Shown one piece after another: positions 1 to 64,000 of a DNA stretch of 64,000 nt. The notes under the pieces were generated by a model, which ran no database searches, was not told the origin of the DNA, and saw nothing but the letters and a program-made list of their open reading frames with translations. Made by a program: the position numbers and the translations under genes. Positions within the stretch are counted from its first letter, which is position 1. The number at the start of each line of letters is the position of its first letter. The DNA is from Deltaproteobacteria bacterium. GTDB taxonomy: Bacteria > Desulfobacterota > DSM-4660 > Desulfatiglandales > Desulfatiglandaceae. The DNA is taken from NCBI GenBank assembly GCA_021737785.1, contig JAIPDI010000029.1, positions 1 to 64,000 of the forward strand, given 5' to 3'.

Positions 1-1272
1 TTCTTCCAGCGCCACCTCGACGCCCAGGGCCGGTCGGTAGGGCCGGAAGGAATTCATGCTTTCCACCACATCGGCCACGCCCAGGATCCTTGCCTCAATG
101 AGGATATCTTCACCGGACAATCCCTGGGGATAGCCGGAATGATCCATCCGTTCATGATGCTGCAGCACAATCTCCGGGATCGGATAAGACCAGTCTATCT
201 CTTTCAGAATGTCGTAGCCGATACGGGAGTGGGCCTTCAGGAGAGACATCTCTATTTCTGACAGATGACCCGGCTTGTTGAGGATCTCAGCCGGAACAGA
301 GATCTTGCCGATGTCGTGAATACTGCCCGCCATACGGATGGCATCGATCTGAGTCCCTGGAAGGTTCATCTCCTGGGCGATGGTGCGGGCCAGTTCGGTG
401 ACGCGCCGTTGATGGCCGGCCGTATAGGGGTCCTTCTTTTCAACCACCTGCACCACGAGCTTGATGACGCCATTGAGATTCCCCCGCAACATCTCCAGGA
501 TCTTTTCCAGCCTCTGCTGGTCATGCTTCTGTCTGGAAATATTTTTGACAATTGTCTGATACTCCCGGACGCTGCCGTCAGGGGCCAACCGGCCGGTCGA
601 GCTGATCAGGCATGTCACCCCTTCCCCGTCCCGCCGGCGAAATCGGGTTTCAAGGTCCTTGACATACCCCATGTCCAGGATGTCCCGTCTGATCTCATTG
701 AAATCATTGGGGTCAAGGAATACTTCGTCGGCCCTCATGTGCATCAGCTCTGCCCTGGCATACCCCAGAAGATCCAGTGATGCTTGGTTAAACTCAATGA
801 ATCCATTGCCCTTGGAGGTAATGAAGATGGCGTCTCTGGAACCCTCGAAAAGGGTCCGATAGCGCTCCTCGCTTTCCTGAAGGGCGCTGGCCAGTTCCCG
901 CTTTTCAACGGCCCTGCGAATCACCCCGAGCAGTTTTCCTGCATCGAAAGGCTTCTCCACATACCGGTACGCATGGAGATTGACTGCGTCGATCGCCGAG
1001 GACTGGGACGCATATCCGGTCACAAAGATGCCTTCTGTCGCGGGGGAACGCTCCTTGATCCCCTTCAGCACGTCGAGGCCGGACATGTCCCCCAGTTTCA
1101 GGTCTATGAGTGCAACCGCGACCTCGTTCTCCTCGGCACACTTCAAGGCATCCCTTCCGGTCGCGGCGATCACGGGCACATACCCCTCTTTTCTGAGTAT
1201 TCCGGAGAGGTTCCCCCTGAAATCGGCGTCGTCATCGACAATAAGGATGGCATATTCTGCGTTCTTAGGCAT
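1..1272 (-). CDS. Response regulator with PAS and HD-GYP domains (C-terminus cut by window edge)
   Basis: Partial gene running off the left edge. About 424 residues are visible: a receiver domain (residues 5-120, acidic DDD cluster and phospho-acceptor in ALIDLK, KPF near its end), a PAS-like domain (about 130-250), then an HD-GYP domain with HDIGK, HHERMDHSGYP and a GYP core. HD-GYP proteins are usually cyclic-di-GMP phosphodiesterases; the usual DGSGYP reads DHSGYP here. The ATG at 1272 is chosen because GGAGA lies 7 bases upstream; an in-frame ATG at 1293 lacks a ribosome site. It follows a histidine kinase gene at 1395, so the two may form a pair. Link to gas vesicles is by position only. 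Confidence 0.85.
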   Translation of the reverse strand, partial: MPKNAEYAILIVDDDADFRGNLSGILRKEGYVPVIAATGRDALKCAEENEVAVALIDLKLGDMSGLDVLKGIKERSPATEGIFVTGYASQSSAIDAVNLHAYRYVEKPFDAGKLLGVIRRAVEKRELASALQESEERYRTLFEGSRDAIFITSKGNGFIEFNQASLDLLGYARAELMHMRADEVFLDPNDFNEIRRDILDMGYVKDLETRFRRRDGEGVTCLISSTGRLAPDGSVREYQTIVKNISRQKHDQQRLEKILEMLRGNLNGVIKLVVQVVEKKDPYTAGHQRRVTELARTIAQEMNLPGTQIDAIRMAGSIHDIGKISVPAEILNKPGHLSEIEMSLLKAHSRIGYDILKEIDWSYPIPEIVLQHHERMDHSGYPQGLSGEDILIEARILGVADVVESMNSFRPYRPALGVEVALEE

Positions 1273-1331
1273 GGGTTCGTCTCCAGTTGCCATGAAAATG
1301 CGGCGGAGTCCAAGGTCAAGAGTTTAGTCCT

Positions 1332-1375
1332 GGCCTGTCTGCGCGCCCGGCATGGCGGGCAGGCCGGTAAAAGGC
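1332..1375. repeat. Palindromic hairpin between kinase and HD-GYP genes
   Basis: GGCCTG and CAGGCC bracket an inner GC-rich palindrome (GCCCG, CGGGC). It resembles REP-type intergenic palindromes. No T-run follows on either strand, so it is not called a terminator. Confidence 0.4.
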
Positions 1376-1394
1376 TCACGCCTGAACTACGATT

Positions 1395-2285
1395 TTAGCG
1401 CCTTCCTTTCTTTATGGGCAGCAGGACCTTGATGGTGGTTCCCTTGCCGACCTCGCTCTCACAGGCGATGCTTCCGCCGTGTGCCTCGACGATGCGGCGG
1501 CTGATGAAGAGGTCCAGACCCGTTCCCTGGCCTGCGGGTTTGGTGGTATAAAAAGGCTCGAACACCTTATCGCGGTGTTCCGCGGGGATGCCGCAACCGG
1601 TATCCGAAATGGTCAATTGAACAAACCCGCCTTTACGCCGCACATCCACATCGATCTTTTTCTTACGGGTCTCTTTTACGCTGTCCAGGGCATTGCCAAT
1701 CAAATTGAAAATTACCTGCTGAATCTGGCTGGGCCGCATCCAGATTCGAGGGGTCCCTCTGGCGGCATGCCGATGAATAGACGCCTTTTCCTTATCGGCA
1801 CGGGAGAAAAGGAGGTCGATCACACGGGCGCAGATCGCCGTGCAGCTCTCCATCTGATAAGCATCTTTGTCTGACACATCCACCGGCGACAGCAGCGACA
1901 GGAGAGGGACGGAATCATGCCCGCTCCCTTTTTTGCCTGCCTGCTTGAGACAGTGCCTGACGGAATTAAGAATCGCCTCCAACGAATCCTTATGCTTCTG
2001 AACATGACCCAACCGTGTATGGGCGGATCGCACGGCCTCGTGGAACCGATTGGCCTTGTTGTGCATCCGCCTTTCCCACAGCCGCTGCATATCGGCCACC
2101 GACTCTTCCCACGATTTCCACCCGATATGACCGATATCCCGCATGCCGCCAATCAGGTGCCCCCGTCGGATGTTTCGTACATGACGAATCGGGATCTGCC
2201 GGCTCGCCACATCGCCGGGAGTGACCAGGCGGGTTCCCATGACCTGGCCCCGTTGTGGGTGTCGTAACGCTTGCATCGTTTTCAT
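1395..2285 (-). CDS. Histidine kinase-like ATPase protein without a recognisable H-box
   Basis: 296 residues. The C-terminal half is a clear HATPase_c domain: N-box QVIFNLIGNALDSV, G1 box DTGCGIP, F-box with FEPFYTTK, and G2 box GQGTGLDLF. The upstream helical region (about residues 70-130) should carry a phospho-accepting histidine in an HExxNP-like context, but none is recognisable. It may be a degenerate kinase, may use an atypical histidine, or may be a phosphatase partner. A G-rich stretch (GGGGGG) 5 bases before the ATG serves as ribosome site. The HD-GYP response regulator lies 122 bases downstream and is the likely partner. An AATGAC-type repeat array lies immediately upstream. Confidence 0.75.
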   Translation of the reverse strand: MKTMQALRHPQRGQVMGTRLVTPGDVASRQIPIRHVRNIRRGHLIGGMRDIGHIGWKSWEESVADMQRLWERRMHNKANRFHEAVRSAHTRLGHVQKHKDSLEAILNSVRHCLKQAGKKGSGHDSVPLLSLLSPVDVSDKDAYQMESCTAICARVIDLLFSRADKEKASIHRHAARGTPRIWMRPSQIQQVIFNLIGNALDSVKETRKKKIDVDVRRKGGFVQLTISDTGCGIPAEHRDKVFEPFYTTKPAGQGTGLDLFISRRIVEAHGGSIACESEVGKGTTIKVLLPIKKGRR

Positions 2286-2317
2286 GGCGCCCCCCTTTGG
2301 ATTGAGGATTGAGGATT

Positions 2318-2540
2318 TGGCCTGCGGCCGTCATTCGCTTCGCTGTCATTTGGCTTCGCTGTCATTTGCCCTTCGGGCGTCATTCAGTGGTCATTCGGTG
2401 GTCATTCGGTTGCCCGTGAAATTCCCGATGGGGACAGCGCAGCGTATTTCACTGGGGTCATTTATTGTCATTCCGTTGTTTCTTAATCTTCCACGTTCCG
2501 AGCTCCGCGTTCCGCGTTCGAAGGAGGTCTCATTCAGTGG
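2318..2540. repeat. AATGAC mini-hairpin array plus GAACGCGG-type repeats
   Basis: Read on the minus strand, AATGAC units alternate with short palindromes (GGCCGCAGGCC, AGCGAAGC, GCCCGAAGGGC). A second stretch (about 2490-2520) repeats GAACGCGGAAC-like hexamers with a GAGCTC core. The array continues into the 3' end of the next gene. Confidence 0.8.
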
Positions 2541-3509
2541 TCATTGGATCGCCATTCCGTGGACTTTGGACTTCGGACGTTGCACTTTTGTCAAGCGGAT
2601 TTCCAGAAAGCCGTTTCTGATGTGCATCATAGGGTCATGCGGCGTCACCTCGCAGGGCAGGTCCAGTTTCACCCGCAGGGAGGCTCCCAGCTTATGGCAT
2701 CGCACCAACACCTGATCGCCAGTGAAATCCAATTTCAGGTCGTTCAGTTCAACGCCTCGCACCTCCATAATAACCCGGATCGTTTCTCCCTCCTCAAAGA
2801 TGTCCATCAACCGTTCTTCACTCGGCAGGAGGGGCGTCTTTTGACCGATCAGCCACCAACTGAAGGTGACGGTTTCACCGCTTTCGGGATCGACCCGCTT
2901 CCTTTCAAAGGACAAAATGGGGCAACCGAGGAGTTTCTGGGAGATGGGGTTGATGGTTTCCGTGATCAGAGAGAGGACGTGCAGATGGTCCGGGGCCGCT
3001 ATCAGGTCTGCCAGCCGGTTGATCCTCGCATGGCGGTACTCCCACAGGTGCCAAGCAATTTCTCTCCCGTCAGCGTCTAACTGATCCGCAATCCGTTGGA
3101 TGGTTTCAAAATCGATCTTGAGGAAACAGAGCTGTTGGATCTTTGCCTTCCACTCTGAAATACGGTTCGTGATCAGCAGGACCTTTCCGCCCCGAGATCC
3201 TTCAATAGCATCATAGGTGATGCAGAGGGCGTCTCGGACCTTCAGAACGTAGTAGTGTCGCTCATCGGTAAGCTCCCTTATCCTGTCAACGGCAATCTGA
3301 AATTTGATCTGGGGTCGCCGGTAGTAGATCAATCGCTGATTGGTCAAAAAGATCTGAACAGGCCGCCATCCCCTCACGTGCCGTTCCCTGTAACCGCCCT
3401 GGGCCTCCAAAACCACCTCTTCCCCATGGAGAAATTCAGGCGCTGCGTTCTTCTGCGGGGGCATGCTCCGCCTTGCGGGCTTCAGGGCTATGGGGGTTCT
3501 TCTCATCAT
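2541..3509 (-). CDS. Gas vesicle island protein: PH-like domain plus Hsp20/GvpH-like domain
   Basis: 322 residues, not a single known family. Residues 25-125 form a bacterial PH/GRAM-like module (GEEVVLEAQGG, then WRPVQIFLTNQRLIYYR) that resembles the middle of the GvpA-family protein at 6707-7453. A middle region (about 125-225) is not recognised. The C-terminus (about 235-315) is alpha-crystallin-like: VIMEVRGVELNDLKL, LPCEVTPHD and RNGFLEIRLTK match the Hsp20 pattern of conserved hydrophobics and NGxLEIxL. A role as a small chaperone in vesicle assembly is inferred. The last dozen residues and the TGA stop are encoded by repeat DNA (GTCCGAAGTCC units and an AATGAC unit). The ATG at 3509 also sits in a repeat array; ATG at 3464 is an alternative. 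Confidence 0.7.
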   Translation of the reverse strand: MMRRTPIALKPARRSMPPQKNAAPEFLHGEEVVLEAQGGYRERHVRGWRPVQIFLTNQRLIYYRRPQIKFQIAVDRIRELTDERHYYVLKVRDALCITYDAIEGSRGGKVLLITNRISEWKAKIQQLCFLKIDFETIQRIADQLDADGREIAWHLWEYRHARINRLADLIAAPDHLHVLSLITETINPISQKLLGCPILSFERKRVDPESGETVTFSWWLIGQKTPLLPSEERLMDIFEEGETIRVIMEVRGVELNDLKLDFTGDQVLVRCHKLGASLRVKLDLPCEVTPHDPMMHIRNGFLEIRLTKVQRPKSKVHGMAIQ

Positions 3510-3618
3510 TGGTCATTGGGCTTCGCCGTCACTTGGCCTGCGGCCGTCATTCGCTGCGCTGTCATTAGCCCTTCGGGCGTCATTGGACTTTGGACCTTGG
3601 ACTTCGGACTTTGGACCA
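3505..3618. repeat. AATGAC mini-hairpin array and GTCCGAAGTCC repeats
   Basis: Minus-strand reading gives GTCCAAAGTCC, GTCCGAAGTCC and GTCCAAGGTCC units, then AATGAC units with GCCCGAAGGGC, AGCGCAGC and GGCCGCAGGCC palindromes. It fills the whole space between dnaK and the PH-Hsp20 gene and includes the ATG of the latter. Confidence 0.8.
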
Positions 3619-5325
3619 TCACGATCTCTCCAGCATCTTCCTCAACTGCTCCGTCCTTTCCGCAATCACTTGACTTTCCCCTTCGCTCAGGGCCTCTTTC
3701 AGGTTTAAGACAGCCCCCTCAATCAGTCGTTTGGAAGTCGTGGCAAGCTTTTTCTCTTTCTCCTCAAGGAAGAGTTCAGCCCCGTGGATCATGCCGTCGG
3801 CCCGGATATTGATCTCGGCCCCTTCCCGCATTTTCATGTCCTCTTCAGCATGGGCCTCTGCTTCCCTGACCGCCTGTTCCACCTCATCTTCGGACAGGAG
3901 AAATGAGGCGTCAATCTTTATGCCGGTTTTTTCCTCAGTATGAAGCTCCTCGGCAGAAACCTTCACCATTCCGTTTACATCGATTTCAAACATTACCTCT
4001 ACCTGGGCCTTTCCCCTGGACAGGGGGGGAATATCGCTCAACTGAAAATTTCCCAGGCTGATATTGTCGATGGCCATCTCCCGCTCACCCTGGAGGATAT
4101 GAAAATCCATCACGGTTTGATTGTTCTCCGCATTGGTGAATATCTGACTGGCAGAGGTGGGGATAGTGGCGTTTCGGGGGATGATCCTGGCAAAAAGGCC
4201 CCCCTCGGTTTCTATCCCCAATGATAGCGGCGTCACGTCCACCAGTACTACGTTATCGATCTCCCCCATCAGGACGCCCGCCTGAACCGCAGCCCCGATG
4301 CCCACTACTTCGTCGGGGTTTATCCTTATAAACGGCTTTTTACGGAAGGTTTTTTCCACCAGATCTCTCACCGAAGGCATGCGGGTAGAGCCGCCCACCA
4401 GCACCACACGGTCAATTCCGTCCGGCGTCAATCCGGCATCGGCCAGGGCCTGCCGTGTCGGACCCAGGAGTCTTTCCCTCAAGTCGGCCGTCAGCTCTTC
4501 AAACTGCGTTCGATCCATCCTTGCCTCGAAGGTCCGGGTCTGGCCGCCAGCCTTTACAAAAGGGAGACAAACCGTCGAATTCCTTCTGTATGACAATTCC
4601 CGCTTGGCCTTCTCGCTCGCCTCCCTGAGCCACTGAAGGGCCACCGGGTCTGATCCTATGTCCACTCCGTATTCGTGTCTGAGCTCACCGAGGAAATGTG
4701 CCACCAGTCTTTCGTCCCAGTCATCTCCGCCCAATCGGGTATTGCCGCTGACGGCCTTCACATGAAACATTCCGTCCCCGAGTTCCAATATGGACACATC
4801 AAAGGTTCCCCCGCCCAGGTCCCACACGAGAATGGTCTGGATATGTTCGCGATCCAGCCCGTAGGCCAAAGACGCGGCAGTAGGCTCATTGATGATTCGC
4901 ATCACCTCCAGACCGGCCATGCGGGCGGCCTCTTTAGTGGCCTGACGCTGAGCATCATTAAAGTAGGCAGGCACCGTTATGACCGCCCTTTTCACCGCTT
5001 CTCCGGTATGGGTTTCCACATCTTTTTTTATCTTCCGCAGGATAAAGGCCGATATCTCCTGCGGCGAATAGGGTCTCCCGTTGAGAGAAACCCTGTAATC
5101 CGTTCCCATGTGCCGCTTGATGGACATGACGGTCTGTTCCGGATTCGAAACGGCCTGGCGCCTTGCCACCGAACCGACCAACAGGTCGCCCCGGGCAGTC
5201 GCTGCGACAACCGAAGGGGTCAGGTTCTCGCCTTCGGCGTTCTTCACCACCCTTGCCCGGCCGTTCTCGATGATCGCAGCCACTGAGTATGTAGTCCCCA
5301 GGTCTATGCCGACCGCTCGTGTCAA
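3619..5325 (-). CDS. dnaK: Hsp70 chaperone DnaK of the gas vesicle island
   Basis: 568 residues with all Hsp70 ATPase signatures: GIDLGTTYS at the N-terminus, VPAYFNDAQRQATKEA, VWDLGGGTFDVSIL, and VLVGGSTRMPSVR. The substrate-binding domain follows (VTPLSLGIETEGG onward). It is shorter than typical housekeeping DnaK (about 640 residues), with a reduced C-terminal lid, and no grpE or full-length dnaJ is adjacent, so it looks dedicated to the gas vesicle island. The start codon overlaps the stop of the upstream response regulator by 4 bases (ATGA), which implies translational coupling. Candidate co-chaperones are the J-domain-GvpF/L protein (12205-13248) and the two CxxCxGxG zinc proteins. Confidence 0.93.
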   Translation of the reverse strand: MTRAVGIDLGTTYSVAAIIENGRARVVKNAEGENLTPSVVAATARGDLLVGSVARRQAVSNPEQTVMSIKRHMGTDYRVSLNGRPYSPQEISAFILRKIKKDVETHTGEAVKRAVITVPAYFNDAQRQATKEAARMAGLEVMRIINEPTAASLAYGLDREHIQTILVWDLGGGTFDVSILELGDGMFHVKAVSGNTRLGGDDWDERLVAHFLGELRHEYGVDIGSDPVALQWLREASEKAKRELSYRRNSTVCLPFVKAGGQTRTFEARMDRTQFEELTADLRERLLGPTRQALADAGLTPDGIDRVVLVGGSTRMPSVRDLVEKTFRKKPFIRINPDEVVGIGAAVQAGVLMGEIDNVVLVDVTPLSLGIETEGGLFARIIPRNATIPTSASQIFTNAENNQTVMDFHILQGEREMAIDNISLGNFQLSDIPPLSRGKAQVEVMFEIDVNGMVKVSAEELHTEEKTGIKIDASFLLSEDEVEQAVREAEAHAEEDMKMREGAEINIRADGMIHGAELFLEEKEKKLATTSKRLIEGAVLNLKEALSEGESQVIAERTEQLRKMLERS

Positions 5326-5939
5326 TTTTCACCTCCGCCGGAAAACTGCCCAATGGCATTCATAATCTTTTCCTCACTCAATGGCTTGTCGATAAAACTG
5401 TGTATGCCCTTTTTCTTTGCGTCCAGCCTCCTCTCCTCGCTCCCGTAGGCAGAAATAATCACAACGACCGCATCCGGGCTCATTGACTGGATCTCAGGAA
5501 GGACATCCATGCCGTCGCCGTCAGGGAGTTTCAGGTCGAGGAATATCAGATCCGGGGGTTCCCTCAGGCAGGCCACGGCCTCACCGATGGTGTTGGCCGT
5601 GGCCACGCTGTATCCCCTGTTTTTCAGGGAAGTGGAAAGGAGCCAGCACAGGTCTTCTTCGTCATCCACGATCAGGATATTCTCTATCTCCTTTTTGGGA
5701 AAAGGAAGAGATGATTCCTCAAAATCCTCTCTTTGCAGGTGCGCCGCTTCCCGCTGCTCAAAATAGGGCTTCAGCTCTGGAAGATCCTCGGGCCTGCGCC
5801 ATCCCGATAGCCCACTGCGCCAGACGAGCGCCTCGTCCCGTTTGATGATGTCTCTCAGAATCCAGCTCTTGAGCCTCGAGTGATAGATCATCCGGTAGGT
5901 ATCGGCCCCTCGTCTGACGTCATATTTGAGCTCTTTCAT
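5322..5939 (-). CDS. Response regulator with N-terminal GYF_2-like domain
   Basis: 205 residues. Residues 1-75 resemble a GYF_2-type module (DEALVWRSGLSGWRRPEDLPEL), a small protein-interaction fold. Residues 85-205 are a receiver domain (LIVDDEEDL, phospho-acceptor in LIFLDLKLPDGDG, ISAYG, DKPLSEEK). There is no DNA-binding output, so it likely acts through protein contacts. The stop codon overlaps the dnaK start (ATGA) and a histidine kinase lies 15 bases away on the other side. The set looks like a sensory unit acting on chaperone or vesicle assembly rather than on transcription; that role is inferred. Confidence 0.82.
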   Translation of the reverse strand: MKELKYDVRRGADTYRMIYHSRLKSWILRDIIKRDEALVWRSGLSGWRRPEDLPELKPYFEQREAAHLQREDFEESSLPFPKKEIENILIVDDEEDLCWLLSTSLKNRGYSVATANTIGEAVACLREPPDLIFLDLKLPDGDGMDVLPEIQSMSPDAVVVIISAYGSEERRLDAKKKGIHSFIDKPLSEEKIMNAIGQFSGGGEN

Positions 5940-5954
5940 CGTCCCTCTTTTACC

Positions 5955-6710
5955 CTACGTCACCGGCAAGGAAATCGTAAAGACCGTTCCATTCTTCCAC
6001 TCACTCTCAACGCCGATGGTCCCGCCGTGGCTGACAACGATTCCATAGGTAGTCTTCAGGCCGAGTCCCACTCCAGAAGGCTTGGTGCTGAAAAACGGAT
6101 CAAATATCCGGATAATATCCTCTTCAGGGATTCCTCCGCCCGTATCCTGAATCCTTGTGACAAAAAAATCCCCCTCGATTCCTGTCGTGATCGTCATCTT
6201 CCCCCCCTCCGGCATCGATTCAACGGCATTGATCATCACGTTTGAAAAGACCCGGTCGATCCGCTCCTTGTCGACATCTGACATCGATGCTCCGGGCGTA
6301 AACCTCTTGCGAACGTCTATGCGCTGCGAGGCTGTCTGGGTCTTTATGGAGTCCAGGATGCCTTCCAGGATATCGTGGATATCGTGAGGCTGGATATTGA
6401 GTTTTGGCGGTCGGGCGCAGTTGAGGAGTTCAGTGATCAGGAAATTGATCCTTTCCGTATTTCTGATGATAATATCGACATGCCTGGCCCAGGGGCTGTC
6501 TTCCGGAAAGGCCTCCTTGAGTTGCTTGACCGAAAGGGACACGTTGCTGAGAGGGTTTCTGATCTCATGGGCAATACTGGCAGCGATTCTCCCCGTGAAC
6601 GCAAGCCGTTCCGAAAAAATGGATTCATCCTCACGATTAAGCTGTTCTCTCGAACGGTCATGCCCTAATTCATTCATTTGCTTCTTCCTCCCACGCTTAC
6701 CGAGCCTCAT
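5955..6710 (-). CDS. Cytoplasmic sensor histidine kinase
   Basis: 251 residues. HisKA H-box SIAHEIRNPLSNV (about residue 47), N-box-like FSNVMINAVESM, G1 box DTGGGIP, F-box FDPFFSTKPSG and G2 box VGLGLKTTYG are all present. There is no signal peptide, transmembrane segment or sensor domain, so the input is probably another cytoplasmic protein. The start overlaps the stop of the upstream GvpA-PH-zinc ribbon gene by 4 bases, and the response regulator at 5322-5939 follows after 15 bases. The two form an evident kinase/regulator pair embedded in the gas vesicle operon. Confidence 0.88.
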   Translation of the reverse strand: MRLGKRGRKKQMNELGHDRSREQLNREDESIFSERLAFTGRIAASIAHEIRNPLSNVSLSVKQLKEAFPEDSPWARHVDIIIRNTERINFLITELLNCARPPKLNIQPHDIHDILEGILDSIKTQTASQRIDVRKRFTPGASMSDVDKERIDRVFSNVMINAVESMPEGGKMTITTGIEGDFFVTRIQDTGGGIPEEDIIRIFDPFFSTKPSGVGLGLKTTYGIVVSHGGTIGVESEWKNGTVFTISLPVT

Positions 6711-7453
6711 GTCAACGCTTCGATTCCTTCAGCCCTCTTAACCGGGCTGATCCAGCCGCACGCCCCACACCCCTCCTGCAACAGCTCCTTTATCAAGGCC
6801 CGTTTTCCACATTGGGGGCAGGTCTCTGTTTCTTCTCCTTCGGCATATTCTTCAACAGGGGGCAGCGTCAGAGGTCCTTGAGGACGAAGCCCTGCTTCTT
6901 CCATCCTGTTTTCTATAGCCTCTTTCAGTTGACGGACATCCAGCGCAGTCAGCCTGCGCACGTCTTCTCCTTCAAGCAGGAGACACAGTTCATCCTTCAC
7001 CCGTTCATCGCGAACCCGATCCCCAACCCTGACCATCAGGCCCCGGATCTTGCTCAGGGGGACTTCAAAAAGTATCTTATTGAAATCCTGATGATAAAGG
7101 AGCAACCTCTCGTCAGTCAAATAGAAACAGGCGTATCTCCAGGCCGTGTAGATTCCCTCTTTTGAATAGAGCGCCCCCAGCATCTTAAGGAGCACCTTTT
7201 CCCCCGCCATCAAGGCATCCTTCTTGTTCTTTCTGTTTTCCCTTTCCCATGCCCTGGTCTTTTCGTCCCATGCCTGCATGATCCCGTATTTGAGCATGGT
7301 CTCCATCCCGGCCAGGGCCGCCCTCAGGTTGACGCCGATCAACGGGATGCCCGCCACTGAAACAATCACATCGGCATGGATCAACAGGCCCTTGTCCAGG
7401 ACCCGGTCAAGGAGGTCTGTCAGGGTTCCATTTGTGTTGCGTTGAGGGGTCAT
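6707..7453 (-). CDS. GvpA/GvpJ-family protein fused to PH-like domain and zinc ribbon
   Basis: 248 residues in three parts. Residues 10-55 are a GvpA/J domain (LTDLLDRVLDKGLLI, VSVAGIPLIGVNLRAAL). Residues 85-185 form a PH/GRAM-like module (GEKVLLKMLGALY, CFYLTDERLLLYH) like that in the protein at 2541-3509. Residues 213-240 are a zinc ribbon (CPQCGK, then CGACGW) shared with the GvpA-family protein at 9228-9587. GvpJ/M/S-type GvpA relatives are minor vesicle proteins thought to act in nucleation or tips; the extra domains suggest an adaptor. The ATG lies inside a repeat array without a clear ribosome site. Confidence 0.85.
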   Translation of the reverse strand: MTPQRNTNGTLTDLLDRVLDKGLLIHADVIVSVAGIPLIGVNLRAALAGMETMLKYGIMQAWDEKTRAWERENRKNKKDALMAGEKVLLKMLGALYSKEGIYTAWRYACFYLTDERLLLYHQDFNKILFEVPLSKIRGLMVRVGDRVRDERVKDELCLLLEGEDVRRLTALDVRQLKEAIENRMEEAGLRPQGPLTLPPVEEYAEGEETETCPQCGKRALIKELLQEGCGACGWISPVKRAEGIEALT

Positions 7454-7454
7454 A

Positions 7455-7560
7455 TCGCTGTGCTGTCATTGGTCCTTCGGGCGTCATTTGGCTTCGCCGT
7501 CATTCAATGGTCATTCGGTGGTCATTCGGTGGCAACAGATCTTCCGCCTTTCCCGTTCCG
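7455..7560. repeat. AATGAC mini-hairpin array
   Basis: On the minus strand: AATGACCACCGAATGACC units, AATGACGGCGAAGCC, AATGACGCCCGAAGGACC, then AATGACAGCACAGCG, whose next bases include the ATG of the 6707-7453 gene. A GGAACGGG stretch lies at its left edge. Confidence 0.8.
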
Positions 7561-7563
7561 CGC

Positions 7564-8631
7564 TCACACAAAGGAATAGGGGGGCCAGGGTCCTGTATAT
7601 CGAACTGAAAAGTCTTCAAGGGCATCGATCTTTTCCAATTCATCACCCAATTCCCTGCTCCCTCCCTTTGGAAGCAGGCAGGATAGATTCAGGAGCATCT
7701 GTTTCTCTTCATTTTCGGTTTTCTGGGTCTTTTCGACACGAATATCATCCGCATGAGGAATTATTTTTTCATAAAATTCCCTGAAATACTGATCCGCCCG
7801 CTTCTCCATTTCGTTGCGCAACAGCCCTTCCAGTTTCTGCCGGTACATATAGGCGAGGCCGCGCGGCTTTGACTCTATTTCGTTGCTCAGGTTCCTAATT
7901 TCCGGATTCTCATCGGCCATTTTTTGCGCGGCCGTTCTCTTATCCCACAGGACCTGAACGCCGTATTCGGCCCTGCCTCTGACCTTTTCCATTTTTGCCT
8001 TCAGATTGTCATAATCATCGTCGAGCCATTTCTTCATAGTCTCCTCCGGATCAAGCGCGGCATCCCCCTGAATGATGGTGTCGAAGCCGATCGGGATGAC
8101 CGTTCCGAACCTGTCCCAGGCTGCATCCACAACCTTCTGATGGGTTATGACCCACCCTTTCACAATCTCCGGGTCTTCTGATTGGTATGGCCTGGCAGGA
8201 CAATTGTGGACGATTGCGGAGAGACCGTTATAAGGGATTGAATAGACCGCATTTTCTTCTAACCCTATGTTGCCAAGGCTCCCACCTTCGGTGCTGTCGG
8301 CAATGCAGTAGAGGTACCTTCCGAACGCGGAATGGGGAGCGCGGAGCGCGGAGTTTGGATTTCCAGGGTCCGTGGTCTGAGGTCTGATGTCCGATGTCCT
8401 ATGTCCAAGACCAGGGGACAGATCAACAACGGGTTGGTTCTCCGCTATTTCAGAAGGTTCTCCCTGCAAATCTCCTAATGCCTTGCATACCGATTCGTGA
8501 ACGGCTGCCTTGAGTTCGGGGAGAAGGGAGTTCTTCACCATTTCCTTAATCAAGTCGTCATGTTCGCCGATGACCATCTTGATTTCTTGTCGTACAAGCG
8601 TTTTGATGACATCTTTCAGGTTCGTCGCCAT
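7564..8631 (-). CDS. GvpF/GvpL family gas vesicle protein with N-terminal extension
   Basis: 355 residues from ATG 8631. Residues from about 105 are a GvpF/L domain: RYLYCIADS start, AHQKV-like ITHQKVVDAAW, IPIGFDTII, and the family C-terminal signature GPWPPYSFV. GvpF/L proteins are essential accessory proteins that bind GvpA during early assembly. Residues 1-70 form an added amphipathic helical region not seen in the other copies here. The linker (about residues 74-104) is encoded by intergenic-type repeat DNA read in frame, rich in Ser, Pro, Thr and Ala. A start at 8673 is possible, but its first codons come from the repeat array. GGGTGA lies upstream of 8631. Confidence 0.87.
   Translation of the reverse strand: MATNLKDVIKTLVRQEIKMVIGEHDDLIKEMVKNSLLPELKAAVHESVCKALGDLQGEPSEIAENQPVVDLSPGLGHRTSDIRPQTTDPGNPNSALRAPHSAFGRYLYCIADSTEGGSLGNIGLEENAVYSIPYNGLSAIVHNCPARPYQSEDPEIVKGWVITHQKVVDAAWDRFGTVIPIGFDTIIQGDAALDPEETMKKWLDDDYDNLKAKMEKVRGRAEYGVQVLWDKRTAAQKMADENPEIRNLSNEIESKPRGLAYMYRQKLEGLLRNEMEKRADQYFREFYEKIIPHADDIRVEKTQKTENEEKQMLLNLSCLLPKGGSRELGDELEKIDALEDFSVRYTGPWPPYSFV
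8318..8410. repeat. Intergenic-type repeat read through inside a gvpF/L gene
   Basis: On the minus strand, GGACATCGGACATCAGACC-like units followed by CGCGCTCCGCGCTCC and TTCCGCGTTC lie in frame between the N-terminal extension and the GvpF/L domain. The repeat classes are the same as those between genes. Confidence 0.65.
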
Positions 8632-8644
8632 TCGATTGTCACCC

Positions 8645-8761
8645 GTTTTGTTGTCATGTGGCTGCGCTGTCATTAGGCTTCGCCGTCAGTTGCCCTTCGG
8701 GCGTCATTCGCTGCGTTGTCATTTCGCCTGCGGGCGTCATTCATGGTCATTTTGTTGTTTC
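8645..8761. repeat. AATGAC mini-hairpin array
   Basis: Minus-strand units include AATGACCATGAATGAC, GCCCGCAGGCG, AATGACAACGCAGCG, AATGACGCCCGAAGGGC, AACTGACGGCGAAGCC and AATGACAGCGCAGCC. The GAACGCGGAACGCGG stretch at 8775-8800 continues the array into the 3' end of gvpK. Confidence 0.8.
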
Positions 8762-9127
8762 TTAATCTCCCGCGTTCCGCGTTCCGAGCTCCGCGTTCAA
8801 AAGGTTGTCATTCAATTTTGGATCCTGGCCTTCGGACATGGGACCGCCCATCATCTTATCCAGGAGTTCATCCACAATGTTGTCGAGGCCGTCCCGGACC
8901 GACTTGACCGATTCCGCAATCCCCTGCTCGGTTTTCATCTCCTCAATGGCCGTGTCCAGATCCATGAGGGCCTCTCCCAACCGGTCTATCTCCTCCTCTG
9001 TCAGGCTTCCCCCTTCCACCCTCTTCAACGCCTGGAGCTTCAGGGCGTCTTTGATGATCTCCACCAAGGCCACGACCAGCCCCAGGACCCCATGTTTCAG
9101 ATTCTTTTCGTCAATATCTATGGGCAT
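8762..9127 (-). CDS. gvpK: Gas vesicle protein GvpK
   Basis: 121 residues. The body matches GvpK: KNLKHGVLGLVVALVEIIKDAL, a short loop, LTEEEIDRLGEALMDLDTAIEE and a final helix. GvpK is a conserved accessory protein needed for vesicle formation. The last dozen residues (from LNAELGT) are encoded by a GAACGCGG-type repeat, so the natural C-terminus has been replaced or extended. There is no strong ribosome site before the ATG. It lies between the zinc-ribbon GvpA relative and the extended GvpF/L gene. Confidence 0.9.
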   Translation of the reverse strand: MPIDIDEKNLKHGVLGLVVALVEIIKDALKLQALKRVEGGSLTEEEIDRLGEALMDLDTAIEEMKTEQGIAESVKSVRDGLDNIVDELLDKMMGGPMSEGQDPKLNDNLLNAELGTRNAGD

Positions 9128-9134
9128 GCATTCG

Positions 9135-9227
9135 TCCAGGGGCCAAGGTTCAAAGTTGGATGGCCAACGTCAAAGGTTGAAGGGCAATCGGATCACAACG
9201 AATGACAGCGAAGCCGAATAACCATGG
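9135..9227. repeat. Short AATGAC and GGTTCAAAGTT-type repeat, inverted orientation
   Basis: Here AATGACAGCGAAGCC reads on the plus strand, opposite to most arrays in the island. CCAAGGTTCAAAGTTGG-like units precede it. Confidence 0.6.
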
Positions 9228-9587
9228 CTATTGACCAATGATCCTTTCACGGTCGTTGGCCCTGGCGCTCACCCAGCCGCACCAGGGGCAGCCGGTACCC
9301 ATAAGATCCTCCACGGAGACCCTCTTTTCACACTGCGGGCAGGTTTCTCTAGGGACTACCGCCTCCTGCCAGACCGGCACTTGGAGGTCTGTCCCGGAGG
9401 GGAACTCCAGCCCGTATTTCGCGGCTGTCTCAAAACTTGCGAGGGCGGCCCGGATCTTCACCCCTAACAACTCAACCCCGGCCACCGATACCGCAATATC
9501 TGCGTTGATCACCAGGCCCTTGTCAAGGATCCTGTCAATAACGTCAGCTAATCCGGCTCCGCTTTCTCTCGACGGTTCCAATGCCAT
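9228..9587 (-). CDS. GvpA/GvpJ-family protein with C-terminal zinc ribbon
   Basis: 119 residues. Residues 10-60 are a GvpA/J domain (LADVIDRILDKGLVINADIA, VSVAGVELLGVKIRAAL). Residues 80-110 hold a zinc ribbon with CPQCEK and CPWCGW, matching the ribbon at the end of the 6707-7453 protein. GvpA relatives of this type are minor shell or nucleation proteins; the metal site could aid docking or folding. GAGG lies 7 bases before the ATG. Confidence 0.88.
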   Translation of the reverse strand: MALEPSRESGAGLADVIDRILDKGLVINADIAVSVAGVELLGVKIRAALASFETAAKYGLEFPSGTDLQVPVWQEAVVPRETCPQCEKRVSVEDLMGTGCPWCGWVSARANDRERIIGQ

Positions 9588-9721
9588 AATGAAGCCTCGT
9601 GTGGTTGGGCAGGTTGATTGGTCGATTAGTCAATTAATGGAGTGGTGAAACTGGAAACTTTGCCCTCAGAACCTCCACCCAACAACCTGTAACCCGTCTG
9701 TGGATTAAGGGCGCGCCAGCT

Positions 9722-9967
9722 TTAGCCTAAAATGACCTCCAGGATGCCCCCGCTGAAGACCTTGCCGATAATTTTTTCAGCACGCCTGTGGAGTTTCACT
9801 ATCCGGTAATAGGTGATGTTTCCCTGGGTCGCAAAAATGCTGAGGAGATCATCTACCAGATCAAGCTGCACGTCTTCCTCGCAGAAGCCGGGAAGATCGG
9901 CCACAACCAGCGTCCTCTTAGCCTGATCGAAGACGTCAACCCCGGCTTGTTTGAGCCCTGTTTCCAT
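9722..9967 (-). CDS. Short Hsp20/GvpH-like protein
   Basis: 81 residues. LVVADLPGFCEEDVQLDLVDDLLSIF matches the first strands of an alpha-crystallin domain, and VFSGGILEVIL matches its last conserved strand (NGxLEVxL). This is a minimal Hsp20-like fold, far shorter than usual GvpH. Its start lies inside the 3' end of the upstream zinc-finger gene (32-base overlap, different frame) with GGTGAAGAAG before the ATG, which suggests coupling. A 134-base gap downstream shows no gene. Confidence 0.7.
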   Translation of the reverse strand: METGLKQAGVDVFDQAKRTLVVADLPGFCEEDVQLDLVDDLLSIFATQGNITYYRIVKLHRRAEKIIGKVFSGGILEVILG

Positions 9968-10715
9968 TCTTCTTCACCCTTACCACGCCCTTCCCCTGGC
10001 ATGCCATGCAGGGGAGTTTGCTGTTGGGATCTTCGCCGGTTCCTCGGCACCGGATGCACGAGGTTGCCGGCGATGATACAGCCACCACGCCTTTTCCCCC
10101 GCATACCGTGCATTTCAGCGGGGTGCGGCGCTGAGCTTCTCCTGTGCCCTTGCAATAGGCGCATATAACAGCCGGAGGGATCACGGACACACTGCCGGTC
10201 CCCTTGCACACCTGGCAACGGACGCCCCTTTGTCTTTGCCCGCTTCCCCTGCAAAATCCACATACATAGCTGGTTTCGGTCATGACGGAAAAGGACACGG
10301 TTCCGTTTCCTCCGTTCACCCGGATGCAGCCATTATTGCCCACGCATACGGCATGCCACGGGATCTCTTCCTGGCCTGGCTTAAAAAAAACAGCCGCGCT
10401 CTCGCTTTTCACTGCTCTGGCTGCTGAAAACGACCGCCAATGGAATTCCTCCACCTGCGCCTTTCCCGTACCGCCATCCGGTGACTGGGTCCGGCGGGTG
10501 CCGGAGTTCCAGCCAAGGGCCTTTTGCCCTTTCACCGTAATCTGAAAATGCCCGTGTGTTTCCTGGTCAAGATAGTCGTCCCTCATCAGATTCATGCAGA
10601 GGACCCTCGCGTATGCGGGATCGATCCCTAACTGCCGGCTCACAAGGCGAGTGGAGGTCCGTCCGTCTTCCTTTCCCACCGTCTTTAATGCCTTCCTTTC
10701 CGTTCCCGTAACCAT
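9936..10715 (-). CDS. Winged-helix-like protein with six DnaJ-type CxxCxGxG motifs
   Basis: 259 residues from ATG 10715 (TAGGAG 8 bases upstream). The N-terminus (about 1-70) looks like a winged helix (TSTRLVSRQLGIDPAYARVL, then DDYLDQETHGHFQITVKG). After an unrecognised middle, residues 150-250 carry six motifs: CGFCRGSG, CQVCKGTG, CAYCKGTG, CTVCGGKG, CIRCRGTG and CMACQGKG. Ordinary DnaJ has four such motifs, binding two zinc ions; six would fit three. There is no J-domain. It likely binds unfolded GvpA or partners as part of the local chaperone set. A sister protein is at 18415-18768. Confidence 0.78.
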   Translation of the reverse strand: MVTGTERKALKTVGKEDGRTSTRLVSRQLGIDPAYARVLCMNLMRDDYLDQETHGHFQITVKGQKALGWNSGTRRTQSPDGGTGKAQVEEFHWRSFSAARAVKSESAAVFFKPGQEEIPWHAVCVGNNGCIRVNGGNGTVSFSVMTETSYVCGFCRGSGQRQRGVRCQVCKGTGSVSVIPPAVICAYCKGTGEAQRRTPLKCTVCGGKGVVAVSSPATSCIRCRGTGEDPNSKLPCMACQGKGVVRVKKNGNRAQTSRG

Positions 10716-10726
10716 CAAGCCATCTC

Positions 10727-10993
10727 CTAACTCTCAATCCCCTCAGTATCAATCCGCCTTCGCATGCCGGTCCGCCGGAAGTCCAGCATAGTCCCTTCTT
10801 CATCTAACCGGGTCTCATAAACGGCCAATATGTCCATCCCTTCAGGTATGGAATGCTTTTCCACCACCTCCAGGGCCACCAGCCACCCATCTCCTCCCTT
10901 TTCCACCCGGATCGTAGATGAGATATCCAGACCAGTAAGTACATTCAACTCAACCCGTGCTCTCTTCACAATTTCTCCCATCCCCATGCCCAT
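10727..10993 (-). CDS. gvpO: Gas vesicle protein GvpO
   Basis: About 88 residues from ATG 10993, which has GGAGG 5 bases upstream; ATGs at 11014 and 10987 are alternatives. GWLVALEVVEKHSIPEGMDILAVYE and the following LDFRRTGMRRR match GvpO, a small accessory protein needed for vesicle formation. It sits directly after gvpG (43 bases) and 12 bases before the zinc-finger gene, in one operon. Confidence 0.88.
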   Translation of the reverse strand: MGMGMGEIVKRARVELNVLTGLDISSTIRVEKGGDGWLVALEVVEKHSIPEGMDILAVYETRLDEEGTMLDFRRTGMRRRIDTEGIES

Positions 10994-11035
10994 TTTCTCC
11001 TCCGTTCTGCGCATGACCTGCTCTCTTGCTTGCGC

Positions 11036-11275
11036 TTAGCCTTCTTCCTTCATCTTTCTAATTGTCTCAAGCTGTTCCATGAGCTGACGCTCCTGTTCTT
11101 GATACTCATCCTCATTGATTTCATCCATTTCAAAGCGCATCTGGAGCTGGAGCAATCCCTCATGGATCTTGGACTCATCGGTCATCTCCTGATAAGCGGC
11201 GTCCCTCAGTTTTTCACCCAGCCAGACGGTGAATTTGAGGGGCGAAAAAAGAATATCGTCTAAAATAAAAGCCAT
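11036..11275 (-). CDS. gvpG: Gas vesicle protein GvpG
   Basis: 79 residues. MAFILDDILFSPLKFTVWL and the following charged helical region (QMRFEMDEINEDEYQEQERQ) are typical of GvpG, an accessory protein that binds the GvpF/L group. The start at 11275 is chosen from GAGGAG just upstream and the family N-terminus; an upstream in-frame start at 11290 would overlap gvpF/L. It follows gvpF/L by 8 bases. Confidence 0.92.
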   Translation of the reverse strand: MAFILDDILFSPLKFTVWLGEKLRDAAYQEMTDESKIHEGLLQLQMRFEMDEINEDEYQEQERQLMEQLETIRKMKEEG

Positions 11276-11283
11276 AACGCTCC

Positions 11284-12036
11284 TCACCAATTCACCACAA
11301 TCTCCACAAAATTGCAGGGAGGGATAGGCCCCACATATTTGAAAACCATCCTGCCGTCGTACTGAGCGGTCATCTTTTCCACTGCGAGATCAAAGGCCGC
11401 TTCCTTGTCCCTTTCCACCAGAAATGCAGCGTTGGTGATCATCCGATCCCCAAAAGGATCGTTTAGCTTTCGCTCTACCCACAGCCCGTCAAGGGGATCG
11501 AGAAGGGCCTGTTCCTCAAGATCCTTCCTCGCCTCAAGACCCTTCTTCACCATTTCCCCAAGACGGACCTGGTCTCTTTGCGGCCCTCCTTGCCGCTTCA
11601 TTAGCCGGTCCCGCAACCGGCCTATGTCGCTGTTGTCAGCCACGATCTCCTCGAAAACAGGCTTCATATCCTTCCATATGGCCTTGAGGCCCAGTTCTAT
11701 CTTATCCCGCATATAATGGAGGATACCCCTGAATTCCGCTTCCCTTTCCTTCAGGAGCTTTTCCACAATCAGATCCGTCCCCTCAGCCACGGTGCCAAAA
11801 CGAACGGGCAGCATGGGATATTGCTTCATCACTTCCTCCATGACCTTCTGATGGGCCATGGTATTTGCACGGGTGACTGGATATTGAGAAATGGGAGAAT
11901 CGCTGATGACTGCGCCTACATCCCGGTGCCGGACCGTATAGACCTCATTGTTCCCATCTCCGATGCCCGTGAAGCCGAAGCCCTTGTCTTGATCGGTTTC
12001 GATAATCGCGTAAATGTATTGGCCTGCTTCTGTCAT
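11284..12036 (-). CDS. GvpF/GvpL family gas vesicle protein
   Basis: 250 residues from ATG 12036 (GAGGGA 5 bases upstream). It shows the GvpF/L pattern: GQYIYAIIETDQ start, HRDVGAVISDSP, AHQKVMEEVMKQYPMLPVRFGT, and the C-terminal GPIPPCNFVEI. Of the four family members in the island this one is closest to a plain GvpF/L in length and build. It leads the tight gvpF/L-gvpG-gvpO run. An AATGAC array lies immediately upstream, and reading the ORF further up would take in repeat-encoded residues. Confidence 0.9.
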   Translation of the reverse strand: MTEAGQYIYAIIETDQDKGFGFTGIGDGNNEVYTVRHRDVGAVISDSPISQYPVTRANTMAHQKVMEEVMKQYPMLPVRFGTVAEGTDLIVEKLLKEREAEFRGILHYMRDKIELGLKAIWKDMKPVFEEIVADNSDIGRLRDRLMKRQGGPQRDQVRLGEMVKKGLEARKDLEEQALLDPLDGLWVERKLNDPFGDRMITNAAFLVERDKEAAFDLAVEKMTAQYDGRMVFKYVGPIPPCNFVEIVVNW

Positions 12037-12044
12037 ACGATTCC

Positions 12045-12204
12045 CTCGTTGGCCTACGGCCGTCATTTGCCCTTCGGCCGTGATTCATGGTCATTCAGTA
12101 GTCATTCGGTTGTTTCTTAATTTTCCGCATTCCGCGTTCCGCGTTCCGCGTTCAGTAGGAGGTCGTCTTTTCAATAAACAATCATCAATCGACAATCACC
12201 AATA
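12045..12204. repeat. AATGAC and GAACGCGG repeat array
   Basis: Minus-strand units include GAACGCGGAACGCGGAACG, AATGACTACTGAATGACC, GGCCGAAGGGC and GGCCGTAGGCC. The left part repeats CAATCATCAATCGACAATC-like units on the plus strand. Confidence 0.75.
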
Positions 12205-13248
12205 TCAAGGGGTTTCGGACCGCGGACCCTGGTCTTCCACCGGCTGCACCCTCATCCACTTTCTGACATCCTTTTCCCTGAAGGAGCAGCCGTTTTCAGC
12301 GCAATAGTCGTTCACCAGTTTGTATGCCGCATTGATCTTTTCAAAATGCTTGTGCCCATTCGCGTCTCCCGGACACCTGTCTGGATGGAATTTCTTGGTC
12401 AGCTTCCAATAGGCGTCACGGATTGCGGCAATGGTTGTTCTCTCTTCAAGTTCAAGCGTTTTTCTTGCCCCATTTAACAGAACATAATCCACATGCCTGA
12501 TCTCCAGGGTTCGAAAGCTGTATGGCGGAAGGGGACCGATGATTCGGAAATTGATCCGGTCCTCATATTGCTGATCCAGTTGGGCGATACGGGCTTCCAG
12601 TGAAACCGCGTGGTCTTTCCGTACTAAGGCAGCCACATTCATGATCATGGAATCGTCCATCAGGGGGTGAACATGATGTGCTTCCGTCTGAGGCAGAATC
12701 GCATCCATGATCTCATGACGGTACGCCTCTCTCTTCTGGTCCAGCAAGGCCTTGACGCGCCTTCCGACCTTCACCCTTAGATCAAACCGTTCAGCTTCCG
12801 ATGTCGGAGATGCATCCTTTTTCTGTGCCTTGATCTCCTCGGCTTCTCCTATCTCGGCCAGGACAGGAGCCAGGTCCGGCCAGAGGGCAACGATGTCCAG
12901 TTCGATCCTGTTTTCCATCTCCCTGAGCGCGGCAAGGACCTGGTCATGTCCCTGCTCAAGGGCGATCTGGATCGAAGCCCCCCCCTCCAAGACGGTTCCA
13001 AATTTGACAGGAATGATCTGCTGGGTTTTTAAGACAGTTTCGAGGACCGACTGGTATACCGTCAGATATCTCAGAAGGGTTTCCTTGGGCATGGCATCAA
13101 ACGCCATAGGGGGAAGGGCGCTGATCACTGCGGCAACATCCCGGTAAGGGACGGCGGAGACCTCTACCCCTTCGATCCCTATGGGGCCGAAGCTCTGCAG
13201 CCGATCTGCACCGATAAAGCCGTAGAGGTATGTTCCGTGTGTGGGCAT
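12205..13248 (-). CDS. GvpF/GvpL protein fused to a C-terminal J-domain
   Basis: 347 residues from ATG 13248 (GGAG 5 bases upstream). Residues 1-255 are GvpF/L (GTYLYGFIGAD, YRDVAAVISALPP, QIIPVKFGTVLEGG, GPLPPYSFR). Residues about 262-320 form a J-domain: helix I/II AIRDAYWKLTKKF, the invariant HPD loop (FHPDRCPGDAN), and FEKINAAYKLVNDY. J-domains stimulate Hsp70 ATPase, so this protein should deliver its bound client, presumably GvpA, to the DnaK at 3619-5325. The final EDQGPRSETP segment comes from repeat DNA. The family assignment and J motif are direct; the delivery role is inferred. Confidence 0.9.
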   Translation of the reverse strand: MPTHGTYLYGFIGADRLQSFGPIGIEGVEVSAVPYRDVAAVISALPPMAFDAMPKETLLRYLTVYQSVLETVLKTQQIIPVKFGTVLEGGASIQIALEQGHDQVLAALREMENRIELDIVALWPDLAPVLAEIGEAEEIKAQKKDASPTSEAERFDLRVKVGRRVKALLDQKREAYRHEIMDAILPQTEAHHVHPLMDDSMIMNVAALVRKDHAVSLEARIAQLDQQYEDRINFRIIGPLPPYSFRTLEIRHVDYVLLNGARKTLELEERTTIAAIRDAYWKLTKKFHPDRCPGDANGHKHFEKINAAYKLVNDYCAENGCSFREKDVRKWMRVQPVEDQGPRSETP

Positions 13249-13254
13249 TCGTTC

Positions 13255-13380
13255 TCCATCATTCGCTTCACGGTCATTAGGCCTTCGGGCGTCAGTCGCT
13301 TCGCTGTCATTTGGCTTCGCCGTCAGTTGCCCTTCGGGCGTCATTGATTGTCATTCATTGACCACTGAATGACATTTTAA
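13255..13380. repeat. AATGAC mini-hairpin array
   Basis: Minus-strand reading gives AATGACAATCAATGACGCC, CCCGAAGGGC, AACTGACGGCGAAGCC, AATGACAGCGAAGCG, ACTGACGCCCGAAGGCC and AATGACCGTGAAGCG in sequence. Confidence 0.85.
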
Positions 13381-13384
13381 GCTT

Positions 13385-15511
13385 TTAACGCCCCTCCTTC
13401 AACGCCTCCTGAAAATGGCGGTCTGAAATCTTCAAATCAGAATAATCATCCTTTCCACTTTCTATGAATTCCCGGATGGCCCTCATGGCTGCCTTCCGGC
13501 AAATGGACTCCAGATCTGCGCCCACAAGACCCTCCAGGGCGTCGGCAAGCCCGACCAGATCCACGTCCCCGGCCAGGGGCTTCCCCCGTGAATGGACCTT
13601 GAGGATCTCGAGTCTGGCATCTTTGTCCGGCACAGGGATTTCAAGATGGAAATCAAATCTTCCGGCCCGAAGCAGTGCCTGGTCAATGATGTCCAGCCGG
13701 TTTGTGGCTGCCAGAACCACGATCCCCTTCAGCTCCTCAATCCCGTCCAGTTCGGTCAAGAACTGGCTGATGACCCGGTCTGCCACATGAGATGCCGCAT
13801 CCGAACCCCGTCTGGGCACCACGCTGTCGATTTCGTCGAAAAAGATGATGCAGGGCGATGCTTGTTTGGCCTTCTTGAAGATCTCCCGGACCCCTTTCTC
13901 ACTCTCTCCCACCCATTTGGACATGAGTTCGGGCCCTTTGACAGAAATGAAATTGACCTCGGATTCCGAGGCCACGGCCTTGGCCAGGAGCGTCTTCCCG
14001 GACCCAGGGGGACCGTAGAGCAGTATCCCCTTAGACGGGCTGGTTCCGGCCTGTTTGAACAGGTCGCCGTATTTCAGGGGCCACTCAATGGTCTCCTTGA
14101 GCACGCGCTTTGCCTCCTCCAGCCCCCCCACATCTTCCCACTTGACATCCGGGACCTCGGTAAACACCTCCCGAATGGCAGAAGGTTCCACCTCTTTGAA
14201 GGCCTCCCTGAAGTCATCCATGCAGACCTGCAGTTGCATCAACGTATCATATGGGATCTCTTCCAGTTCAAAATCGATCCGGGGAAATATCTTTCGCAGG
14301 GTGGCCATGGCCGCCTCCCTGGAAAGGGCCTCTAGGTCGGCCCCCACAAAGCCGTGGGTCATTTCGGCAAGACGCCTCAGGTCCACATCTTCGGCCAGGG
14401 GCATCCCCCGGGTATGAATATCCAGGACGGCCAGACGGCCGTTCATGTCGGGGATGCCAATCTCGATCTCCCGGTCAAAACGGCCCGGTCTCCTCAGTGC
14501 AGGATCCAGGACATTGGGGATATTGGTGGCGCCAATCACGATGACCTGGCCCCTGGAGGAAAGGCCGTCAAGGAGAGCCAGGAGCTGGGCCACCACTCGC
14601 TTTTCCACCTGCTTTTCGCCCCCCATCTCCTCCCGCTTGGGCGCAATCGCGTCGATTTCATCCAGAAAAATAATGCTCGGGGCCCGGGCCGAGGCCTCCT
14701 CGAAAATCTTCCTGAGGTTGGCCTCGCTCTGTCCGTAGAATTTATTCATAATCTCCGGTCCGCTGATGGTCCGGAAAAAGGCATCGGTCTCATTGGCCAC
14801 AGCCCGGGCAATGAGGGTCTTGCCGCACCCCGGCGGCCCGTGCAGCAATACTCCCTTGGGAGGATCAATGCCCAGGCGTTCAAAGACCTGGGGATATTTC
14901 AGAGGGAGTTCGATCATCTCCCTGATCCTGCGGATCTCTTTTCCGAGGCCGCCGATATCCTCATAAGAGATTCGACTCCTCCCCTCCCCCGGCTCTTTCT
15001 TCTGCTCGATCTCCATGGCGGTTTTGGGATGGATCATCACCACCCCGGCAGGTCTTGTGGAGACCACCTTGAAATCCTGTGTGCGGGAACCGATCAGTCT
15101 TGCCCGCACCAGGTCCCCTTCCATCAGGGGAAGCCCCTCCAACAGGCTGCCGATATACCGGGCATCGTAGGATCGCATCAGCGTGAGGGGAGCAACGACG
15201 ATTTTCTGCGCCGGTTGAAAGTCGCACCAGCCGACCGTGACCTTTTCATCGATCCCCACCTGCGCGTTTTCCCTGGCAATGCCGTCCAGGCGGATAAATC
15301 CCTGGCCCCGGTCTTCCATATAAGCGGGCAGGACCTTGGCCACGGTTTCCCTTTTTCCCGTCAGTGAAACCACATCGCCCACTTCAACGCCGATCTTCTC
15401 GAAATCGGCAGGGTCCAGCCGCACAATGCCTCGGCCCACATCCTTTGAGCCGGCCTCGGCGACCTTTAATACGATCGTTCCACTTTTCCCTCTCGGTTTT
15501 TCAGTATTCAT
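13385..15511 (-). CDS. CDC48/VCP-type AAA ATPase
   Basis: 708 residues. An N-terminal double-psi-barrel-like domain (about 10-95: [19 protein letters not shown]) and a second N-subdomain are followed by two AAA modules. D1 has GPPGCGKT and [11 protein letters not shown]2 has GPPGSGKT and [10 protein letters not shown], each with its second-region and arginine-finger sequences. CDC48-type ATPases unfold or remodel proteins. Such genes are known in some gas vesicle clusters; here it probably disaggregates or remodels vesicle proteins. Transcribed into the gvpF/L-J-domain gene across a repeat array. ATG at 15511 has only a weak ribosome site. Confidence 0.93.
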
Positions 15512-15524
15512 AGACAGAACCTTT

Positions 15525-15785
15525 GGTCATTGGTCATTCGCTACGCTGTCATTGGGTTGTCATTTGGCCTTCGGCGTCATTCAATAGTCATTCAGTGGTC
15601 ATTCAGGCCCCGACTCTGGAAATGGGATTGGCAGGAGGGTATTTTCGATTTTCCCCGTTCCGCGTTCCGCGTTCAAGAGGTCATTTGGCCTGCGGCCGTC
15701 ATTCATCGTCATTCGGTGGTCATTCAATTGTCATCAGATTTAGGACCTTGGACTTCGGACCTTGGACTTCCTTTTCAAATTGACT
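15525..15785. repeat. Long mixed intergenic repeat array
   Basis: AATGAC units with mini-palindromes (AGCGTAGCG, GGCCGCAGGCC), two GAACGCGG stretches (about 15655-15675), and GTCCAAGGTCCGAAGTCC units at 15745-15770. It separates the CDC48 gene from the divergent small membrane genes and holds no recognisable gene. Confidence 0.85.
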
Positions 15786-15816
15786 TTTCCATAAAACAAG
15801 GGTAAATTTGTGTACA

Positions 15817-16008
15817 ATGAATGATAATCAAAGAAAATTCCTTTCAGACAAACTCGGTACATTGGGAAATGTGGCCGTGGGCGGACTCATATTTGGGCAA
15901 TTCCTCTCAAAAGAATTGTTCCGCTTTCCCTCATTTCTGTTTGGCGTTGTACTTTGGTTTCTCTGCTATCTCACTGCTTATCTTATTTTGAAAGGTGGTG
16001 ACAAATAA
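15817..16008 (+). CDS. Small two-helix membrane protein
   Basis: 63 residues from ATG 15817; a TTG at 15808 with AAGGG 5 bases upstream is an alternative start. Two hydrophobic segments are evident (LGNVAVGGLIFGQFL and PSFLFGVVLWFLCYLTAYLIL). The function is unknown. It is one of only two genes on the plus strand inside the 29-kb island, and its stop overlaps the next start (TAATG). A TTGACT/TAAATT pair (17-base spacing) lies immediately upstream and would give a nearly leaderless message. Confidence 0.65.
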   Translation: MNDNQRKFLSDKLGTLGNVAVGGLIFGQFLSKELFRFPSFLFGVVLWFLCYLTAYLILKGGDK

Positions 16009-16124
16009 TGTCATCTTTAGCTTGGACCTTCTTGATTCTTAGCGTCATTGTGATTTTGTTTACAGGGCCAATTATTTATAATGACTGGAGAAAGAGACAT
16101 AAAGCCGGCAAAAAGGAATCATAA
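16008..16124 (+). CDS. Tiny single-pass membrane protein
   Basis: 38 residues. One hydrophobic helix (WTFLILSVIVILFTGPIIY) is followed by a basic tail (DWRKRHKAGKKES), which predicts an N-out/C-in membrane peptide. The ATG shares one base with the upstream stop (TAATG) and GGTGGTG precedes it, so the pair is probably translationally coupled. Not recognised as a known family. Confidence 0.6.
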   Translation: MSSLAWTFLILSVIVILFTGPIIYNDWRKRHKAGKKES

Positions 16125-16184
16125 TACAGGTTCTCGGCCTTTTCGCCTTTACGTGTTTCTATGATTCACTCATTGTCTTTTCTA

Positions 16185-16340
16185 ATCGTGCTCCTTGGTT
16201 CCCCTTAGCCCTTCGTCATTCGCCCTTCGCCCTTCGTCATTCCTCTGGCCTGCGGCCGTCGTTCGCATTCGGTGTTCATTGGGTTCGTTGGGTTCGTTGC
16301 GTCAGGGTTCCCCGTTCCGAGTTTCAAGTTTCCAGTTTTA
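16185..16340. repeat. Mixed intergenic repeat array
   Basis: On the plus strand CCCTTCGTCATTCGCCCTTCG-like units, a GGCCTGCGGCC palindrome, GGGTTCGTTGGGTTCGTTG, and GTTTCAAGTTTCCAGTTTTAAG-type units run together between the tiny membrane gene and a gvpF/L gene. Confidence 0.75.
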
Positions 16341-16344
16341 AGCT

Positions 16345-17100
16345 TCAAACCAGTTTCATCTCGATATTGACGAAGTTGAAGGGGGGCGCGGGTCCCACCA
16401 CCTTGAAATCGGCCGTGTCTTTGTAGATCTTGGCCAGGTCTTCCACGAGAAAGTCGAACTGTTTTTCACGTGTCCGGTCGATGAGGAATACCGCGCTGAG
16501 GAACATATCGTCGCCCACGGGATCGTTCCTGCGGAGATCCAGGGCCACCCGCTTAAATTTGTTTAAGATCTTTTCTTCTTCCACTTCCTTTTTCCTGGCC
16601 AGGGCCGCCTTGACCGCCTTCCCAAGGGCGATCTTTTCATCGCTGTCCGGGTCACCGGCATGGCCTTCAGCCCTTTTCTTTCCCTCCCTCACACCCGGGT
16701 CGTTTCTGGCAATTTCATCAAAAATCCCCTTCATGTGAGTCCACCTGGCCTTGAGGCCCATCTCCACCTTGTTGTCCAAATCCCGGAGCATTCCTTTGAA
16801 TTCGCCGTATCGCCTCCTCAGAAAGGTTCGGATCTCTTCGGCGCTGTTTGCGATCGTACAAAACCTGAGGGGCAACACCGTATAGTCCTTCATCACCTCT
16901 TCGATGACCTTTTCATGGGCCACGAGGTTCTCGGGGTCTATCACATATTTGCTTACCGGCGAGCTGCTGATGACTGCACTGATGTCTTTGAATCCGATAG
17001 TGGAGACAACATCCCCCCTTTTTCCGATGCCGATGGGTCCGAAGTTACGCCCTTCATTCCCCTCTATGATGCAGTACACATATTTTCCCTCTTTGGTCAT
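16345..17100 (-). CDS. GvpF/GvpL family gas vesicle protein
   Basis: 251 residues from ATG 17100 (AAAGGAG 9 bases upstream). Family features: GKYVYCIIEGN, FKDISAVISSSP, AHEKVIEEVMKDYTVLPLRFCT and GPAPPFNFVNI at the C-terminus. A charged, lysine-rich insertion (about residues 155-185) sits in the middle. It follows the coiled-coil protein at 17145 and gvpN. This is the most promoter-proximal GvpF/L in the island. Confidence 0.9.
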   Translation of the reverse strand: MTKEGKYVYCIIEGNEGRNFGPIGIGKRGDVVSTIGFKDISAVISSSPVSKYVIDPENLVAHEKVIEEVMKDYTVLPLRFCTIANSAEEIRTFLRRRYGEFKGMLRDLDNKVEMGLKARWTHMKGIFDEIARNDPGVREGKKRAEGHAGDPDSDEKIALGKAVKAALARKKEVEEEKILNKFKRVALDLRRNDPVGDDMFLSAVFLIDRTREKQFDFLVEDLAKIYKDTADFKVVGPAPPFNFVNIEMKLV

Positions 17101-17144
17101 ATGTCGCCGCTCCTTTGAGTGTGCCTCCTCAATAGCTCCCCCTC

Positions 17145-17459
17145 TCAATAATCGACCTTCATGACCTTCATATTGCCCCTGGGCTTGATTCTTATTTCGC
17201 CGGTATTGTCCGCCAGTTGAGTCCGTTTTTCCTTCTCTTGGGCCTCCAGTTCGGCGATCCTCGTCTCGATGTCTTGAATCCTCTCTTCTATGGTCTTTCT
17301 TCTCTGGTTGATACTGACCAATTCCTTGATGGAGAGGGCCAGATTGTTTCTCAAGAGATAGATTTCCGCATCGTTTGCCCGGTCGGCCTTAGGCAGGGAA
17401 CGGTGTTTCATTCCCATGAGCGTCTTGATGTGCCCAAGCGTTCGAATCTCTTTTGCCAT
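17145..17459 (-). CDS. Small coiled-coil protein of the gas vesicle operon
   Basis: 104 residues, no family recognised. Residues 28-85 are a strongly predicted coiled coil (ALSIKELVSINQRRKTIEER, then IETRIAELEAQEKEK). The N-terminus is basic and the C-terminus ends in RIKPRGNMKVMKVDY. It lies between gvpN (19 bases upstream) and gvpF/L (44 bases downstream), so it is very probably a vesicle accessory or regulatory protein. Length and the helical-plus-basic-tail build suit a scaffold or adaptor. Confidence 0.7.
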   Translation of the reverse strand: MAKEIRTLGHIKTLMGMKHRSLPKADRANDAEIYLLRNNLALSIKELVSINQRRKTIEERIQDIETRIAELEAQEKEKRTQLADNTGEIRIKPRGNMKVMKVDY

Positions 17460-17478
17460 GGAATCCCTCCTTTGCCTC

Positions 17479-18396
17479 CTAGCAGATCTGATCGATCAAT
17501 TCATTAATGACCTCTTTGACCTTCGCATGGCTCCCGGCCATGCCGATCCGGCTGGTTTCGGAGGAGAGGATGTCCATGCAGACCTGCCTGAATACCGGGT
17601 CCTTTTTGTCCACACTGGCCTGGCGGACCGCAAGGGTTTTGGCAATCATGATGCAGCCGCGGATGGTCGGGGCAAATTCATAGGCGTCGGAATCTCTCAG
17701 CCCCCTTACAATCCTGACGATCTTGGTGGCATCCCCATTGACAAGGCCTGACTTGAATTCGGTGATCCGCACCTCGGTCTCCTCGTCAAAATAATCGATG
17801 TCGAGCGTGATCATCCGATCCCGCAAGGCGTCCTGACTCCTGTGAACCCCGGCATATTCCTCCGGATTGCTGGTAAATATGGCTGTAAAATCCGGGTGGA
17901 CCTTCAGGTAGTTCCCCTCTCCATGGCGCGGGGCAGGAAGATCCAGCATCCTCTCCTGAAGGACCGACAGAAGGATATTGTTGGCCTCGGGCCGTGTTCG
18001 GGTAAACTCATCGTATATGAGGGTAAATCCGTTCTTGCAGGCCACGGTGAGACGATTGTCCGCCCATCTTTTATGCATATCCTCTTCGGTCTTAAGGACC
18101 GTATGAATATAGTTGTCCACCACCTTGCGGCTGCGAAAACCGGTCTCCCCGCCCACCAGATCGGATGTGGAAAATTCCTCGTCGCCGTGGATCATGACCA
18201 CGGGCCGGCCGATCATGGCCGCCACGTGCATGGCGAGAGTGGTCTTGCCGGTCCCGGAAATCCCCCGAAAATGGATCGGAAAACCGGCCGCAATATACGA
18301 CATGGCCCTTTCCGCAATATCACGCACATAGGGCGTTTCCACAAAATTCGGAAGGGAGCGAGGCTCCAGAACCGTTATGCTTCCATCGATTGACAT
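17479..18396 (-). CDS. gvpN: Gas vesicle AAA+ ATPase GvpN
   Basis: 305 residues, normal length for GvpN. The P-loop GISGTGKT (about residues 45-52), Walker B FTLIYDEFTR, and sensor-1 region AIFTSNPEEYAG are clear, with the MoxR-like layout typical of GvpN. GvpN is required for efficient vesicle growth and works with GvpA/GvpC. It lies 18 bases after the six-motif zinc protein and is followed by the coiled-coil gene. Confidence 0.95.
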   Translation of the reverse strand: MSIDGSITVLEPRSLPNFVETPYVRDIAERAMSYIAAGFPIHFRGISGTGKTTLAMHVAAMIGRPVVMIHGDEEFSTSDLVGGETGFRSRKVVDNYIHTVLKTEEDMHKRWADNRLTVACKNGFTLIYDEFTRTRPEANNILLSVLQERMLDLPAPRHGEGNYLKVHPDFTAIFTSNPEEYAGVHRSQDALRDRMITLDIDYFDEETEVRITEFKSGLVNGDATKIVRIVRGLRDSDAYEFAPTIRGCIMIAKTLAVRQASVDKKDPVFRQVCMDILSSETSRIGMAGSHAKVKEVINELIDQIC

Positions 18397-18414
18397 AAAT
18401 GCCTCCTTTCTTCT

Positions 18415-18768
18415 TCAACGACCACTAACCACTCCCCTGCCGCCGCATGTCAGACAGGGGAGATATTGGCCCGGGGCCCATCCCCTCCCATGGCAATGGG
18501 GACAATCTTCTGCCGGCGCCGTTGCCTTCACTACCCCCTTACCGCCGCAAACGGTACAGACCAGACGGCGTTGAGGCTGAACACCGGTCCCCTTACAATA
18601 TGCGCATTTTATGAAAGGCCCCCGGATGGTCACCCTGCCCTTCCCTCCGCAGACCTGACAGGCAGATTGGTCGGATAGAAGTTCAAACGGGTCCATCCCG
18701 GTGCCTTGACAAAAGGCGCACTTCAGGGGATCTTTCCCCTCAACCTGCAGGTCTGCTTTAAACGTCAT
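18415..18768 (-). CDS. DnaJ-type zinc-finger protein with six CxxCxGxG motifs
   Basis: 117 residues from ATG 18768 (AAGGAG 8 bases upstream). Nearly the whole protein is six cysteine motifs: CAFCQGTG, CQVCGGKG, CAYCKGTG, CTVCGGKG, CPHCHGRG and CLTCGGRG, with a short N-terminal segment. There is no J-domain. It looks like the stand-alone counterpart of the C-terminal half of the 9936-10715 protein, and the closely similar CAYCKGTG/CTVCGGKG centre suggests a shared origin. Probable zinc-dependent client-binding or thiol chaperone for vesicle proteins; directly precedes gvpN. Confidence 0.82.
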   Translation of the reverse strand: MTFKADLQVEGKDPLKCAFCQGTGMDPFELLSDQSACQVCGGKGRVTIRGPFIKCAYCKGTGVQPQRRLVCTVCGGKGVVKATAPAEDCPHCHGRGWAPGQYLPCLTCGGRGVVSGR

Positions 18769-18878
18769 TGTCTCTCTCCTTCCGGGCACTGCCTTGCCCG
18801 GCAACATACAGCAGACGGTATGCGCCATTCGGGGATCGATACCACCCGTAGGCTGCACATCCATTCCGACCTTATTTT

Positions 18879-18949
18879 CACCGCAAGGCGCAGAGAACGC
18901 AAAGGGACTTGTGTTTTTGTTCACTCTGGACCTTTGCGTCTCCGCGGTG
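18879..18949. repeat. Inverted repeat of the CACCGCAGAGACGC type
   Basis: CACCGCAAGGCGCAGAG and GAACGCAAAGG on the left pair with CCTTTGCGTC and TCCGCGGTG on the right, giving an imperfect hairpin of about 70 bases between the GvpC-like and zinc-finger genes. Confidence 0.6.
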
Positions 18950-18994
18950 AGACATCATTTCTTCCTGCCGCCCCTATTTATTGAGATGATACGG

Positions 18995-20326
18995 TTAGAC
19001 GATAAAATAGGTCGAGTCCTCTTTCTTAACATCCCCCCCGTCCAGGAGTTCTCTCATAATCGGAATCAGGGAACGCCAGTTTTCCACACCCAAGGTCTCG
19101 GCAAGTTCCACCATCCTCAACCCGCCCGGGGTTTCTTCCAATAGGCCTAGGATCTCGCTGATCAGGCCCTCTCTTTGATCCAATTCTTCCTCCACCTCCT
19201 CTTCCGGTTCTGCCTTGACATCGGTCTCGACGGCGGGTTCCGGCATGGGCGCTCTTTCTGCCGCCACCTCCTCGGGGCGACTTTCCGACGTCTTTTCTTG
19301 AAATGCCTCCGGAACGGTCTCTGGTATCACCACAGGTTTCGCCTCTATCGGAGGTGTCATCGCCTTTTCGCCCCTGGACATTCGCATGGCAGAGAGAATC
19401 TGGCTCCACGCCCGGGTCGCCTCGCCGCGGTCCTTGTTTAGTTGCCCCATCATTTCTGCAACGCCGGCAGACAGTTCCGATGCAAACCCGCTCAGGGTTG
19501 ATCTGAGTTCTTGGGCCTTTTCTTTCAGCTCCTGTCCCATGGTTTCCTGCCGGTCTGTTTCCGCCTTGTCCAGATCCGCCTTGAACTCCGCCAGCTCGGA
19601 TGTGAAGACCTCTAATTGGGATTTCAGGCTGTCCCACATCTCCTGTCGCGCCGTCCCGAATTCCTTCAGCAGGTCCCGTGTACCTTCCAGCGCGGCGCCC
19701 ACATCCCTTCTACGCTCGGCTATTTCGCCCAGGGCCTCTTCTTTTCTGACCCTTTCCGCCTTATCCAGATCCGCCTTGAACTGCGTCAGCAATGACATGA
19801 ACGCTTTCAGGTCCGACCTGAGACTGTCGCCCATCTCTTTGAGCTGAGCGCGGATCATCTCCACACGCTCCTTATGAGCCCCGGCAAGATCTACCCTGAA
19901 ACTTGTCAGGGCGGATGTGAAATCTTCCAGGTCTGATTTCAGACGGCGCCACATATCTTTCCGCGCATTCTCAAAGTCATCGACCAGGTTCAGGGTATCT
20001 TTCCGCAGATTGGCGATGTGCTGAGATCGTTCGGATATCTCCTCGCTGGCCTCGGCCTTGCGCCCTCTCTCCGCTTCATCCAGATCGTCCTTGAACTGGG
20101 CCAGCCCGGACCTGAAAGCATTCAAATCAGATCTCAGGGTGTCGCCCATCTCCTTGAGTTCCGCCTGAACCCTTTCGGCCCGCTCCCTGTTTGAGTCCTC
20201 AAGGTCCGCTCTGAACCCGGCCAGTTTCTCGGCAGTTTCTGTCTTTATTTCAGAGATGCTTCTCACCCTCTCTTCGTAGGCATCGGCAATCTCTTCTGCC
20301 AATCTTGTCATATTCTCTGCTAACAT
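18995..20326 (-). CDS. GvpC-like repeat protein with C-terminal winged-helix-like domain
   Basis: 443 residues from ATG 20326 (AAGGAGG 7 bases upstream). Residues about 20-330 are helical and carry repeated units with the pattern LxxFKxDLDxAExxRxE: SGLAQFKDDLDEAERGR, LTSFRVDLAGAHKER, LTQFKADLDKAERVR, LAEFKADLDKAETDR. This layout is like GvpC, the outer ribbed-shell protein that stiffens vesicles. An acidic, proline-rich linker follows. Residues 385-443 look like a winged helix (GLRMVELAETLGVENWRSLI, then DGGDVKKEDSTYFIV), which is not part of GvpC as usually described. An alternative is a general coiled-coil filament protein. Confidence 0.7.
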   Translation of the reverse strand: MLAENMTRLAEEIADAYEERVRSISEIKTETAEKLAGFRADLEDSNRERAERVQAELKEMGDTLRSDLNAFRSGLAQFKDDLDEAERGRKAEASEEISERSQHIANLRKDTLNLVDDFENARKDMWRRLKSDLEDFTSALTSFRVDLAGAHKERVEMIRAQLKEMGDSLRSDLKAFMSLLTQFKADLDKAERVRKEEALGEIAERRRDVGAALEGTRDLLKEFGTARQEMWDSLKSQLEVFTSELAEFKADLDKAETDRQETMGQELKEKAQELRSTLSGFASELSAGVAEMMGQLNKDRGEATRAWSQILSAMRMSRGEKAMTPPIEAKPVVIPETVPEAFQEKTSESRPEEVAAERAPMPEPAVETDVKAEPEEEVEEELDQREGLISEILGLLEETPGGLRMVELAETLGVENWRSLIPIMRELLDGGDVKKEDSTYFIV

Positions 20327-20464
20327 GGGGGATCCTCCTTCGACCATTTGGTCGTGAATAAAGACATGCTTGAGATTCCACGTTCCGCGAGAAGGGGGGT
20401 ATTGCTACATCCCGATCATATCTTCAAGGACGTCTTGAAGGTTTCTGTTTGCGAACCTGACCCT

Positions 20465-20608
20465 TAGGGGATGCAGATTGGCGTAATTGGTCATTGGTAA
20501 AATTGCAGGTCCCTGACCACGATAACAATGGATGACTATCGAATGACAGCGAAGTGAATGGCAACCGAATGACCAACGAATGACGGCCGCAGACCCAATG
20601 ACCCATGA
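20465..20608. repeat. AATGAC array in the opposite orientation
   Basis: Here AATGACAGCGAAGTG, AATGACCAACGAATGACGG and CCGCAGACC read on the plus strand, against the direction of the flanking genes. It fills much of the gap between the GvpC-like gene and its relative. Confidence 0.75.
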
Positions 20609-21241
20609 CTAATGGCACCCCGCCACCGCCTGCCACTGGCTTTGAACCCTGCTGCGTGCCAGATCAAGATCCTCCAGCATGCGGCAGAGCTGTATCTCAC
20701 GGTCGCCCTGCTGGATTCTGAGCGATGTGAGCATGAGCTTGAAATCACTTATCTTCACGTCCTCTCCCTTGCTCAGAAGGCGTTTGATGGCCGCCTTGAG
20801 TTCTTCCTGCTCCACCTGGACCCGTTTAAGCGCCCGGATGACGCCGGTCTCCCGTTCCTTCTGGCGTCTGAGGATGTCGTCCCTAATTGACTCCATATCC
20901 TTGAGGTTCGAGCGGCCACCCGAGATGACGATCTTCCTGAGTCGGTCGATCATCTCCGTCTCTTCCTTTTGAAAGCGGCTCAGCACATCTTCCGCTATCA
21001 GTTGATGAGAAAGCCGGCTTTCGCTTAAATCAGCCATCATCCGGTCGAAATCCGCTTTCCGCAGGCTCTCTCCCTTGGCAAGGTTGTCCCTCAGTCGCTC
21101 GATCATTTCCTCCAACTCCATTTGAAAACTCCTGAGAAACCCATAGGCCTGCTCCATCAGCCCGTTAACGGTCCTCACCCGCATTTCGTAGGAGTCAATC
21201 ACGCTGTTTGCCAAAGCCTTCAGTTCGTCGCCTGTTCCCAC
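20609..21241 (-). CDS. Coiled-coil relative of the GvpC-like protein
   Basis: 210 residues from GTG 21241, preceded by GAGGTG; a TTG at 21292 is the longer option. The N-terminus (LANSVIDSYEMRVRTV) aligns with that of the GvpC-like protein (LAEEIADAYEERVRSI). The rest is helical and built from about three copies of a 55-65-residue unit: LRDNLAKGESLRKADFDRMM, LRKIVISGGRSNLKDMESI and IKRLLSKGEDVKISDFKLML. It is directly downstream of the two gvpA genes. A second surface or scaffold protein is a reasonable guess; the family is not recognised. Confidence 0.65.
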   Translation of the reverse strand: MGTGDELKALANSVIDSYEMRVRTVNGLMEQAYGFLRSFQMELEEMIERLRDNLAKGESLRKADFDRMMADLSESRLSHQLIAEDVLSRFQKEETEMIDRLRKIVISGGRSNLKDMESIRDDILRRQKERETGVIRALKRVQVEQEELKAAIKRLLSKGEDVKISDFKLMLTSLRIQQGDREIQLCRMLEDLDLARSRVQSQWQAVAGCH

Positions 21242-21481
21242 TGTCGCACCTCTTCCATAAAAAACCGCAAATAACTCGGACAATTGCTTCAAGCCTTCAA
21301 ATCGAAGAAGGGAGTATTGTCAGACTTATTTACGGTCTTCCAGTAATGGGGCCGGAGATTTCAGATATGCTCAAGATGTGTCTGCTATAATCTGATTTGC
21401 TCTGAGAGGGGTGCATGACGCCTCTGAGATCTCAAGGATACCTGGCAATCTCCCTTCAGTTGTGAGTGAATCGAAACGCTC

Positions 21482-21685
21482 TTACGCGGTCGCGGTGAGA
21501 CCGATGGCTTCCGCGTATTTGAGATAGGTCTCAACACCAGCCACCACGGCCCTGGCCTCAACGGCCAACAGTTCGATGCCCACCAGGGATACCCTGGCCC
21601 ATGCATCTACCACAACACCCTTGTCCAGAATCCTGTCGACAACCTCTGCCAGACTCGAGGATGCCATCGCTTTTTCCATTGCCAT
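21482..21685 (-). CDS. gvpA: Gas vesicle structural protein GvpA (second copy)
   Basis: 67 residues. It has the classic GvpA core: [36 protein letters not shown] and [13 protein letters not shown], which forms the ribbed shell wall. It differs from the upstream copy by one residue (ARAVVAG here, ARVVVAG there) and a handful of bases. AAAGGAG precedes the ATG at good spacing. Its position behind the first copy means it is probably co-transcribed from the sigma-54 promoter at 22040-22055. Confidence 0.97.
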
Positions 21686-21783
21686 AATAAAATCTCCTTT
21701 CACTCTTTTAGGCTGCGATATGTGCCTTTTCTGTTGATGCGCCGAGCTGCAAGACAGCCCGTTCTCAGACGGATCACCAACCC

Positions 21784-21987
21784 CTACGCGGTTGCGGTGA
21801 GACCGATGGCCTCAGCGTATTTGAGATAGGTCTCAACACCAGCCACCACGACCCTGGCCTCAACGGCCAACAGTTCGATGCCCACCAGGGATACCCTGGC
21901 CCATGCATCTACCACAACACCCTTGTCCAGAATCCTGTCGACAACCTCTGCCAGACTCGAGGATGCCATCGCTTTTTCCATTGCCAT
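21784..21987 (-). CDS. gvpA: Gas vesicle structural protein GvpA (promoter-proximal copy)
   Basis: 67 residues, the main shell protein, near-identical to the copy 98 bases downstream. The core includes [35 protein letters not shown] and [10 protein letters not shown]; the C-terminus is short (LTATA) compared with many GvpA proteins of about 70 residues. A strong GGGAGG lies about 9 bases upstream. It is the first gene after the sigma-54 promoter, as expected for the most abundant vesicle protein. Confidence 0.97.
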
Positions 21988-22039
21988 GCCTTTTCACCTC
22001 CCTTCTATTTCAGATCGATACAGGTTTTGCCTCTTATTA

Positions 22040-22055
22040 AGCATTTTCTGTGCCA
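22040..22055 (-). promoter_or_regulatory. Sigma-54 (-24/-12) promoter of gvpA
   Basis: Minus strand reads TGGCACAGAAAATGCT: GG and GC have the exact spacing of the TGGCAC-N5-TTGCW consensus. The predicted start is near 22029, giving a leader of about 42 bases to gvpA. Confidence 0.82.
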
Positions 22056-22166
22056 TAGGCAATGGGACGTCAAACCTATCTGAATTGATTGAATTATCCG
22101 GAATGGGGCGAGCAAAAGGAGGCCCGGGGAACAACAAAAAGGTATGGCATCGCAACCCCAATTATG

Positions 22167-22176
22167 GCACGCGTGC
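22167..22176. promoter_or_regulatory. Possible enhancer palindrome upstream of the gvpA promoter
   Basis: A perfect 10-base palindrome GCACGCGTGC lies about 110 bases upstream of the -24 element, a usual distance for binding sites of NtrC-type activators. The encoded activator is at 22494-23912. Confidence 0.4.
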
Positions 22177-22184
22177 AATAGGTG

Positions 22185-22450
22185 GGCGCGGGATTTCGGA
22201 ATTTGGAATTTGGATCGCGGATTTTGGATCTTCTGACGTTGGGCGATGGAGGGTGGTTATTTGGTCGTGGGGCATTTGGCTGCGCCGTCATTTGCCCTTC
22301 GGGCGTCATTCATGGTCATTCTGTGGTCATTGGATTGCAGCAAATCTTCCGCGTCCTTTGGCCTTCGGCCGTCATTCAGTTGTCATTCGGTTGTCATTTG
22401 GCTTCGCCGTCATTCAGTTGTTCGCTGCTTACTGCCTCCTGCCTTTGGAC
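22185..22450. repeat. Mixed repeat array upstream of gvpA
   Basis: Plus strand: TTCGGAATTTGGAATTTGG units, then on the minus strand AATGAC units with GCCCGAAGGGC, GGCGCAGCC and GGCCGAAGGCC palindromes, then TACTGCCTCCTGCC-like units. No gene is seen between the promoter and the regulator at 22494. Confidence 0.8.
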
Positions 22451-22493
22451 TGCCAATCCAAAATTGTGCCTGAATGGGGTTTTCGTTCAGGCA

Positions 22494-23912
22494 CTACCTA
22501 ATCCCATGCGCCTTCATCTTTCTGAGGAGGGTCTTGTAATCTACCTTGAGTTTCCTGGCAGCCCTGCTTTTGTTTCCTTCTGATTCGGCCAAGGCCTCCT
22601 CGATAATCCCTTTTTCAACGGCAGCAGCATAGGATTCCACCATCTCCCTGAGGGACTTCTTTCCATCGCAGCCCGCTTCCATTACACCGGGGGCCTCCCC
22701 CTTCGAGGCTGGCATCGAATGGGGGCTGAAGGCCATGTGTCGAGACTGCATCGGGGCGTTCTCCTTGCAGAGGAGAACGGCCTCGCGGATCACATTCCGC
22801 AGCTCGCGTACATTCCCGGGCCAGTGATATGAAGAGAGGGCAATCAGGGACTCCCTGGAAAACCCGCCGCATCTTTTGTTGAGTTCCCCTTCCGCTTCAT
22901 CCACGAACTTCTTGGCCAGGTAGGGGATATCCTCTTTCCTGTCCCTCATGGAAGGCACCCGAATGGTAAACTCGCTCAATCTGAAATAAAGATCGGCCCG
23001 AAAGCTTCCCGACCCCACGTCTTTTTCGAGGGACTGGTTCGTCGCAGCCACGATCCGGACATCAATCTCCACCGGTTTTATGCCCCCGAGTCGCTGTATC
23101 ACCCGTTCCTGTATCGCCCGCAGCAGCTTCTGCTGTACCGTATAGGGGAGATTGCCTACCTCGTCCAGGAAAAGGGTGCCGCCGTCGGCCAATTCGAATT
23201 GTCCCGGCTTGTCGCCGGAGGCCCCGGTGAAGGCGCCCTTCATGTGACCAAAGAGTTCACTTTCGATCAGGGGTTCAGGGATGGCCCCGCAGTCCACGGC
23301 CACAAACGGACCCTTTTTCACCTCGCTCAGATGGTGGATAGCACGAGCCACAAGCTCCTTGCCCGTCCCGCTCTCTCCCTCTATCAGTACCGTAAATGAG
23401 GTAGGCGCAACCTTTTCCACATGCCGGATCAGCTTTCTGACCGGGTCGCTTTTCCCCATCGCCTCATGCAGGGAGGCACGTTCATCCAGGACGCTCCTCA
23501 GCCGCGCCACTTCATCCATCAGGTCCCGCTTTTCCAGGGCGCTCCGGATGGTAAAGAGGAGATCGTTGTTGTCCACAGGCTTGGTGACGTAATCATATAC
23601 GCCCATCTTCATCGCCTTGACAGCAGAATCGATCTGGGCATAGGCCGTGATCATTACAATAGGTACGGCGGGGATCCGCTGTTTCATCGCCTCAGCCACC
23701 TGTAAACCGTTCAGCCCCTGCATCCGGTAATCCAGGAGGACCATGTGGGGGATATCCTTCTCCAGGTAAGCGAGTGCTTCATCGCCATTCTCTGCATGAA
23801 TGACCTGGTATCCCGCTGCCTCGAGGACATTGCCAGTTGCCCAGCGAAAATCATGATCATCATCCACGATCAGAATCTGCCTGTGACTCGGCACATGGCC
23901 CTCACTCAGCAT
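22494..23912 (-). CDS. NtrC-family sigma-54-dependent response regulator
   Basis: 472 residues: receiver domain (LIVDDDHDF, phospho-acceptor in MVLLDYRM, KPVDNNDL), AAA+ domain with GESGTGKE, the sigma-54 contact loop GAFTGA and Walker B GGTLFLDEVG, then a Fis-type helix-turn-helix (SEGNKSRAARKLKVDYKTLL). It should activate sigma-54 promoters, and the only clear one nearby is that of gvpA, about 440 bases downstream. It overlaps the 3' end of the upstream hybrid kinase gene by 11 bases, so the two are co-expressed and are probably a cognate pair. Confidence 0.95.
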   Translation of the reverse strand: MLSEGHVPSHRQILIVDDDHDFRWATGNVLEAAGYQVIHAENGDEALAYLEKDIPHMVLLDYRMQGLNGLQVAEAMKQRIPAVPIVMITAYAQIDSAVKAMKMGVYDYVTKPVDNNDLLFTIRSALEKRDLMDEVARLRSVLDERASLHEAMGKSDPVRKLIRHVEKVAPTSFTVLIEGESGTGKELVARAIHHLSEVKKGPFVAVDCGAIPEPLIESELFGHMKGAFTGASGDKPGQFELADGGTLFLDEVGNLPYTVQQKLLRAIQERVIQRLGGIKPVEIDVRIVAATNQSLEKDVGSGSFRADLYFRLSEFTIRVPSMRDRKEDIPYLAKKFVDEAEGELNKRCGGFSRESLIALSSYHWPGNVRELRNVIREAVLLCKENAPMQSRHMAFSPHSMPASKGEAPGVMEAGCDGKKSLREMVESYAAAVEKGIIEEALAESEGNKSRAARKLKVDYKTLLRKMKAHGIR

Positions 23913-25794
23913 CGTTATCCTCCCTGTATACTATCGCCGGCAGCCGCACGCATACCCGAGTGCCCCCTTTCTCGGCACGTTCCACAGCGATAGTCCCATG
24001 ATGTTTCTCCACGATGGAATGACAGATGCTCAAACCCAGGCCGGTCCCGCTGGCTTTAGTGGTAAAGAAGGGATCAAAGATTCTGTTGATGCAGTCTTCC
24101 GGGATGCCATGCCCGTTATCGATAATGCTCACTTCCACCATATGTTCCTTTGCGAGGAACCGCGACTCAAGAACGATGGCCCCCCTGTCTGAAACCGCGT
24201 GAATGGCGTTCTGGATGATATTCAGGAAGACCTGTCCCAGCTTCTCTCTGTCTCCAACGATCTTTGGAAGCCCCTTTCTCAAACGGCGTACAAAGCCGAC
24301 GCGGGAGGGGTCCACCTCGAGTCTGCTCATCTTCAATATGCTTGTCAGCGCCTCGTTGATGTCCACCTCGCTATGCACTAAGTCACCGGGCCGTGCAAAC
24401 GCCATCAGGTCATTGATGAGTTTAGTCGCGCGTTGACTGTTTCGATATATGACCTCAAAGTTCTCACGCACCAAACGCTCAAGTTTCATATTCTCAAGAC
24501 AGAATTGCGAACAGGAACTGACCACGGCCAATGGATTTCTCAACTCATGGGCAAGACCGGCAGAGAGCTGGCCTAATGACGACAGCTTCTCTGTCCGCAT
24601 CATCATTTCCTCGGCCTTTTTTTGTTTGGTGATGTCAAGGAATGAACCCATTATGCAGATCGGGCTGTCCGACTCATCCAAAACCACGCTGGCAGAGACC
24701 TGAACCGGAAAGGTGGCGCCGTCCTTCCGGACCGCAGCAACCTCATCCACATACCCGCCTTTCGTCCGTAAGGCCTCAACCGCCTTTTCACCCTTGATTT
24801 GGCTGTGGAAGAGCCTTCGAATCGGTTCCCCGATAAGTTCATTCGGATTGGAATATCCCCACATTTTAAGAAAGGCCCTGTTGGCATAGGTCATATTGCC
24901 TTCAAGGTCCGCAAGGGCAATCCCGCTGATAGAGGTGGCCATTGCCGCATCCCTGATTCTCAGGGACTCTTCGTTCTTCAGCCGCTCCGAGATATCCTGG
25001 ATCATATGCATTGATGCAGGAGCTTCTGCCCACAGAGTCTCCGTCGTACGATCCTCAACCCATATGGATGACCCATCCTTCTTGATCAACCTGAAAGCCC
25101 TGGCATGCGGTATCCCTTTGCCCGATGATTGCTCCCAGTCGCCGTTGATGGCCGACTGCCAGTCATCGGGGTGTACAAAATCGATTAGGCTCATTTCCAT
25201 AATTTCATCCCTCGAGTATCCTGTCATCTCAAGCGATGCCGCATTCGCGAATCTAACCTGATCTCCCTGGGAAATCAAGATCATGTTCGCCGAGCCTTCC
25301 ACCATGTTTCTGTATTGGATCTGGGACTGTCTCAGATTAAAGGTTCTCTCCCTGGATTGCCTTTCCATTTCCTGGATTCGGCCCGGCATATCATCTCTGA
25401 CGACATTCCCCTTGAGAACAAGCTCCCTGTTCCTCAGAGCTCTTCGAATGGAAAGCTTGATTTCCATGACGTCAAACGGTTTCAAAAGGTAGTCGTAGGC
25501 GCCATGTTTGAATAGAATCTCTCTCAAGGACTCAAGTTGGGCGTTCCCGGTAATCATCAAGACCTCTGTCGTCTCATCGATTTTTTTGATCTGTTTCAAG
25601 GCCTCTACCCCATCCATGTCCGGCATGACGATGTCCAAGATCGCAAGGTCAATCGGGTGATTCTTGGCCATTTCCACTGCATCCCTGCCATTACAGGCAA
25701 GAAATATCTGGCACCCCTCAGCCTCAATGAATCGCGCGAGTATATTGCGTACCGAATCTTCGTCATCCGCGATTAAAATGCTGTTTCCAAGCAT
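23902..25794 (-). CDS. Multi-PAS sensor histidine kinase with N-terminal receiver domain
   Basis: 630 residues: receiver (LIADDEDSVR, LAILDIVMPDMDG, LKPFDV), two PAS domains (about 165-275 and 290-405, each ending in a DISER/DITKQ motif), HisKA with LAHELRNPLAVV, and HATPase with IIQNAIHAV, DNGHGIPED, FDPFFTTKASG and GLGLS. It has no transmembrane segment, so sensing is cytoplasmic. Its gene overlaps that of the NtrC-type regulator by 11 bases. The PAS inputs may sense redox or small molecules; the ligand cannot be told from sequence. Confidence 0.93.
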   Translation of the reverse strand: MLGNSILIADDEDSVRNILARFIEAEGCQIFLACNGRDAVEMAKNHPIDLAILDIVMPDMDGVEALKQIKKIDETTEVLMITGNAQLESLREILFKHGAYDYLLKPFDVMEIKLSIRRALRNRELVLKGNVVRDDMPGRIQEMERQSRERTFNLRQSQIQYRNMVEGSANMILISQGDQVRFANAASLEMTGYSRDEIMEMSLIDFVHPDDWQSAINGDWEQSSGKGIPHARAFRLIKKDGSSIWVEDRTTETLWAEAPASMHMIQDISERLKNEESLRIRDAAMATSISGIALADLEGNMTYANRAFLKMWGYSNPNELIGEPIRRLFHSQIKGEKAVEALRTKGGYVDEVAAVRKDGATFPVQVSASVVLDESDSPICIMGSFLDITKQKKAEEMMMRTEKLSSLGQLSAGLAHELRNPLAVVSSCSQFCLENMKLERLVRENFEVIYRNSQRATKLINDLMAFARPGDLVHSEVDINEALTSILKMSRLEVDPSRVGFVRRLRKGLPKIVGDREKLGQVFLNIIQNAIHAVSDRGAIVLESRFLAKEHMVEVSIIDNGHGIPEDCINRIFDPFFTTKASGTGLGLSICHSIVEKHHGTIAVERAEKGGTRVCVRLPAIVYREDNDAE

Positions 25795-25965
25795 GATCAG
25801 CTTCTCCGCCCTAATCCATCAAAAATGTATTAACAGGTCGCTTTTTTATAACCATGTGGATCTTCAAGCCTTAACGAAAGTCACTTCTTTAGTCCATTTT
25901 TTCGGTCAGCAGCTAATAACTCGGACGTACTCATGCCGGAGATGCGTGGTGAGCCCGGCAGGTTG

Positions 25966-27162
25966 CTAAGACCGGGTTACATCCTGGCGGAAATGGGTTC
26001 CGGGCAGTCTCTTCTTGGTAACGGCCCTCACGAAATTGAGGATGGCAGGCCTCCCGTCCCACTGAATCGGAACAGCATTCAATTCAACCCACAATTCCTC
26101 TTCGGACCGGCTCAACATCCTTAACGGATAGATGCCCCATACCTCATCACCCCTCAGGATCTGACGACATCTCTCGATGAGGGCATCTCTGTCTTCTGGA
26201 TGGACAAGGTCGAAAAATGGAAGGTCCAGCAACTGGTTTGCGGTGAATCCAAACATCTCAGAAACGCGCTTGTTGGGGAATTTAATGGCGTCATCCTGTA
26301 AAACGAATATGGCATCGCTCGCGTTTTCAAAAAGGAGATGATACCTCTCCTCGCTTTTCCTCAGCGCCGCCTCCGCCTTCTTCTGCTCGGTGACATTACG
26401 GAAGATGACAAGTCGCTTTCCTTCGCTGTCGGGGATCGGATACATGCCCATGTGCACCTGATATTCATTCAGTATCAGCGGGTTGTCATCAGATACCTGT
26501 TTGAATTTCTCAGCGCCGCCTTCGAGCAATATCCTGACCGCCTTGCGACTTTCTTCCTGAAATAGATCCAGAAATGGACGCCTCAACATATCTTCCTCGG
26601 CCAAATGCATCAGAGACGCCGCACCCGAATTGGCATAAACAACCCGTCCGTCCGCGGCCAGTTCGAAGACGCCCTCGTCAATCTGCCCCAAAATGATCTC
26701 AAAGTGCCCTTGGATCGACAGAAGTTCCCGGGTAATGCCTCTTTCGCGAATCCTCCCGGGAAGCCCCATCGTTTCTGAAAACAGCTCGGATAGAGAATCC
26801 GTTCTTTTGTCAATAACGTTTAGAATTCTTACGGCCATCTCGTTAAGGGGGCCTTTGGCGATGCTGGCATCGACTCCTGCCCGCATAATATCGCCGGAAT
26901 CTTCCGCGGCCGTTGCGGAAAGACTGACGATGTACGCATCCTTGAAATCCTTCATGTTGCGCAATATCCGGCACAGCCGTTTGCCATCGATATTGGGCAT
27001 AACCATATCGAGGAATATGACATCCGGGGTAAATGATTCCAGAATGTCGAGTGCAGAAAGGCCGTCTTCCGCCGTCAATACCTCGTGCCCCTCATGTTTA
27101 AGGAGGTCCTTGATCACCTCAAGAAAAAAACGATCGTTATCCACTATAAGTATCTTTTTCAT
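25966..27162 (-). CDS. Response regulator with two PAS domains
   Basis: 398 residues: a receiver domain (LIVDNDRFF, VIFLDMVMPNIDG; the usual lysine region reads AKGPLNE), a PAS domain (about 155-270), and a second PAS (about 280-385, ending VRAVTKK). There is no kinase or DNA-binding output, so it may be a relay feeding the hybrid kinase encoded 172 bases downstream. The short gap between them has no gene. Confidence 0.85.
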   Translation of the reverse strand: MKKILIVDNDRFFLEVIKDLLKHEGHEVLTAEDGLSALDILESFTPDVIFLDMVMPNIDGKRLCRILRNMKDFKDAYIVSLSATAAEDSGDIMRAGVDASIAKGPLNEMAVRILNVIDKRTDSLSELFSETMGLPGRIRERGITRELLSIQGHFEIILGQIDEGVFELAADGRVVYANSGAASLMHLAEEDMLRRPFLDLFQEESRKAVRILLEGGAEKFKQVSDDNPLILNEYQVHMGMYPIPDSEGKRLVIFRNVTEQKKAEAALRKSEERYHLLFENASDAIFVLQDDAIKFPNKRVSEMFGFTANQLLDLPFFDLVHPEDRDALIERCRQILRGDEVWGIYPLRMLSRSEEELWVELNAVPIQWDGRPAILNFVRAVTKKRLPGTHFRQDVTRS

Positions 27163-27404
27163 CGAACATCCTCAGAGCCTTCCCCCGCCAGTTCCATCTT
27201 ATGGAAGTTCAACATCATGATGAAGGGAGTATTGTATTTTCGAGCAATGGCCAATATCACGGTCAATAATAGATCAGGGACCCTGGAGATCCTGGTATAT
27301 CGAATCAAATGGTCTTTTTTAGGGGGACTATATGTCCCAAAAGGACGCATGAATGATACCACCGGCTACATCGAATCTCAAGAAAATAGAGGAACAGAGA
27401 CGCA
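27163..27404. other. Gap without a recognised gene
   Basis: Upstream region of the double-PAS regulator. A duplicated GGGAGTATTGTATTTTCGA-like stretch is also found near 21310 (GGGAGTATTGTCAGAC), but no clear promoter is visible. Confidence 0.4.
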
Positions 27405-27600
27405 ATGAGCTGGGCCCCGCCATTAGCCTTTCAGGCGTCATTCGCTTCGCTGTCATTTGGCCTGCGGCCGTCATTGGTTGTCATTCGGTGGGCATTCGGT
27501 TGTTTCCGGGCGGGGGACGTTGGACCAACGCGTCACTCGTTTCTTACTGCTTTCTGCCTACTGCTTACTGCCTACTGGCCTTAGGACCTCGGACTTTGGA
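27405..27600. repeat. Mixed repeat array
   Basis: Minus strand: AATGACAGCGAAGCG, AATGACGGCCGCAGGCC and AATGACAACCAATGACGG units; then GGCAGTAAGCAGTAGGCAG units at 27545-27580 and GTCCAAAGTCCGAGGTCC. The last part encodes the tail of the next gene. Confidence 0.8.
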
Positions 27601-28268
27601 CTGTCTGAAACCATATACAAGGCCAACCGCTCGAACGCATCGTCATCGCCACCGGCCAGCACGGTCTCAAAATATGCCTTCACCGTATCCAAACGCTTCA
27701 GCTCGCTGACCTTGATGTCATCCTCCAGTTCGGCAATGACGTTATGAAAAGCGCCGATAAAAAGCACCCCCGTCTCCCCTTCTTTCAGGGTTTGGTTGAT
27801 GGTCCTTGCGATGAACCGGTCCCTTTCCGCCATGAGCCGCGCTCCTTCATTCCTGTAGGAGGCGACGAGCCCCTCTTCCGGTTCGGACCCGGTTCCCGCA
27901 AGTTGCAGGATGCGATCGAATTCCCTTTTGAGGAGTTCGACATCCTCAGTTTTACGAAGCATGGCGCCCCGCGTGATCAAATCGAGGACAATCTGATGAT
28001 TCGGGCTCCCCCTTCTGGCCCCCTCTTCGATGATCCTTCTCCCGAATTCGCCGTCGGCCATCAGCCCGTCCTGGTAAATCTTCAGGCCTGCTGGATCCAT
28101 CCCTTTAAAATAGTCACGGATCCTCTCCCAGAACTGCGCGACGATTTCCTTATGTCTGAGCCACCTCTCCCTCCCGCATATTTCGAGGCTTCTTCTGTTA
28201 AGGGATGGGGCCATGCTTCCCAGATCGGCGTCCGCGTGAATCATTGGGATGTAAAGGAGGCTTCTCAT
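27558..28268 (-). CDS. Conserved-looking hypothetical protein
   Basis: 236 residues from ATG 28268; the longer ORF (to 28328) starts in repeat DNA. Not assigned to a family. It opens with MRSLLYIPMIHADADLGSM, has a long helical middle, and ends its natural domain with VLFIGAFHNVIAELEDDI. The IPMIHADADLG and GAFH motifs, rich in His, Asp and Glu, could be catalytic or metal-binding. The final 15 or so residues are encoded by GTCCAAAGTCC and GCAGTAGGCAG repeats. It sits between the XRE-GvpH gene and the regulatory genes, so a gas vesicle link is only positional. Confidence 0.65.
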   Translation of the reverse strand: MRSLLYIPMIHADADLGSMAPSLNRRSLEICGRERWLRHKEIVAQFWERIRDYFKGMDPAGLKIYQDGLMADGEFGRRIIEEGARRGSPNHQIVLDLITRGAMLRKTEDVELLKREFDRILQLAGTGSEPEEGLVASYRNEGARLMAERDRFIARTINQTLKEGETGVLFIGAFHNVIAELEDDIKVSELKRLDTVKAYFETVLAGGDDDAFERLALYMVSDSPKSEVLRPVGSKQ

Positions 28269-28294
28269 AGATGTTGAAAGTCCAAAATCCGATG

Positions 28295-28416
28295 TCGATG
28301 GAATGACGGCCGCAGGCCAAATGACCACCGAATGACTATTGAATGACTATTGAATGACAGTGAAGCCAATGATGCGGTATTCCAAGGTCCGAAGTCCAAC
28401 GTCCAAGGTCAAATGA
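28295..28416. repeat. AATGAC array in plus orientation with GTCCGAAGTCC units
   Basis: Plus strand: AATGACGGCCGCAGGCC, AATGACCACCGAATGAC, TATTGAATGAC twice, AATGACAGTGAAGCC, then GGTCCGAAGTCCAACGTCC. Confidence 0.85.
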
Positions 28417-29508
28417 CTAATTACCCTTCGCCGCTATCTTGACCTCCAAGATCCCATTCTTGTACGTCCACCTCATATCCTCTACATTGGCCTCTCGAGA
28501 CAGGAGCACCTCTTTCTGGTATTTTCGATTCGGGTCCTCCGCCCTGATATTGAGGATGTCCCCTTGAATACCGAGGGTTATGTCTTTTTCGTCGATCCCA
28601 GGCATCTCGGCCACCACATGAATCCCATCGGATTCGTCGAACACGTCCACGATGGGCTCCCGCACCTCTTCGACCACCGGCCCTTTGGGCGTCCGCTTGA
28701 TATTGCCGAACGGTTCCACCGACGGCCTGCCGTCAGCCAGGGTGCGCACCCTGACCCCGTAGACGCCCTTGAGGTCTTTTAGCCCCCTGATCTTGTCCAG
28801 TCCGCTGAAATCGATTTCACCCGATTTGGACAGCTCTTCGCCCTTTTCCGCCAGCTTGTTCGCGGCATCGATCAGACTGCCCAGGCCCTTGAACAACCCG
28901 CCAAGCCCAAAATCAAAACCGACCCCACCATTCTTCTCTTCGTTTTTCCTTTTTCCGTCCATTTCTTTTGCCTCCTTCTCTGGCTCTGCGGCCCTTGGTG
29001 TTTGAATCTCCCAGACCCCCCGATTCTCGACGCACAACAGCTTGTTCGCCTCCAGAACCGATTTCAGTCCCTTCACCAGACCGTACCCGGCCAGACTGGA
29101 CAGGATCGGAATGGAACTGACCACGGATGACGATACATTTAGGGACGCGCCTGCGATGGTCCCCAGACCGGCAAGTATCCCCGCAGGCGTCAGTTCCCTT
29201 AACATTCCACTGGTGGCAAACAACTCCGGATTCTCGCCCAACTCCTCGATAATCTGTGAAAACCGGTCCTTGTCTGTTTCTGACAAACTCTGAAATCTGG
29301 ATATTCCAATCACCTGGATCGCCTTCAATCTGTTCAAAATGTCGTCTGAGGGCGCCGTCTGTCCCGCCTCGATCCTCATGATCGTACTGCGAGCAACGCC
29401 CAGCGTTTTGGCAAGCTCGGCCACTGACATGCTGCCGAACCTTTGTCGCAGTTCCTTGAGAACCCTGCCGCAGTTCTCCCGAGTCACCCATTTAGACGTT
29501 CCTTTCAC
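28417..29508 (-). CDS. XRE-type HTH protein fused to GvpH/Hsp20 domain
   Basis: 363 residues. Residues 10-65 are an XRE helix-turn-helix ([20 protein letters not shown]). Residues 100-150 are hydrophobic, glycine/serine-rich ([33 protein letters not shown]). From residue 183 the protein matches Gvp[21 protein letters not shown], then [11 protein letters not shown], and an Hsp20 domain ([27 protein letters not shown]). In haloarchaea GvpH represses gas vesicle transcription, so a DNA-binding fusion fits a repressor. A strong internal ribosome site allows a separate GvpH product starting at 28962. Confidence 0.85.
28960..28979 (-). promoter_or_regulatory. Internal ribosome site and ATG for a separate GvpH product
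   Basis: Inside the XRE-GvpH gene, minus strand, AAGGAGG lies 8 bases before ATG 28962 (protein start MDGKRKNEE). Use of this start would give a 181-residue GvpH without the HTH. Confidence 0.55.
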
Positions 29509-29724
29509 GGCATTCGTTCCTTGGTCTCTTCCATAGAAGCGTTTTGCATGTGTTCACATTGTTGCATGATGGTCCATCTCGTAGCAACTATAAGCATGTT
29601 TATTAACCTGTCAAACAATTTTGTACTGCTTTTCAAATTCGATCGATACCAATGGATCGCTTATCAGGAGGTACCGGACGGCAAGTTCTATCTGGACGCC
29701 TTTGTCCGAAGGGCCAAGAATCCG

Positions 29725-30048
29725 ATGGTGCAAGGCAAACCACAAGTGGCTGTAATCATGGGAAGCGCGTCTGATTCAGAAGTGATGAAGGGATGTTTGG
29801 AACTCCTCAGAGAACTGGAGCTGCCGCATGAGGTAAAGGTGCTCTCAGCTCACCGGACCCCTGATCTGACCAGGGCGTATGCCGTTTCTGCGGCCGATCG
29901 CGGAATTGAAGTGATTATCGCGGGTGCCGGGTGGGCCGCTCATCTGGCCGGGGCCATTGCGGCACACACGACTTTGCCGGTGATCGGGGTGCCTGTCGAC
30001 TCATCCCCTTTCAAGGGACTGGATCATGAAGAATCAAATCGCCGGTAG
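29725..30048 (+). pseudogene. purE: 3'-truncated purE (N5-carboxyaminoimidazole ribonucleotide mutase) remnant
   Basis: The reading frame encodes the PurE N-terminal two-thirds: [51 protein letters not shown] and IGVPVDSS, all catalytic-loop signatures. After PFKGLD it switches to unrelated HEESNRR and stops, so the C-terminal third (LSTVQMP, TVAIG region) is missing. The frame is open upstream to 29443 with an unrecognised segment. It lies just outside the right edge of the gas vesicle island and suggests a rearrangement there. A functional purE is expected elsewhere. Confidence 0.75.
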
Positions 30049-30127
30049 GTTGAAAAGACTGGGGTTTGCCACTGACAATAAAGGGTGACCGCTGCTGAGA
30101 CCGCTGTGGTCTGTCCCCGTGGTGCAC

Positions 30128-30538
30128 CTACTGACAAAGATCGCCCTGAGAGTGGCATCTCATATCAGTTGCTTCGTTTTGATATTCGTGAAACAGACCC
30201 ATTACCTTTGAAAACGAAAAGGGCTTATTTAGGAGATCTGCCTTGTATTCGGTTTCTTCGTTTTCAAGGAGCATTCGGTATCTGTTTAAGTCACCGCTCA
30301 TATAGATGGTTTTTACGCTGGGATAGTGCACCCGAATGTCTCTTACCATTTCAATACCGTTCTTAACCGGCATCTCGATATCCGTGAGAATGACATCAGG
30401 TTTAAAGTTTAGAAAGGCTAAATAGCCATCTTCACCATTCTCCGCCGTCTCCACATCATAAACCCCTTCTGTCTCCAGCATCTCCTTCATGAGAACGGTC
30501 AAGGCTTCATTGTCATCAACAATCAATATCCTCATCAT
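30128..30538 (-). CDS. Stand-alone receiver-domain response regulator
   Basis: 136 residues from ATG 30538 (GGAG 5 bases upstream). It is a single CheY-like receiver: RILIVDDNEAL, phospho-acceptor in VILTDIEMPVKNG, IYMSGD, and LLNKPFSFSKV. There is no output domain, so it acts by protein contact or phosphorelay. The Lys and Asp residues of the active site are present. Neighbours (purE remnant and an Hsp70 operon) do not suggest a partner kinase; those of the island 3 kb away are candidates. Confidence 0.85.
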   Translation of the reverse strand: MMRILIVDDNEALTVLMKEMLETEGVYDVETAENGEDGYLAFLNFKPDVILTDIEMPVKNGIEMVRDIRVHYPSVKTIYMSGDLNRYRMLLENEETEYKADLLNKPFSFSKVMGLFHEYQNEATDMRCHSQGDLCQ

Positions 30539-30967
30539 TAGATCTCCGTGTTCACCCTTTCGCCGCAATCCCATCCATCCCTGTCCAGGAAAGGAGCTTG
30601 CGATGTTAATATCCTATTCGCCGGTCTTCTGTCATGAAAGACAAGAAAATATGGCCATCCTTCCACTGCACGTTTACCCTTTTGTCGTTCCGGCACGGTT
30701 CCGGCCGGAATCCAGAAGACCGGCAGACTGGATTCCGGCTGAGGGCATGCCGGAATGACGGGACAGCACACGGCTGTTTTTGTTGCGGTTATCGGCGTTA
30801 GTTATAAGACAGCCTTTAGCCCTCCTTTAAGCAACTGGCGTGCCACCCTTGGATGACGAGGTTAACTTATTGATATATGGAGATATATTCTAATATTTGC
30901 AGCGAGGGGAAAGACTGTTGTGAAGGGTTTTTCCTTCAGGGAGAGAATCGCAGCAGGAGGGGTGAAA
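30539..30967. other. Gap with one repeat element and no recognised gene
   Basis: Contains the CCGGAATCCAG inverted repeat listed separately. Near 30875-30900 an AT-rich stretch (TTGATA and TAATAT, 15 bases apart) could be a weak plus-strand promoter. Confidence 0.4.
30684..30762. repeat. CCGGAATCCAG inverted repeat element
   Basis: GGCCGGAATCCAG and CTGGATTCCGGC form a hairpin stem, and GTTCCGGCACGG/ATGCCGGAATGACG extends it. The same type occurs within 59072-59206. Confidence 0.65.
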
Positions 30968-31093
30968 ATGCCTAACTATCTGAACATACGAGATATTTTG
31001 TATGAAGGGAATTCCGTACACTTAACCTTCCCTTTCCTGAAAATCCTCGAACGAAAATCATGCACCAACAGATCCCGCCCTTCTGATCAGTGA
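30968..31093 (+). CDS. Possible 41-residue ORF with strong ribosome site
   Basis: AGGAGGGG stands 5 bases before ATG 30968. The peptide (starting MPNYLNIRDILYEGN, ending NRSRPSDQ) has no recognised family and no membrane segment. It could be a small protein or the truncated 5' end of a lost gene. It converges with the Hsp70 gene that ends at 31100. Confidence 0.3.
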   Translation: MPNYLNIRDILYEGNSVHLTFPFLKILERKSCTNRSRPSDQ

Positions 31094-31099
31094 TCCGTG

Positions 31100-33901
31100 T
31101 CAGTCCATCCGCAACTGTATTCCCGAGGGGAGAGATTCACCGAAGATTACGCTCTCTTCGTTCCGGTCCAGAGGAACCACTTCCTTCAAAGGCGTTATGT
31201 ACTGTTCTGACCATTCATGGGGGGCGATCCAGGCTATTACGCGTTGCACAAGTTCCGGATCCAAGTCCCGCTTCCGGTCCCCGACGAGGCGGCTCATGTG
31301 GGCCAGAGCAGCGCCCACCGGCCTGAGGTCCCGCCATCCGGATTTTAAAATTCTGTCAACCCAGGAGGCAATCACGTCCGGCGGAATCACCCTGTCAACA
31401 GGCCCGTAAAGGGGTTCTCTGGCGCCGATCCTTGAAAGAGACCACCAGTATTGAGGTCGGGTTTTGCCGGGCCGAAGACTCTCTAAAAGAAGGCCTCCCA
31501 AGACGACCTTGTCATTCTGCGGGACTCGTTCCAGGTTGGCCGCAGTCATCCAGATCTCCATATGCTCCTGCGGAGCCAGCCTCTTCTTTTTGTCCCCCTT
31601 GCCGGGCTTGATCCGCGACAAAATTTCCTGTAATACCTTAACCTGCTGACCCGCGGAAAGTCCCCCTGCCACCCTGCGCCACAACACCCACCACTCGGAC
31701 CGGATCTGGGCATGTTTGTCATGAACCAACCCTTCATGGAAGATCCTCCAGAGATTTTCAAGACGGTGCCCATCCAGGGGGTCCCCGAATCCCGGTCGCA
31801 TGCAGAATCCGATCAGGTTCAACCACCGGGCCTCATGGTCCGGGTTTCGCCCCCTGGCCGATCTGAGAGACAGGAGTTCATCGGCGATTCGGCGTATCAA
31901 ACCGAGGGGCCATAGTTCCTTTGGGCGATCGACTACAGCGGTGAGCGTCTTGATGAGGCGGGTGGTCTCTCTGTTCCCGTCCTTGGCAGAGAAGGCCTTT
32001 CTCACTGCTTCCAAGGCCTCATTCACCAATGATTCCTCAAAAACCTCTCTGTCCGACACCTCAGGTGGCGGGTCCGTTTGCCGCAACCGGAACTGGAACC
32101 GCCACCGGTGGGGACTCCGAGCAGATCGACACCAGACGGCCAGTGTCCCCATCTCCGTGTAATCAGCCTCCACCTCCACCGGGATCACAGTCTCCCCGGC
32201 CTTTTTGCCGAACTTGATCACTGTGTAAAGGGGGGGCAGCGGGGTGAGGGTATCATCGACAGGAACGAACTCCCCCACCCGGTCTCCTGTCCGGTAACTG
32301 GAGCTGTATAGATAAAATTGTACCGGTTGATTGGCAAGTACATGGAATTTTCTATCTGTCAGCGCGTTCGCGGTCCCCTCCGGCATGTGACGCTCCACCA
32401 GACAGACGGCTGTCTGCGGGAGAGAGGGGTGGGCAATCCCCTCCTCCGGCATATCCGTCTCAAGATGAACTCCCAGGTAGTAGGCCCGGGCGCTGCCGCT
32501 GTCTACCCGGACCCCCTGACCCTTTCTGACCAGACCGTAGTAAGAGGCCCCCACGGATACGGCAAGGTCCAGGTCAGGATTTTGAAGGATACGGGGCAGA
32601 GGTCCCTCTTCCACACCACACCATCTTGAAACCGCTTCTCGGATCCGTTCCTGAACAGGGGGAGGCTTCAACGCGGCGCCGTTAAAAAGAATCAGGTCCG
32701 GCCTCGGCGTCGCTTTTCCCAGCATCTCCCTGACATCCTCCCTGTGGTGTTCCAGAAATCGGATCAGGTGACGGGTAATGGCCGGATCCTGGGCATATGG
32801 CAGCCCGAACTCGATCATCCCCTGCCGGGGCTTCTCAATCAGGGATTCCCCCGGCGCGATCAGGGGGAAAAAGCCGTCCAGGATGGCCGATTCCACCTCT
32901 TCCTTAGACAATCGCGTGGATACCGTACCGGCGATCAACTTCCTCCCTTCGCCTAACAGGGTGATGGTCTCTGACTCGGAAAGGGAGTTAAGTAGCCTTT
33001 CCTTGGCCTGGCGGCATTGACTGCAAAGGGCCTGCCAGCGGTCCAGGCTTAACCGCCTGCCCATTTCTCCCTGGAGACGTGCTTCACACCGATGGGCCAG
33101 GGCAAGGTCCATGTTGTCGCCCCCCAGGATCAGGTGATCGCCCACTGCAATCCGTTCAAAGACCGGATGGCCGTTCCTCTCTCGAAGGGTGATGAGGGTG
33201 AAGTCGGTGGTTCCTCCCCCCACGTCACACACCAGAATCAATTCTCCGGGCCGGACAAACCGGTCCCACCCACCTTCATGCATGCTCAGCCAGCAGTAGA
33301 AGGCGGCCAGCGGCTCTTCCAGAAGGGTGATATGTCTTAATCCGGCCTGGGCAGCGGCCTCCATGGTCAGATCCCGGGCCACCTCATCAAAGGAGGCAGG
33401 CACGGTAATAAGCACATTCTGATTTTCCAGATAGCGCCCTTTGTCTTCCCTTTTATCCTGGTTCCAGGCCTCTTTGATATGTCTCAGATAGGCGGCGGTT
33501 ACAGCAACCGGGGACATCCTCGCTATCTGACCGTCCCCCCCCCAGGGGAGGATAGGGGCCCTGCGATCCACCTTGCCGTGGCAGAGCCAGCTCTTGGCTG
33601 AGGAGACCAGCCGTTTGGGGACTTTTACCCCCTGGTTCCTGGCAAATGCGCCTGCAACCCCCTTTTTTTCAGAGGTCCAGGTCGCCTGCAGTCCATTGTT
33701 GTCCAGTTCATGATCGCCGGGGAGGTACAAAAACGAGGGGAGGACTTTGAGCATTGAGATTTCACCCGGAGCGGTAAGCTGGGGGATCTCAAAGCCCTCT
33801 ATGCGGGGAGGGGCTTCACGGTCCGCACGAGATAGATCAATATAACTGACTGCTGAGTTGGTGGTGCCTAAATCGATTCCTACGATGTAGTTAGTGGTCA
33901 T
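31100..33901 (-). CDS. Large Hsp70-family protein (DUF3731-type C-terminus)
   Basis: 933 residues. The Hsp70 ATPase domain is clear: VGIDLGTTNSAVSY, TVPASFDEVARDLTMEAA, LVCDVGGGTTDFTL and a DLILFNGAALKPP region replacing the usual VGGSTR. A specific insertion, SSAKSWLCHGKVDRRAPILP, is shared with the Hsp70 upstream (STKSWLCHTGVDRNEAILP). The long helical C-terminus (about 600-933) replaces the normal substrate domain and fits DUF3731. It is last in a three-gene operon with the second Hsp70 and DUF2760, a set found in many proteobacteria whose client is not known. Its ATG lies in repeat DNA without a clear ribosome site. Confidence 0.88.
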   Translation of the reverse strand: MTTNYIVGIDLGTTNSAVSYIDLSRADREAPPRIEGFEIPQLTAPGEISMLKVLPSFLYLPGDHELDNNGLQATWTSEKKGVAGAFARNQGVKVPKRLVSSAKSWLCHGKVDRRAPILPWGGDGQIARMSPVAVTAAYLRHIKEAWNQDKREDKGRYLENQNVLITVPASFDEVARDLTMEAAAQAGLRHITLLEEPLAAFYCWLSMHEGGWDRFVRPGELILVCDVGGGTTDFTLITLRERNGHPVFERIAVGDHLILGGDNMDLALAHRCEARLQGEMGRRLSLDRWQALCSQCRQAKERLLNSLSESETITLLGEGRKLIAGTVSTRLSKEEVESAILDGFFPLIAPGESLIEKPRQGMIEFGLPYAQDPAITRHLIRFLEHHREDVREMLGKATPRPDLILFNGAALKPPPVQERIREAVSRWCGVEEGPLPRILQNPDLDLAVSVGASYYGLVRKGQGVRVDSGSARAYYLGVHLETDMPEEGIAHPSLPQTAVCLVERHMPEGTANALTDRKFHVLANQPVQFYLYSSSYRTGDRVGEFVPVDDTLTPLPPLYTVIKFGKKAGETVIPVEVEADYTEMGTLAVWCRSARSPHRWRFQFRLRQTDPPPEVSDREVFEESLVNEALEAVRKAFSAKDGNRETTRLIKTLTAVVDRPKELWPLGLIRRIADELLSLRSARGRNPDHEARWLNLIGFCMRPGFGDPLDGHRLENLWRIFHEGLVHDKHAQIRSEWWVLWRRVAGGLSAGQQVKVLQEILSRIKPGKGDKKKRLAPQEHMEIWMTAANLERVPQNDKVVLGGLLLESLRPGKTRPQYWWSLSRIGAREPLYGPVDRVIPPDVIASWVDRILKSGWRDLRPVGAALAHMSRLVGDRKRDLDPELVQRVIAWIAPHEWSEQYITPLKEVVPLDRNEESVIFGESLPSGIQLRMD

Positions 33902-34061
33902 GGGTCATCAGGCCTGGGGCCGTCATTCGCTTCATTGTCATGAGGTTATTTTCGATCTCCCCACTCCGCGTTCCGAGCTCCGCGTCCCGGAGACGGTCAC
34001 TCCGTTGGCGTTCAGTGGTCGGCCGCGGGCCTTTCAATACTCGATTTTCAATGCTCAAGTC
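33902..34061. repeat. AATGAC and GAACGCGGAGC repeat array
   Basis: Minus strand: GGACGCGGAGCTCGGAACGC, AATGAAGCGAATGACGGCC and TGATGACCCATGACC, the last including the ATG of the downstream Hsp70. A GAGCATTGAAAATCGAG stretch lies at 34035-34065. Confidence 0.7.
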
Positions 34062-35885
34062 TCAACGCCCTCCCCTTTCCCTCACATTGAACTCCAGCTT
34101 GAATTTCCGATCCGTCTCCCGGGCGACGCACCACAGCTCCAGGGTCCCCACCTCTGTGACCTTGATCTGAAGGGTTACGGGAACAACGGCCCCGGTTTCC
34201 CCTTCCAGCCGGGTTTCAAGGGTGGCGACCGGTGCAATTTCTCCGCCCCAGTCCTCCACCACCGTACCGACGGCGTCATGACGGCGGGTGGTGGAGCCTA
34301 AGAAGTCGAACCTGACAGGCTCGCCCGTCACCAGACCGAACTCCTTGTCCGGGATCCGGGCCTCGGCGCCCTCTTCCATGCCAAAAGGGGCGACGCATAA
34401 GGCCTTGACCGGTGTAGGGACCCCTGGAACCGCCGGCATGGCGGCTTCAATCCCGATATAATACGTCCTTGACAGCCCGCTGCGGATGCGCACCCCTCTA
34501 CCCCGCCGGACCAGGCCATAATATGCCGCGCCTCTTGCCACGGCCAGGTCAAAATCATGGGTTTCAATTTCCGAAGGTCGCGGCTGTTTCTCGCTGTCCG
34601 CCCATGATGAAAGGAGGTCGAGCACACGTCTTCTCAAGCCCCCGGCCTTCATAACGCCCCCGTTAAAAAGAACCGCAGTGGGGCATACAAACCTCCCCTC
34701 TCCGGCCTCGGCATACGCAGCGTCCTGTTGGCCCAGAAACCGGGCCAGATGGTGAGTAACGGCCGGGTCGGACGTATACGAAAGGCCCATCTCCCTCATC
34801 CCGGTGCGAAGCTGCTCCCGTGGACGAACCGTCCGGTCGCACTCCGGAAAAAAACCGCGGGTCAAGACTTCCTCCACCTCTCCCCATGTCAACTCGGTTT
34901 TGATCGTATTGCCGATCAACCGGCTTCCCCTGCCCAGAATCGTAACGGGCCAGACATCAAGCCCTTCCTCCCTGAATAGGTGCTCTTTGGCTGAACGGCA
35001 ACTGTGACACAAGGTCCTCATCTGGTAGGCGTCCAGCTTTTGCCCCTTCACAGCCAGCCGGTTGGCCACGGTATACGCCAGGGTCAAATCCATGTTATCC
35101 CCGCCCACCAAGAGATGGTCCCCCACGGCGACCCGTTCCAATGCCAGTCCTCCCTCTTCCTGGGAGACTTCGATCAGGCTGAAATCCGTGGTTCCACCCC
35201 CTATGTCCGCCACCAGGATTCGATCCCCCACGCTTACCAGTTCCCGCCACCCTTCCTTTGCAGAGTTCAGCCATGCATAAAAGGCGGCCTGGGGTTCCTC
35301 GAGAAGGGTGCTTTTGGGGAAACCCGCCAGTTCTGCCGCCTTGACCGTCAGGTCCCTGGCCACCGCATCAAAAGACGCGGGGACTGTCAGGAACACCTCC
35401 TGGTTCTCCAGACGCAACCTCTCATCATGCTCGGCCATGACGTGGTTCCAGCTATCCTTGATGTGCCTCAGAATGGCTGCAGAGGCCTCCACCGGCGACA
35501 GCTTGGGGCTGTCCTCGGGGGCCTCCCACGGGAGGATCGCCTCGTTTCGGTCTACACCGGTATGGCAAAGCCATGACTTGGTGGAGGCAATCGCCCGTAA
35601 AGGAATTTCGGCTCCCCGGTCCCGCGCAAATTCTCCCACTGCCAGGGAATTCCCCTTGTCCCAGGGCAATTCAAGACTCCCTTCCGGAAGATCGTGGGGA
35701 GCCGGCAGGAACAGGAAAGACGGCAACACCGCGCTTTCTCCGATCGAGCCGGGCCCCACCAGTTGAGGAATCTTAAAAATGTTTATGGCGGGTTCATCAT
35801 ATTCATCGACCGGGATTTTGGCAAAGGCTGCCACGCTGTTGGTGGTGCCCAGGTCTATCCCTATCACATAAACGGGTTCAGACAT
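34062..35885 (-). CDS. Hsp70-family protein
   Basis: 607 residues from ATG 35885 (AAGGAG 6 bases upstream). Motifs: VIGIDLGTTNSVAAF, TVPASFDAVARDLTVKAA, LVADIGGGTTDFSL and TAVLFNGGVMKAG. It carries the KSWLCH insertion seen in the 933-residue partner and a short beta-rich C-terminus (residues 480-607) in place of a normal lid, so it is not DnaK. Starts 10 bases after the DUF2760 gene. The two Hsp70s probably work as a pair. Confidence 0.9.
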   Translation of the reverse strand: MSEPVYVIGIDLGTTNSVAAFAKIPVDEYDEPAINIFKIPQLVGPGSIGESAVLPSFLFLPAPHDLPEGSLELPWDKGNSLAVGEFARDRGAEIPLRAIASTKSWLCHTGVDRNEAILPWEAPEDSPKLSPVEASAAILRHIKDSWNHVMAEHDERLRLENQEVFLTVPASFDAVARDLTVKAAELAGFPKSTLLEEPQAAFYAWLNSAKEGWRELVSVGDRILVADIGGGTTDFSLIEVSQEEGGLALERVAVGDHLLVGGDNMDLTLAYTVANRLAVKGQKLDAYQMRTLCHSCRSAKEHLFREEGLDVWPVTILGRGSRLIGNTIKTELTWGEVEEVLTRGFFPECDRTVRPREQLRTGMREMGLSYTSDPAVTHHLARFLGQQDAAYAEAGEGRFVCPTAVLFNGGVMKAGGLRRRVLDLLSSWADSEKQPRPSEIETHDFDLAVARGAAYYGLVRRGRGVRIRSGLSRTYYIGIEAAMPAVPGVPTPVKALCVAPFGMEEGAEARIPDKEFGLVTGEPVRFDFLGSTTRRHDAVGTVVEDWGGEIAPVATLETRLEGETGAVVPVTLQIKVTEVGTLELWCVARETDRKFKLEFNVRERGGR

Positions 35886-35895
35886 GGAATACTCC

Positions 35896-36666
35896 TTACT
35901 CAATTTCCACCTCTGCCGGTGCGATAATGGTGGGATCCTGAGAACCTGACAGGGTAGGGAGATTCAGACCGGTAGTCCGCCAGCCCCGGTGCTGCAAGGT
36001 CCCTCTGAACGGGGGCCGGCCGGACACATTGCCTGTGAGCCGGATGCTGTTGGCGTCAAACCCGGCGTCAACCATTATCGATTCCCCTTCGTCCCTGTCG
36101 ATGACGGGCTTGGGGGCCACATATTTATTCAGACTTTCCCGGCAGCTCTCCTGTATCCCCCTGACAGCAGCCCCAATCTGAGCGTCATCATAGGCCTGAA
36201 GGTTCTCCTGTAAAAAATCCACCAGCCGCCCTTCCCTCTGCAAAAGAGAAAGGAGATGAAGAGATCTCCGCTGATCGATCCTTGCCTGCGCTTTCTTCTC
36301 CTCGGATGACTGTTCAGGGGGTATTGCCATCTCTTTCCCTGCCCTGACCGGTGGTGACGGTGCGACCCGGGTATCTCCTGTCCTCCCCTTCCGAATCGCC
36401 GAACGAAGGTTCAACCAGACAAGAAATCCGATAACCGCGAGACCTGCTGCCAGAACCGAAGCAACTCTCAGGGTTATATGCCGCCAGGAAAGTTCAATTT
36501 CAGCCAACAATTGAGGATCCAGGACCTTCTGTTGGTGTGTATCCAGACTCTCCTTGAATAGTCCCAATTCCCAATACCCGACACCGGCGAGCACCATCCC
36601 CAAAACCAGAAACCAAACCAAAATCCAGAGTGCCAACTGACGAGAAGAATTATCTGATGTTTTCAT
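35896..36666 (-). CDS. DUF2760 membrane-anchored protein
   Basis: 256 residues from ATG 36666 (GGAGG 4 bases upstream). Two transmembrane helices are visible (LALWILVWFLVLGMVLAGVG and VASVLAAGLAVIGFLVWLNL), followed by a polar linker and the DUF2760 domain (RLVDFLQENLQAYDDAQIGA, then IRLTGNVSGRPPFRG, GWRTTGLNLP, IIAPAEVEIE). DUF2760 genes are regularly found with this pair of Hsp70s; the membrane anchor suggests that the chaperones act at the inner membrane. First gene of the operon. Confidence 0.87.
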   Translation of the reverse strand: MKTSDNSSRQLALWILVWFLVLGMVLAGVGYWELGLFKESLDTHQQKVLDPQLLAEIELSWRHITLRVASVLAAGLAVIGFLVWLNLRSAIRKGRTGDTRVAPSPPVRAGKEMAIPPEQSSEEKKAQARIDQRRSLHLLSLLQREGRLVDFLQENLQAYDDAQIGAAVRGIQESCRESLNKYVAPKPVIDRDEGESIMVDAGFDANSIRLTGNVSGRPPFRGTLQHRGWRTTGLNLPTLSGSQDPTIIAPAEVEIE

Positions 36667-36849
36667 GTTGCCTCCCTCACGCGTCCTTTCATCAAAACCC
36701 AATATTAAGGGCCAAATCTCAGATTTCAAGCTTCGACGTTAATTCGAACCAGGCGCCCCTATAATTCTTCGGGGGCGCGCTGTCTTATAGAGAGCTCTGA
36801 ACTTCCTGGCAACCTCATTCCTGCGTTGTTTAAATACCATCTCTGCTCC
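36667..36849. other. Upstream region of the Hsp70 operon, no gene
   Basis: A GC-rich stretch (GGGGGCGCGC) followed by AT-rich DNA. No confident promoter or ORF is seen. Confidence 0.4.
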
Positions 36850-36995
36850 TTAGGCCCCTATTTCCAATAACCCTGTAACAAAAAACAAGAAAATCTGTTT
36901 GTTTCTCAGTACGCCTTATTTTATAGACTCACACGGAGCCACCCCGAGTGAAACAACACAGAAAAAGTTTCACCGGGCAGGCAAAGAACACAGAG
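36850..36995. repeat. Dispersed repeat, copy 1
   Basis: From CCCCTATTTCCAATAACCC through CTGTTTGT, TTATAGACTCACACGGAGCC and CAAAGAACACAGAGAAAAGG. A second copy is at 43014-43130, matching over about 80 bases with few changes, then again after a 40-base insertion present here. Confidence 0.8.
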
Positions 36996-37244
36996 AAAAG
37001 GGCATGTTCCCGTTTATTTACAAAAAAACCTTTGTGTGCGCTGTGTCTCTGTGTGAGCCCCGCCTGGGCGGAATTGGTTGCGGGTATCCGCTTTAGAACA
37101 TTCAATCCTATAGGTTTGAATTGACATTCCTGCATGGATTTATGAGATTATAGGCAAATTATTCCAGAGTCACCATGAGCCGATCCCACACTGTTTTTAT
37201 TGTTTCTCCCACTGACACCGGAATCCAAGACTGGAGGTTTAGCG

Positions 37245-37472
37245 ATGAAGAGACTCATCATGATTTTCACGATGTTTGCCGCACTGATGATTGGCGGTTG
37301 TTCGGGAGAGAACGCCAAGGAAATTTTTGAAACCGCTCAGTTGGAGGAGCTGCAGAAAAACCATGCTCATGCAAAAGAACTTTACCGCAAATTAATCCAA
37401 AAACATCCCGAAAGCGCGTATGCAGCAAAGGCAAGGGAAAAGCTGGATGCATTGAACCGTGCCGGACAGTAA
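37245..37472 (+). CDS. Small lipoprotein with TPR-like helices
   Basis: 75 residues from ATG 37245 (GGAGG 7 bases upstream). A signal peptide (MKRLIMIFTMFAALMIGGC) ends in a lipobox-type cysteine, so the mature protein is about 57 residues. It has a single TPR-like helical pair (AQLEELQKNHAHAKELYRKL, PESAYAAKAREKL). Such small TPR lipoproteins act in envelope complexes, like a single unit of YfgC/YbgF-type proteins; the partner is unknown. No terminator is obvious downstream. Confidence 0.75.
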   Translation: MKRLIMIFTMFAALMIGGCSGENAKEIFETAQLEELQKNHAHAKELYRKLIQKHPESAYAAKAREKLDALNRAGQ

Positions 37473-37828
37473 TTTTTTCGAGGGATTGACCTGACAACGA
37501 GAGGAACGGTGGAAAGAAGATCCCGGAGAATCGCTTTTTCAACAAGGCGGCGAGACCCTGGGATGGGAAGAACGGAGCGCCCGCCTCAGCCGGCAATTCG
37601 TAGATTATCTTTGAAGACGCCTTCCGGCACGCTGAGGCATGCAAAGGCATTTACGATCCATCCGGGGGTGTGAATCAGCTCTCTTGCTCTCTGCACATCC
37701 ATATCAAGCGTGTTGTGCGCGGTAAGGGAAAATATCACAATATGATGATGAGTACTCTTGAAAGCGCTTTCGAGACACCCTCCCACGCAAAGCACCGGCC
37801 CAAAGCGATTGACGGCCGAAGTGAATAG
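37473..37828. other. Gap, possibly holding a gene remnant
   Basis: A minus-strand frame at 37586-37705 reads protein-like (RARELIHTPGWIVNAFACLS, VPEGVFKDNL) but has no ribosome site or known family. It may be a decayed gene. Nothing else is seen. Confidence 0.3.
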
Positions 37829-37866
37829 AAAAGCCCCATGGACCGGTTTGGATCTATGGGGCTTTT
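37829..37866. terminator. Rho-independent terminator downstream of the HU gene
   Basis: AAAGCCCCAT and ATGGGGCTTTT form a 10-pair stem with a 16-base loop; T-runs occur on both strands, so it can end transcription in both directions. Confidence 0.75.
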
Positions 37867-37947
37867 GTGTTATTCAACAACGTCTGACACAATCATCAAA
37901 GAAAACTATACGGGCACAAGGACCCTGATGAAACGTGGACCATTCTA

Positions 37948-38322
37948 TCAGGCAGACATCTCCTTGACTTTCTTCAAGGGGCGGATTTTGACCGCCCGGC
38001 GAGCCGGTTTGGCCTTGAACACGGTCTCTTCTTTAGTGAAAGGGTTGATCCCTTTGCGCGCCTTGGTCGCGGGTTTACGCTTAACTTCAATTTTGAAAAG
38101 ACCGGGAAATGTAAACTGACCGGGACCCCGCTTCTTGATATGACGCTCGATGAGGAAAGCAAATTCCTCGAATACCGATGATACCTGTTTTCTGGTAAGC
38201 TCGGTGTTTTGTGCAATCTCACTCATCAGCTCCGTTTTGGTCATTGGTTTCTTTAACGCCGTGGTCTTTCTGGTGTTCCCCTTCTTGCCCGCATCCTTCT
38301 TGCCCGTCTCTTTGGCAGCCAT
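37948..38322 (-). CDS. HU/IHF-family DNA-binding protein with basic N-terminal tail
   Basis: 124 residues. The HU fold is clear: MTKTELMSEIAQNTELTRKQ, FLIERHIKKRGPGQFTFPGL, and the arm region VKRKPATKARKGINPFTKEE. A lysine/glycine/threonine-rich extension of about 26 residues precedes it (AAKETGKKDAGKKGNTRK), as in some deltaproteobacterial HU homologs. It likely bends or compacts DNA. AAAGGAG lies 6 bases before the ATG; a sigma-70-like promoter is at 38439-38465. Confidence 0.92.
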   Translation of the reverse strand: MAAKETGKKDAGKKGNTRKTTALKKPMTKTELMSEIAQNTELTRKQVSSVFEEFAFLIERHIKKRGPGQFTFPGLFKIEVKRKPATKARKGINPFTKEETVFKAKPARRAVKIRPLKKVKEMSA

Positions 38323-38438
38323 TAAATGCTCCTTTCCTTGAAGATTGAAGTTTACATACTTTCCTTTCTGAGCATCGGAACAGCTCAGAAGGCGGCAAAA
38401 ACAAACATGAACATGACATACCCGTATATTGGGCTTCT

Positions 38439-38465
38439 ATTATAGTCTTTTCCGCATGTTGTCAA
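38439..38465 (-). promoter_or_regulatory. Sigma-70-type promoter of the HU gene
   Basis: Minus strand TTGACA and TATAAT, both perfect, but with only 15 bases between them. Expected start near 38432, leader about 110 bases. Confidence 0.6.
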
Positions 38466-38585
38466 TCGATTTATTGCAGATCGTTAAAAAAAAGCATACC
38501 TTTTGGTTCTTGATTTTTACAGAAGATAATGAAGGGAACGAAGAAGATGTTGTCGTCTGACTAAAGCAGGTACACCGGATATTTC

Positions 38586-39386
38586 CTATTGCTGCTGGCC
38601 CTGAAGATCTCTCCTGGCCATAAGTGCCGCACCCAGAGCGCCGATGATCTGCGGTTCGGAATAAACATGAATCGATTGGCCGAGTTTTTCCTCTATGAGC
38701 CTCACCACGCCGGTATTCTTGGCAACTCCGCCGCTCATGGTCACCGCGCCGTGAATGCCGATCCCCGTCACCATTGACCATACCCTGTTTACGATGGCGC
38801 GGTGGAGCCCCCGGATAATCTCTTCTCTGGGGTGGTTCCGTGCCACAAGGGATACAACCTCGCTTTCCGCGAAGACCGTACAGACACTGCTGATGCCCAC
38901 CTCTCCCCCTGCTTTTAAGGAGAGGGGCCCCATATCCTCCAGCTCAACCTGCAACTTATCTGCCATAACCTCAAGGAAACGGCCCGTGCCGGCCGCGCAC
39001 TTGTCGTTCATGGCAAAATCCAGGACCCTCCCTCCCTCTCCAACGCGGATCACCTTTGAATCCTGGCCGCCGATGTCGATAACGACCCCCGTGTCCGGAA
39101 AGAGGTGAAAGGCCCCCATGGCATGACAAGAAATTTCGGTGACCCGCCTATCAGCAAATGGGATGGAGACGCGTCCATAACCGGTTGCCACAGTTCGCCG
39201 GATCTGCTCACGCGCTATCCCCGATGCGGTGAGTGCCATTTTTAAGGCGGAGGACGCCGCATCCGTGCTGTTGGCGCCGGTCTGAACAATCGCGTAACCC
39301 GCGGTTCCGTCCTCCCTATCGAGAATAAGGGCCTCCGTACTGAGCGAGCCGACATCTATTCCTGCAACATAGTCCCGGCTTTTCAT
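38586..39386 (-). CDS. BadF/HgdC-type ATPase activator of 2-hydroxyacyl-CoA dehydratase
   Basis: 266 residues from ATG 39386. It is an ASKHA-fold ATPase: GIDVGSLSTEALI, VIDIGGQDSKVI and GAVTMSGGVAKN. Two cysteines in DKCAAGTGRFLE and VCTVFAESEVVSL are the family's ligands for the [4Fe-4S] cluster bridging the homodimer. These activators use ATP to inject one low-potential electron into the dehydratase. It is the last gene after the two dehydratase subunits. The protein is oxygen-sensitive in known cases, which supports an anaerobe. Confidence 0.93.
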   Translation of the reverse strand: MKSRDYVAGIDVGSLSTEALILDREDGTAGYAIVQTGANSTDAASSALKMALTASGIAREQIRRTVATGYGRVSIPFADRRVTEISCHAMGAFHLFPDTGVVIDIGGQDSKVIRVGEGGRVLDFAMNDKCAAGTGRFLEVMADKLQVELEDMGPLSLKAGGEVGISSVCTVFAESEVVSLVARNHPREEIIRGLHRAIVNRVWSMVTGIGIHGAVTMSGGVAKNTGVVRLIEEKLGQSIHVYSEPQIIGALGAALMARRDLQGQQQ

Positions 39387-39399
39387 ACCGCCTTTGATG

Positions 39400-39520
39400 C
39401 TTGTTAGGGGGTCATCAGTCATCGGTCATTATACCTTGGGCCGCCATGCTCCGCGCCAGACTGTGGTCATTGGGTTGTAACTGCCTACTGCCTGCTGCAT
39501 ACTGCTTCCTGATCTTTTGA
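39400..39520. repeat. Simple repeat patch between activator and dehydratase genes
   Basis: Plus strand GGTCATCAGTCATCGGTCATT and CTGCCTACTGCCTGCTGCATACTGC units. Same classes as in the gas vesicle island, showing that the repeats are genome-wide rather than island-specific. Confidence 0.7.
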
Positions 39521-39522
39521 CG

Positions 39523-40836
39523 TCATCCTTCCAGGGTTTCGAAAAAGGCCTCCAGACGCGTGTTCGTCTGTTCTTCGGAATACGCCCGAAAATCGGTGAT
39601 ATCCGCATCAACGATCACTGAAGGTATTTGCAGGCGATCCATCAGCAGCCGTTTGAGGTCGTACTGTCCTACGGAATAGGGTTTGCAGCTTTTGGCCGAA
39701 TGGATGACCAGTCCGTCCACATCATACTCCTTGACGAGTCTTTCCATCAGCCGCAGACGGTGGTCCAGATTGTTATTGAGCACTACAAGGCTGTAAGTCC
39801 TGGCCATGGATTCAAACGGACGATCTGCATCCATGAGGGAAGTCGTTTCCGCCCAGGCATTGGTGTAGGTGGCCGTAACGAAGTTCATCCCCCGATCGGC
39901 GAACAGGTTTGAAAACTCGCGGACTTTGTACCATATGGCGATGTTGTCCCACATCAATCGCTTTCGCTCATTTTGAATGGCCCCGATCCCCTTCTCAATC
40001 CTTTCCCGCAGTTCTTCCAGTAGTATATTGTAGTAGTCCAGGGCCACCGGAAGTCCTCTAAGGGAGACGATCGGCGCCAGATGGATAAAGGCATCAAAGA
40101 TGGTCATCGGCGCAGGGTGTGTCTTCATGGTGGCAAGGACCTCGCCCCAGGCAAACGATGAATCCCTCGCGATACGAATCATCTCCTGAAATTTGCGATG
40201 GTCAAAGCGGCGCCCCGATACCTGTTCCAGGACCGGAATCATCTCCTCCAACTGTTGCACCATATAGACCACATCCATCTCAGCAATATCTTCAAAATTA
40301 TAAGGGGTGTCAAAAAGGAGGAGGGGGATTTTCAATTGATGGGCCAGGACCCGGTACCAGTAAACAACGGTCTGGCAGATGTTGTTGGAAGCAAAGAGGA
40401 GGTCGGGCCTGGGCAACCTGCCGACCGGCGTCTTGCCCGAAAGGAAATGACCCAGGTCAATGCGGGCATAGGAGCAAAGATCCTGGTGGTAGCCACGCGC
40501 CTCCGCCTCTGCACAAAGCTCCGGTCCAAGCCTCTGTGCCCCGCAGAGGGCGCCGTGATTCTCAGGATAGATGGTATAAAATCCAAAGGGTCTCAGGATT
40601 TCCACGGGCGCGCCGCTGGTGACCCAGGCCACCGGCTTTGCCCCTTCCGCGTAGCGGGAGAGAAAGTAGTGGCGGGTCATGATCTCCTTCAGCCGGGTGG
40701 CACAATTGAGCCCGGGACCGAAACCGGGTTTGGACCTTTTATGGCCTTTCTTTTTTCCGGCGGCGGAAAGACGCATGACAGCGGGGGCCCCGACATCTTT
40801 CATAAAATGGTAACGGACACGCTTGGCAAGCGACAT
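39523..40836 (-). CDS. 2-hydroxyacyl-CoA dehydratase subunit (HgdA/BcrC family)
   Basis: 437 residues. It matches the dehydratase D-component family: VTSGAPVEILRPFGFYTIYP, CSYARIDLGHFL, LFASNNICQTVVYWYRVL and LVIHSAKSCKPYSVGQYDLK. Three cysteines in these motifs are likely [4Fe-4S] ligands. The enzyme removes water from a (R)-2-hydroxyacyl-CoA, or in the benzoyl-CoA reductase branch reduces the ring; which substrate applies here cannot be read from the sequence. It is partnered by the subunit at 41003-42121 and the activator at 38586. Confidence 0.9.
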   Translation of the reverse strand: MSLAKRVRYHFMKDVGAPAVMRLSAAGKKKGHKRSKPGFGPGLNCATRLKEIMTRHYFLSRYAEGAKPVAWVTSGAPVEILRPFGFYTIYPENHGALCGAQRLGPELCAEAEARGYHQDLCSYARIDLGHFLSGKTPVGRLPRPDLLFASNNICQTVVYWYRVLAHQLKIPLLLFDTPYNFEDIAEMDVVYMVQQLEEMIPVLEQVSGRRFDHRKFQEMIRIARDSSFAWGEVLATMKTHPAPMTIFDAFIHLAPIVSLRGLPVALDYYNILLEELRERIEKGIGAIQNERKRLMWDNIAIWYKVREFSNLFADRGMNFVTATYTNAWAETTSLMDADRPFESMARTYSLVVLNNNLDHRLRLMERLVKEYDVDGLVIHSAKSCKPYSVGQYDLKRLLMDRLQIPSVIVDADITDFRAYSEEQTNTRLEAFFETLEG

Positions 40837-40847
40837 GGTGAAATCTC

Positions 40848-40900
40848 TCTCTGGTTGTTGGATACTGGATTCTGGATGCTGGATGCTGGTGTTTCCAAAT
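40848..40900. repeat. GGATACTGGATTCTGGATG simple repeat
   Basis: Plus strand repeats of CTGGATNCTGGAT in tandem between the two dehydratase subunit genes; another class of intergenic low-complexity repeat. Confidence 0.75.
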
Positions 40901-41002
40901 TTGGACTTAAGCGTTTAGGGTGCCTGAAGTTGAAGAGGAAGAATTCCGATTTAAACCCTCAACGCCTCACGGAGCACTTTTCTACCTCACGCCTTGCGCC
41001 TC

Positions 41003-42121
41003 TCATCGCCGGCCGATCATCTCCACGAACGCTTCAATCCGTGTGGTCAATTGACCGCTCAATCCCTGGTTCAGGTCCACATCCATTGTCAGCACGGCTG
41101 CACCGCCTTTCTTCACGGCCTCTGCCATACGGGGGACATCAAACCATTCGGGCTCGCAAAATTTTACCAGATAAAAAATCACCCCCCTGGCCTTGCTGAC
41201 CGCTATCTTTTCCATGAGGTAATCTATCCGCGCCTCCAACGGCGAGTCCTTGGTGGTACAAGGCGGCATGCTAAAATAGCTGTCCGCAAGCGCTTCAAAG
41301 GGGTCCTGATCCATGTTTGAATTCAGCGGAATCCTCCTACCGCAGCATAAGAGATCGTCATCCGCCACCCTTACCCCCAGTTCATCCAAAAGGTTCAGGA
41401 TCTCCGGTGGATTGGGGAGAATACCGCTCAGAATCACACCGGGTCCCCTCCGGTCTCCTCCCCTGTACGCCTTTAGAAAATCCTCCAACACGGGGATAAA
41501 ATCATCGGGATGGAGATACTCCCCCTGACGGATCATGCGATAAAAATCGGCATTAGAGGCTGAAAGCATCCCATGACGCCTTTCATCATAGATCTCTCTC
41601 AGAAGGGACGCCAAATGATACCCCTCATCCACCCGTCGTTTCAGCTCGGTTTTGCTCATGGGCCCTAGATCGCTTTCTAGTCGGGAGACCAGGGACTTGA
41701 GCTGTTCCAGATAATAGCGGCGGGACGATGGCCGATACGGGGCCTTTGGGTGATAAAAAAAATAGCAGGGCTTATCCACTCCCAGATAATCATAGACAAT
41801 GGATGCCATATTCTGGATAGAGTCGCAGGTGTGAGGGAACAGAAATCCGTCCAATAGGTCGCCCTTGCCCTGAAGGATCAGCTCCAGTCCCAATTTGACC
41901 ACGGAACAGATATACGGCTGAAGGTGGGCATTGGCGCCGGAAACCTCAAGCGGCGGATCCCAAATCTCCGCAGGCACACAATTAAAGGCCCAAAGGATCT
42001 CCTTCGGGTAATGTGCAGGGAAAACGCCGATAAGACGGCGGCCTTTTTCTTTTTGTTCCTCGAGGTATTCTCTTCGCGTCATCAGATGCTCTGTGTAGGG
42101 GGTAACTTGGGTTATCATCAT
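41003..42121 (-). CDS. 2-hydroxyacyl-CoA dehydratase subunit (HgdB/BcrB family)
   Basis: 372 residues. Family motifs: GVFPAHYPKEILWAFNCVPA, PYICSVVKLGLELIL, FPHTCDSIQNMASI, DDDLLCCGRR and FYLVKFCEPEWFDVPRM. The conserved cysteines (about residues 48, 72, 99, 264 region) fit [4Fe-4S] binding. First gene of the three-gene dehydratase set. With only two core subunits plus an activator, it looks more like a dehydratase than a four-subunit class I benzoyl-CoA reductase. A possible promoter is at 42143-42171. Confidence 0.9.
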   Translation of the reverse strand: MMITQVTPYTEHLMTRREYLEEQKEKGRRLIGVFPAHYPKEILWAFNCVPAEIWDPPLEVSGANAHLQPYICSVVKLGLELILQGKGDLLDGFLFPHTCDSIQNMASIVYDYLGVDKPCYFFYHPKAPYRPSSRRYYLEQLKSLVSRLESDLGPMSKTELKRRVDEGYHLASLLREIYDERRHGMLSASNADFYRMIRQGEYLHPDDFIPVLEDFLKAYRGGDRRGPGVILSGILPNPPEILNLLDELGVRVADDDLLCCGRRIPLNSNMDQDPFEALADSYFSMPPCTTKDSPLEARIDYLMEKIAVSKARGVIFYLVKFCEPEWFDVPRMAEAVKKGGAAVLTMDVDLNQGLSGQLTTRIEAFVEMIGRR

Positions 42122-42142
42122 GTGAGAAGAAATAGTGGGTCA

Positions 42143-42171
42143 CTCTAAAAGAATATCCGGAGATGTGTCAA
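42143..42171 (-). promoter_or_regulatory. Possible sigma-70 promoter of the dehydratase genes
   Basis: Minus strand TTGACA, 17-base spacer, weak -10 TTAGAG. TTGACT also occurs just upstream. Good -35 but poor -10, so tentative. Confidence 0.4.
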
Positions 42172-42445
42172 GTCAATATCCACTTGACACCCGAATCCCT
42201 TTTCCATATTTTCTTGAATTCAGAACAAAAGCGACGCCCTGTACGAAAAAGATATGGGACAGCGGCGCGATGGTGGATGCCGGACCCGATTCGGGCACTC
42301 ATATGGAGATGACTGTCTCAGTCTGACTGCCCCGCCAGAGGGTGCACTTATGGGATAGAAATATCCAAGGTGGACATCGAATGGCTAAACAGACCGCCTC
42401 TTGAATTTTTTTGGGGAATACCAGGTGCTCCAAAGGAAAGACCGC
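42172..42445. other. Intergenic gap, nothing recognised
   Basis: No ORF with a ribosome site and no repeat family from elsewhere in the window; the divergent promoter for the acyltransferase is not obvious. Confidence 0.4.
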
Positions 42446-43018
42446 ATGTGCCGATTTGTAACGGGGTTCATCAGGATCGTCCTGTATCCGTTCTACGACA
42501 TTAAAATCGAAGGCCGGGAACGACTGCCTCTAAAAGATGCCTTTATCCTCCTCCCCAAGCACCAGCGGTGGCAGGATATCCCCATTATTGCCCTTGCCAC
42601 GCCCCGATCCCTCTATTACATCGCCAAACATGAGTTGTTCACCAACCGGCTGGCTGCCTGGCTACTGGAATCCCTCGGGGGAATTCCCCTGAATCGGAAA
42701 CAACCGATGAAGAGCAGAGGGTCCATAAAGGCCATGATGGCGTTTCTGAAAGGTGGTGAGGGGGTCGTGCTTTTTCCCGAGGGCACCTACTATGAAAACA
42801 GGATGGGTCCCGGCAAATCCGGAATGCTGCGGTTGATCATCTCACGGATGTCTTTCCCCCTGATTCCCACAGGGGTCCACTACAAAAGAATGTATTTGAG
42901 GACCGCAGTCCGGGTTTCTTTCGGCACCCCGATTTATCCGGACAACAACATCCCGCCCGAGTCGGTTCTCAATACGGTAATGCAGAGGATTGCCGTACTC
43001 TCGGGATTAGGCCCTTAG
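42446..43018 (+). CDS. 1-acyl-glycerol-3-phosphate acyltransferase-like protein
   Basis: 190 residues from ATG 42446 (AAAGGAA 7 bases upstream; a TTG at 42401 lacks one). It is of the PlsC family: HQRWQD supplies the HX4D catalytic motif, GIPLNRKQ the second block, VVLFPEGTYYENR the substrate-binding FPEG block, and FPLIPTGVHY the fourth. It is expected to acylate lysophosphatidate or a related lipid at the inner membrane. A hydrophobic helix near residues 5-15 could help membrane docking. It is followed by a dispersed repeat. Confidence 0.85.
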   Translation: MCRFVTGFIRIVLYPFYDIKIEGRERLPLKDAFILLPKHQRWQDIPIIALATPRSLYYIAKHELFTNRLAAWLLESLGGIPLNRKQPMKSRGSIKAMMAFLKGGEGVVLFPEGTYYENRMGPGKSGMLRLIISRMSFPLIPTGVHYKRMYLRTAVRVSFGTPIYPDNNIPPESVLNTVMQRIAVLSGLGP

Positions 43019-43130
43019 TCCCCTATTTCCAATAACCCTGTAACAAAGAACAAGAAAATCTGTTTGTATCTCAGCACGCATTATTCTATAGACTCACACG
43101 GAGCCACAAAGAACACAGAGAAAAGGGTTT
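43014..43130. repeat. Dispersed repeat, copy 2
   Basis: Matches copy 1 at 36850-36995 closely over TCCAATAACCCTGTAACAAA through ACTCACACGGAGCCA, then joins directly to CAAAGAACACAGAGAAAAGG. It begins at the stop codon of the acyltransferase gene. Confidence 0.8.
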
Positions 43131-43179
43131 GCACCCATACCTTTTTGGTTGCGGCCGTCAGGCCGCCTTGGGATAGACG

Positions 43180-43260
43180 TGGGGCGTGGGGGCCAGCAAC
43201 CAGTAAGGAGTAGGCAGCAAGGAGTGGGCAACAAGGAGTAACCGGAAACCAGCAATCCCG
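43180..43260. repeat. CAGTAAGGAGTAGGCAGCAAGGAG simple repeat
   Basis: Plus strand AAGGAGTAGGCAGCAAGG and AGTGGGCAACAAGGAGTAACC units, the purine-rich class also seen at 27545-27580 in the other orientation. Confidence 0.65.
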
Positions 43261-43310
43261 CGTGTCGCGGGATCTGCGTTTCGCTTCGACCGGCAAAAGG
43301 AGAAACCGAC

Positions 43311-44549
43311 ATGTCCGATCCGGAAAGCGTCTTTCAGCATATCGACGGCAGTAAAGACGAGATCATACAAATTCAGCGGGAGCTGACGGCCCGCGTAGCA
43401 CTGGGGCCGGACAACGGGGGTTCGGGCGAACACGAAAAGACCGATTACATAAAAGGTCTTCTCCAAGACTTGAATCCCGATTCAGTGCTGGAAATCAATG
43501 CCCCGGATGAGCGGGCCCGTGACGGGTATCGTCCCAATCTGATCGCCAAATGGGAAGGCCGGCACAAGGGTCCGGTCGTCTGGGTCCTGAGTCACTCGGA
43601 TATTGTGCCGCCGGGCGACCTTTCTTTGTGGAACAACGATCCCTATACCGTTATCGTGGATGGAGACCGGATTGTGGGAAGGGGGGTCGAAGACAACCAG
43701 CACGGCTTTGTCAGCTCCTATCTGGCCCTCAAGGCGGTCCTCGATTCAGGTCAGAATCTGGAAAGGCCGGTGGGACTGATCGTTGTTGCCGATGAAGAGA
43801 CCGGAAGCCATTTTGGGCTGAGCTATCTCCTGAAGCATCATAAGGATTTTTTCACTCCCCAAGATCTCATCGTGGTGCCCGACAGCGGCAATGAGGAGGG
43901 CACCATGATCGAGGTGGCGGAGAAGTCCATGCTCTGGCTGAAATTCACTGTCACAGGCCATCAGTGTCACGCGAGCACCCCCCAAAAGGGAAAAAACTCT
44001 CTTTATGGCGCTGCAAAAATGATTGTCGCGCTGGGGGATCTGGATAATCGATTCGATCTTTCAGACCCCCTTTTCAGCCCCCCGCGATCCACCTTTGCGC
44101 CCACCAGAAAGGAAGAGAACGTCCCCAACATCAATACCATCCCTGGAAAGGACATCTTCTATATGGATTGCAGGATCCTTCCGCAATACCGTGTGGACCA
44201 TGTCATTTCCGCGGCAAAGAAAATCGTGGCGCCGATCGCAGAACAAACCGGGCTCCAGATCGATGTGGAGACGGTTCATCGTCAGGACGCTGCGCCGCCT
44301 ACCTCTGCGGAGGCCCCGGTGGTAATTGAACTGGCGAAGGCCATCGAGGCGGTCACAGGCAATCAGGGAAGACCGATGGGGATCGGCGGCGGTACGGTGG
44401 CCGCCTTTTTTCGTGAAAAGGATCTTCCGGCTGCTGTCTGGTCAACCTGCCCCGATACAGCGCATCAGCCCAATGAATATTGCCGGATTTCGGATATCAT
44501 GACGGATGCAAAGGTCTTTGCCTCTTTGTATCAGGGCAAATACGCATGA
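43311..44549 (+). CDS. M20-family metallo-hydrolase (ArgE/DapE/carboxypeptidase type)
   Basis: 412 residues, ribosome site AAAGGAG 8 bases before ATG. M20 motifs: LSHSDIVPPGD (metal His and catalytic Asp), GRGVEDNQHG (bridging Asp), ADEETGSH (catalytic Glu-Glu), VPDSGNEEG, a dimerisation domain (TVTGHQCHASTP), and a late metal His in TAHQPNEY. These enzymes hydrolyse peptide or acyl-amino bonds with two zinc ions in the cytoplasm; the exact substrate is not clear. The 309 bases after it hold no gene. Confidence 0.88.
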   Translation: MSDPESVFQHIDGSKDEIIQIQRELTARVALGPDNGGSGEHEKTDYIKGLLQDLNPDSVLEINAPDERARDGYRPNLIAKWEGRHKGPVVWVLSHSDIVPPGDLSLWNNDPYTVIVDGDRIVGRGVEDNQHGFVSSYLALKAVLDSGQNLERPVGLIVVADEETGSHFGLSYLLKHHKDFFTPQDLIVVPDSGNEEGTMIEVAEKSMLWLKFTVTGHQCHASTPQKGKNSLYGAAKMIVALGDLDNRFDLSDPLFSPPRSTFAPTRKEENVPNINTIPGKDIFYMDCRILPQYRVDHVISAAKKIVAPIAEQTGLQIDVETVHRQDAAPPTSAEAPVVIELAKAIEAVTGNQGRPMGIGGGTVAAFFREKDLPAAVWSTCPDTAHQPNEYCRISDIMTDAKVFASLYQGKYA

Positions 44550-44859
44550 GGAAGACCTCGCCCCCACGGAGATTCAAATGAGAGTGGGTTGGCCGTTACC
44601 GGTTAATCCCGCGAATAGGCGGGGTCAGAAAGACTCACAAACCTACACCCGATAACAAATAACCGATGACTGCCCCAGTGAGATTTTCATGGTAAATAGT
44701 GGAGAGAGCGCCTATGAACCGTTTCAGCCCCGTGGCTTTTTGGATTGACACACTTGACGAGATCACGTAACCTGCGAACCCGCACCCAGATGCGTCCATA
44801 TTTATTTTCGGCAATTGAATGCCTCCACAGAGGCCCTGTAGACAGGTAAGACTACTAAA
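44550..44859. other. Intergenic gap, nothing recognised
   Basis: No ORF with ribosome site, hairpin terminator or repeat was identified between the M20 hydrolase and the metallo-beta-lactamase-fold gene. Confidence 0.4.
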
Positions 44860-45705
44860 ATGAAAGTCAAATTTTGGGGGACGAGGGGCTCCATTGCAGC
44901 TCCGGGAAAAGATACCATCATATATGGCGGCAATACCTGCTGTCTCGAGATTACTCTTGAATCGGGTCGAAGGATCATCATTGATGCAGGGACCGGAATG
45001 CGGCCCCTGGGGGAACACTTTATTGCGAAGAGAGAAACCGTCGACATCCTCCTTCTGATGACACATATTCATTGGGATCATGTGCAGGGATTCCCATTCT
45101 TCGAGCCGATTTTCAACCCCTCCTCCAGAATCGCAGTGGATGGGTTTCCTGCCGGGATGAAAGGGCTCAGGGTGATTTTCGACAACAAGATGGGCGATGG
45201 GTTTTTCCCCGTCAGCTTCGAGGACCTCAAGGCCCGGATCGACTATATTGGGGAATTGAGCCGCGGCCCCGTTACCATAGACGATACACGCATCGATGCC
45301 ATTCCCCTGAACCATCCCCAGGGCGCCCTCGGCTACCGCTTTCAAGAGGGAAAAAAGAAACTGGTATTCATAACGGACAACGAATTGGTAACAGATGGCC
45401 CGGCGGGAAAAGAGATGGATGATTATGTCCGGTTCTGCAAAGAAGCGGATGTTCTGATTCACGATGCCCAATTTACGCCTGAAGAAATCGACCGTCACCG
45501 GGGTTGGGGCCATTCAGACAGCGCCTCTACAGTGGATCTGGCCTTGAAGGCCCGCACACAACGACTCATTCTCTTTCATCATGCACCTGCCAGAAAAGAT
45601 GCGGATCTATCGGCCGTCGTTGAAGAATGCCGCCATACCGCGATGGACGGCAACCACGACATCGTCATTGATGCGGCTAAAGAGGGAAGCGAGTTCACGC
45701 TTTGA
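44860..45705 (+). CDS. Metallo-beta-lactamase-fold hydrolase
   Basis: 281 residues. The MBL signature is THIHWDHVQG (HxHxDH), preceded by LESGRRIIIDAGTGMRPLG and followed by LNHPQGALGYRF, VFITDNE, GWGHSDSAS and LILFHHAP, supplying further metal ligands. The start MKVKFWGTRGSIAAPG is typical of the group related to PhnP/cyclic-nucleotide phosphodiesterases and RNase Z, but the substrate is unknown. It is probably cytoplasmic. It is 56 bases upstream of cobU. Confidence 0.88.
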   Translation: MKVKFWGTRGSIAAPGKDTIIYGGNTCCLEITLESGRRIIIDAGTGMRPLGEHFIAKRETVDILLLMTHIHWDHVQGFPFFEPIFNPSSRIAVDGFPAGMKGLRVIFDNKMGDGFFPVSFEDLKARIDYIGELSRGPVTIDDTRIDAIPLNHPQGALGYRFQEGKKKLVFITDNELVTDGPAGKEMDDYVRFCKEADVLIHDAQFTPEEIDRHRGWGHSDSASTVDLALKARTQRLILFHHAPARKDADLSAVVEECRHTAMDGNHDIVIDAAKEGSEFTL

Positions 45706-45761
45706 TCCGTATCTCAACAGATTTTCCTGGTTAATGCATTTTCCACGCTACTTGACCCGAC

Positions 45762-46292
45762 ATGGACCCATCGACTGACAAAGAAATCATTCTGGTTTTG
45801 GGCGGCGCTCGGAGCGGCAAAAGTTCCTGGGCCCTCAGGTATGCCGAAGAGACCTACGCATCCTGTCTCTTTGTGGCTACCGCCCAGGTGGAGGATGATG
45901 AAATGGCCGAACGGGTACGACTGCACCAGGCATCCCGCGGACCCGGATGGCGTCTGATCGAAGAACCTCTGGACATTGCGGAGACCTTGCAGTCCGACAT
46001 CGGCGATGCGGACGTCGCGCTCATCGACTGTATGACCATCTGGCTCAGCAACATCCTTCTTCAGAAAGGGCGGGAGGCCGTGAATGCCTATCAAGATCGG
46101 CTGCTGAAGGTATTGTCCCGAAGAAGACAGGCGGTGATCATGGTATCCAATGAAGTTGGCACCGGTATTGTCCCGGAATATCCCTTAGGGAGAGAATTCC
46201 GGGATCTGGCCGGAACCCTCAACCAGAAACTGGCTGCACTGGCCGACAAAGTGATCATGAGCGTGGCCGGCATTCCCATACATATTAAATGA
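45762..46292 (+). CDS. cobU: Adenosylcobinamide kinase / cobinamide-phosphate guanylyltransferase
   Basis: 176 residues, normal for CobU/CobP. The P-loop GGARSGKSS, RLHQASRGPGW, DCMTIWLSN and VSNEVGTGIVPEYPLGREFRD are the family blocks. The enzyme phosphorylates adenosylcobinamide and then transfers GMP, in late cobalamin assembly and salvage. Other cob genes are not next to it; it is grouped with a VanZ-like gene (14 bases) and the double phosphatidyltransferase gene. B12 need fits an anaerobe using corrinoid enzymes. Confidence 0.93.
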   Translation: MDPSTDKEIILVLGGARSGKSSWALRYAEETYASCLFVATAQVEDDEMAERVRLHQASRGPGWRLIEEPLDIAETLQSDIGDADVALIDCMTIWLSNILLQKGREAVNAYQDRLLKVLSRRRQAVIMVSNEVGTGIVPEYPLGREFRDLAGTLNQKLAALADKVIMSVAGIPIHIK

Positions 46293-46306
46293 GATAATTC
46301 AAAAAC

Positions 46307-46669
46307 ATGATGAAATGGACCATTCAGTTTATCTGGGTTATCTCTATTCTTCTGGTTGTCTGTCTCTCTTTGACGCCCCGCATGGAAATCCCTTATCACT
46401 TCAGCGGTGCAGACAAGTTGGCGCATTTTGCGGCCTATGCCTGGCTGGCGATGCTTCCTTTTTTCGGATTTGCAGGAAGGCGGACGGCCCTCACAGGGGC
46501 GCTCTTGATGGCACTTCTCGGCATTGGACTTGAATTCGCCCAATGTTACGTGCCCGGCAGAGAGTTTTCCTTCTTCGATATTCTTGCAAACAGCGCCGGC
46601 GTGACCATAGGCATTGTCGTTACCGGATATATAAAAACCAGGCGCCTGCATTTTCAGGACCTGACGTGA
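46307..46669 (+). CDS. VanZ-family membrane protein
   Basis: 120 residues with about four transmembrane helices (FIWVISILLVVCLSL, LAHFAAYAWLAMLPFFGF, ALLMALLGIGLEF, AGVTIGIVVTGYI). The KLAHFAAY and GLEFAQCYVPGREFSFFDILANSAG blocks are typical of VanZ-like proteins, small membrane proteins of uncertain role, some linked to teicoplanin resistance. It starts at ATGATG with no strong ribosome site and lies 14 bases after cobU, so it is probably read by coupling. Confidence 0.85.
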   Translation: MMKWTIQFIWVISILLVVCLSLTPRMEIPYHFSGADKLAHFAAYAWLAMLPFFGFAGRRTALTGALLMALLGIGLEFAQCYVPGREFSFFDILANSAGVTIGIVVTGYIKTRRLHFQDLT

Positions 46670-46687
46670 TCATGCGAAACTCTCCCC

Positions 46688-47989
46688 ATGAATAACACCA
46701 TCGCCATTCTTATTTCTCTTGTCGTGTCGCTGGGCATGTACCTCGGTTTTGTCTTCGCCCTCAAGACTCAAAGGGGCAAGAGACACCTCTGTGAACATTG
46801 GTATTACCATCCAAACGCCATTTGCGTGTGGCGGGTAGTGATCGGGTTGTCAGGCATCCTCCTCTACTTCCGGACCGAGCAACAGTTTCTGGGCATTCTC
46901 CTCTTCACCCTCTCTGCAGTCATGGACGGCGTGGACGGTCTTCTCGCCAGAAACTGCGATCTGGTGACCCCTTTTGGAGAAGAAATCGATCCCCTCTGCG
47001 ACAAGCTGACCTATCTCCCGCCCATGTTATTTTTTGCCTATGCAGGTCGTTTGGATGTCGTTTCGGTATGGATACTTGTGGCTGTGGAAGCCAGCGGACA
47101 ATTTCTATTTCGATACATTATTAAGCGGTTTACTCATTTCTCCGTGGCGGCCAACAATTTCGGAAAGATCAAAGCGGTCCTCTGTTTCGCCTTGATCATC
47201 TACTGTGCATTGCTGACCGATGATATCGGCCTTCCCAAATTCGCAAATCAAATACTCTACCTCTGTATCATCCTTTCGATTTCGTCCATTGTCTTCAAGC
47301 TCATCGCCAACAGGTTTTATGCCGACATCCTGTCCCTCCTCAATCTATGCTGCGGCATCATTGGAATATTCTTCGCCCTTCAGATGCGTCCGGTTTATGC
47401 GGCGATCGCCATTTTGGCCGGCCAGATATTCGATCTTTTCGACGGGAGAATGGCCGACAAACACGGCGGCACCCGTTTTGGGCCGTGGCTGGACGATATC
47501 GCCGATCTGGTCAGTTTCGGAGGATGTCCTGCGTTTCTGATTCTCCAAAAAGGCAATTGGAGCATTTTGGCCTTTGCTGTCGGCATCACCTATTTTGTCG
47601 CAGTAGCTTTCAGGCTGTGGCGGTTTATTGCCCGTGACAAGCAGGATGCTACGCTGAGCCCGGGAATTTTCAAAGGATTGCCCAGTCCTGCCGGCGCCAT
47701 GGTCTCTCTGGGGGCCGTTCTATTCTGGGATAATGTATGGATTGTATGGGCCGTGATTCTGCTGACCTCTTATCTGCTGGTAAGCAGTATCCGATTCGTC
47801 CATTTCGGAAGGGTCATATTGCGCCACTTTCCCAGGATCTTCGTGGTTATTTTCGGTTTTGTCGTCGTCTTTACCATCTCATTTCTGATAAAGGTAAAGG
47901 ATCCCAAGATGCTCGGGGCACTTCTGCTTATTTCATTTCTGATCTATACCATTATGAGCATACGCCTGGCATCCCGAAAAAGTCTGTAA
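46688..47989 (+). CDS. Double CDP-alcohol phosphatidyltransferase fusion
   Basis: 433 residues with two copies of the CDP-alcohol phosphatidyltransferase module in one polypeptide. The first (about 40-200) has MDGVDGLLARNCDLVTPFGE and IDPLCDK; the second (about 215-430) has DLFDGRMADKHGGTRFGPWL and DDIADLVSF. The aspartates of the DGxxAR-G-D-D motif are present in each, though the second has ADK where AR is usual. Many transmembrane helices are present. The first looks PgsA-like and the second PssA-like (phosphatidylserine synthase), but exact head groups are unknown. Ends before a terminator. Confidence 0.87.
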   Translation: MNNTIAILISLVVSLGMYLGFVFALKTQRGKRHLCEHWYYHPNAICVWRVVIGLSGILLYFRTEQQFLGILLFTLSAVMDGVDGLLARNCDLVTPFGEEIDPLCDKLTYLPPMLFFAYAGRLDVVSVWILVAVEASGQFLFRYIIKRFTHFSVAANNFGKIKAVLCFALIIYCALLTDDIGLPKFANQILYLCIILSISSIVFKLIANRFYADILSLLNLCCGIIGIFFALQMRPVYAAIAILAGQIFDLFDGRMADKHGGTRFGPWLDDIADLVSFGGCPAFLILQKGNWSILAFAVGITYFVAVAFRLWRFIARDKQDATLSPGIFKGLPSPAGAMVSLGAVLFWDNVWIVWAVILLTSYLLVSSIRFVHFGRVILRHFPRIFVVIFGFVVVFTISFLIKVKDPKMLGALLLISFLIYTIMSIRLASRKSL

Positions 47990-48030
47990 AGCCACTCATT
48001 ACTTATCCGTCCACATAACCGAACCGGGGA

Positions 48031-48067
48031 CCCGGCAGACCTTTCCTTTTTTAGGGAATCTGCCGGG
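48031..48067. terminator. Hairpin terminator between convergent genes
   Basis: CCCGGCAGA and TCTGCCGGG make a perfect 9-pair stem around a T-rich loop (CCTTTCCTTTTTTAGGGAA). Serves the phosphatidyltransferase gene and the small gene at 48103. Confidence 0.6.
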
Positions 48068-48102
48068 CCTCGTGCATTTCTCAGGAAAGGTCCACCCATG
48101 GG

Positions 48103-48291
48103 TCACCGCCCACCATCCGGAAATGCCATTTCATCACAGCTCCAGCAACCCTGCATCCTGAAGTCCTTCCCAGGATCAATATCCTTGTCGCAGAGCCACC
48201 CATTTCCTGCCGCATCCTTGAAGAATTTCAGGGGACGCGCTGGCGTATGGGTATCCGTTGACATAATCTCCCTGTTCTCATTCTCAGCCAT
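48103..48291 (-). CDS. Small cysteine-containing protein
   Basis: 62 residues from ATG 48291 (AAAGGAG 7 bases upstream, excellent). It has no membrane segment. The C-terminal part, WLCDKDIDPGKDFRMQGCWS followed by CDEMAFPDGG, carries three cysteines in a pattern that could bind metal or Fe-S, or form disulfides. No family name can be given from sequence alone. It lies alone between convergent and divergent neighbours. Confidence 0.7.
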   Translation of the reverse strand: MAENENREIMSTDTHTPARPLKFFKDAAGNGWLCDKDIDPGKDFRMQGCWSCDEMAFPDGGR

Positions 48292-48487
48292 TAGGATCTC
48301 CTTTCGTATGAATGGGTTAAAACCAATGTGCCCTTTACTGATCTGTATAGGCATGACGCGTGCCAGGCCCCTCCATTTCGTCGAGCAAAATTAATTAGTC
48401 AATATTTTTATATGGTTGGAATATAATGAAACGATAAGAAAGAAATGCGATTCGAAAGATTGAAACAAAAGTGCTACTCAATATCTC

Positions 48488-49957
48488 TTATTCAGATGCG
48501 GATATGCGACTCCTGCTGTTTCTGGAGGAACGGCCATCCTGTTCGGGGAGCTCTATCCCCAGCTTTTTGATCTTGCGGAACAGGGTGGTTTTGTGAATTT
48601 TCAAATGATGGGCGGTTGCCAGCCGGTTCCACTCATTCTTTTTCAGAACCGACAAGAGGAATTGTCTTTCCACCTCCTTTAGGCTTCCACCGGGGTCCGG
48701 ATTTTCGGTGGGTTGACGTATCCAGTCCGGCAGATTCTCCGTCCTGATGAATCCGGCCTGGCAGAGGACGCAACCATGCTCGATGATGTTGTCCAGCTCC
48801 CGTATGTTCCCGGGATAGTCATGGCTCATAAGAAGTTTCATGGCCCGGGGAGAAATGCCGACCACATCCTTGTTATGAAGTGCCGAAAAATGTTTGATAA
48901 AATGATCGATCAACAGGGGCACATCCTCCATACGGTCGCGGAGCGGTGGGATTTGAAGCTTAATAACATTGACCCGATAAAAGAGATCCTGCCGAAACGT
49001 GCCCTCAGCCACCATTCCCTCTAAGTTGCGGTTGGTCGCTGCAATTATCCGGACATCCGCCTTCCGGGGGTGTATGCTCCCAAGCGGCTCATAGGTCTTT
49101 TCCTGGAGCACTCTCAGAAGTTTGACCTGCAAGGGATAAGGCAATTCACCAATTTCGTCGAGGAAAAGAGTCCCTCCCTCTGCTAATCGAAAACGCCCCG
49201 GCTTGGCCCTGACAGCGCCCGTAAAGGCCCCCGCTTCATAGCCGAACAGTTCTGATTCAATCAGGGTCTCAGGGAAACCGCCGCAATTGACTGCGATAAA
49301 TGCCTTTCCGGAACGCCCGCTCAAGTTATGAAGCGCCCTGGCGAACAGCTCCTTGCCTGTCCCGGTTTCTCCTGTGATCAACACGCTGCTTTCGTTGATG
49401 GCAACCGTTGGGAGGACATCCAGGATCTCCCTGATTTTTTTGTTTTTACTGATAATATCCTCAAAAGAATAGCTCCTTTTAATCTTTTTGCGCAAGGCCT
49501 CAACCCGCCGAAGGTCCCGAAACGTTTCGACGCCTCCGATGAGTTCGCCCTCGTTATCCTTAAATAGGGCCGTAGATACGCTCACAGGAATCTGTTTACC
49601 ATTTCTGCTGGTAAAGGTTGCCGTCAGATCCACCACCGGACGGCCCGTTTCAATGGTATATTGGATGGGGCAGGCACTCCTGCAAATATTGGAATCGAGA
49701 ACCTCATGGCACTTTCCTCCCATGGCTTCGGACCTTGGCACACCGGTGATTTTCTCGGCAGCCCGGTTGAAGCAGGTAATCCGCCAATGCCTGTCAACCG
49801 TAAAGACCCCATCGCTAATACTTTGGATCACAGCCTCAAAACGTTCCGGCGATGCCATCCGCAAAAAGGGGGCTACGGGGTGAAAAGGAGTGCTGGTCAT
49901 TTCATTCAGGTCGTAAGCTGCGATCCTCCTCCCTTCTTCTGCTGTTTGCCGGAGCAT
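48488..49957 (-). CDS. PAS-domain sigma-54-dependent transcriptional activator
   Basis: 489 residues (an ATG at 49900 is an alternative start). PAS domain (about 38-150) with a cysteine cluster KCHEVLDSNICRSACPIQ, AAA+ domain with GETGTGKE, GAFTGA and GGTLFLDEIG, and a Fis-type HTH (EWNRLATAHHLKIHKTTLFR). It has no receiver domain, so it senses a signal directly. The cysteines, similar in spacing to those in the 53708-55111 protein, may hold a redox or metal sensor. It follows the reductase/DUF1638 genes and may control them. Confidence 0.9.
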   Translation of the reverse strand: MLRQTAEEGRRIAAYDLNEMTSTPFHPVAPFLRMASPERFEAVIQSISDGVFTVDRHWRITCFNRAAEKITGVPRSEAMGGKCHEVLDSNICRSACPIQYTIETGRPVVDLTATFTSRNGKQIPVSVSTALFKDNEGELIGGVETFRDLRRVEALRKKIKRSYSFEDIISKNKKIREILDVLPTVAINESSVLITGETGTGKELFARALHNLSGRSGKAFIAVNCGGFPETLIESELFGYEAGAFTGAVRAKPGRFRLAEGGTLFLDEIGELPYPLQVKLLRVLQEKTYEPLGSIHPRKADVRIIAATNRNLEGMVAEGTFRQDLFYRVNVIKLQIPPLRDRMEDVPLLIDHFIKHFSALHNKDVVGISPRAMKLLMSHDYPGNIRELDNIIEHGCVLCQAGFIRTENLPDWIRQPTENPDPGGSLKEVERQFLLSVLKKNEWNRLATAHHLKIHKTTLFRKIKKLGIELPEQDGRSSRNSRSRISASE

Positions 49958-50110
49958 CCGGGCCTAATCGATAATGTCCCTTCGCGGGGAGGGACAGTAC
50001 CGGTTTTGTAATGAACATGAAGACCCTCCTGCCATGGGCTTTTGTCCTTACCCCTGTTGTCTTCTGCAGTCTCCCCTTCCCCAAATGGAATCCATGGTTC
50101 GACCCCCTGC
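49958..50110. other. Gap between DUF1638 and sigma-54 activator genes
   Basis: No gene or clear terminator is seen. Confidence 0.35.
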
Positions 50111-50767
50111 TTAAGCCCCCAGCAGAATTTTGGCCTGATCCAGCAGGAGTGATTTGAAACGGTCCAGGGTCAGCGGATAGGCCTGCATGGGGATTCCCAT
50201 CCAATCGCAGTATTCCAGGAATTCCTCCGGCTGCTCATTCATATACCGGTCCAGGTATCCGATGCCGTCCAGCACCACGGCCCCCCCCGTGTGTCTGGGA
50301 AAATTCTCATTGGCAAGTCCCTTGTCCCACCCCTTGAAGACCTGATGACGAAACTTGACCCATCCCGGCGTCATCCACCAGACCTTTTCACCGCCCGCCA
50401 CCTCCTGCGCGATCCTGTCCCGATCCGCCTGGCTGGCGAGCATGTCCATGCAATGGGTCGCCTCGATCCGCGTCACCCCCGGTCCCTGCTCGGCAATGAT
50501 CGTTCGCATGGTCCGGGTAGGCTCATCCGCATTCACGTAGCAGAACTTGCCGCCGTACACCACAAGGACCTTATCCGCCTTTTCCTTGGCCTTCTGGATC
50601 CGAGCGATCAGCTGTCGCTCCAGTTCACGGATATCCTCGTGAAGTCCAGGGGTGGTCAAAAAAAGATGGGACGTATCCAGAAAGCCTTCGTCTCTGAGGT
50701 GGTTCAGTTCCATGCTCAACGTCCCGCATGATACAATGGCAATATCAGCAAATGATATTGAAGTCAT
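50111..50767 (-). CDS. DUF1638 family protein
   Basis: 218 residues from ATG 50767 (AAGGAG 8 bases upstream). The DUF1638 pattern is IVSCGTLSMELNHLRDEGFL, then VLVVYGGKFCYVNADEP, EATHCMDMLASQADRD and GEKVWWMTPGWVKF. The conserved Cys and His residues could bind a metal or corrinoid. These proteins are common in anaerobes close to methyltransferase or corrinoid genes; the function is not settled. It lies 47 bases after the Fe-S flavin reductase in the same operon. Confidence 0.82.
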   Translation of the reverse strand: MTSISFADIAIVSCGTLSMELNHLRDEGFLDTSHLFLTTPGLHEDIRELERQLIARIQKAKEKADKVLVVYGGKFCYVNADEPTRTMRTIIAEQGPGVTRIEATHCMDMLASQADRDRIAQEVAGGEKVWWMTPGWVKFRHQVFKGWDKGLANENFPRHTGGAVVLDGIGYLDRYMNEQPEEFLEYCDWMGIPMQAYPLTLDRFKSLLLDQAKILLGA

Positions 50768-50814
50768 ATAGATATCTCCTTCTTTTAATGAATCTGGTGA
50801 GATGGTTACGACGC

Positions 50815-52728
50815 TTAATACATGAGGGCCATGTCGTATCCCGCATGTACGGCGGTGAAGATATCCTGGACCTCCCTGGCGTCTCCGATCACTTCTATTT
50901 TCGGGATCCCTTTCACCCAATCTCCATCCGGTCCCGGCGCCGACAGCATGCCCGAGCAAAGAATCACGGTCTGGAAGGGCGCCAGAGAGAGGCTTTCACC
51001 GTCTTTTTCCACCTCTACCCGGTCGGGCTTAAACGCCTTTACCGCGGTATGGGGCATCAGGGTCACCTTCTCCATGTTATTGATCCGCATCAGGGCCAGT
51101 TTCTTGGTGATCATCTCCATCATGCTGCCGATGGGGTCGGTCCGCTTGGTGGCTACTACCTCGTAACCATCTTTTCCCAGCTTCTCGGCAATCTCAACCC
51201 CGGTCCTTCCAGCCCCGATGACCAGAACCCTTGGGCCTTTCACCGGCTTTTCGCCTTGAAAATACTCAAGGGATGTCATGACGTACTGATCCGAAAGCCC
51301 CTCGATGTCAGGAACATTCTGAACCGCCCCAGTGGCCCAGACCAGTAGATCCGGCGTTTCCCTCTCAATGAACCCCGCATCCACCTCACGATTCAAGAGG
51401 ATGGTGGCCCCGCTTGCCTTAACAGCGTGCTCCAATCCATCCAGTCCCTCTTTCATGGTCCCCTTTCCAGGGGCCTGCCATGCAAGGGCAGACTGCCCGC
51501 CCAACCGGTCGGCCTTTTCCGCCAGCGTTACCCGATGTCCCCTCTTGGTCAGATAAAGGGCCCCACTGATCCCTGCCGGCCCGCCTCCTGCGATCAGGAC
51601 CTTCAAGGCGCTTGGGGTTTGTTCGAGTTCAGGCAGTCCCAGCCCCGGATTCAGATTGCACCCTACGGGCTCTCCGCTCTTCATACGGTGGAGGCATCCC
51701 TGGAGGCAGTACCCGCAGGCAACGACCTCCTCATCTTTTCCCTTCCGCCACTTCTCTATCAATTCAGGATCCGCGATAAGAGGCCTCCCCAGGGCCACCA
51801 GATCCGCGGTCCCGGCCTCGAGGACGCGCATGATCTTTTCCTTTCTCCCCATCCTGCCTGCAACAATCAGGGGGAGCTGGGTGTGCTGACGGACCCAGGC
51901 CAGGGCATCCATCTGGGGCTTATCCGGCAGACTGCCATGATGGAAATACCAGGGGGGACTGAAGCAGGCATTTCCCATACCCACATGTATCGCATAAAAT
52001 CCCATTTCAGCGGCCCCTTCCACCACCGGCAGGAGATCCTCCTGGCTGATGCCGAACTCAGGGGACATCTCATTTCCTGATATGCGAAGGATTAAGGGAA
52101 GGTCGGGGGCCCCCTTTCTCACCTGTGAAAACGCCTCCCCGGCAAAGAGGGTGCGATCCTGGCCATAACGATCGTCCCGTTTGTTCAGCTTAGAATTCAG
52201 GAACTGCGATATCAGATATCCATGGCCCCCCTGAATTTCTACCAGGTCAAAACCCGCCTCCCAGCCTTTTGCAGCCGCTGATCCGTAGCCCTCGAGGATC
52301 TTCTGGATCTCCTCCTCGCTCAGGGCCTCCGACACCGTCTCTTCCCTGGCCACACATGTCATGACCGACGGCGCCTTGGGAGGGCCCCCGATAATCTTGG
52401 GGAGGGCGGCCGCACCCGCATGATTCAGGTGGAGGCAGGCAAGCCTGCCTTGCTCATGGATAAGGTCCACAATCTTCTTGAGTTCATGGACGCTGTTATC
52501 CAGATGCACGCACGGCTGTTTGGGATGCTCCCTCCCGTTCGCGGTTACGGAAACAGGCTCCAGGATCACGACGGCCGGCCCGTTTGTTGCGATCTGACGA
52601 TAAGAGGCAATCTGTCTTTCTGTCACGGTTCCGTCCGGGTTCCCAATCCCGAGCTTGATCGGGGGAAAGACAAACCGATTTACAAGTTCCACGCTCCCCA
52701 ACCTGAATTTCTCAAACATCCTTTCCAT
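50815..52728 (-). CDS. Fe-S flavin oxidoreductase, 2,4-dienoyl-CoA reductase / old yellow enzyme type
   Basis: 637 residues. An N-terminal FMN TIM barrel (NRFVFPPIKLGIG, CLHLNHAGAA, IVAGRMGRKEKIMRVLE) is followed by a [4Fe-4S] ligand set CGYCLQGCLHRM plus CNLNPGLG, then FAD and NAD(P)H dinucleotide folds (IAGGGPAGISGALYL, VIGAGRTGVEIAE). This is the layout of 2,4-dienoyl-CoA reductase and related enoate/aldoxime reductases. It reduces an activated double bond; the substrate is unknown. Thioredoxin is 170 bases upstream and DUF1638 47 bases downstream. Confidence 0.92.
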   Translation of the reverse strand: MERMFEKFRLGSVELVNRFVFPPIKLGIGNPDGTVTERQIASYRQIATNGPAVVILEPVSVTANGREHPKQPCVHLDNSVHELKKIVDLIHEQGRLACLHLNHAGAAALPKIIGGPPKAPSVMTCVAREETVSEALSEEEIQKILEGYGSAAAKGWEAGFDLVEIQGGHGYLISQFLNSKLNKRDDRYGQDRTLFAGEAFSQVRKGAPDLPLILRISGNEMSPEFGISQEDLLPVVEGAAEMGFYAIHVGMGNACFSPPWYFHHGSLPDKPQMDALAWVRQHTQLPLIVAGRMGRKEKIMRVLEAGTADLVALGRPLIADPELIEKWRKGKDEEVVACGYCLQGCLHRMKSGEPVGCNLNPGLGLPELEQTPSALKVLIAGGGPAGISGALYLTKRGHRVTLAEKADRLGGQSALAWQAPGKGTMKEGLDGLEHAVKASGATILLNREVDAGFIERETPDLLVWATGAVQNVPDIEGLSDQYVMTSLEYFQGEKPVKGPRVLVIGAGRTGVEIAEKLGKDGYEVVATKRTDPIGSMMEMITKKLALMRINNMEKVTLMPHTAVKAFKPDRVEVEKDGESLSLAPFQTVILCSGMLSAPGPDGDWVKGIPKIEVIGDAREVQDIFTAVHAGYDMALMY

Positions 52729-52898
52729 GGAATCCTCCCTTTTTGAATGTGTTCAGACGTGCGTGTTCGCGCGATGTCACCCACTGTTTATCCCGGCCAG
52801 ACAACACAGAGCTTGCCCATCCATCGGCCGTCCCTTCGACCATGGGACCACCCCAGTCACAATTCACTGTCTCGATACGTTATGCTTGCCCGGCACCC

Positions 52899-53219
52899 CT
52901 ATTTCACCAGCCTGTTCAGGGCCTCTGATAGGGTCGTCTCGGGCTGAAGCCCCACAAACCGTTGAATCTCCTTGCTGTTTTTAAAAATGACCAGAGTAGG
53001 AATGCTCATTATCCCCAGCCTGGCCGCAACGTCCCGGTTTTCATCCACATTCATGGAGGCCACCACTGCCTTGCCTTCAAAATTTTGGGCCAGGATCTCG
53101 AGAATCGGCTCCTGCGACCGACAGGGTGCACACCAGGGCGCATTGAAGTCCATAAGCGTAACCCCATCCTCGATGGTCTTTTGGAATCCATCGGCCGATC
53201 CGATCTGTTTAACTTCCAT
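52899..53219 (-). CDS. Thioredoxin
   Basis: 106 residues from ATG 53219, which has AAAGGAG 9 bases upstream; the longer ORF begins at 53240. The active site is WCAPC and the fold signature is LMDFNAPWCAPCRSQEPILE, VDENRDVAARLGIMSIPTLV. The usual WCGPC is WCAPC, as in many anaerobes. It reduces protein disulfides. A near-consensus sigma-54 promoter lies 80 bases upstream, which would put it under the PAS-type activators next door. Confidence 0.92.
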   Translation of the reverse strand: MEVKQIGSADGFQKTIEDGVTLMDFNAPWCAPCRSQEPILEILAQNFEGKAVVASMNVDENRDVAARLGIMSIPTLVIFKNSKEIQRFVGLQPETTLSEALNRLVK

Positions 53220-53296
53220 TTCAGTCATCTCCTTTGCCATTGAAGCGGATTTTCGTTTGTATGATTGTCCCGTAACAGAGGCCTGTACCTCATTTA

Positions 53297-53312
53297 ATCA
53301 ATAATCGTGCCA
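53297..53312 (-). promoter_or_regulatory. Possible sigma-54 promoter of thioredoxin gene
   Basis: Minus strand TGGCACGATTATTGAT: perfect -24 part and right spacing, but the -12 pair reads GA instead of GC. Weak match. Confidence 0.35.
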
Positions 53313-53435
53313 CCTTGTGATATCATGGCGCTCCTGGGTCCATGTCATGTGGGAATTCAAATAAGTCATTAATTATATTATACAAATCCAAATATTACAG
53401 GAGACCGGGACACGGCTATCCCTAAAAAATACCGG

Positions 53436-53465
53436 TTGACAAATTCTGAGAGCGTTACTTATACT
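53436..53465 (+). promoter_or_regulatory. Sigma-70-like promoter upstream of the PAS activator gene
   Basis: TTGACA and TATACT with an 18-base spacer. The long leader (about 235 bases) to ATG 53708 is notable. Confidence 0.5.
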
Positions 53466-53469
53466 GGTT

Positions 53470-53490
53470 GGTAACGTTTCGGTAACGTTA
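53470..53490. promoter_or_regulatory. Operator-like direct repeat GGTAACG
   Basis: GGTAACGTTTC and GGTAACGTTAT stand in tandem at an 11-base period right after the -10; each includes the palindrome AACGTT. Position fits a repressor site. Confidence 0.4.
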
Positions 53491-53707
53491 TGTGATCTCT
53501 TTCAGTGGTTAGTGATTGTCAGGTGATCATCTTTAATATGGCGCCTAAACAGAGAATGCCTCAACACCGCTACAGAGGCAGAGAACTTAGAAATAACAGA
53601 TTGGATAGGTGCCAGACTTTTCAGGAAAATCCTGTGTCTTTGCGGCTCGGTGAGAATACCTTCTCCATGTGTGTTGGGATCAGGAATACAAGCAACATAG
53701 AACTGCC

Positions 53708-55111
53708 ATGGCAGAAAAAACCATATTAGACCCCAATTTTGCGAGCCTGCTCCTGGAATGCATGGCGGACGGCGTATTTACCCTGGATGACCAGGGTCAT
53801 ATTACATCATGGAATCCGGCCATGGAGCGTATCAGCGGCTACACCGCGGAAGAGGCCGTCGGAAATACCTGCAGTATGCTTAATTTCAGCCTCTGCTTTT
53901 CCAAAAGCTGTCCATCGGGCATCAGCCAGTGCGGCATCTACAAAAATGGACCGATTCAGGCCCAGGAATGCTTTCTGCGGCACAAAAACGGGGATGACGT
54001 ACCTGTTGTAAAGAGCGCAAGACTTGTGACGGACGGTGATGGTTCCATAAAGGGCGTCGTTGAAACGGTCACCGATCTCACGGAACTTGAAAAGGCCAGA
54101 CGAAGGGCGGAAGCAGCCAACCTGCGTCTTGGGGAAATTCACAGGTTTGACAACATCATCGGAAAGAGCCATGGCATGCAGCAGGTATTCTCAGCTATTC
54201 GGGCCACGGCCTCGAGCGATGCAACCATTCTTGTGCAGGGGGAGAGCGGCACAGGCAAGGAACTGGTTGCGGGCGCCATTCATTACAACAGCAACCGGGC
54301 CGGCATGCCGTTTGTACCCGTAAGCTGCAGCGCCCTGTCGGAGTCGCTTTTGGAGAGCGAATTGTTCGGACATGCCAGAGGCGCATTTACAGGGGCGGTT
54401 CGGGACCGTGTCGGTCGTTTTGAGGAGGCGAGTGGGGGGACAATTTTCCTCGATGAAATCGGTGAGATAAGCCCATTTATTCAAGTGAAACTGCTTCGTG
54501 TGCTCCAGGAGAGGGAGATTGAGCGGGTCGGCGAATCCCAAAAGCGGACCATCGATATCCGGATCATTGCGGCCACCAACAAGGATCTCTACGGTCTCAT
54601 CAAGAGCGGCCATTTCCGGGAAGATCTCTATTACCGCCTGAAGGTATTTCCCATCCATATTCCGCCCCTTCGAAAGCGGAGAGAAGATATCCCGCTCCTG
54701 ACAAGCCATTTCATCAGGCGCCAGAATGAAAAAACCGGGAAGCGGATCAAGGGCGTTCTGCCGTCGGCCATGGGAATCCTCATGGATTACAACTGGCCCG
54801 GCAACGTGCGTGAGTTGGAAAATGCCATTGAGCATGCCTTTGTCCTCTGCGTCGGCGAGCAGATCGATATTTTTGACCTCCCGGTTGAAATCCGCCAGCT
54901 CCCCTACCAGCCCGGCGCCTCATCCAAAGCACCCCATCCTCCCCCTGACCGTTTTTCTTCAAATATAAGGCTTTCCCGCGACATGCTGATGGAGATCCTT
55001 CATGAATGCGGCTGGAACAAGGCCGAAGCGGGAAGACGGTTGGGCGTGAGCAGGACCGCCGTCTGGAAGTACATGAAAAAATGGGATATCCCGCTCAAGG
55101 GGCCGGAATGA
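53708..55111 (+). CDS. PAS-domain sigma-54-dependent transcriptional activator
   Basis: 467 residues from ATG 53708. PAS domain (about 15-130) with a cysteine-rich stretch (CSMLNFSLCFSKSCPSG, SQCGIYKNG, QECFLRH), then AAA+ with GESGTGKE, GAFTGA, GGTIFLDEIG, and a Fis-type HTH (CGWNKAEAGRRLGVSRTAVW). It has no receiver domain. The PAS cysteines suggest Fe-S, metal or redox sensing, as in the related activator at 48488-49957. It is divergent from the thioredoxin gene across a 490-base control region. Confidence 0.9.
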   Translation: MAEKTILDPNFASLLLECMADGVFTLDDQGHITSWNPAMERISGYTAEEAVGNTCSMLNFSLCFSKSCPSGISQCGIYKNGPIQAQECFLRHKNGDDVPVVKSARLVTDGDGSIKGVVETVTDLTELEKARRRAEAANLRLGEIHRFDNIIGKSHGMQQVFSAIRATASSDATILVQGESGTGKELVAGAIHYNSNRAGMPFVPVSCSALSESLLESELFGHARGAFTGAVRDRVGRFEEASGGTIFLDEIGEISPFIQVKLLRVLQEREIERVGESQKRTIDIRIIAATNKDLYGLIKSGHFREDLYYRLKVFPIHIPPLRKRREDIPLLTSHFIRRQNEKTGKRIKGVLPSAMGILMDYNWPGNVRELENAIEHAFVLCVGEQIDIFDLPVEIRQLPYQPGASSKAPHPPPDRFSSNIRLSRDMLMEILHECGWNKAEAGRRLGVSRTAVWKYMKKWDIPLKGPE

Positions 55112-55186
55112 CGGACCAGACCCATCTTTACCGGATGAAACGGTTCCAATCCGCCCTTTCGAGGTCAAGGGGATAAATGGCATCCT

Positions 55187-56152
55187 ATGCTGTATAAACG
55201 TCCAGTGGATCACCACTTCTCCCTCGCCCCGCTGGTCCCATGGCGGGCCCTTTCGAGACCCATCCTGTGGGAGCGGGTCTTCGGGAGATCGGCCCCCCTC
55301 GCCGTAGAACTCGGGTTTGGGTTAGGGGACTATCTCATCCGTACGGCCGCTGAAAGCCCGGATAAGGACTTTGTCGGGGTGGAAATAGACTGGTTTGTGA
55401 TTCGCCGCACCCTTCAGAAGCTCACCACCGCCGGGGTGAAAAACGTGGCCCTGGTTCAGGCGGGCGCCCCCATGGCCCTGGACCGCCTCTTCAGGCAGGA
55501 ATCCATCGAAAAGGCCTGGACCATGTTCCCCATCCCGTGGCCCAAGGTGCGGCATGGGAAAAAGCGCCTCTTTTCAAAATCCTTTATTTGCCTTCTCAAC
55601 AGTAGACTGGTCCCGGAAGGCGAGGCCTTTGTGATAACCGATGATCCGGCCCATGCCCGATGGATATGTAAAGAAGGAATGAAAACGGGTTTCCGGATCG
55701 GCAGCGAGATAATCCCTCCGCAATTCGGCACCATGTACGAAAAAAAGTGGCAAAAGAAGGGGCAGGATCATTTCTATAGGATTTCTTTTAACAAGGTGGC
55801 GCATATCCCTATTCCCGAAAAGGAGGAAGTTGAATTGCAGACCCGCGTTGTGTCATCCTTTTGCATGGAGGATCTGAAGCTGACGCCCATGAGGGGACAA
55901 GCCACTGTCGTCCCGAAGGAGACCCTCTATGACCCGGTCCGGGAGCGTGCAATGGTGAGGGTGATCGTCATAGAAACGCATCTTTCCCAGGATATCTGGA
56001 TCGAGATCGTCCGGAAGGCCACGGGCTGGCATATCCGGCCCGCCAAGGGATGCGGCATGATCCCCACTCCCGGCATCCAGGAGGCCCTGGATCTCCTTCG
56101 TGGACAAATCCTCGGAAAAGTAGAGGATCGCCTGTCGGAACATCCGGACTGA
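55187..56152 (+). CDS. TrmB-like tRNA (guanine-N7) methyltransferase with C-terminal extension
   Basis: 321 residues, against about 220 for typical TrmB. The SAM-binding motif is AVELGFGLGDYLIR and FVGVEID; the substrate motif reads FPIPWPKVRHGKKRLFSKSF. TrmB normally has FPDPWxKxRH, so the conserved Asp is Ile here. The C-terminal 110 residues (from about 210, VELQTRVVSSFCME) are not part of known TrmB. It might still methylate tRNA, or have a changed substrate. It lies 75 bases after the PAS activator gene. Confidence 0.75.
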   Translation: MLYKRPVDHHFSLAPLVPWRALSRPILWERVFGRSAPLAVELGFGLGDYLIRTAAESPDKDFVGVEIDWFVIRRTLQKLTTAGVKNVALVQAGAPMALDRLFRQESIEKAWTMFPIPWPKVRHGKKRLFSKSFICLLNSRLVPEGEAFVITDDPAHARWICKEGMKTGFRIGSEIIPPQFGTMYEKKWQKKGQDHFYRISFNKVAHIPIPEKEEVELQTRVVSSFCMEDLKLTPMRGQATVVPKETLYDPVRERAMVRVIVIETHLSQDIWIEIVRKATGWHIRPAKGCGMIPTPGIQEALDLLRGQILGKVEDRLSEHPD

Positions 56153-56270
56153 TCTCCGGTGAGCAGGGGCTTTCTCCCGGAGGGAAGCGGCCGGGGTGAA
56201 TAATGACTCGCAAATTGGATCCACGTATCTTATAATCGATTCAACCGCACATAATAAGGAGTGATGGTCA

Positions 56271-56552
56271 ATGCCGAATGGAAAAAAGGAAATGCAGGTA
56301 AAATTCCCGGATCACCTGCAGCCGGGCGCCTATGCCAATAATATGGTGGTCTCCCACACCAAAGAGGAATTTGTCATGGACTTTCTGATGGTAGCGCCGC
56401 CCGCAGGCAGCGTCACCTCACGGGTGATTGTGAGTCCGGGTCATATGAAACGAATCCTCGGTGCCCTTCAGGAAAATGTTTCAAAATATGAGAAGATGTT
56501 TGGTGAAATCCAGCTTGCAGAGGCGCCCAAGGCGGCCATCGGGTTTCATTAG
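56271..56552 (+). CDS. DUF3467 protein
   Basis: 93 residues. The DUF3467 pattern is YANNMVVSHTKEEFVMDF, SRVIVSPGHMKRILGALQEN and YEKMFGEI. This small family occurs in many bacteria and archaea; the function is unknown. A ribosome site (AAGGAG) is 10 bases upstream. No clear operon with the TrmB-like gene 118 bases upstream. Confidence 0.85.
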   Translation: MPNGKKEMQVKFPDHLQPGAYANNMVVSHTKEEFVMDFLMVAPPAGSVTSRVIVSPGHMKRILGALQENVSKYEKMFGEIQLAEAPKAAIGFH

Positions 56553-56644
56553 GCGACATCCACAACCCCGGACCAAGCAGCGCATCGCTTAAGTTGTTCC
56601 TGCGCAGGGCATTGGAACGAGGGATTGAATGTTCCGGCATTCAA

Positions 56645-56705
56645 CGGCTTGAACATCTTAGAAACAACCCAGTAAACCCAATAACTCAATAAACCCAATA
56701 ACTCA
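56645..56705. repeat. CCCAATAACTCAATAAA simple repeat
   Basis: AACCCAGTAAACCCAATAACTC-like units repeat in tandem up to the ATG of the MFS gene, which sits in an AACTCAATGAACTC unit. Confidence 0.75.
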
Positions 56706-57959
56706 ATGAACTCAACACCCCCTTTGGCCCCTTCACGAACCACCTTGCTGCGTGTCTTCATTCCCTTTGCCATCGGCTATTTCTTCTCGTATCTCTACCG
56801 CGTGGTGAATGCGGTCATCGCCCCCAACCTGGTGGCGGATCTCGGCCTGAATCCCGGTGATCTGGGGCTTCTCACTTCCACCTATTTCCTGACGTTTGCC
56901 GCCTTTCAACTCCCCCTCGGGGTGCTCCTGGATCGGTTCGGTTCGCGAAAAACCGAGGCTTCCCTCCTCCTCTTTGCCGCGGTGGGCGCCTTCATCTTTG
57001 CGACGGCCGACAGCGTGCCGGGCCTCATTATCGGTCGCGCCCTCATCGGTTTTGGGGTCTCCTCATGCCTGATGGGCGCCTTTACTGCATTTGTGATCTG
57101 GTTTCCCAAAGAACGATTGCCTCTTGTCAACGGGATTCAGGTGGCGGTGGGGGGGCTGGGCGCACTCACCGGCACGATGCCCGTGGAGGCGGCGTTACAG
57201 ATCACCGACTGGAGAATGGTATTCACCCTCCTGGCCGTACTCACCCTCGGGGTAGCGGTGGCCATCTTTTTCATTGTCCCTGAGCGCAGGGCCGAGGGGA
57301 GCGGCGCCACCCTCAAGGAACAGGTGCGCGGCATCGGCACCGTATATAAAAGCCCTGTTTTCTGGCGCATCGCCCCCTGGTCCGTAACGTCCCAGGCCAC
57401 GTTTATGGCAATTCAGACGCTGTGGGCAGGTCCCTGGCTGCGGGATGTGGCAGGTTATGGCCGGATGGCCATGGCCCGGGGACTGCTGCTGATTGCCGCG
57501 TCAATGGTGGTGGGATTTGTCCTGATCGGGGCCCTGGCCGCCCGCCTCAGCAGGTCAGGGATCAAGCCGCTTTATGTCTCGGTGTCCGGAATGGGGGTCT
57601 TCATGGTAATCCAGGGGCTCATCATCCTCCATATCCTGTCTCTCGCCCTGCCGCTCTGGATCCTGTTCGGTTTTTTCGGGGCAGCCGGGGTCCTCAATTA
57701 CGCCATCTTGTGTCAGAGCTTTCCCGGAAATCTGGCAGGCCGGGTCAACACGGGCCTCAATGTCATGGTATTTGTGGTGGCCTTTGGGGGTCAGTGGGGC
57801 ATCGGCGAAATAATCAACCTGTGGCCGGTTTTGCAGGACGGGAGGTACGCGCCGGCTGGTTATCAGGCAGGCTTCGGTCTCATGCTGGGCATGCAGGTCC
57901 TGTCGGTCATCTGGTTTATCCTGGCGGGAAAAAGGATGCGACAACACACACTGTTGTGA
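56706..57959 (+). CDS. MFS transporter
   Basis: 417 residues with about 12 hydrophobic helices. The MFS loop 2-3 motif is present as LGVLLDRFGSRKTEAS, with LIIGRALIGFGVSSCLMG and GALTGTMP in the N half. The second half has IQTLWAGPWLRDV and GVLNYAILCQSFPGN, LMLGMQVLSVIW. The pattern fits nitrate/oligosaccharide-like general MFS permeases, but the substrate cannot be told. The start codon lies in repeat DNA. A perfect hairpin follows. Confidence 0.88.
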   Translation: MNSTPPLAPSRTTLLRVFIPFAIGYFFSYLYRVVNAVIAPNLVADLGLNPGDLGLLTSTYFLTFAAFQLPLGVLLDRFGSRKTEASLLLFAAVGAFIFATADSVPGLIIGRALIGFGVSSCLMGAFTAFVIWFPKERLPLVNGIQVAVGGLGALTGTMPVEAALQITDWRMVFTLLAVLTLGVAVAIFFIVPERRAEGSGATLKEQVRGIGTVYKSPVFWRIAPWSVTSQATFMAIQTLWAGPWLRDVAGYGRMAMARGLLLIAASMVVGFVLIGALAARLSRSGIKPLYVSVSGMGVFMVIQGLIILHILSLALPLWILFGFFGAAGVLNYAILCQSFPGNLAGRVNTGLNVMVFVVAFGGQWGIGEIINLWPVLQDGRYAPAGYQAGFGLMLGMQVLSVIWFILAGKRMRQHTLL

Positions 57960-57963
57960 AAGA

Positions 57964-57988
57964 GGGCATTGGCATCATGCCAAGGCCC
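57964..57988. terminator. Hairpin between convergent genes
   Basis: GGGC, TTGGCAT, ATGCCAA and GCCC form an 11-pair stem with one mismatch and a tiny loop, 5 bases after the MFS stop. No T-run, so possibly a termination or mRNA-stability element. Confidence 0.5.
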
Positions 57989-58051
57989 TGCGAAGCCCCG
58001 ATCGACGTAAAACTCCGGACTTTTGAACCCCTGCCTGGACCTTCAACAATG

Positions 58052-59032
58052 CTATCGCCTTAAAAAAAACGACTGGAGCCGCATCAAGAGCATCAGGTCC
58101 CCTTCCACCTGGTATTTGCCGCTCATGAAGGCCTCCTGGCCGTCCATCTGACCCGTTGATATGGCCAGCCATACATCGGACGGACTCTTGACTACCACTC
58201 CGGGGCTCTGGGCGGGACCATCTGCATAGGTGCATGTCCCATCTTCAATCCTTAAGTGGGCCACAAAGGTTTCAGGGCCGCTCATTTCGAACTGGTAAAC
58301 AGCCGACACCCCTTCAGCCGCGTCCGGACGAAAGCCTTTAGGCATCATCTCAAGAAGTTCCCTGCATGTCCGGGGCATCCATCGAGAGGATGAATCAGGT
58401 GCCTTTTCCGCCGTTTTTGGTCTCTCTTTTGTATGGGTCTTCCGCTGGTAATAGGAAGGATACCAGCGGGACACAAAAATTCCCGCCCCTACCAACAGGG
58501 CCGCGGGGACGGCCCCCTCAAAGATTACGTGGGCCAGCCATCCATCCATTCCCGGGAGATGGGGAATAAGGGCTGACAAAAAGGCGAGGAGAAAAAGCCC
58601 GGCCCACAAGGCGCTCACGTGCCGGTTGATGACCTTAAACAGATCTGTTTGCCACACGGCATCGGGCACGGTCTTTCTGGCAAAATAGAGGGTGAAGCCC
58701 TCGCGCTTTAGAAGAAGGGGGACAATCGCCATCAGAAAAAATACGGCGTACAATAGAGGGATGGAAAATCTGGTGGCCAACCGGCCCGCTCCTCCGGGCC
58801 ATATCCATATACACAGGCCTGACAGGAGAACAAAGCCGAGCATGGCCTTATGAATGGGCGACGCCTCTCTTGCCCGGGCCAGGATCGCCAGTGCGGCCGC
58901 CATGCCCAGGCCCGCCACAAGACTCACCACCCGCAGGGGTGCTGTTCCCGGATCATATAACTGGACAAACACCATGAAGGCGATAAGGCCCCCAACCACG
59001 ATGGATTTCAAGACTGCGTTCATAATTCGCAT
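58052..59032 (-). CDS. Membrane protein with C-terminal SCP2 sterol-carrier domain
   Basis: 326 residues. About six transmembrane helices are seen in the first 190 residues (VVGGLIAFMVFVQL, VSLVAGLGMAAALAIL, MLGFVLLSGLCIWIW, LLYAVFFLMAIVPLLL, LWAGLFLLAFLSALI, AALLVGAGIFV). After a basic linker, residues 215-326 fit SCP2 (MMPKGFRPDAAEGVSAVYQF, AHLRIEDGTCTYADG, VVVKSPSDVWLAISTGQ, GKYQVEGDLMLLMRL). SCP2 domains bind lipids or acyl-CoA. Its role at the membrane is unknown. Confidence 0.82.
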   Translation of the reverse strand: MRIMNAVLKSIVVGGLIAFMVFVQLYDPGTAPLRVVSLVAGLGMAAALAILARAREASPIHKAMLGFVLLSGLCIWIWPGGAGRLATRFSIPLLYAVFFLMAIVPLLLKREGFTLYFARKTVPDAVWQTDLFKVINRHVSALWAGLFLLAFLSALIPHLPGMDGWLAHVIFEGAVPAALLVGAGIFVSRWYPSYYQRKTHTKERPKTAEKAPDSSSRWMPRTCRELLEMMPKGFRPDAAEGVSAVYQFEMSGPETFVAHLRIEDGTCTYADGPAQSPGVVVKSPSDVWLAISTGQMDGQEAFMSGKYQVEGDLMLLMRLQSFFLRR

Positions 59033-59053
59033 CCTTTATCTTTCTCGTTTCAC

Positions 59054-59222
59054 GCATCAAGCGTGATGGTCTCGTAAAAAGTCATGAAATGTCATTTTTT
59101 CGTCATTCCGGCGAAAGCCGGAATCCAGTCCCGCAACAGCGGGATTCAATCAGTTACAAAACCTCTGGACCCCGTTTTTCAACGGGGTGACGACTTTTTT
59201 TTACGAATGCATCAAGCGTGAT
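59054..59222. mobile_element. MITE-like element with flanking 14-base direct repeats
   Basis: TCGTAAAAAGTC (59072) and GACTTTTTTTTACGA (59192) are imperfect terminal inverted repeats around a 135-base element. GCATCAAGCGTGAT occurs at both flanks (59054 and 59209). The interior holds GTCATTCCGGCGAAAGCCGG and TCCCGCAACAGCGGGA hairpins. No transposase is encoded, so it would need to be mobilised in trans. Confidence 0.6.
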
Positions 59223-59288
59223 CATTCCAGGAAAACAAGATGGGTTGAGCTGTCTTTATGCCCAGGACGAGCAATGCGCCCCAATTCC

Positions 59289-60302
59289 TCAATTCCCCAA
59301 TCCCTTCGACGTGTCATCCATAAAATGATCGGACAGATCGTGGGCCGCATCCCTGATAAAACCGGTCCGGCATGGACCTGTGATGAAGATGGCCAACACG
59401 AATGTGGGTCCATCGGGGAGTACCACGATCCCGGCGTCATGAAAGGTGTCGGACGTGGTGCCGGTCTTGGAATAGACCTTGGCGCCCGCAGGGGCGCCAC
59501 CGGCGATCCGCATCCTCTGATAGCGCTGCTTCTGCACATCCCTTTCCATGAGTCTGCGCATGGCATCGCAGCTTTTCTTGTCGACCAGGGCGTCCTGGGC
59601 CACGAGCTGCAGGAACCTGGCCGCGGCCACGGCAGTCATGGAATTGCGGTTGACCCATGGGCCCGAAGGCGCTCCATTCCGCAAGAACTGCCTTTCCCCT
59701 GGCGGGATCGGGCTCCCCCATGTCTTCTGGCAGGCATTGATGTCCTCAATCCCCAGGGACCGAAGCCACCGGTTACAGGCGTTTCGCCTGTGGGCAAATT
59801 CCCGGTACGCCTCGGGAGATCTCAGGTCGTCTCCCGATGTGCCGCTCCAGAGGTCCACAATCCAGGCAGTGGCCGTATTGCTGGAAGGGTGAATCATCTG
59901 ATAAAGCTTCTGGTAGACCTCCGGGGTGATCGTGAGCTTCCCGGTGCCGGCCAGACGGTAGACATAGCCCATGTACACCATCTTGATGACGCTCGAGGGA
60001 TATACCGGTTGATGACCATTGATATGGGCGAGTTCCGGCCGGTTCGGATCGGCCAGATCGATGAGGGCCACGTGGACGTCTTCCGGCTTGAGGCAGGGGT
60101 GTTTCCGGAGGTTTCGAACGACCACGCGGTGCAGGACCTGCTGCAACGCTTCTGAGGGGACCGGCCGAGGGGGCAAAACAGGGGCACCGGCCATGATGCC
60201 GGGGGGTGCCGCCCATGCCGCCCCGAAAAGGAGGCAACACATCATGAAAAACCCCCTATGCCAAATGCTCCTGGGGCAACGGGAGACAGGCTTATTGTGC
60301 AT
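59289..60302 (-). CDS. Class A beta-lactamase-like serine hydrolase, exported
   Basis: 337 residues. A signal peptide (FFMMCCLLFGAAWAAPPG) precedes the catalytic domain. The SxxK motif is PSSVIKMVY, an SDN-like motif is SSNTAT, and KTG is SKTGTTSD. It belongs to the class A beta-lactamase / D-alanyl-D-alanine peptidase superfamily and probably acts in the periplasm on peptidoglycan or beta-lactams. A true beta-lactamase Glu166 motif was not identified, so resistance is uncertain. Confidence 0.85.
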   Translation of the reverse strand: MHNKPVSRCPRSIWHRGFFMMCCLLFGAAWAAPPGIMAGAPVLPPRPVPSEALQQVLHRVVVRNLRKHPCLKPEDVHVALIDLADPNRPELAHINGHQPVYPSSVIKMVYMGYVYRLAGTGKLTITPEVYQKLYQMIHPSSNTATAWIVDLWSGTSGDDLRSPEAYREFAHRRNACNRWLRSLGIEDINACQKTWGSPIPPGERQFLRNGAPSGPWVNRNSMTAVAAARFLQLVAQDALVDKKSCDAMRRLMERDVQKQRYQRMRIAGGAPAGAKVYSKTGTTSDTFHDAGIVVLPDGPTFVLAIFITGPCRTGFIRDAAHDLSDHFMDDTSKGLGN

Positions 60303-60418
60303 GCGGGTTCCTTTCCCTCCTTTCCAGTTTCAGACCCTTCAACATCATGCACGGCTTTTTACCACTATTCCAGGCGGCATATCAAGGATTGTATCCCCGG
60401 ACGCCCCTGAAAATGACC

Positions 60419-61186
60419 CTATGGGCGCAACCCGCGGATAAATCCGCCCACGGACGCGACCCCCTTCTCCTCCACCTCGCGGATGGTCCGGCTTCCTATG
60501 ACCGCGATATCCGCCTTCCCCTTCAGAAAATCCACATCCCGTCGATCCTTGATCCCGAATCCCACGGCAAGAGGGAGCCCGCAGGCCTTGCGGCATCGGC
60601 CGAGATAGAGGGACACGTCACGGGAAAAGGCCGTGTCCGCTCCGGTGACCCCCTTCCGCGCCACGCAATAGATAAAGCCTCGGGCAAGGCCGCTGATCAG
60701 GTTCATCCGAGTCTCCGATGTGGTGGGCGAGAACATCAGAATGGAAGACAGGTTGTGCCGCTGCATCGCCTTCAGGTAATCACGGCCCTCCTCAACCGGC
60801 AGGTCCGGGATGATGGCCCCCTGCAGGCCCCTTTCGGCCATGGAAGCCACAAACGCATCAACACCGTAGCAAAAGGGGATGTTATAATAGGTCATCAGCA
60901 GGAAGGGGATATCAAACGATCGAACGGCCTGTTCGGCAATATCGAGGCAACCCTCCACGCCGACTCCCTGTTTGAGGGCCGCCTGATTGGCGCGGACAAT
61001 CACAGGACCGTCCGCCATCGGTTCTGAAAAGGGGATCTGCAGTTCCATCAGATCCACACCGGCCGCCACCATGGTCTCGATGATCCTGAAGGAATCCTCA
61101 ATGGAAGGGTATCCCAGCACCGTATGGGTCATCAGGAGGATATCCTTTTTCTCCAGCTTTTTTCGAATATAAGATTCAAGTGCCAT
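60419..61186 (-). CDS. trpA: Tryptophan synthase alpha chain
   Basis: 255 residues from ATG 61186 (AAGGATG 6 bases upstream). It has the alpha-chain pattern: GYPSIEDSFRIIETMVAAGV, DLMELQIPFSEPMADGPVI (catalytic Glu), LMTYYNIPFCYG, PDLPVEEG, FGIKDRRDV and VIGSRTIRE. It cleaves indole-3-glycerol phosphate to indole. It is the last gene in the window's trp operon; its start overlaps trpB by 11 bases. Confidence 0.95.
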   Translation of the reverse strand: MALESYIRKKLEKKDILLMTHTVLGYPSIEDSFRIIETMVAAGVDLMELQIPFSEPMADGPVIVRANQAALKQGVGVEGCLDIAEQAVRSFDIPFLLMTYYNIPFCYGVDAFVASMAERGLQGAIIPDLPVEEGRDYLKAMQRHNLSSILMFSPTTSETRMNLISGLARGFIYCVARKGVTGADTAFSRDVSLYLGRCRKACGLPLAVGFGIKDRRDVDFLKGKADIAVIGSRTIREVEEKGVASVGGFIRGLRP

Positions 61187-62402
61187 ACTCACATCCTTTT
61201 TTGCGGATAAATCGCTGCCAGCCCGGATCGACGAATGCATCGGCAATGGTAAAGATGTCCTTATCTCCCCGGCCCGACTGGTTGATCAGGATGATATCGT
61301 CTCTCGACAGATAAGGGGCCTCTTTGAAGGCCTGGGCAAAGGCATGGGACGACTCAAGGGCCGGTATCAGGCCCTCCTTTTTGATGGTGAGCGACATGGC
61401 GTCCAAAACCTCTGAATCGGTCACCGCCTCAAACCGGATTCGCCCTGTCTCCCGATGGGAGGCAAGGATCGGGGAGACGCCCACATAGTCCAGGCCTGCG
61501 GCCACGCTGTGGGTCTCTTTCATCTGTCCTTCACGGTCCTGGAGAAAATAGGTCTTATACCCCTGGGCCACACCCATGGATCCATCATTGGATGCAAGTC
61601 TGGCCGCATGTCTTCCTGTTTCCAGACCCTCTCCCGCGGCCTCAACCCCTACCAAGTCCACCGGATCATCCAGGAACCCGCTGAAGATCCCCAGGGCGTT
61701 GGAGCCGCCTCCCACGCAGGCATACACACGAGACGGCATCTTGCCTTCGAGTGTTAACATCCGGTCCCGGGCCTCCTTGCCGATGATGGACTGAAAATAG
61801 GCGACCATCTCCGGGAACGGGTGGGGACCGCAGGCGGTGCCCAGTACATAGTGGGTATCCTCCATATGGGCAGCCCAGTCCCGAAAGGCCTGGTTTATGG
61901 CGTCCTTGAGTATCCGCGTCCCGTCTTTCACCGGGATGACCTCAGCACCCAGACGCTCCATCCAGAAGACATTGGGCCTCTGCCGTTCCACGTCCACCTC
62001 TCCCATATAGATGGTGCACCCGAACCCGAATCGGGCGGCCATGGTAGCCGTTGCCACGCCGTGCTGGCCCGCGCCGGTCTCCGCCACAACGCGGCTCTTT
62101 CCCATGCGCCTGACCAGGAGACCCTGGCCCATGACGTTGTTTATCTTGTGCGCCCCGGTATGATTCAGATCTTCCCTCTTGACATAGATGCGCGGCCCTT
62201 TGAAATGTCTTGTCAGGTTTCCGGCAAAGGTAAGGGGCGTGGGCCTGCAAGAGTAGGCGGACATCATATCCGAGTATTCCTCCCAGAAGGAGGCATCCCC
62301 CCTGGCCTTTTCGAATGCATCCTCAAGCGCATCGAAGGTGGCCGTGAGTATCTCGGGAATGAAGGCGCCCCCGAATTCTCCGTAGTATCCTCTCCTATTC
62401 AT
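61176..62402 (-). CDS. trpB: Tryptophan synthase beta chain
   Basis: 408 residues. The PLP lysine is in DLNHTGAHKINNVMGQ (KRED upstream), with AETGAGQHGVATA, and the phosphate loop GGGSNALG. It condenses indole with serine. It overlaps trpF by 8 bases and trpA by 11, forming a tightly packed operon. The standard TrpB1-type length and motifs are present. Confidence 0.97.
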   Translation of the reverse strand: MNRRGYYGEFGGAFIPEILTATFDALEDAFEKARGDASFWEEYSDMMSAYSCRPTPLTFAGNLTRHFKGPRIYVKREDLNHTGAHKINNVMGQGLLVRRMGKSRVVAETGAGQHGVATATMAARFGFGCTIYMGEVDVERQRPNVFWMERLGAEVIPVKDGTRILKDAINQAFRDWAAHMEDTHYVLGTACGPHPFPEMVAYFQSIIGKEARDRMLTLEGKMPSRVYACVGGGSNALGIFSGFLDDPVDLVGVEAAGEGLETGRHAARLASNDGSMGVAQGYKTYFLQDREGQMKETHSVAAGLDYVGVSPILASHRETGRIRFEAVTDSEVLDAMSLTIKKEGLIPALESSHAFAQAFKEAPYLSRDDIILINQSGRGDKDIFTIADAFVDPGWQRFIRKKGCEYGT

Positions 62403-63036
62403 TTAAATTCCTTCCCTTGTCCACATCTCTGATCCTTTTCATAAATTTTTCCATAAGCACGGGGTCCTTTTTCCCCGGCCGCTCTTCAATGCCGCTGTTC
62501 ACATCCACTGCAAAGGGCTTCACCTTTTTGATGGCATCCCCGATATTGGAGGGGTTGAGTCCCCCTGACAAGATGACCGGGATTCCCAACCCCTTGGCTG
62601 TCACGGCAATTGTCCAGTCAAAGAGTTGTCCGGTCCCCCCGGCCCTTTCAGGGGAAAAGGCGTCCAGCAGCATGGCCCTGATCCTTCCCTGGTATTGCCG
62701 CATCAATGAAAGCACGGACCCGTCCCTGACCCGGAAGGCCTTTACAGTGCAGGGCATAAACTCCCCGCACGCCTCCGGGGATTCCTCACCGTGAAACTGG
62801 ACCAGGTCAATGCCGCAGAATTCTATGATCTGCCTCACCACATAGGGCCGTTCGTCCACAAAGACCCCGACGGTCTTCACAAAGGGGGGAACGTTGTTGA
62901 TAATCTCCCGCGCCTCTTCCGGCCGGATCCTTCTGGGGCTGGGGGCAAAGATAAGGCCGATGGCATCCGCCCCTGATCGAATCGCCATTTGTGCATCTTC
63001 AAGGGAGGTAATACCGCACACCTTAACCCGTGCCAT
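62395..63036 (-). CDS. trpF: Phosphoribosylanthranilate isomerase
   Basis: 213 residues from ATG 63036 (GGAAGGGG just upstream). The TIM-barrel motifs are KVCGITSLEDAQ (catalytic Cys), VGVFVDERPY, VQFHGEESPE, LLDAFS, SGGLNPSNI and VDVNSGIEERPGKKD. It converts PRA to CdRP. It overlaps trpC by 14 bases. Confidence 0.95.
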   Translation of the reverse strand: MARVKVCGITSLEDAQMAIRSGADAIGLIFAPSPRRIRPEEAREIINNVPPFVKTVGVFVDERPYVVRQIIEFCGIDLVQFHGEESPEACGEFMPCTVKAFRVRDGSVLSLMRQYQGRIRAMLLDAFSPERAGGTGQLFDWTIAVTAKGLGIPVILSGGLNPSNIGDAIKKVKPFAVDVNSGIEERPGKKDPVLMEKFMKRIRDVDKGRNLNE

Positions 63037-63817
63037 TGCCCCTTCCCGCATCCGCCAGTTCCCTGGTTTTGGCCCCCATGTCACGGGCCTTCATCAGCGA
63101 GGTCCCCACCAGGACCGCATGGATATTGCTTTGTCTCAGTCTGCGGATCTCCTCATGGTTTGAGACGCCGCTCTCGCTGACGCGGATACACCCATCCGGG
63201 ATGAGGGGGGCCAGATCAAGGGTCGTATGGATATCCACCGCAAATGTGGTCAAGTCACGGTTGTTGATCCCGATGATGTCCGCCCCGCACGCGATCGCGC
63301 TCTCCAATTCATCTCTGTTATGGACCTCGGTCAGACAGGCCATTCCCGATCCCCGGGCCATGGTCAGCAGCTCCTTCAAACGGTTGCGCGAAAGGATCCC
63401 GGCAATCAGGAGTATGGCATCAGCGCCGAAGCGGATGGACTCCTCCACCTGGATGGGATCCATGATAAAGTCCTTGCGCAGCACCGGGAGGGAGATGGCA
63501 CGCCGGACGCGGGGCAGATACCTGATGTCTCCGTGGAAAAACCGCCTGTCCGTGAGGAGGGAGACGGCCCCGGCCCCGGCCCCCTCGTAGATCCGGGCGA
63601 TTTGAACCGGATCGCCGTCTTTAAGGAGTATTCCCGCGGACGGAGAGGCGAACTTGATCTCAGCGATCACGGTAATCCGATCCTCCCCGAAGAGAGCGCC
63701 TCTGAAATCGCGAACAGGGGGGACGTCTTCATCCATTTTGGTTGACACCCCTTTTTCCTTCAGGTCTTCCACTTCCTTGCGTTTTTGGGCCAGTATCCCG
63801 GCCAATCGCGGATTCAT
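63023..63817 (-). CDS. trpC: Indole-3-glycerol phosphate synthase
   Basis: 264 residues. Motifs: VIAEIKFASPSAG (catalytic Lys), LTDRRFFHG, PVLRKDFIMDPIQV, GADAILLIAGIL, EVHNRDELE, GINNRDL and SESGVSNHEE, as in IGPS. It closes the indole ring from CdRP. It is not fused to trpF here, although the genes overlap. Confidence 0.96.
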   Translation of the reverse strand: MNPRLAGILAQKRKEVEDLKEKGVSTKMDEDVPPVRDFRGALFGEDRITVIAEIKFASPSAGILLKDGDPVQIARIYEGAGAGAVSLLTDRRFFHGDIRYLPRVRRAISLPVLRKDFIMDPIQVEESIRFGADAILLIAGILSRNRLKELLTMARGSGMACLTEVHNRDELESAIACGADIIGINNRDLTTFAVDIHTTLDLAPLIPDGCIRVSESGVSNHEEIRRLRQSNIHAVLVGTSLMKARDMGAKTRELADAGRGNGTG

Positions 63818-63827
63818 AGGGTCACCC

Positions 63828-64000
63828 TCAAAGATCGTTCAGGACAAAGTTCCTGCATCCCTGGGTGAAATCCACGAGGGAATGGAGTTTTTCCCTGGCC
63901 CGGCCTGAATCAATGGAATCTTTTGCCCTTTCAATACCTCCTTTGAAGTCGCGATCAAGACCTGTTGCCACAAATGCGGCCGCGGCATTGAGGACGACCA
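63828..64000 (-). CDS. trpD: Anthranilate phosphoribosyltransferase (5' part beyond window)
   Basis: The last 56 codons of a gene entering from the right edge. VVLNAAAAFVATG is the hallmark C-terminal block of TrpD (LNAAAxL), followed by GIERAKDSIDSGRAREKL. TrpD transfers anthranilate to PRPP. It lies 10 bases before trpC, in the same operon. Confidence 0.9.
   Translation of the reverse strand, partial: VVLNAAAAFVATGLDRDFKGGIERAKDSIDSGRAREKLHSLVDFTQGCRNFVLNDL

Follow-up and report, generated by a model that had tools for sequence, protein, structure and literature searches.

A gas-vesicle (gvp) island of a Deltaproteobacteria bacterium encodes a protein, here called GvpF-J, in which a complete GvpF/L domain is followed by a C-terminal J-domain with an intact HPD motif. 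Both domains and both families are already known, but their fusion is unreported in the open-access literature searched, where we found no paper on a GvpF/J-domain (DnaJ/Hsp40) fusion or a gvp-specific Hsp70 lineage and no ATP-driven Hsp70 chaperone tied to GvpF. We consider GvpF-J to be probably a client-specific J-domain protein of the class C type that holds subunits of the GvpA type and uses its J-domain to recruit Hsp70 and activate it. The presence of GvpF-J in many bacteria, and of a gas-vesicle Hsp70 in part of the lineage, suggests that gas-vesicle building can use a dedicated ATP-driven chaperone.

The fusion gene in its gas-vesicle island

The window, i.e., the whole stretch of 64,000 nucleotides that was analyzed, carries a gvp island in which all gvp genes are co-directional on the minus strand. 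Their order is GvpA (21784/21482), zinc-finger protein, GvpN, GvpF/L, Cdc48-like ATPase, GvpF-J, GvpF/L, GvpO and then a further zinc-finger protein, GvpJ-like protein, GvpK, GvpF/L, GvpA-family protein, a two-component pair and Hsp70, with the following features:

21482..21703, minus: GvpA shell protein (second copy at 21784-21987)
18415..18924, minus: second standalone DnaJ-type CxxCxGxG zinc-finger protein, without J-domain (PF00684 above cut-off)
17479..18396, minus: GvpN-like AAA_5 ATPase (equivalent annotated gvpN elsewhere)
16345..17148, minus: GvpF/L paralogue without J-domain
13385..15511, minus: Cdc48-like AAA+ ATPase (Pfam), directly upstream of the fusion
12205..13248, minus: GvpF/L~J-domain fusion gene, 347 aa (longest ORF 12205-13344, 379 aa)
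12514..13236, minus: GvpL/GvpF domain (PF06386) of the fusion (Pfam; Foldseek to GvpF structures 4QSG and 6L5D)
12511..12537, minus: GPLPPYSFR motif at the end of the GvpF/L domain (14 aligned fusions all share P-L-P and F)
12307..12459, minus: J-domain (PF00226) of the fusion (Pfam; model pLDDT ~80 over helices I-III)
12379..12387, minus: HPD motif of the J-domain, invariant in all fusions
11284..12066, minus: GvpF/L paralogue without J-domain
10727..11014, minus: GvpO
9936..10718, minus: standalone DnaJ-type CxxCxGxG zinc-finger protein without J-domain (PF00684 above cut-off)
9228..9587, minus: GvpJ/GvpA-family protein
8762..9127, minus: GvpK
7564..8673, minus: GvpF/L paralogue without J-domain, 369 aa, extended N-terminus
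6707..7453, minus: GvpA-family protein with long C-terminal extension
3619..5325, minus: island Hsp70, 568 aa, nucleotide-binding and beta substrate-binding domains intact, lid shortened

The preliminary description had placed the fusion at 12205-13248, and these coordinates hold, with the gene on the minus strand and the ATG at 13248 as likely start. The 347-aa form is the likely protein because a GGAG motif lies directly 5' of this ATG and its position agrees with the starts of homologues. The same description had seen a GvpF/L domain (GPLPPYSFR) and a C-terminal J-domain with intact HPD in a single protein, to be verified with profiles for PF06386 and DnaJ; both indeed match above their curated cut-offs and in one frame, PF06386 at 7.7e-51 (173.9 bits, cut-off 23.6) over positions 1-243 of the 245 in the profile and PF00226 at 2.3e-11 (44.1 bits, cut-off 27.8). 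A PDB sequence search likewise led from the first part of the protein to GvpF (4QSG, 6L5D) and from the second part to J-domains. With 63 bits against 200 and 57.5 bits against 350, the protein stays far below the NCBIfam GvpL/GvpF equivalog cut-offs. PF06386 and PF00226 are the only Pfam domains; a G/F region, a zinc finger and C-terminal substrate domains are absent, and the fusion is not a class A or B DnaJ.

An AlphaFold2 (AF2) model built from seven sequences has a mean pLDDT of 66 and domain packing of moderate confidence (a run with three sequences gave a poor GvpF half). In this model, a GvpF-like fold is followed by a low-confidence linker at ~239-252 and by J helices at 252-265, 273-287 and 296-319, with HPD (288-290) between helices II and III. 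Foldseek matched 4QSG at E 3e-8 and probability 1.00 over 249 columns, so that the first half is, as modeled, a GvpF fold; the global superposition is poor (TM 0.25) because of the moderate confidence of the domain packing. Many J-domains were matched at probability 1.00, among them DnaK-bound 5NRO_B at 1.4 A over 53 columns.

Several further observations were made around the island. The motif ATGACNNCGAAG occurs nine times against 0.16 expected, in several cases directly upstream of genes; its sites lie at 2338-2365, 7492, 9202, 13299, 15569, 20543, 22402 and 27445, with one inside the upstream-ATG extension of the fusion ORF, and a stricter 20-base form of the motif is absent from the genome. 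The zinc-finger protein at 9936-10718 possibly has an N-terminal winged helix, and locus L009 carries several relatives of the two zinc-finger proteins. Near the island, the gene at 28417-29508 combines an N-terminal helix-turn-helix with a C-terminal Hsp20-like domain and possibly encodes a chaperone-type regulator. A set of three genes at 31100-36729, distinct from the gvp Hsp70, encodes a DUF2760 protein and two Hsp70-like proteins, one of which carries DUF3731.

Conservation and origin of the fusion

Including that of the window, we found 24 distinct fusions (25 records), mostly from several classes of the window's phylum. All 24 show the two domains in identical order and contain HPD. About ten relatives were found among 395 genomes of this phylum. 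More came from the class to which the window belongs and from those of G176 and G255, in which the majority of gvp-bearing genomes carry the fusion. L009 and L010 show 47% identity to the window's protein over almost its full length, and Pfam confirmed both domains in ten further fusions, with PF00226 above cut-off. Many of the fusions stem from genomes that are drafts or metagenome-assembled, and the seemingly identical 11,674-base gvp contig with the same gene coordinates in L067 (G255) and L115 (G528) was counted once; its presence in two genomes suggests cross-binning or a shared element. L010 is a 5.9 kb contig labelled Patescibacteria with a Cdc48 82% identical to that of the window, and it looks like a misbinned piece of a window-type gvp cluster. 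The 469-aa protein of L073 (1199-2608) joins a weak Hsp20-like stretch, GvpF and a J-domain, with the first part of the GvpF domain replaced; this architecture could be real or an assembly join.

Another fusion lies on the complete plasmid pOA238_160 of an isolate, Octadecabacter arcticus, where it is annotated merely as "GvpL/GvpF family protein". This organism makes gas vesicles, and the J-domain goes unmentioned in its description (PMC3646047). In the plasmid search, the J region was matched by Octadecabacter alone and the other 16 records matched GvpF/L only; the viral contigs searched held no relatives of the fusion. That a frameshift (which the preliminary description had allowed for), a misassembly or a chance read-through merely joins two genes was not borne out, and its probability is negligible given a one-frame architecture that recurs in all these proteins including the isolate's plasmid copy.

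An alignment of 14 fusions (24-56% identity to the window's) has 11 invariant columns, three of which are HPD. By pairwise dN/dS (0.12-0.42 for the J half, 0.20-0.30 for the GvpF half), the J half is under purifying selection just as the GvpF half is, and judging from its sequence the J-domain is apparently functional.

The fused members form a paralogous GvpF/L clade of their own. Of the 24 fused domains in a tree of 111 GvpF/L domains, 23 fall into one group (support 92) together with two unfused rows, and the remaining one, L070, sits beside this group on a long branch. Neither unfused row was accepted as a true unfused member: L109 runs off the contig end, and L127, which has no gvp neighbours, is broken inside the GvpF domain. 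For 70 J-domains, 95% of the bootstrap trees contain a branch with all 25 fused ones on the same side; with only 84 columns, this is no more than suggestive. The trees of both halves are consistent with a single fusion and later spread, with Octadecabacter as a likely, though uncertain, horizontal recipient on a long branch. Small standalone J-proteins of the same phylum (L088-L107) resemble the J-domain of the fusion (EAR..L.L...AT..EI...YR...HPD...AY...YC....YSF) and share its YC....YSF tail, but they are only ~100-150 aa long and without a GvpF/L domain, and the fusions lack the C-terminal WW..RFG..P.W tail found in most of them.

The island Hsp70 and its association with the fusion

The preliminary description had taken the fusion as a physical link to an Hsp70 of the same island; such a link is putative, and the Hsp70 gene (3619-5325) lies in the co-directional island, has intact J-docking features and belongs to a gvp-specific lineage. 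Its product gave an Hsp70 match of 664.9 bits, and an alignment with E. coli DnaK shows that it retains the phosphate loops, the R167-equivalent arginine and the hydrophobic interdomain linker VVLVD; the same loops, arginine and hydrophobic linker are kept across the cluster Hsp70s. R167 and the interdomain linker of DnaK matter for J-domain action (DnaK-J complex, PDB 5NRO). All 13 rows of cluster Hsp70s fall into a single clade (support 97), separate from the DnaKs of the same genomes, and this clade occurs here in gvp clusters only (13/13). With 568 aa compared to 636-638 aa in DnaK, the window's Hsp70 misses the DnaK-type tail; given its separate clade and the lack of a full lid and tail, it is not a housekeeping DnaK. 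Besides the island Hsp70, the genome holds one further full Hsp70, a DnaK of 640 codons at another place, and three partial Hsp70-like matches, and DnaK is present in every fusion genome checked. The fusion had also been offered as an explanation for the absence of a separate DnaJ, which is right insofar as the island has no other J-domain but does not extend to the genome, with its housekeeping DnaK and 14 J-domain matches besides the one in the window.

Among the judgeable clusters, 11 carry the fusion and Hsp70, none Hsp70 without the fusion, five the fusion without Hsp70 and ten neither, for a Fisher p of 7e-4 across clusters that are not independent. On the GvpN and Cdc48 trees, the fusion and the cluster Hsp70 each change only once, and the p-value is therefore not independent evidence; we rejected a correlated gain of both in favor of co-inheritance from a single evolutionary event. 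The Cdc48 tree (unrooted) places the clusters with neither, with the fusion only and with the fusion plus Hsp70 each on one side of a branch. At least five fusion clusters have no local Hsp70 (L062, L067, L069, L117, L118), so that housekeeping DnaK may be a further partner of the J-domain.

Proposed function and comparison with known systems

One study proposes that GvpF is the primary partner of GvpA2, acting transiently and like a chaperone (PMC11445434), and GvpF binds GvpA in its monomeric form (PMC9501494). By analogy with this published work, GvpF-J would bind the same kind of client, and the joining of a J-domain to a chaperone-like GvpF gives it the layout of a client-dedicated J-protein; Hsp70 recruitment, the choice of partner and the direction of the client cycle are what we infer beyond this. 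The GvpF/L half would bind a hydrophobic GvpA-family shell subunit, the C-terminal J-domain on its short flexible linker would dock Hsp70 at this client, and by triggering ATP hydrolysis it would make Hsp70 clamp the subunit or pass it on. The natural partner in the window would be the island Hsp70, with clusters that have none relying on housekeeping DnaK. We see about an even chance that the dedicated Hsp70 is the main partner of GvpF-J, and it seems a toss-up whether a dedicated machine of GvpF-J adaptor and gvp-only Hsp70 builds the shell in a whole lineage of gas-vesicle systems. Speaking against a client-specific J-protein that recruits Hsp70 are the four GvpF/L paralogues in the window, any of which might bind GvpA, the other J-domains of the genome, the fusion clusters without local Hsp70 and the single change of each trait.

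The clusters without local Hsp70, Octadecabacter included, together with the DnaKs of the fusion genomes and an unrooted Cdc48 tree compatible with the fusion preceding Hsp70 recruitment, would also fit a J-domain that works with housekeeping DnaK while the island Hsp70, with no particular tie to GvpF-J, serves another step such as GvpA-like tip proteins or disassembly. We regard this as unlikely, given that all 11 judgeable Hsp70 clusters carry the fusion and that this Hsp70 is a long-maintained, gvp-only clade. Less probable still is a distributed DnaJ, an extension of the client-specific J-protein rather than an exclusive alternative, in which zinc fingers would be supplied in trans by the two CxxCxGxG proteins of the island. 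Both of these exceed the PF00684 cut-off and carry several CxxCxGxG motifs each, but zinc-finger proteins also occur in gvp clusters without fusion or Hsp70 (L082, L120, L122, L125, L126), and many fusion clusters yielded none; as their distribution does not track the fusion, we rejected them as its obligate partners.

J-folds with other roles exist, and the Cdc48-like gene stands beside the fusion in many clusters (also in L009, L010, L063, L064, L066, L067, L108, L110, L117 and L118), as might be expected if the J-domain were a structural or regulatory module for dimerisation or for docking Cdc48 or GvpN that no longer activates Hsp70. However, it is the activation of Hsp70 that requires the HPD loop, whereas the fold does not, and the invariance of this loop in 24 diverged proteins makes such a role highly improbable. 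A client-specific GvpF-J would bear on how the very hydrophobic GvpA stays soluble and feeds the growing gas vesicle, for which GvpF is the proposed chaperone. Its position beside a gvp-specific Hsp70 opens an ATP-driven hand-over to direct testing, and the GvpF-J/Hsp70 parts might raise gas-vesicle yield in engineered reporters.

Like other members of the GvpL/GvpF family, GvpF-J has a complete GvpF/L domain and is encoded in a gvp cluster with GvpA, GvpN, GvpK, GvpO and other GvpF/L paralogues, but it differs by its additional C-terminal J-domain and its own paralogous clade. With class A DnaJ it shares the J-domain fold and HPD but not the G/F linker, zinc finger or C-terminal substrate domains. 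HscB and HscA are a client-dedicated J-protein and dedicated Hsp70 for the iron-sulphur scaffold IscU, and they similarly combine a client-binding domain and a J-domain with an operon-linked, specialised Hsp70; in GvpF-J the client domain is GvpF/L and the clients would be gas-vesicle shell subunits, and the comparison implies no particular kinship in sequence. Auxilin, which recruits Hsc70 to clathrin coats and drives their uncoating, resembles GvpF-J in having a C-terminal J-domain that delivers Hsp70 to a structural coat protein, though the client domains are unrelated and GvpF-J would more likely act in assembly than in uncoating.
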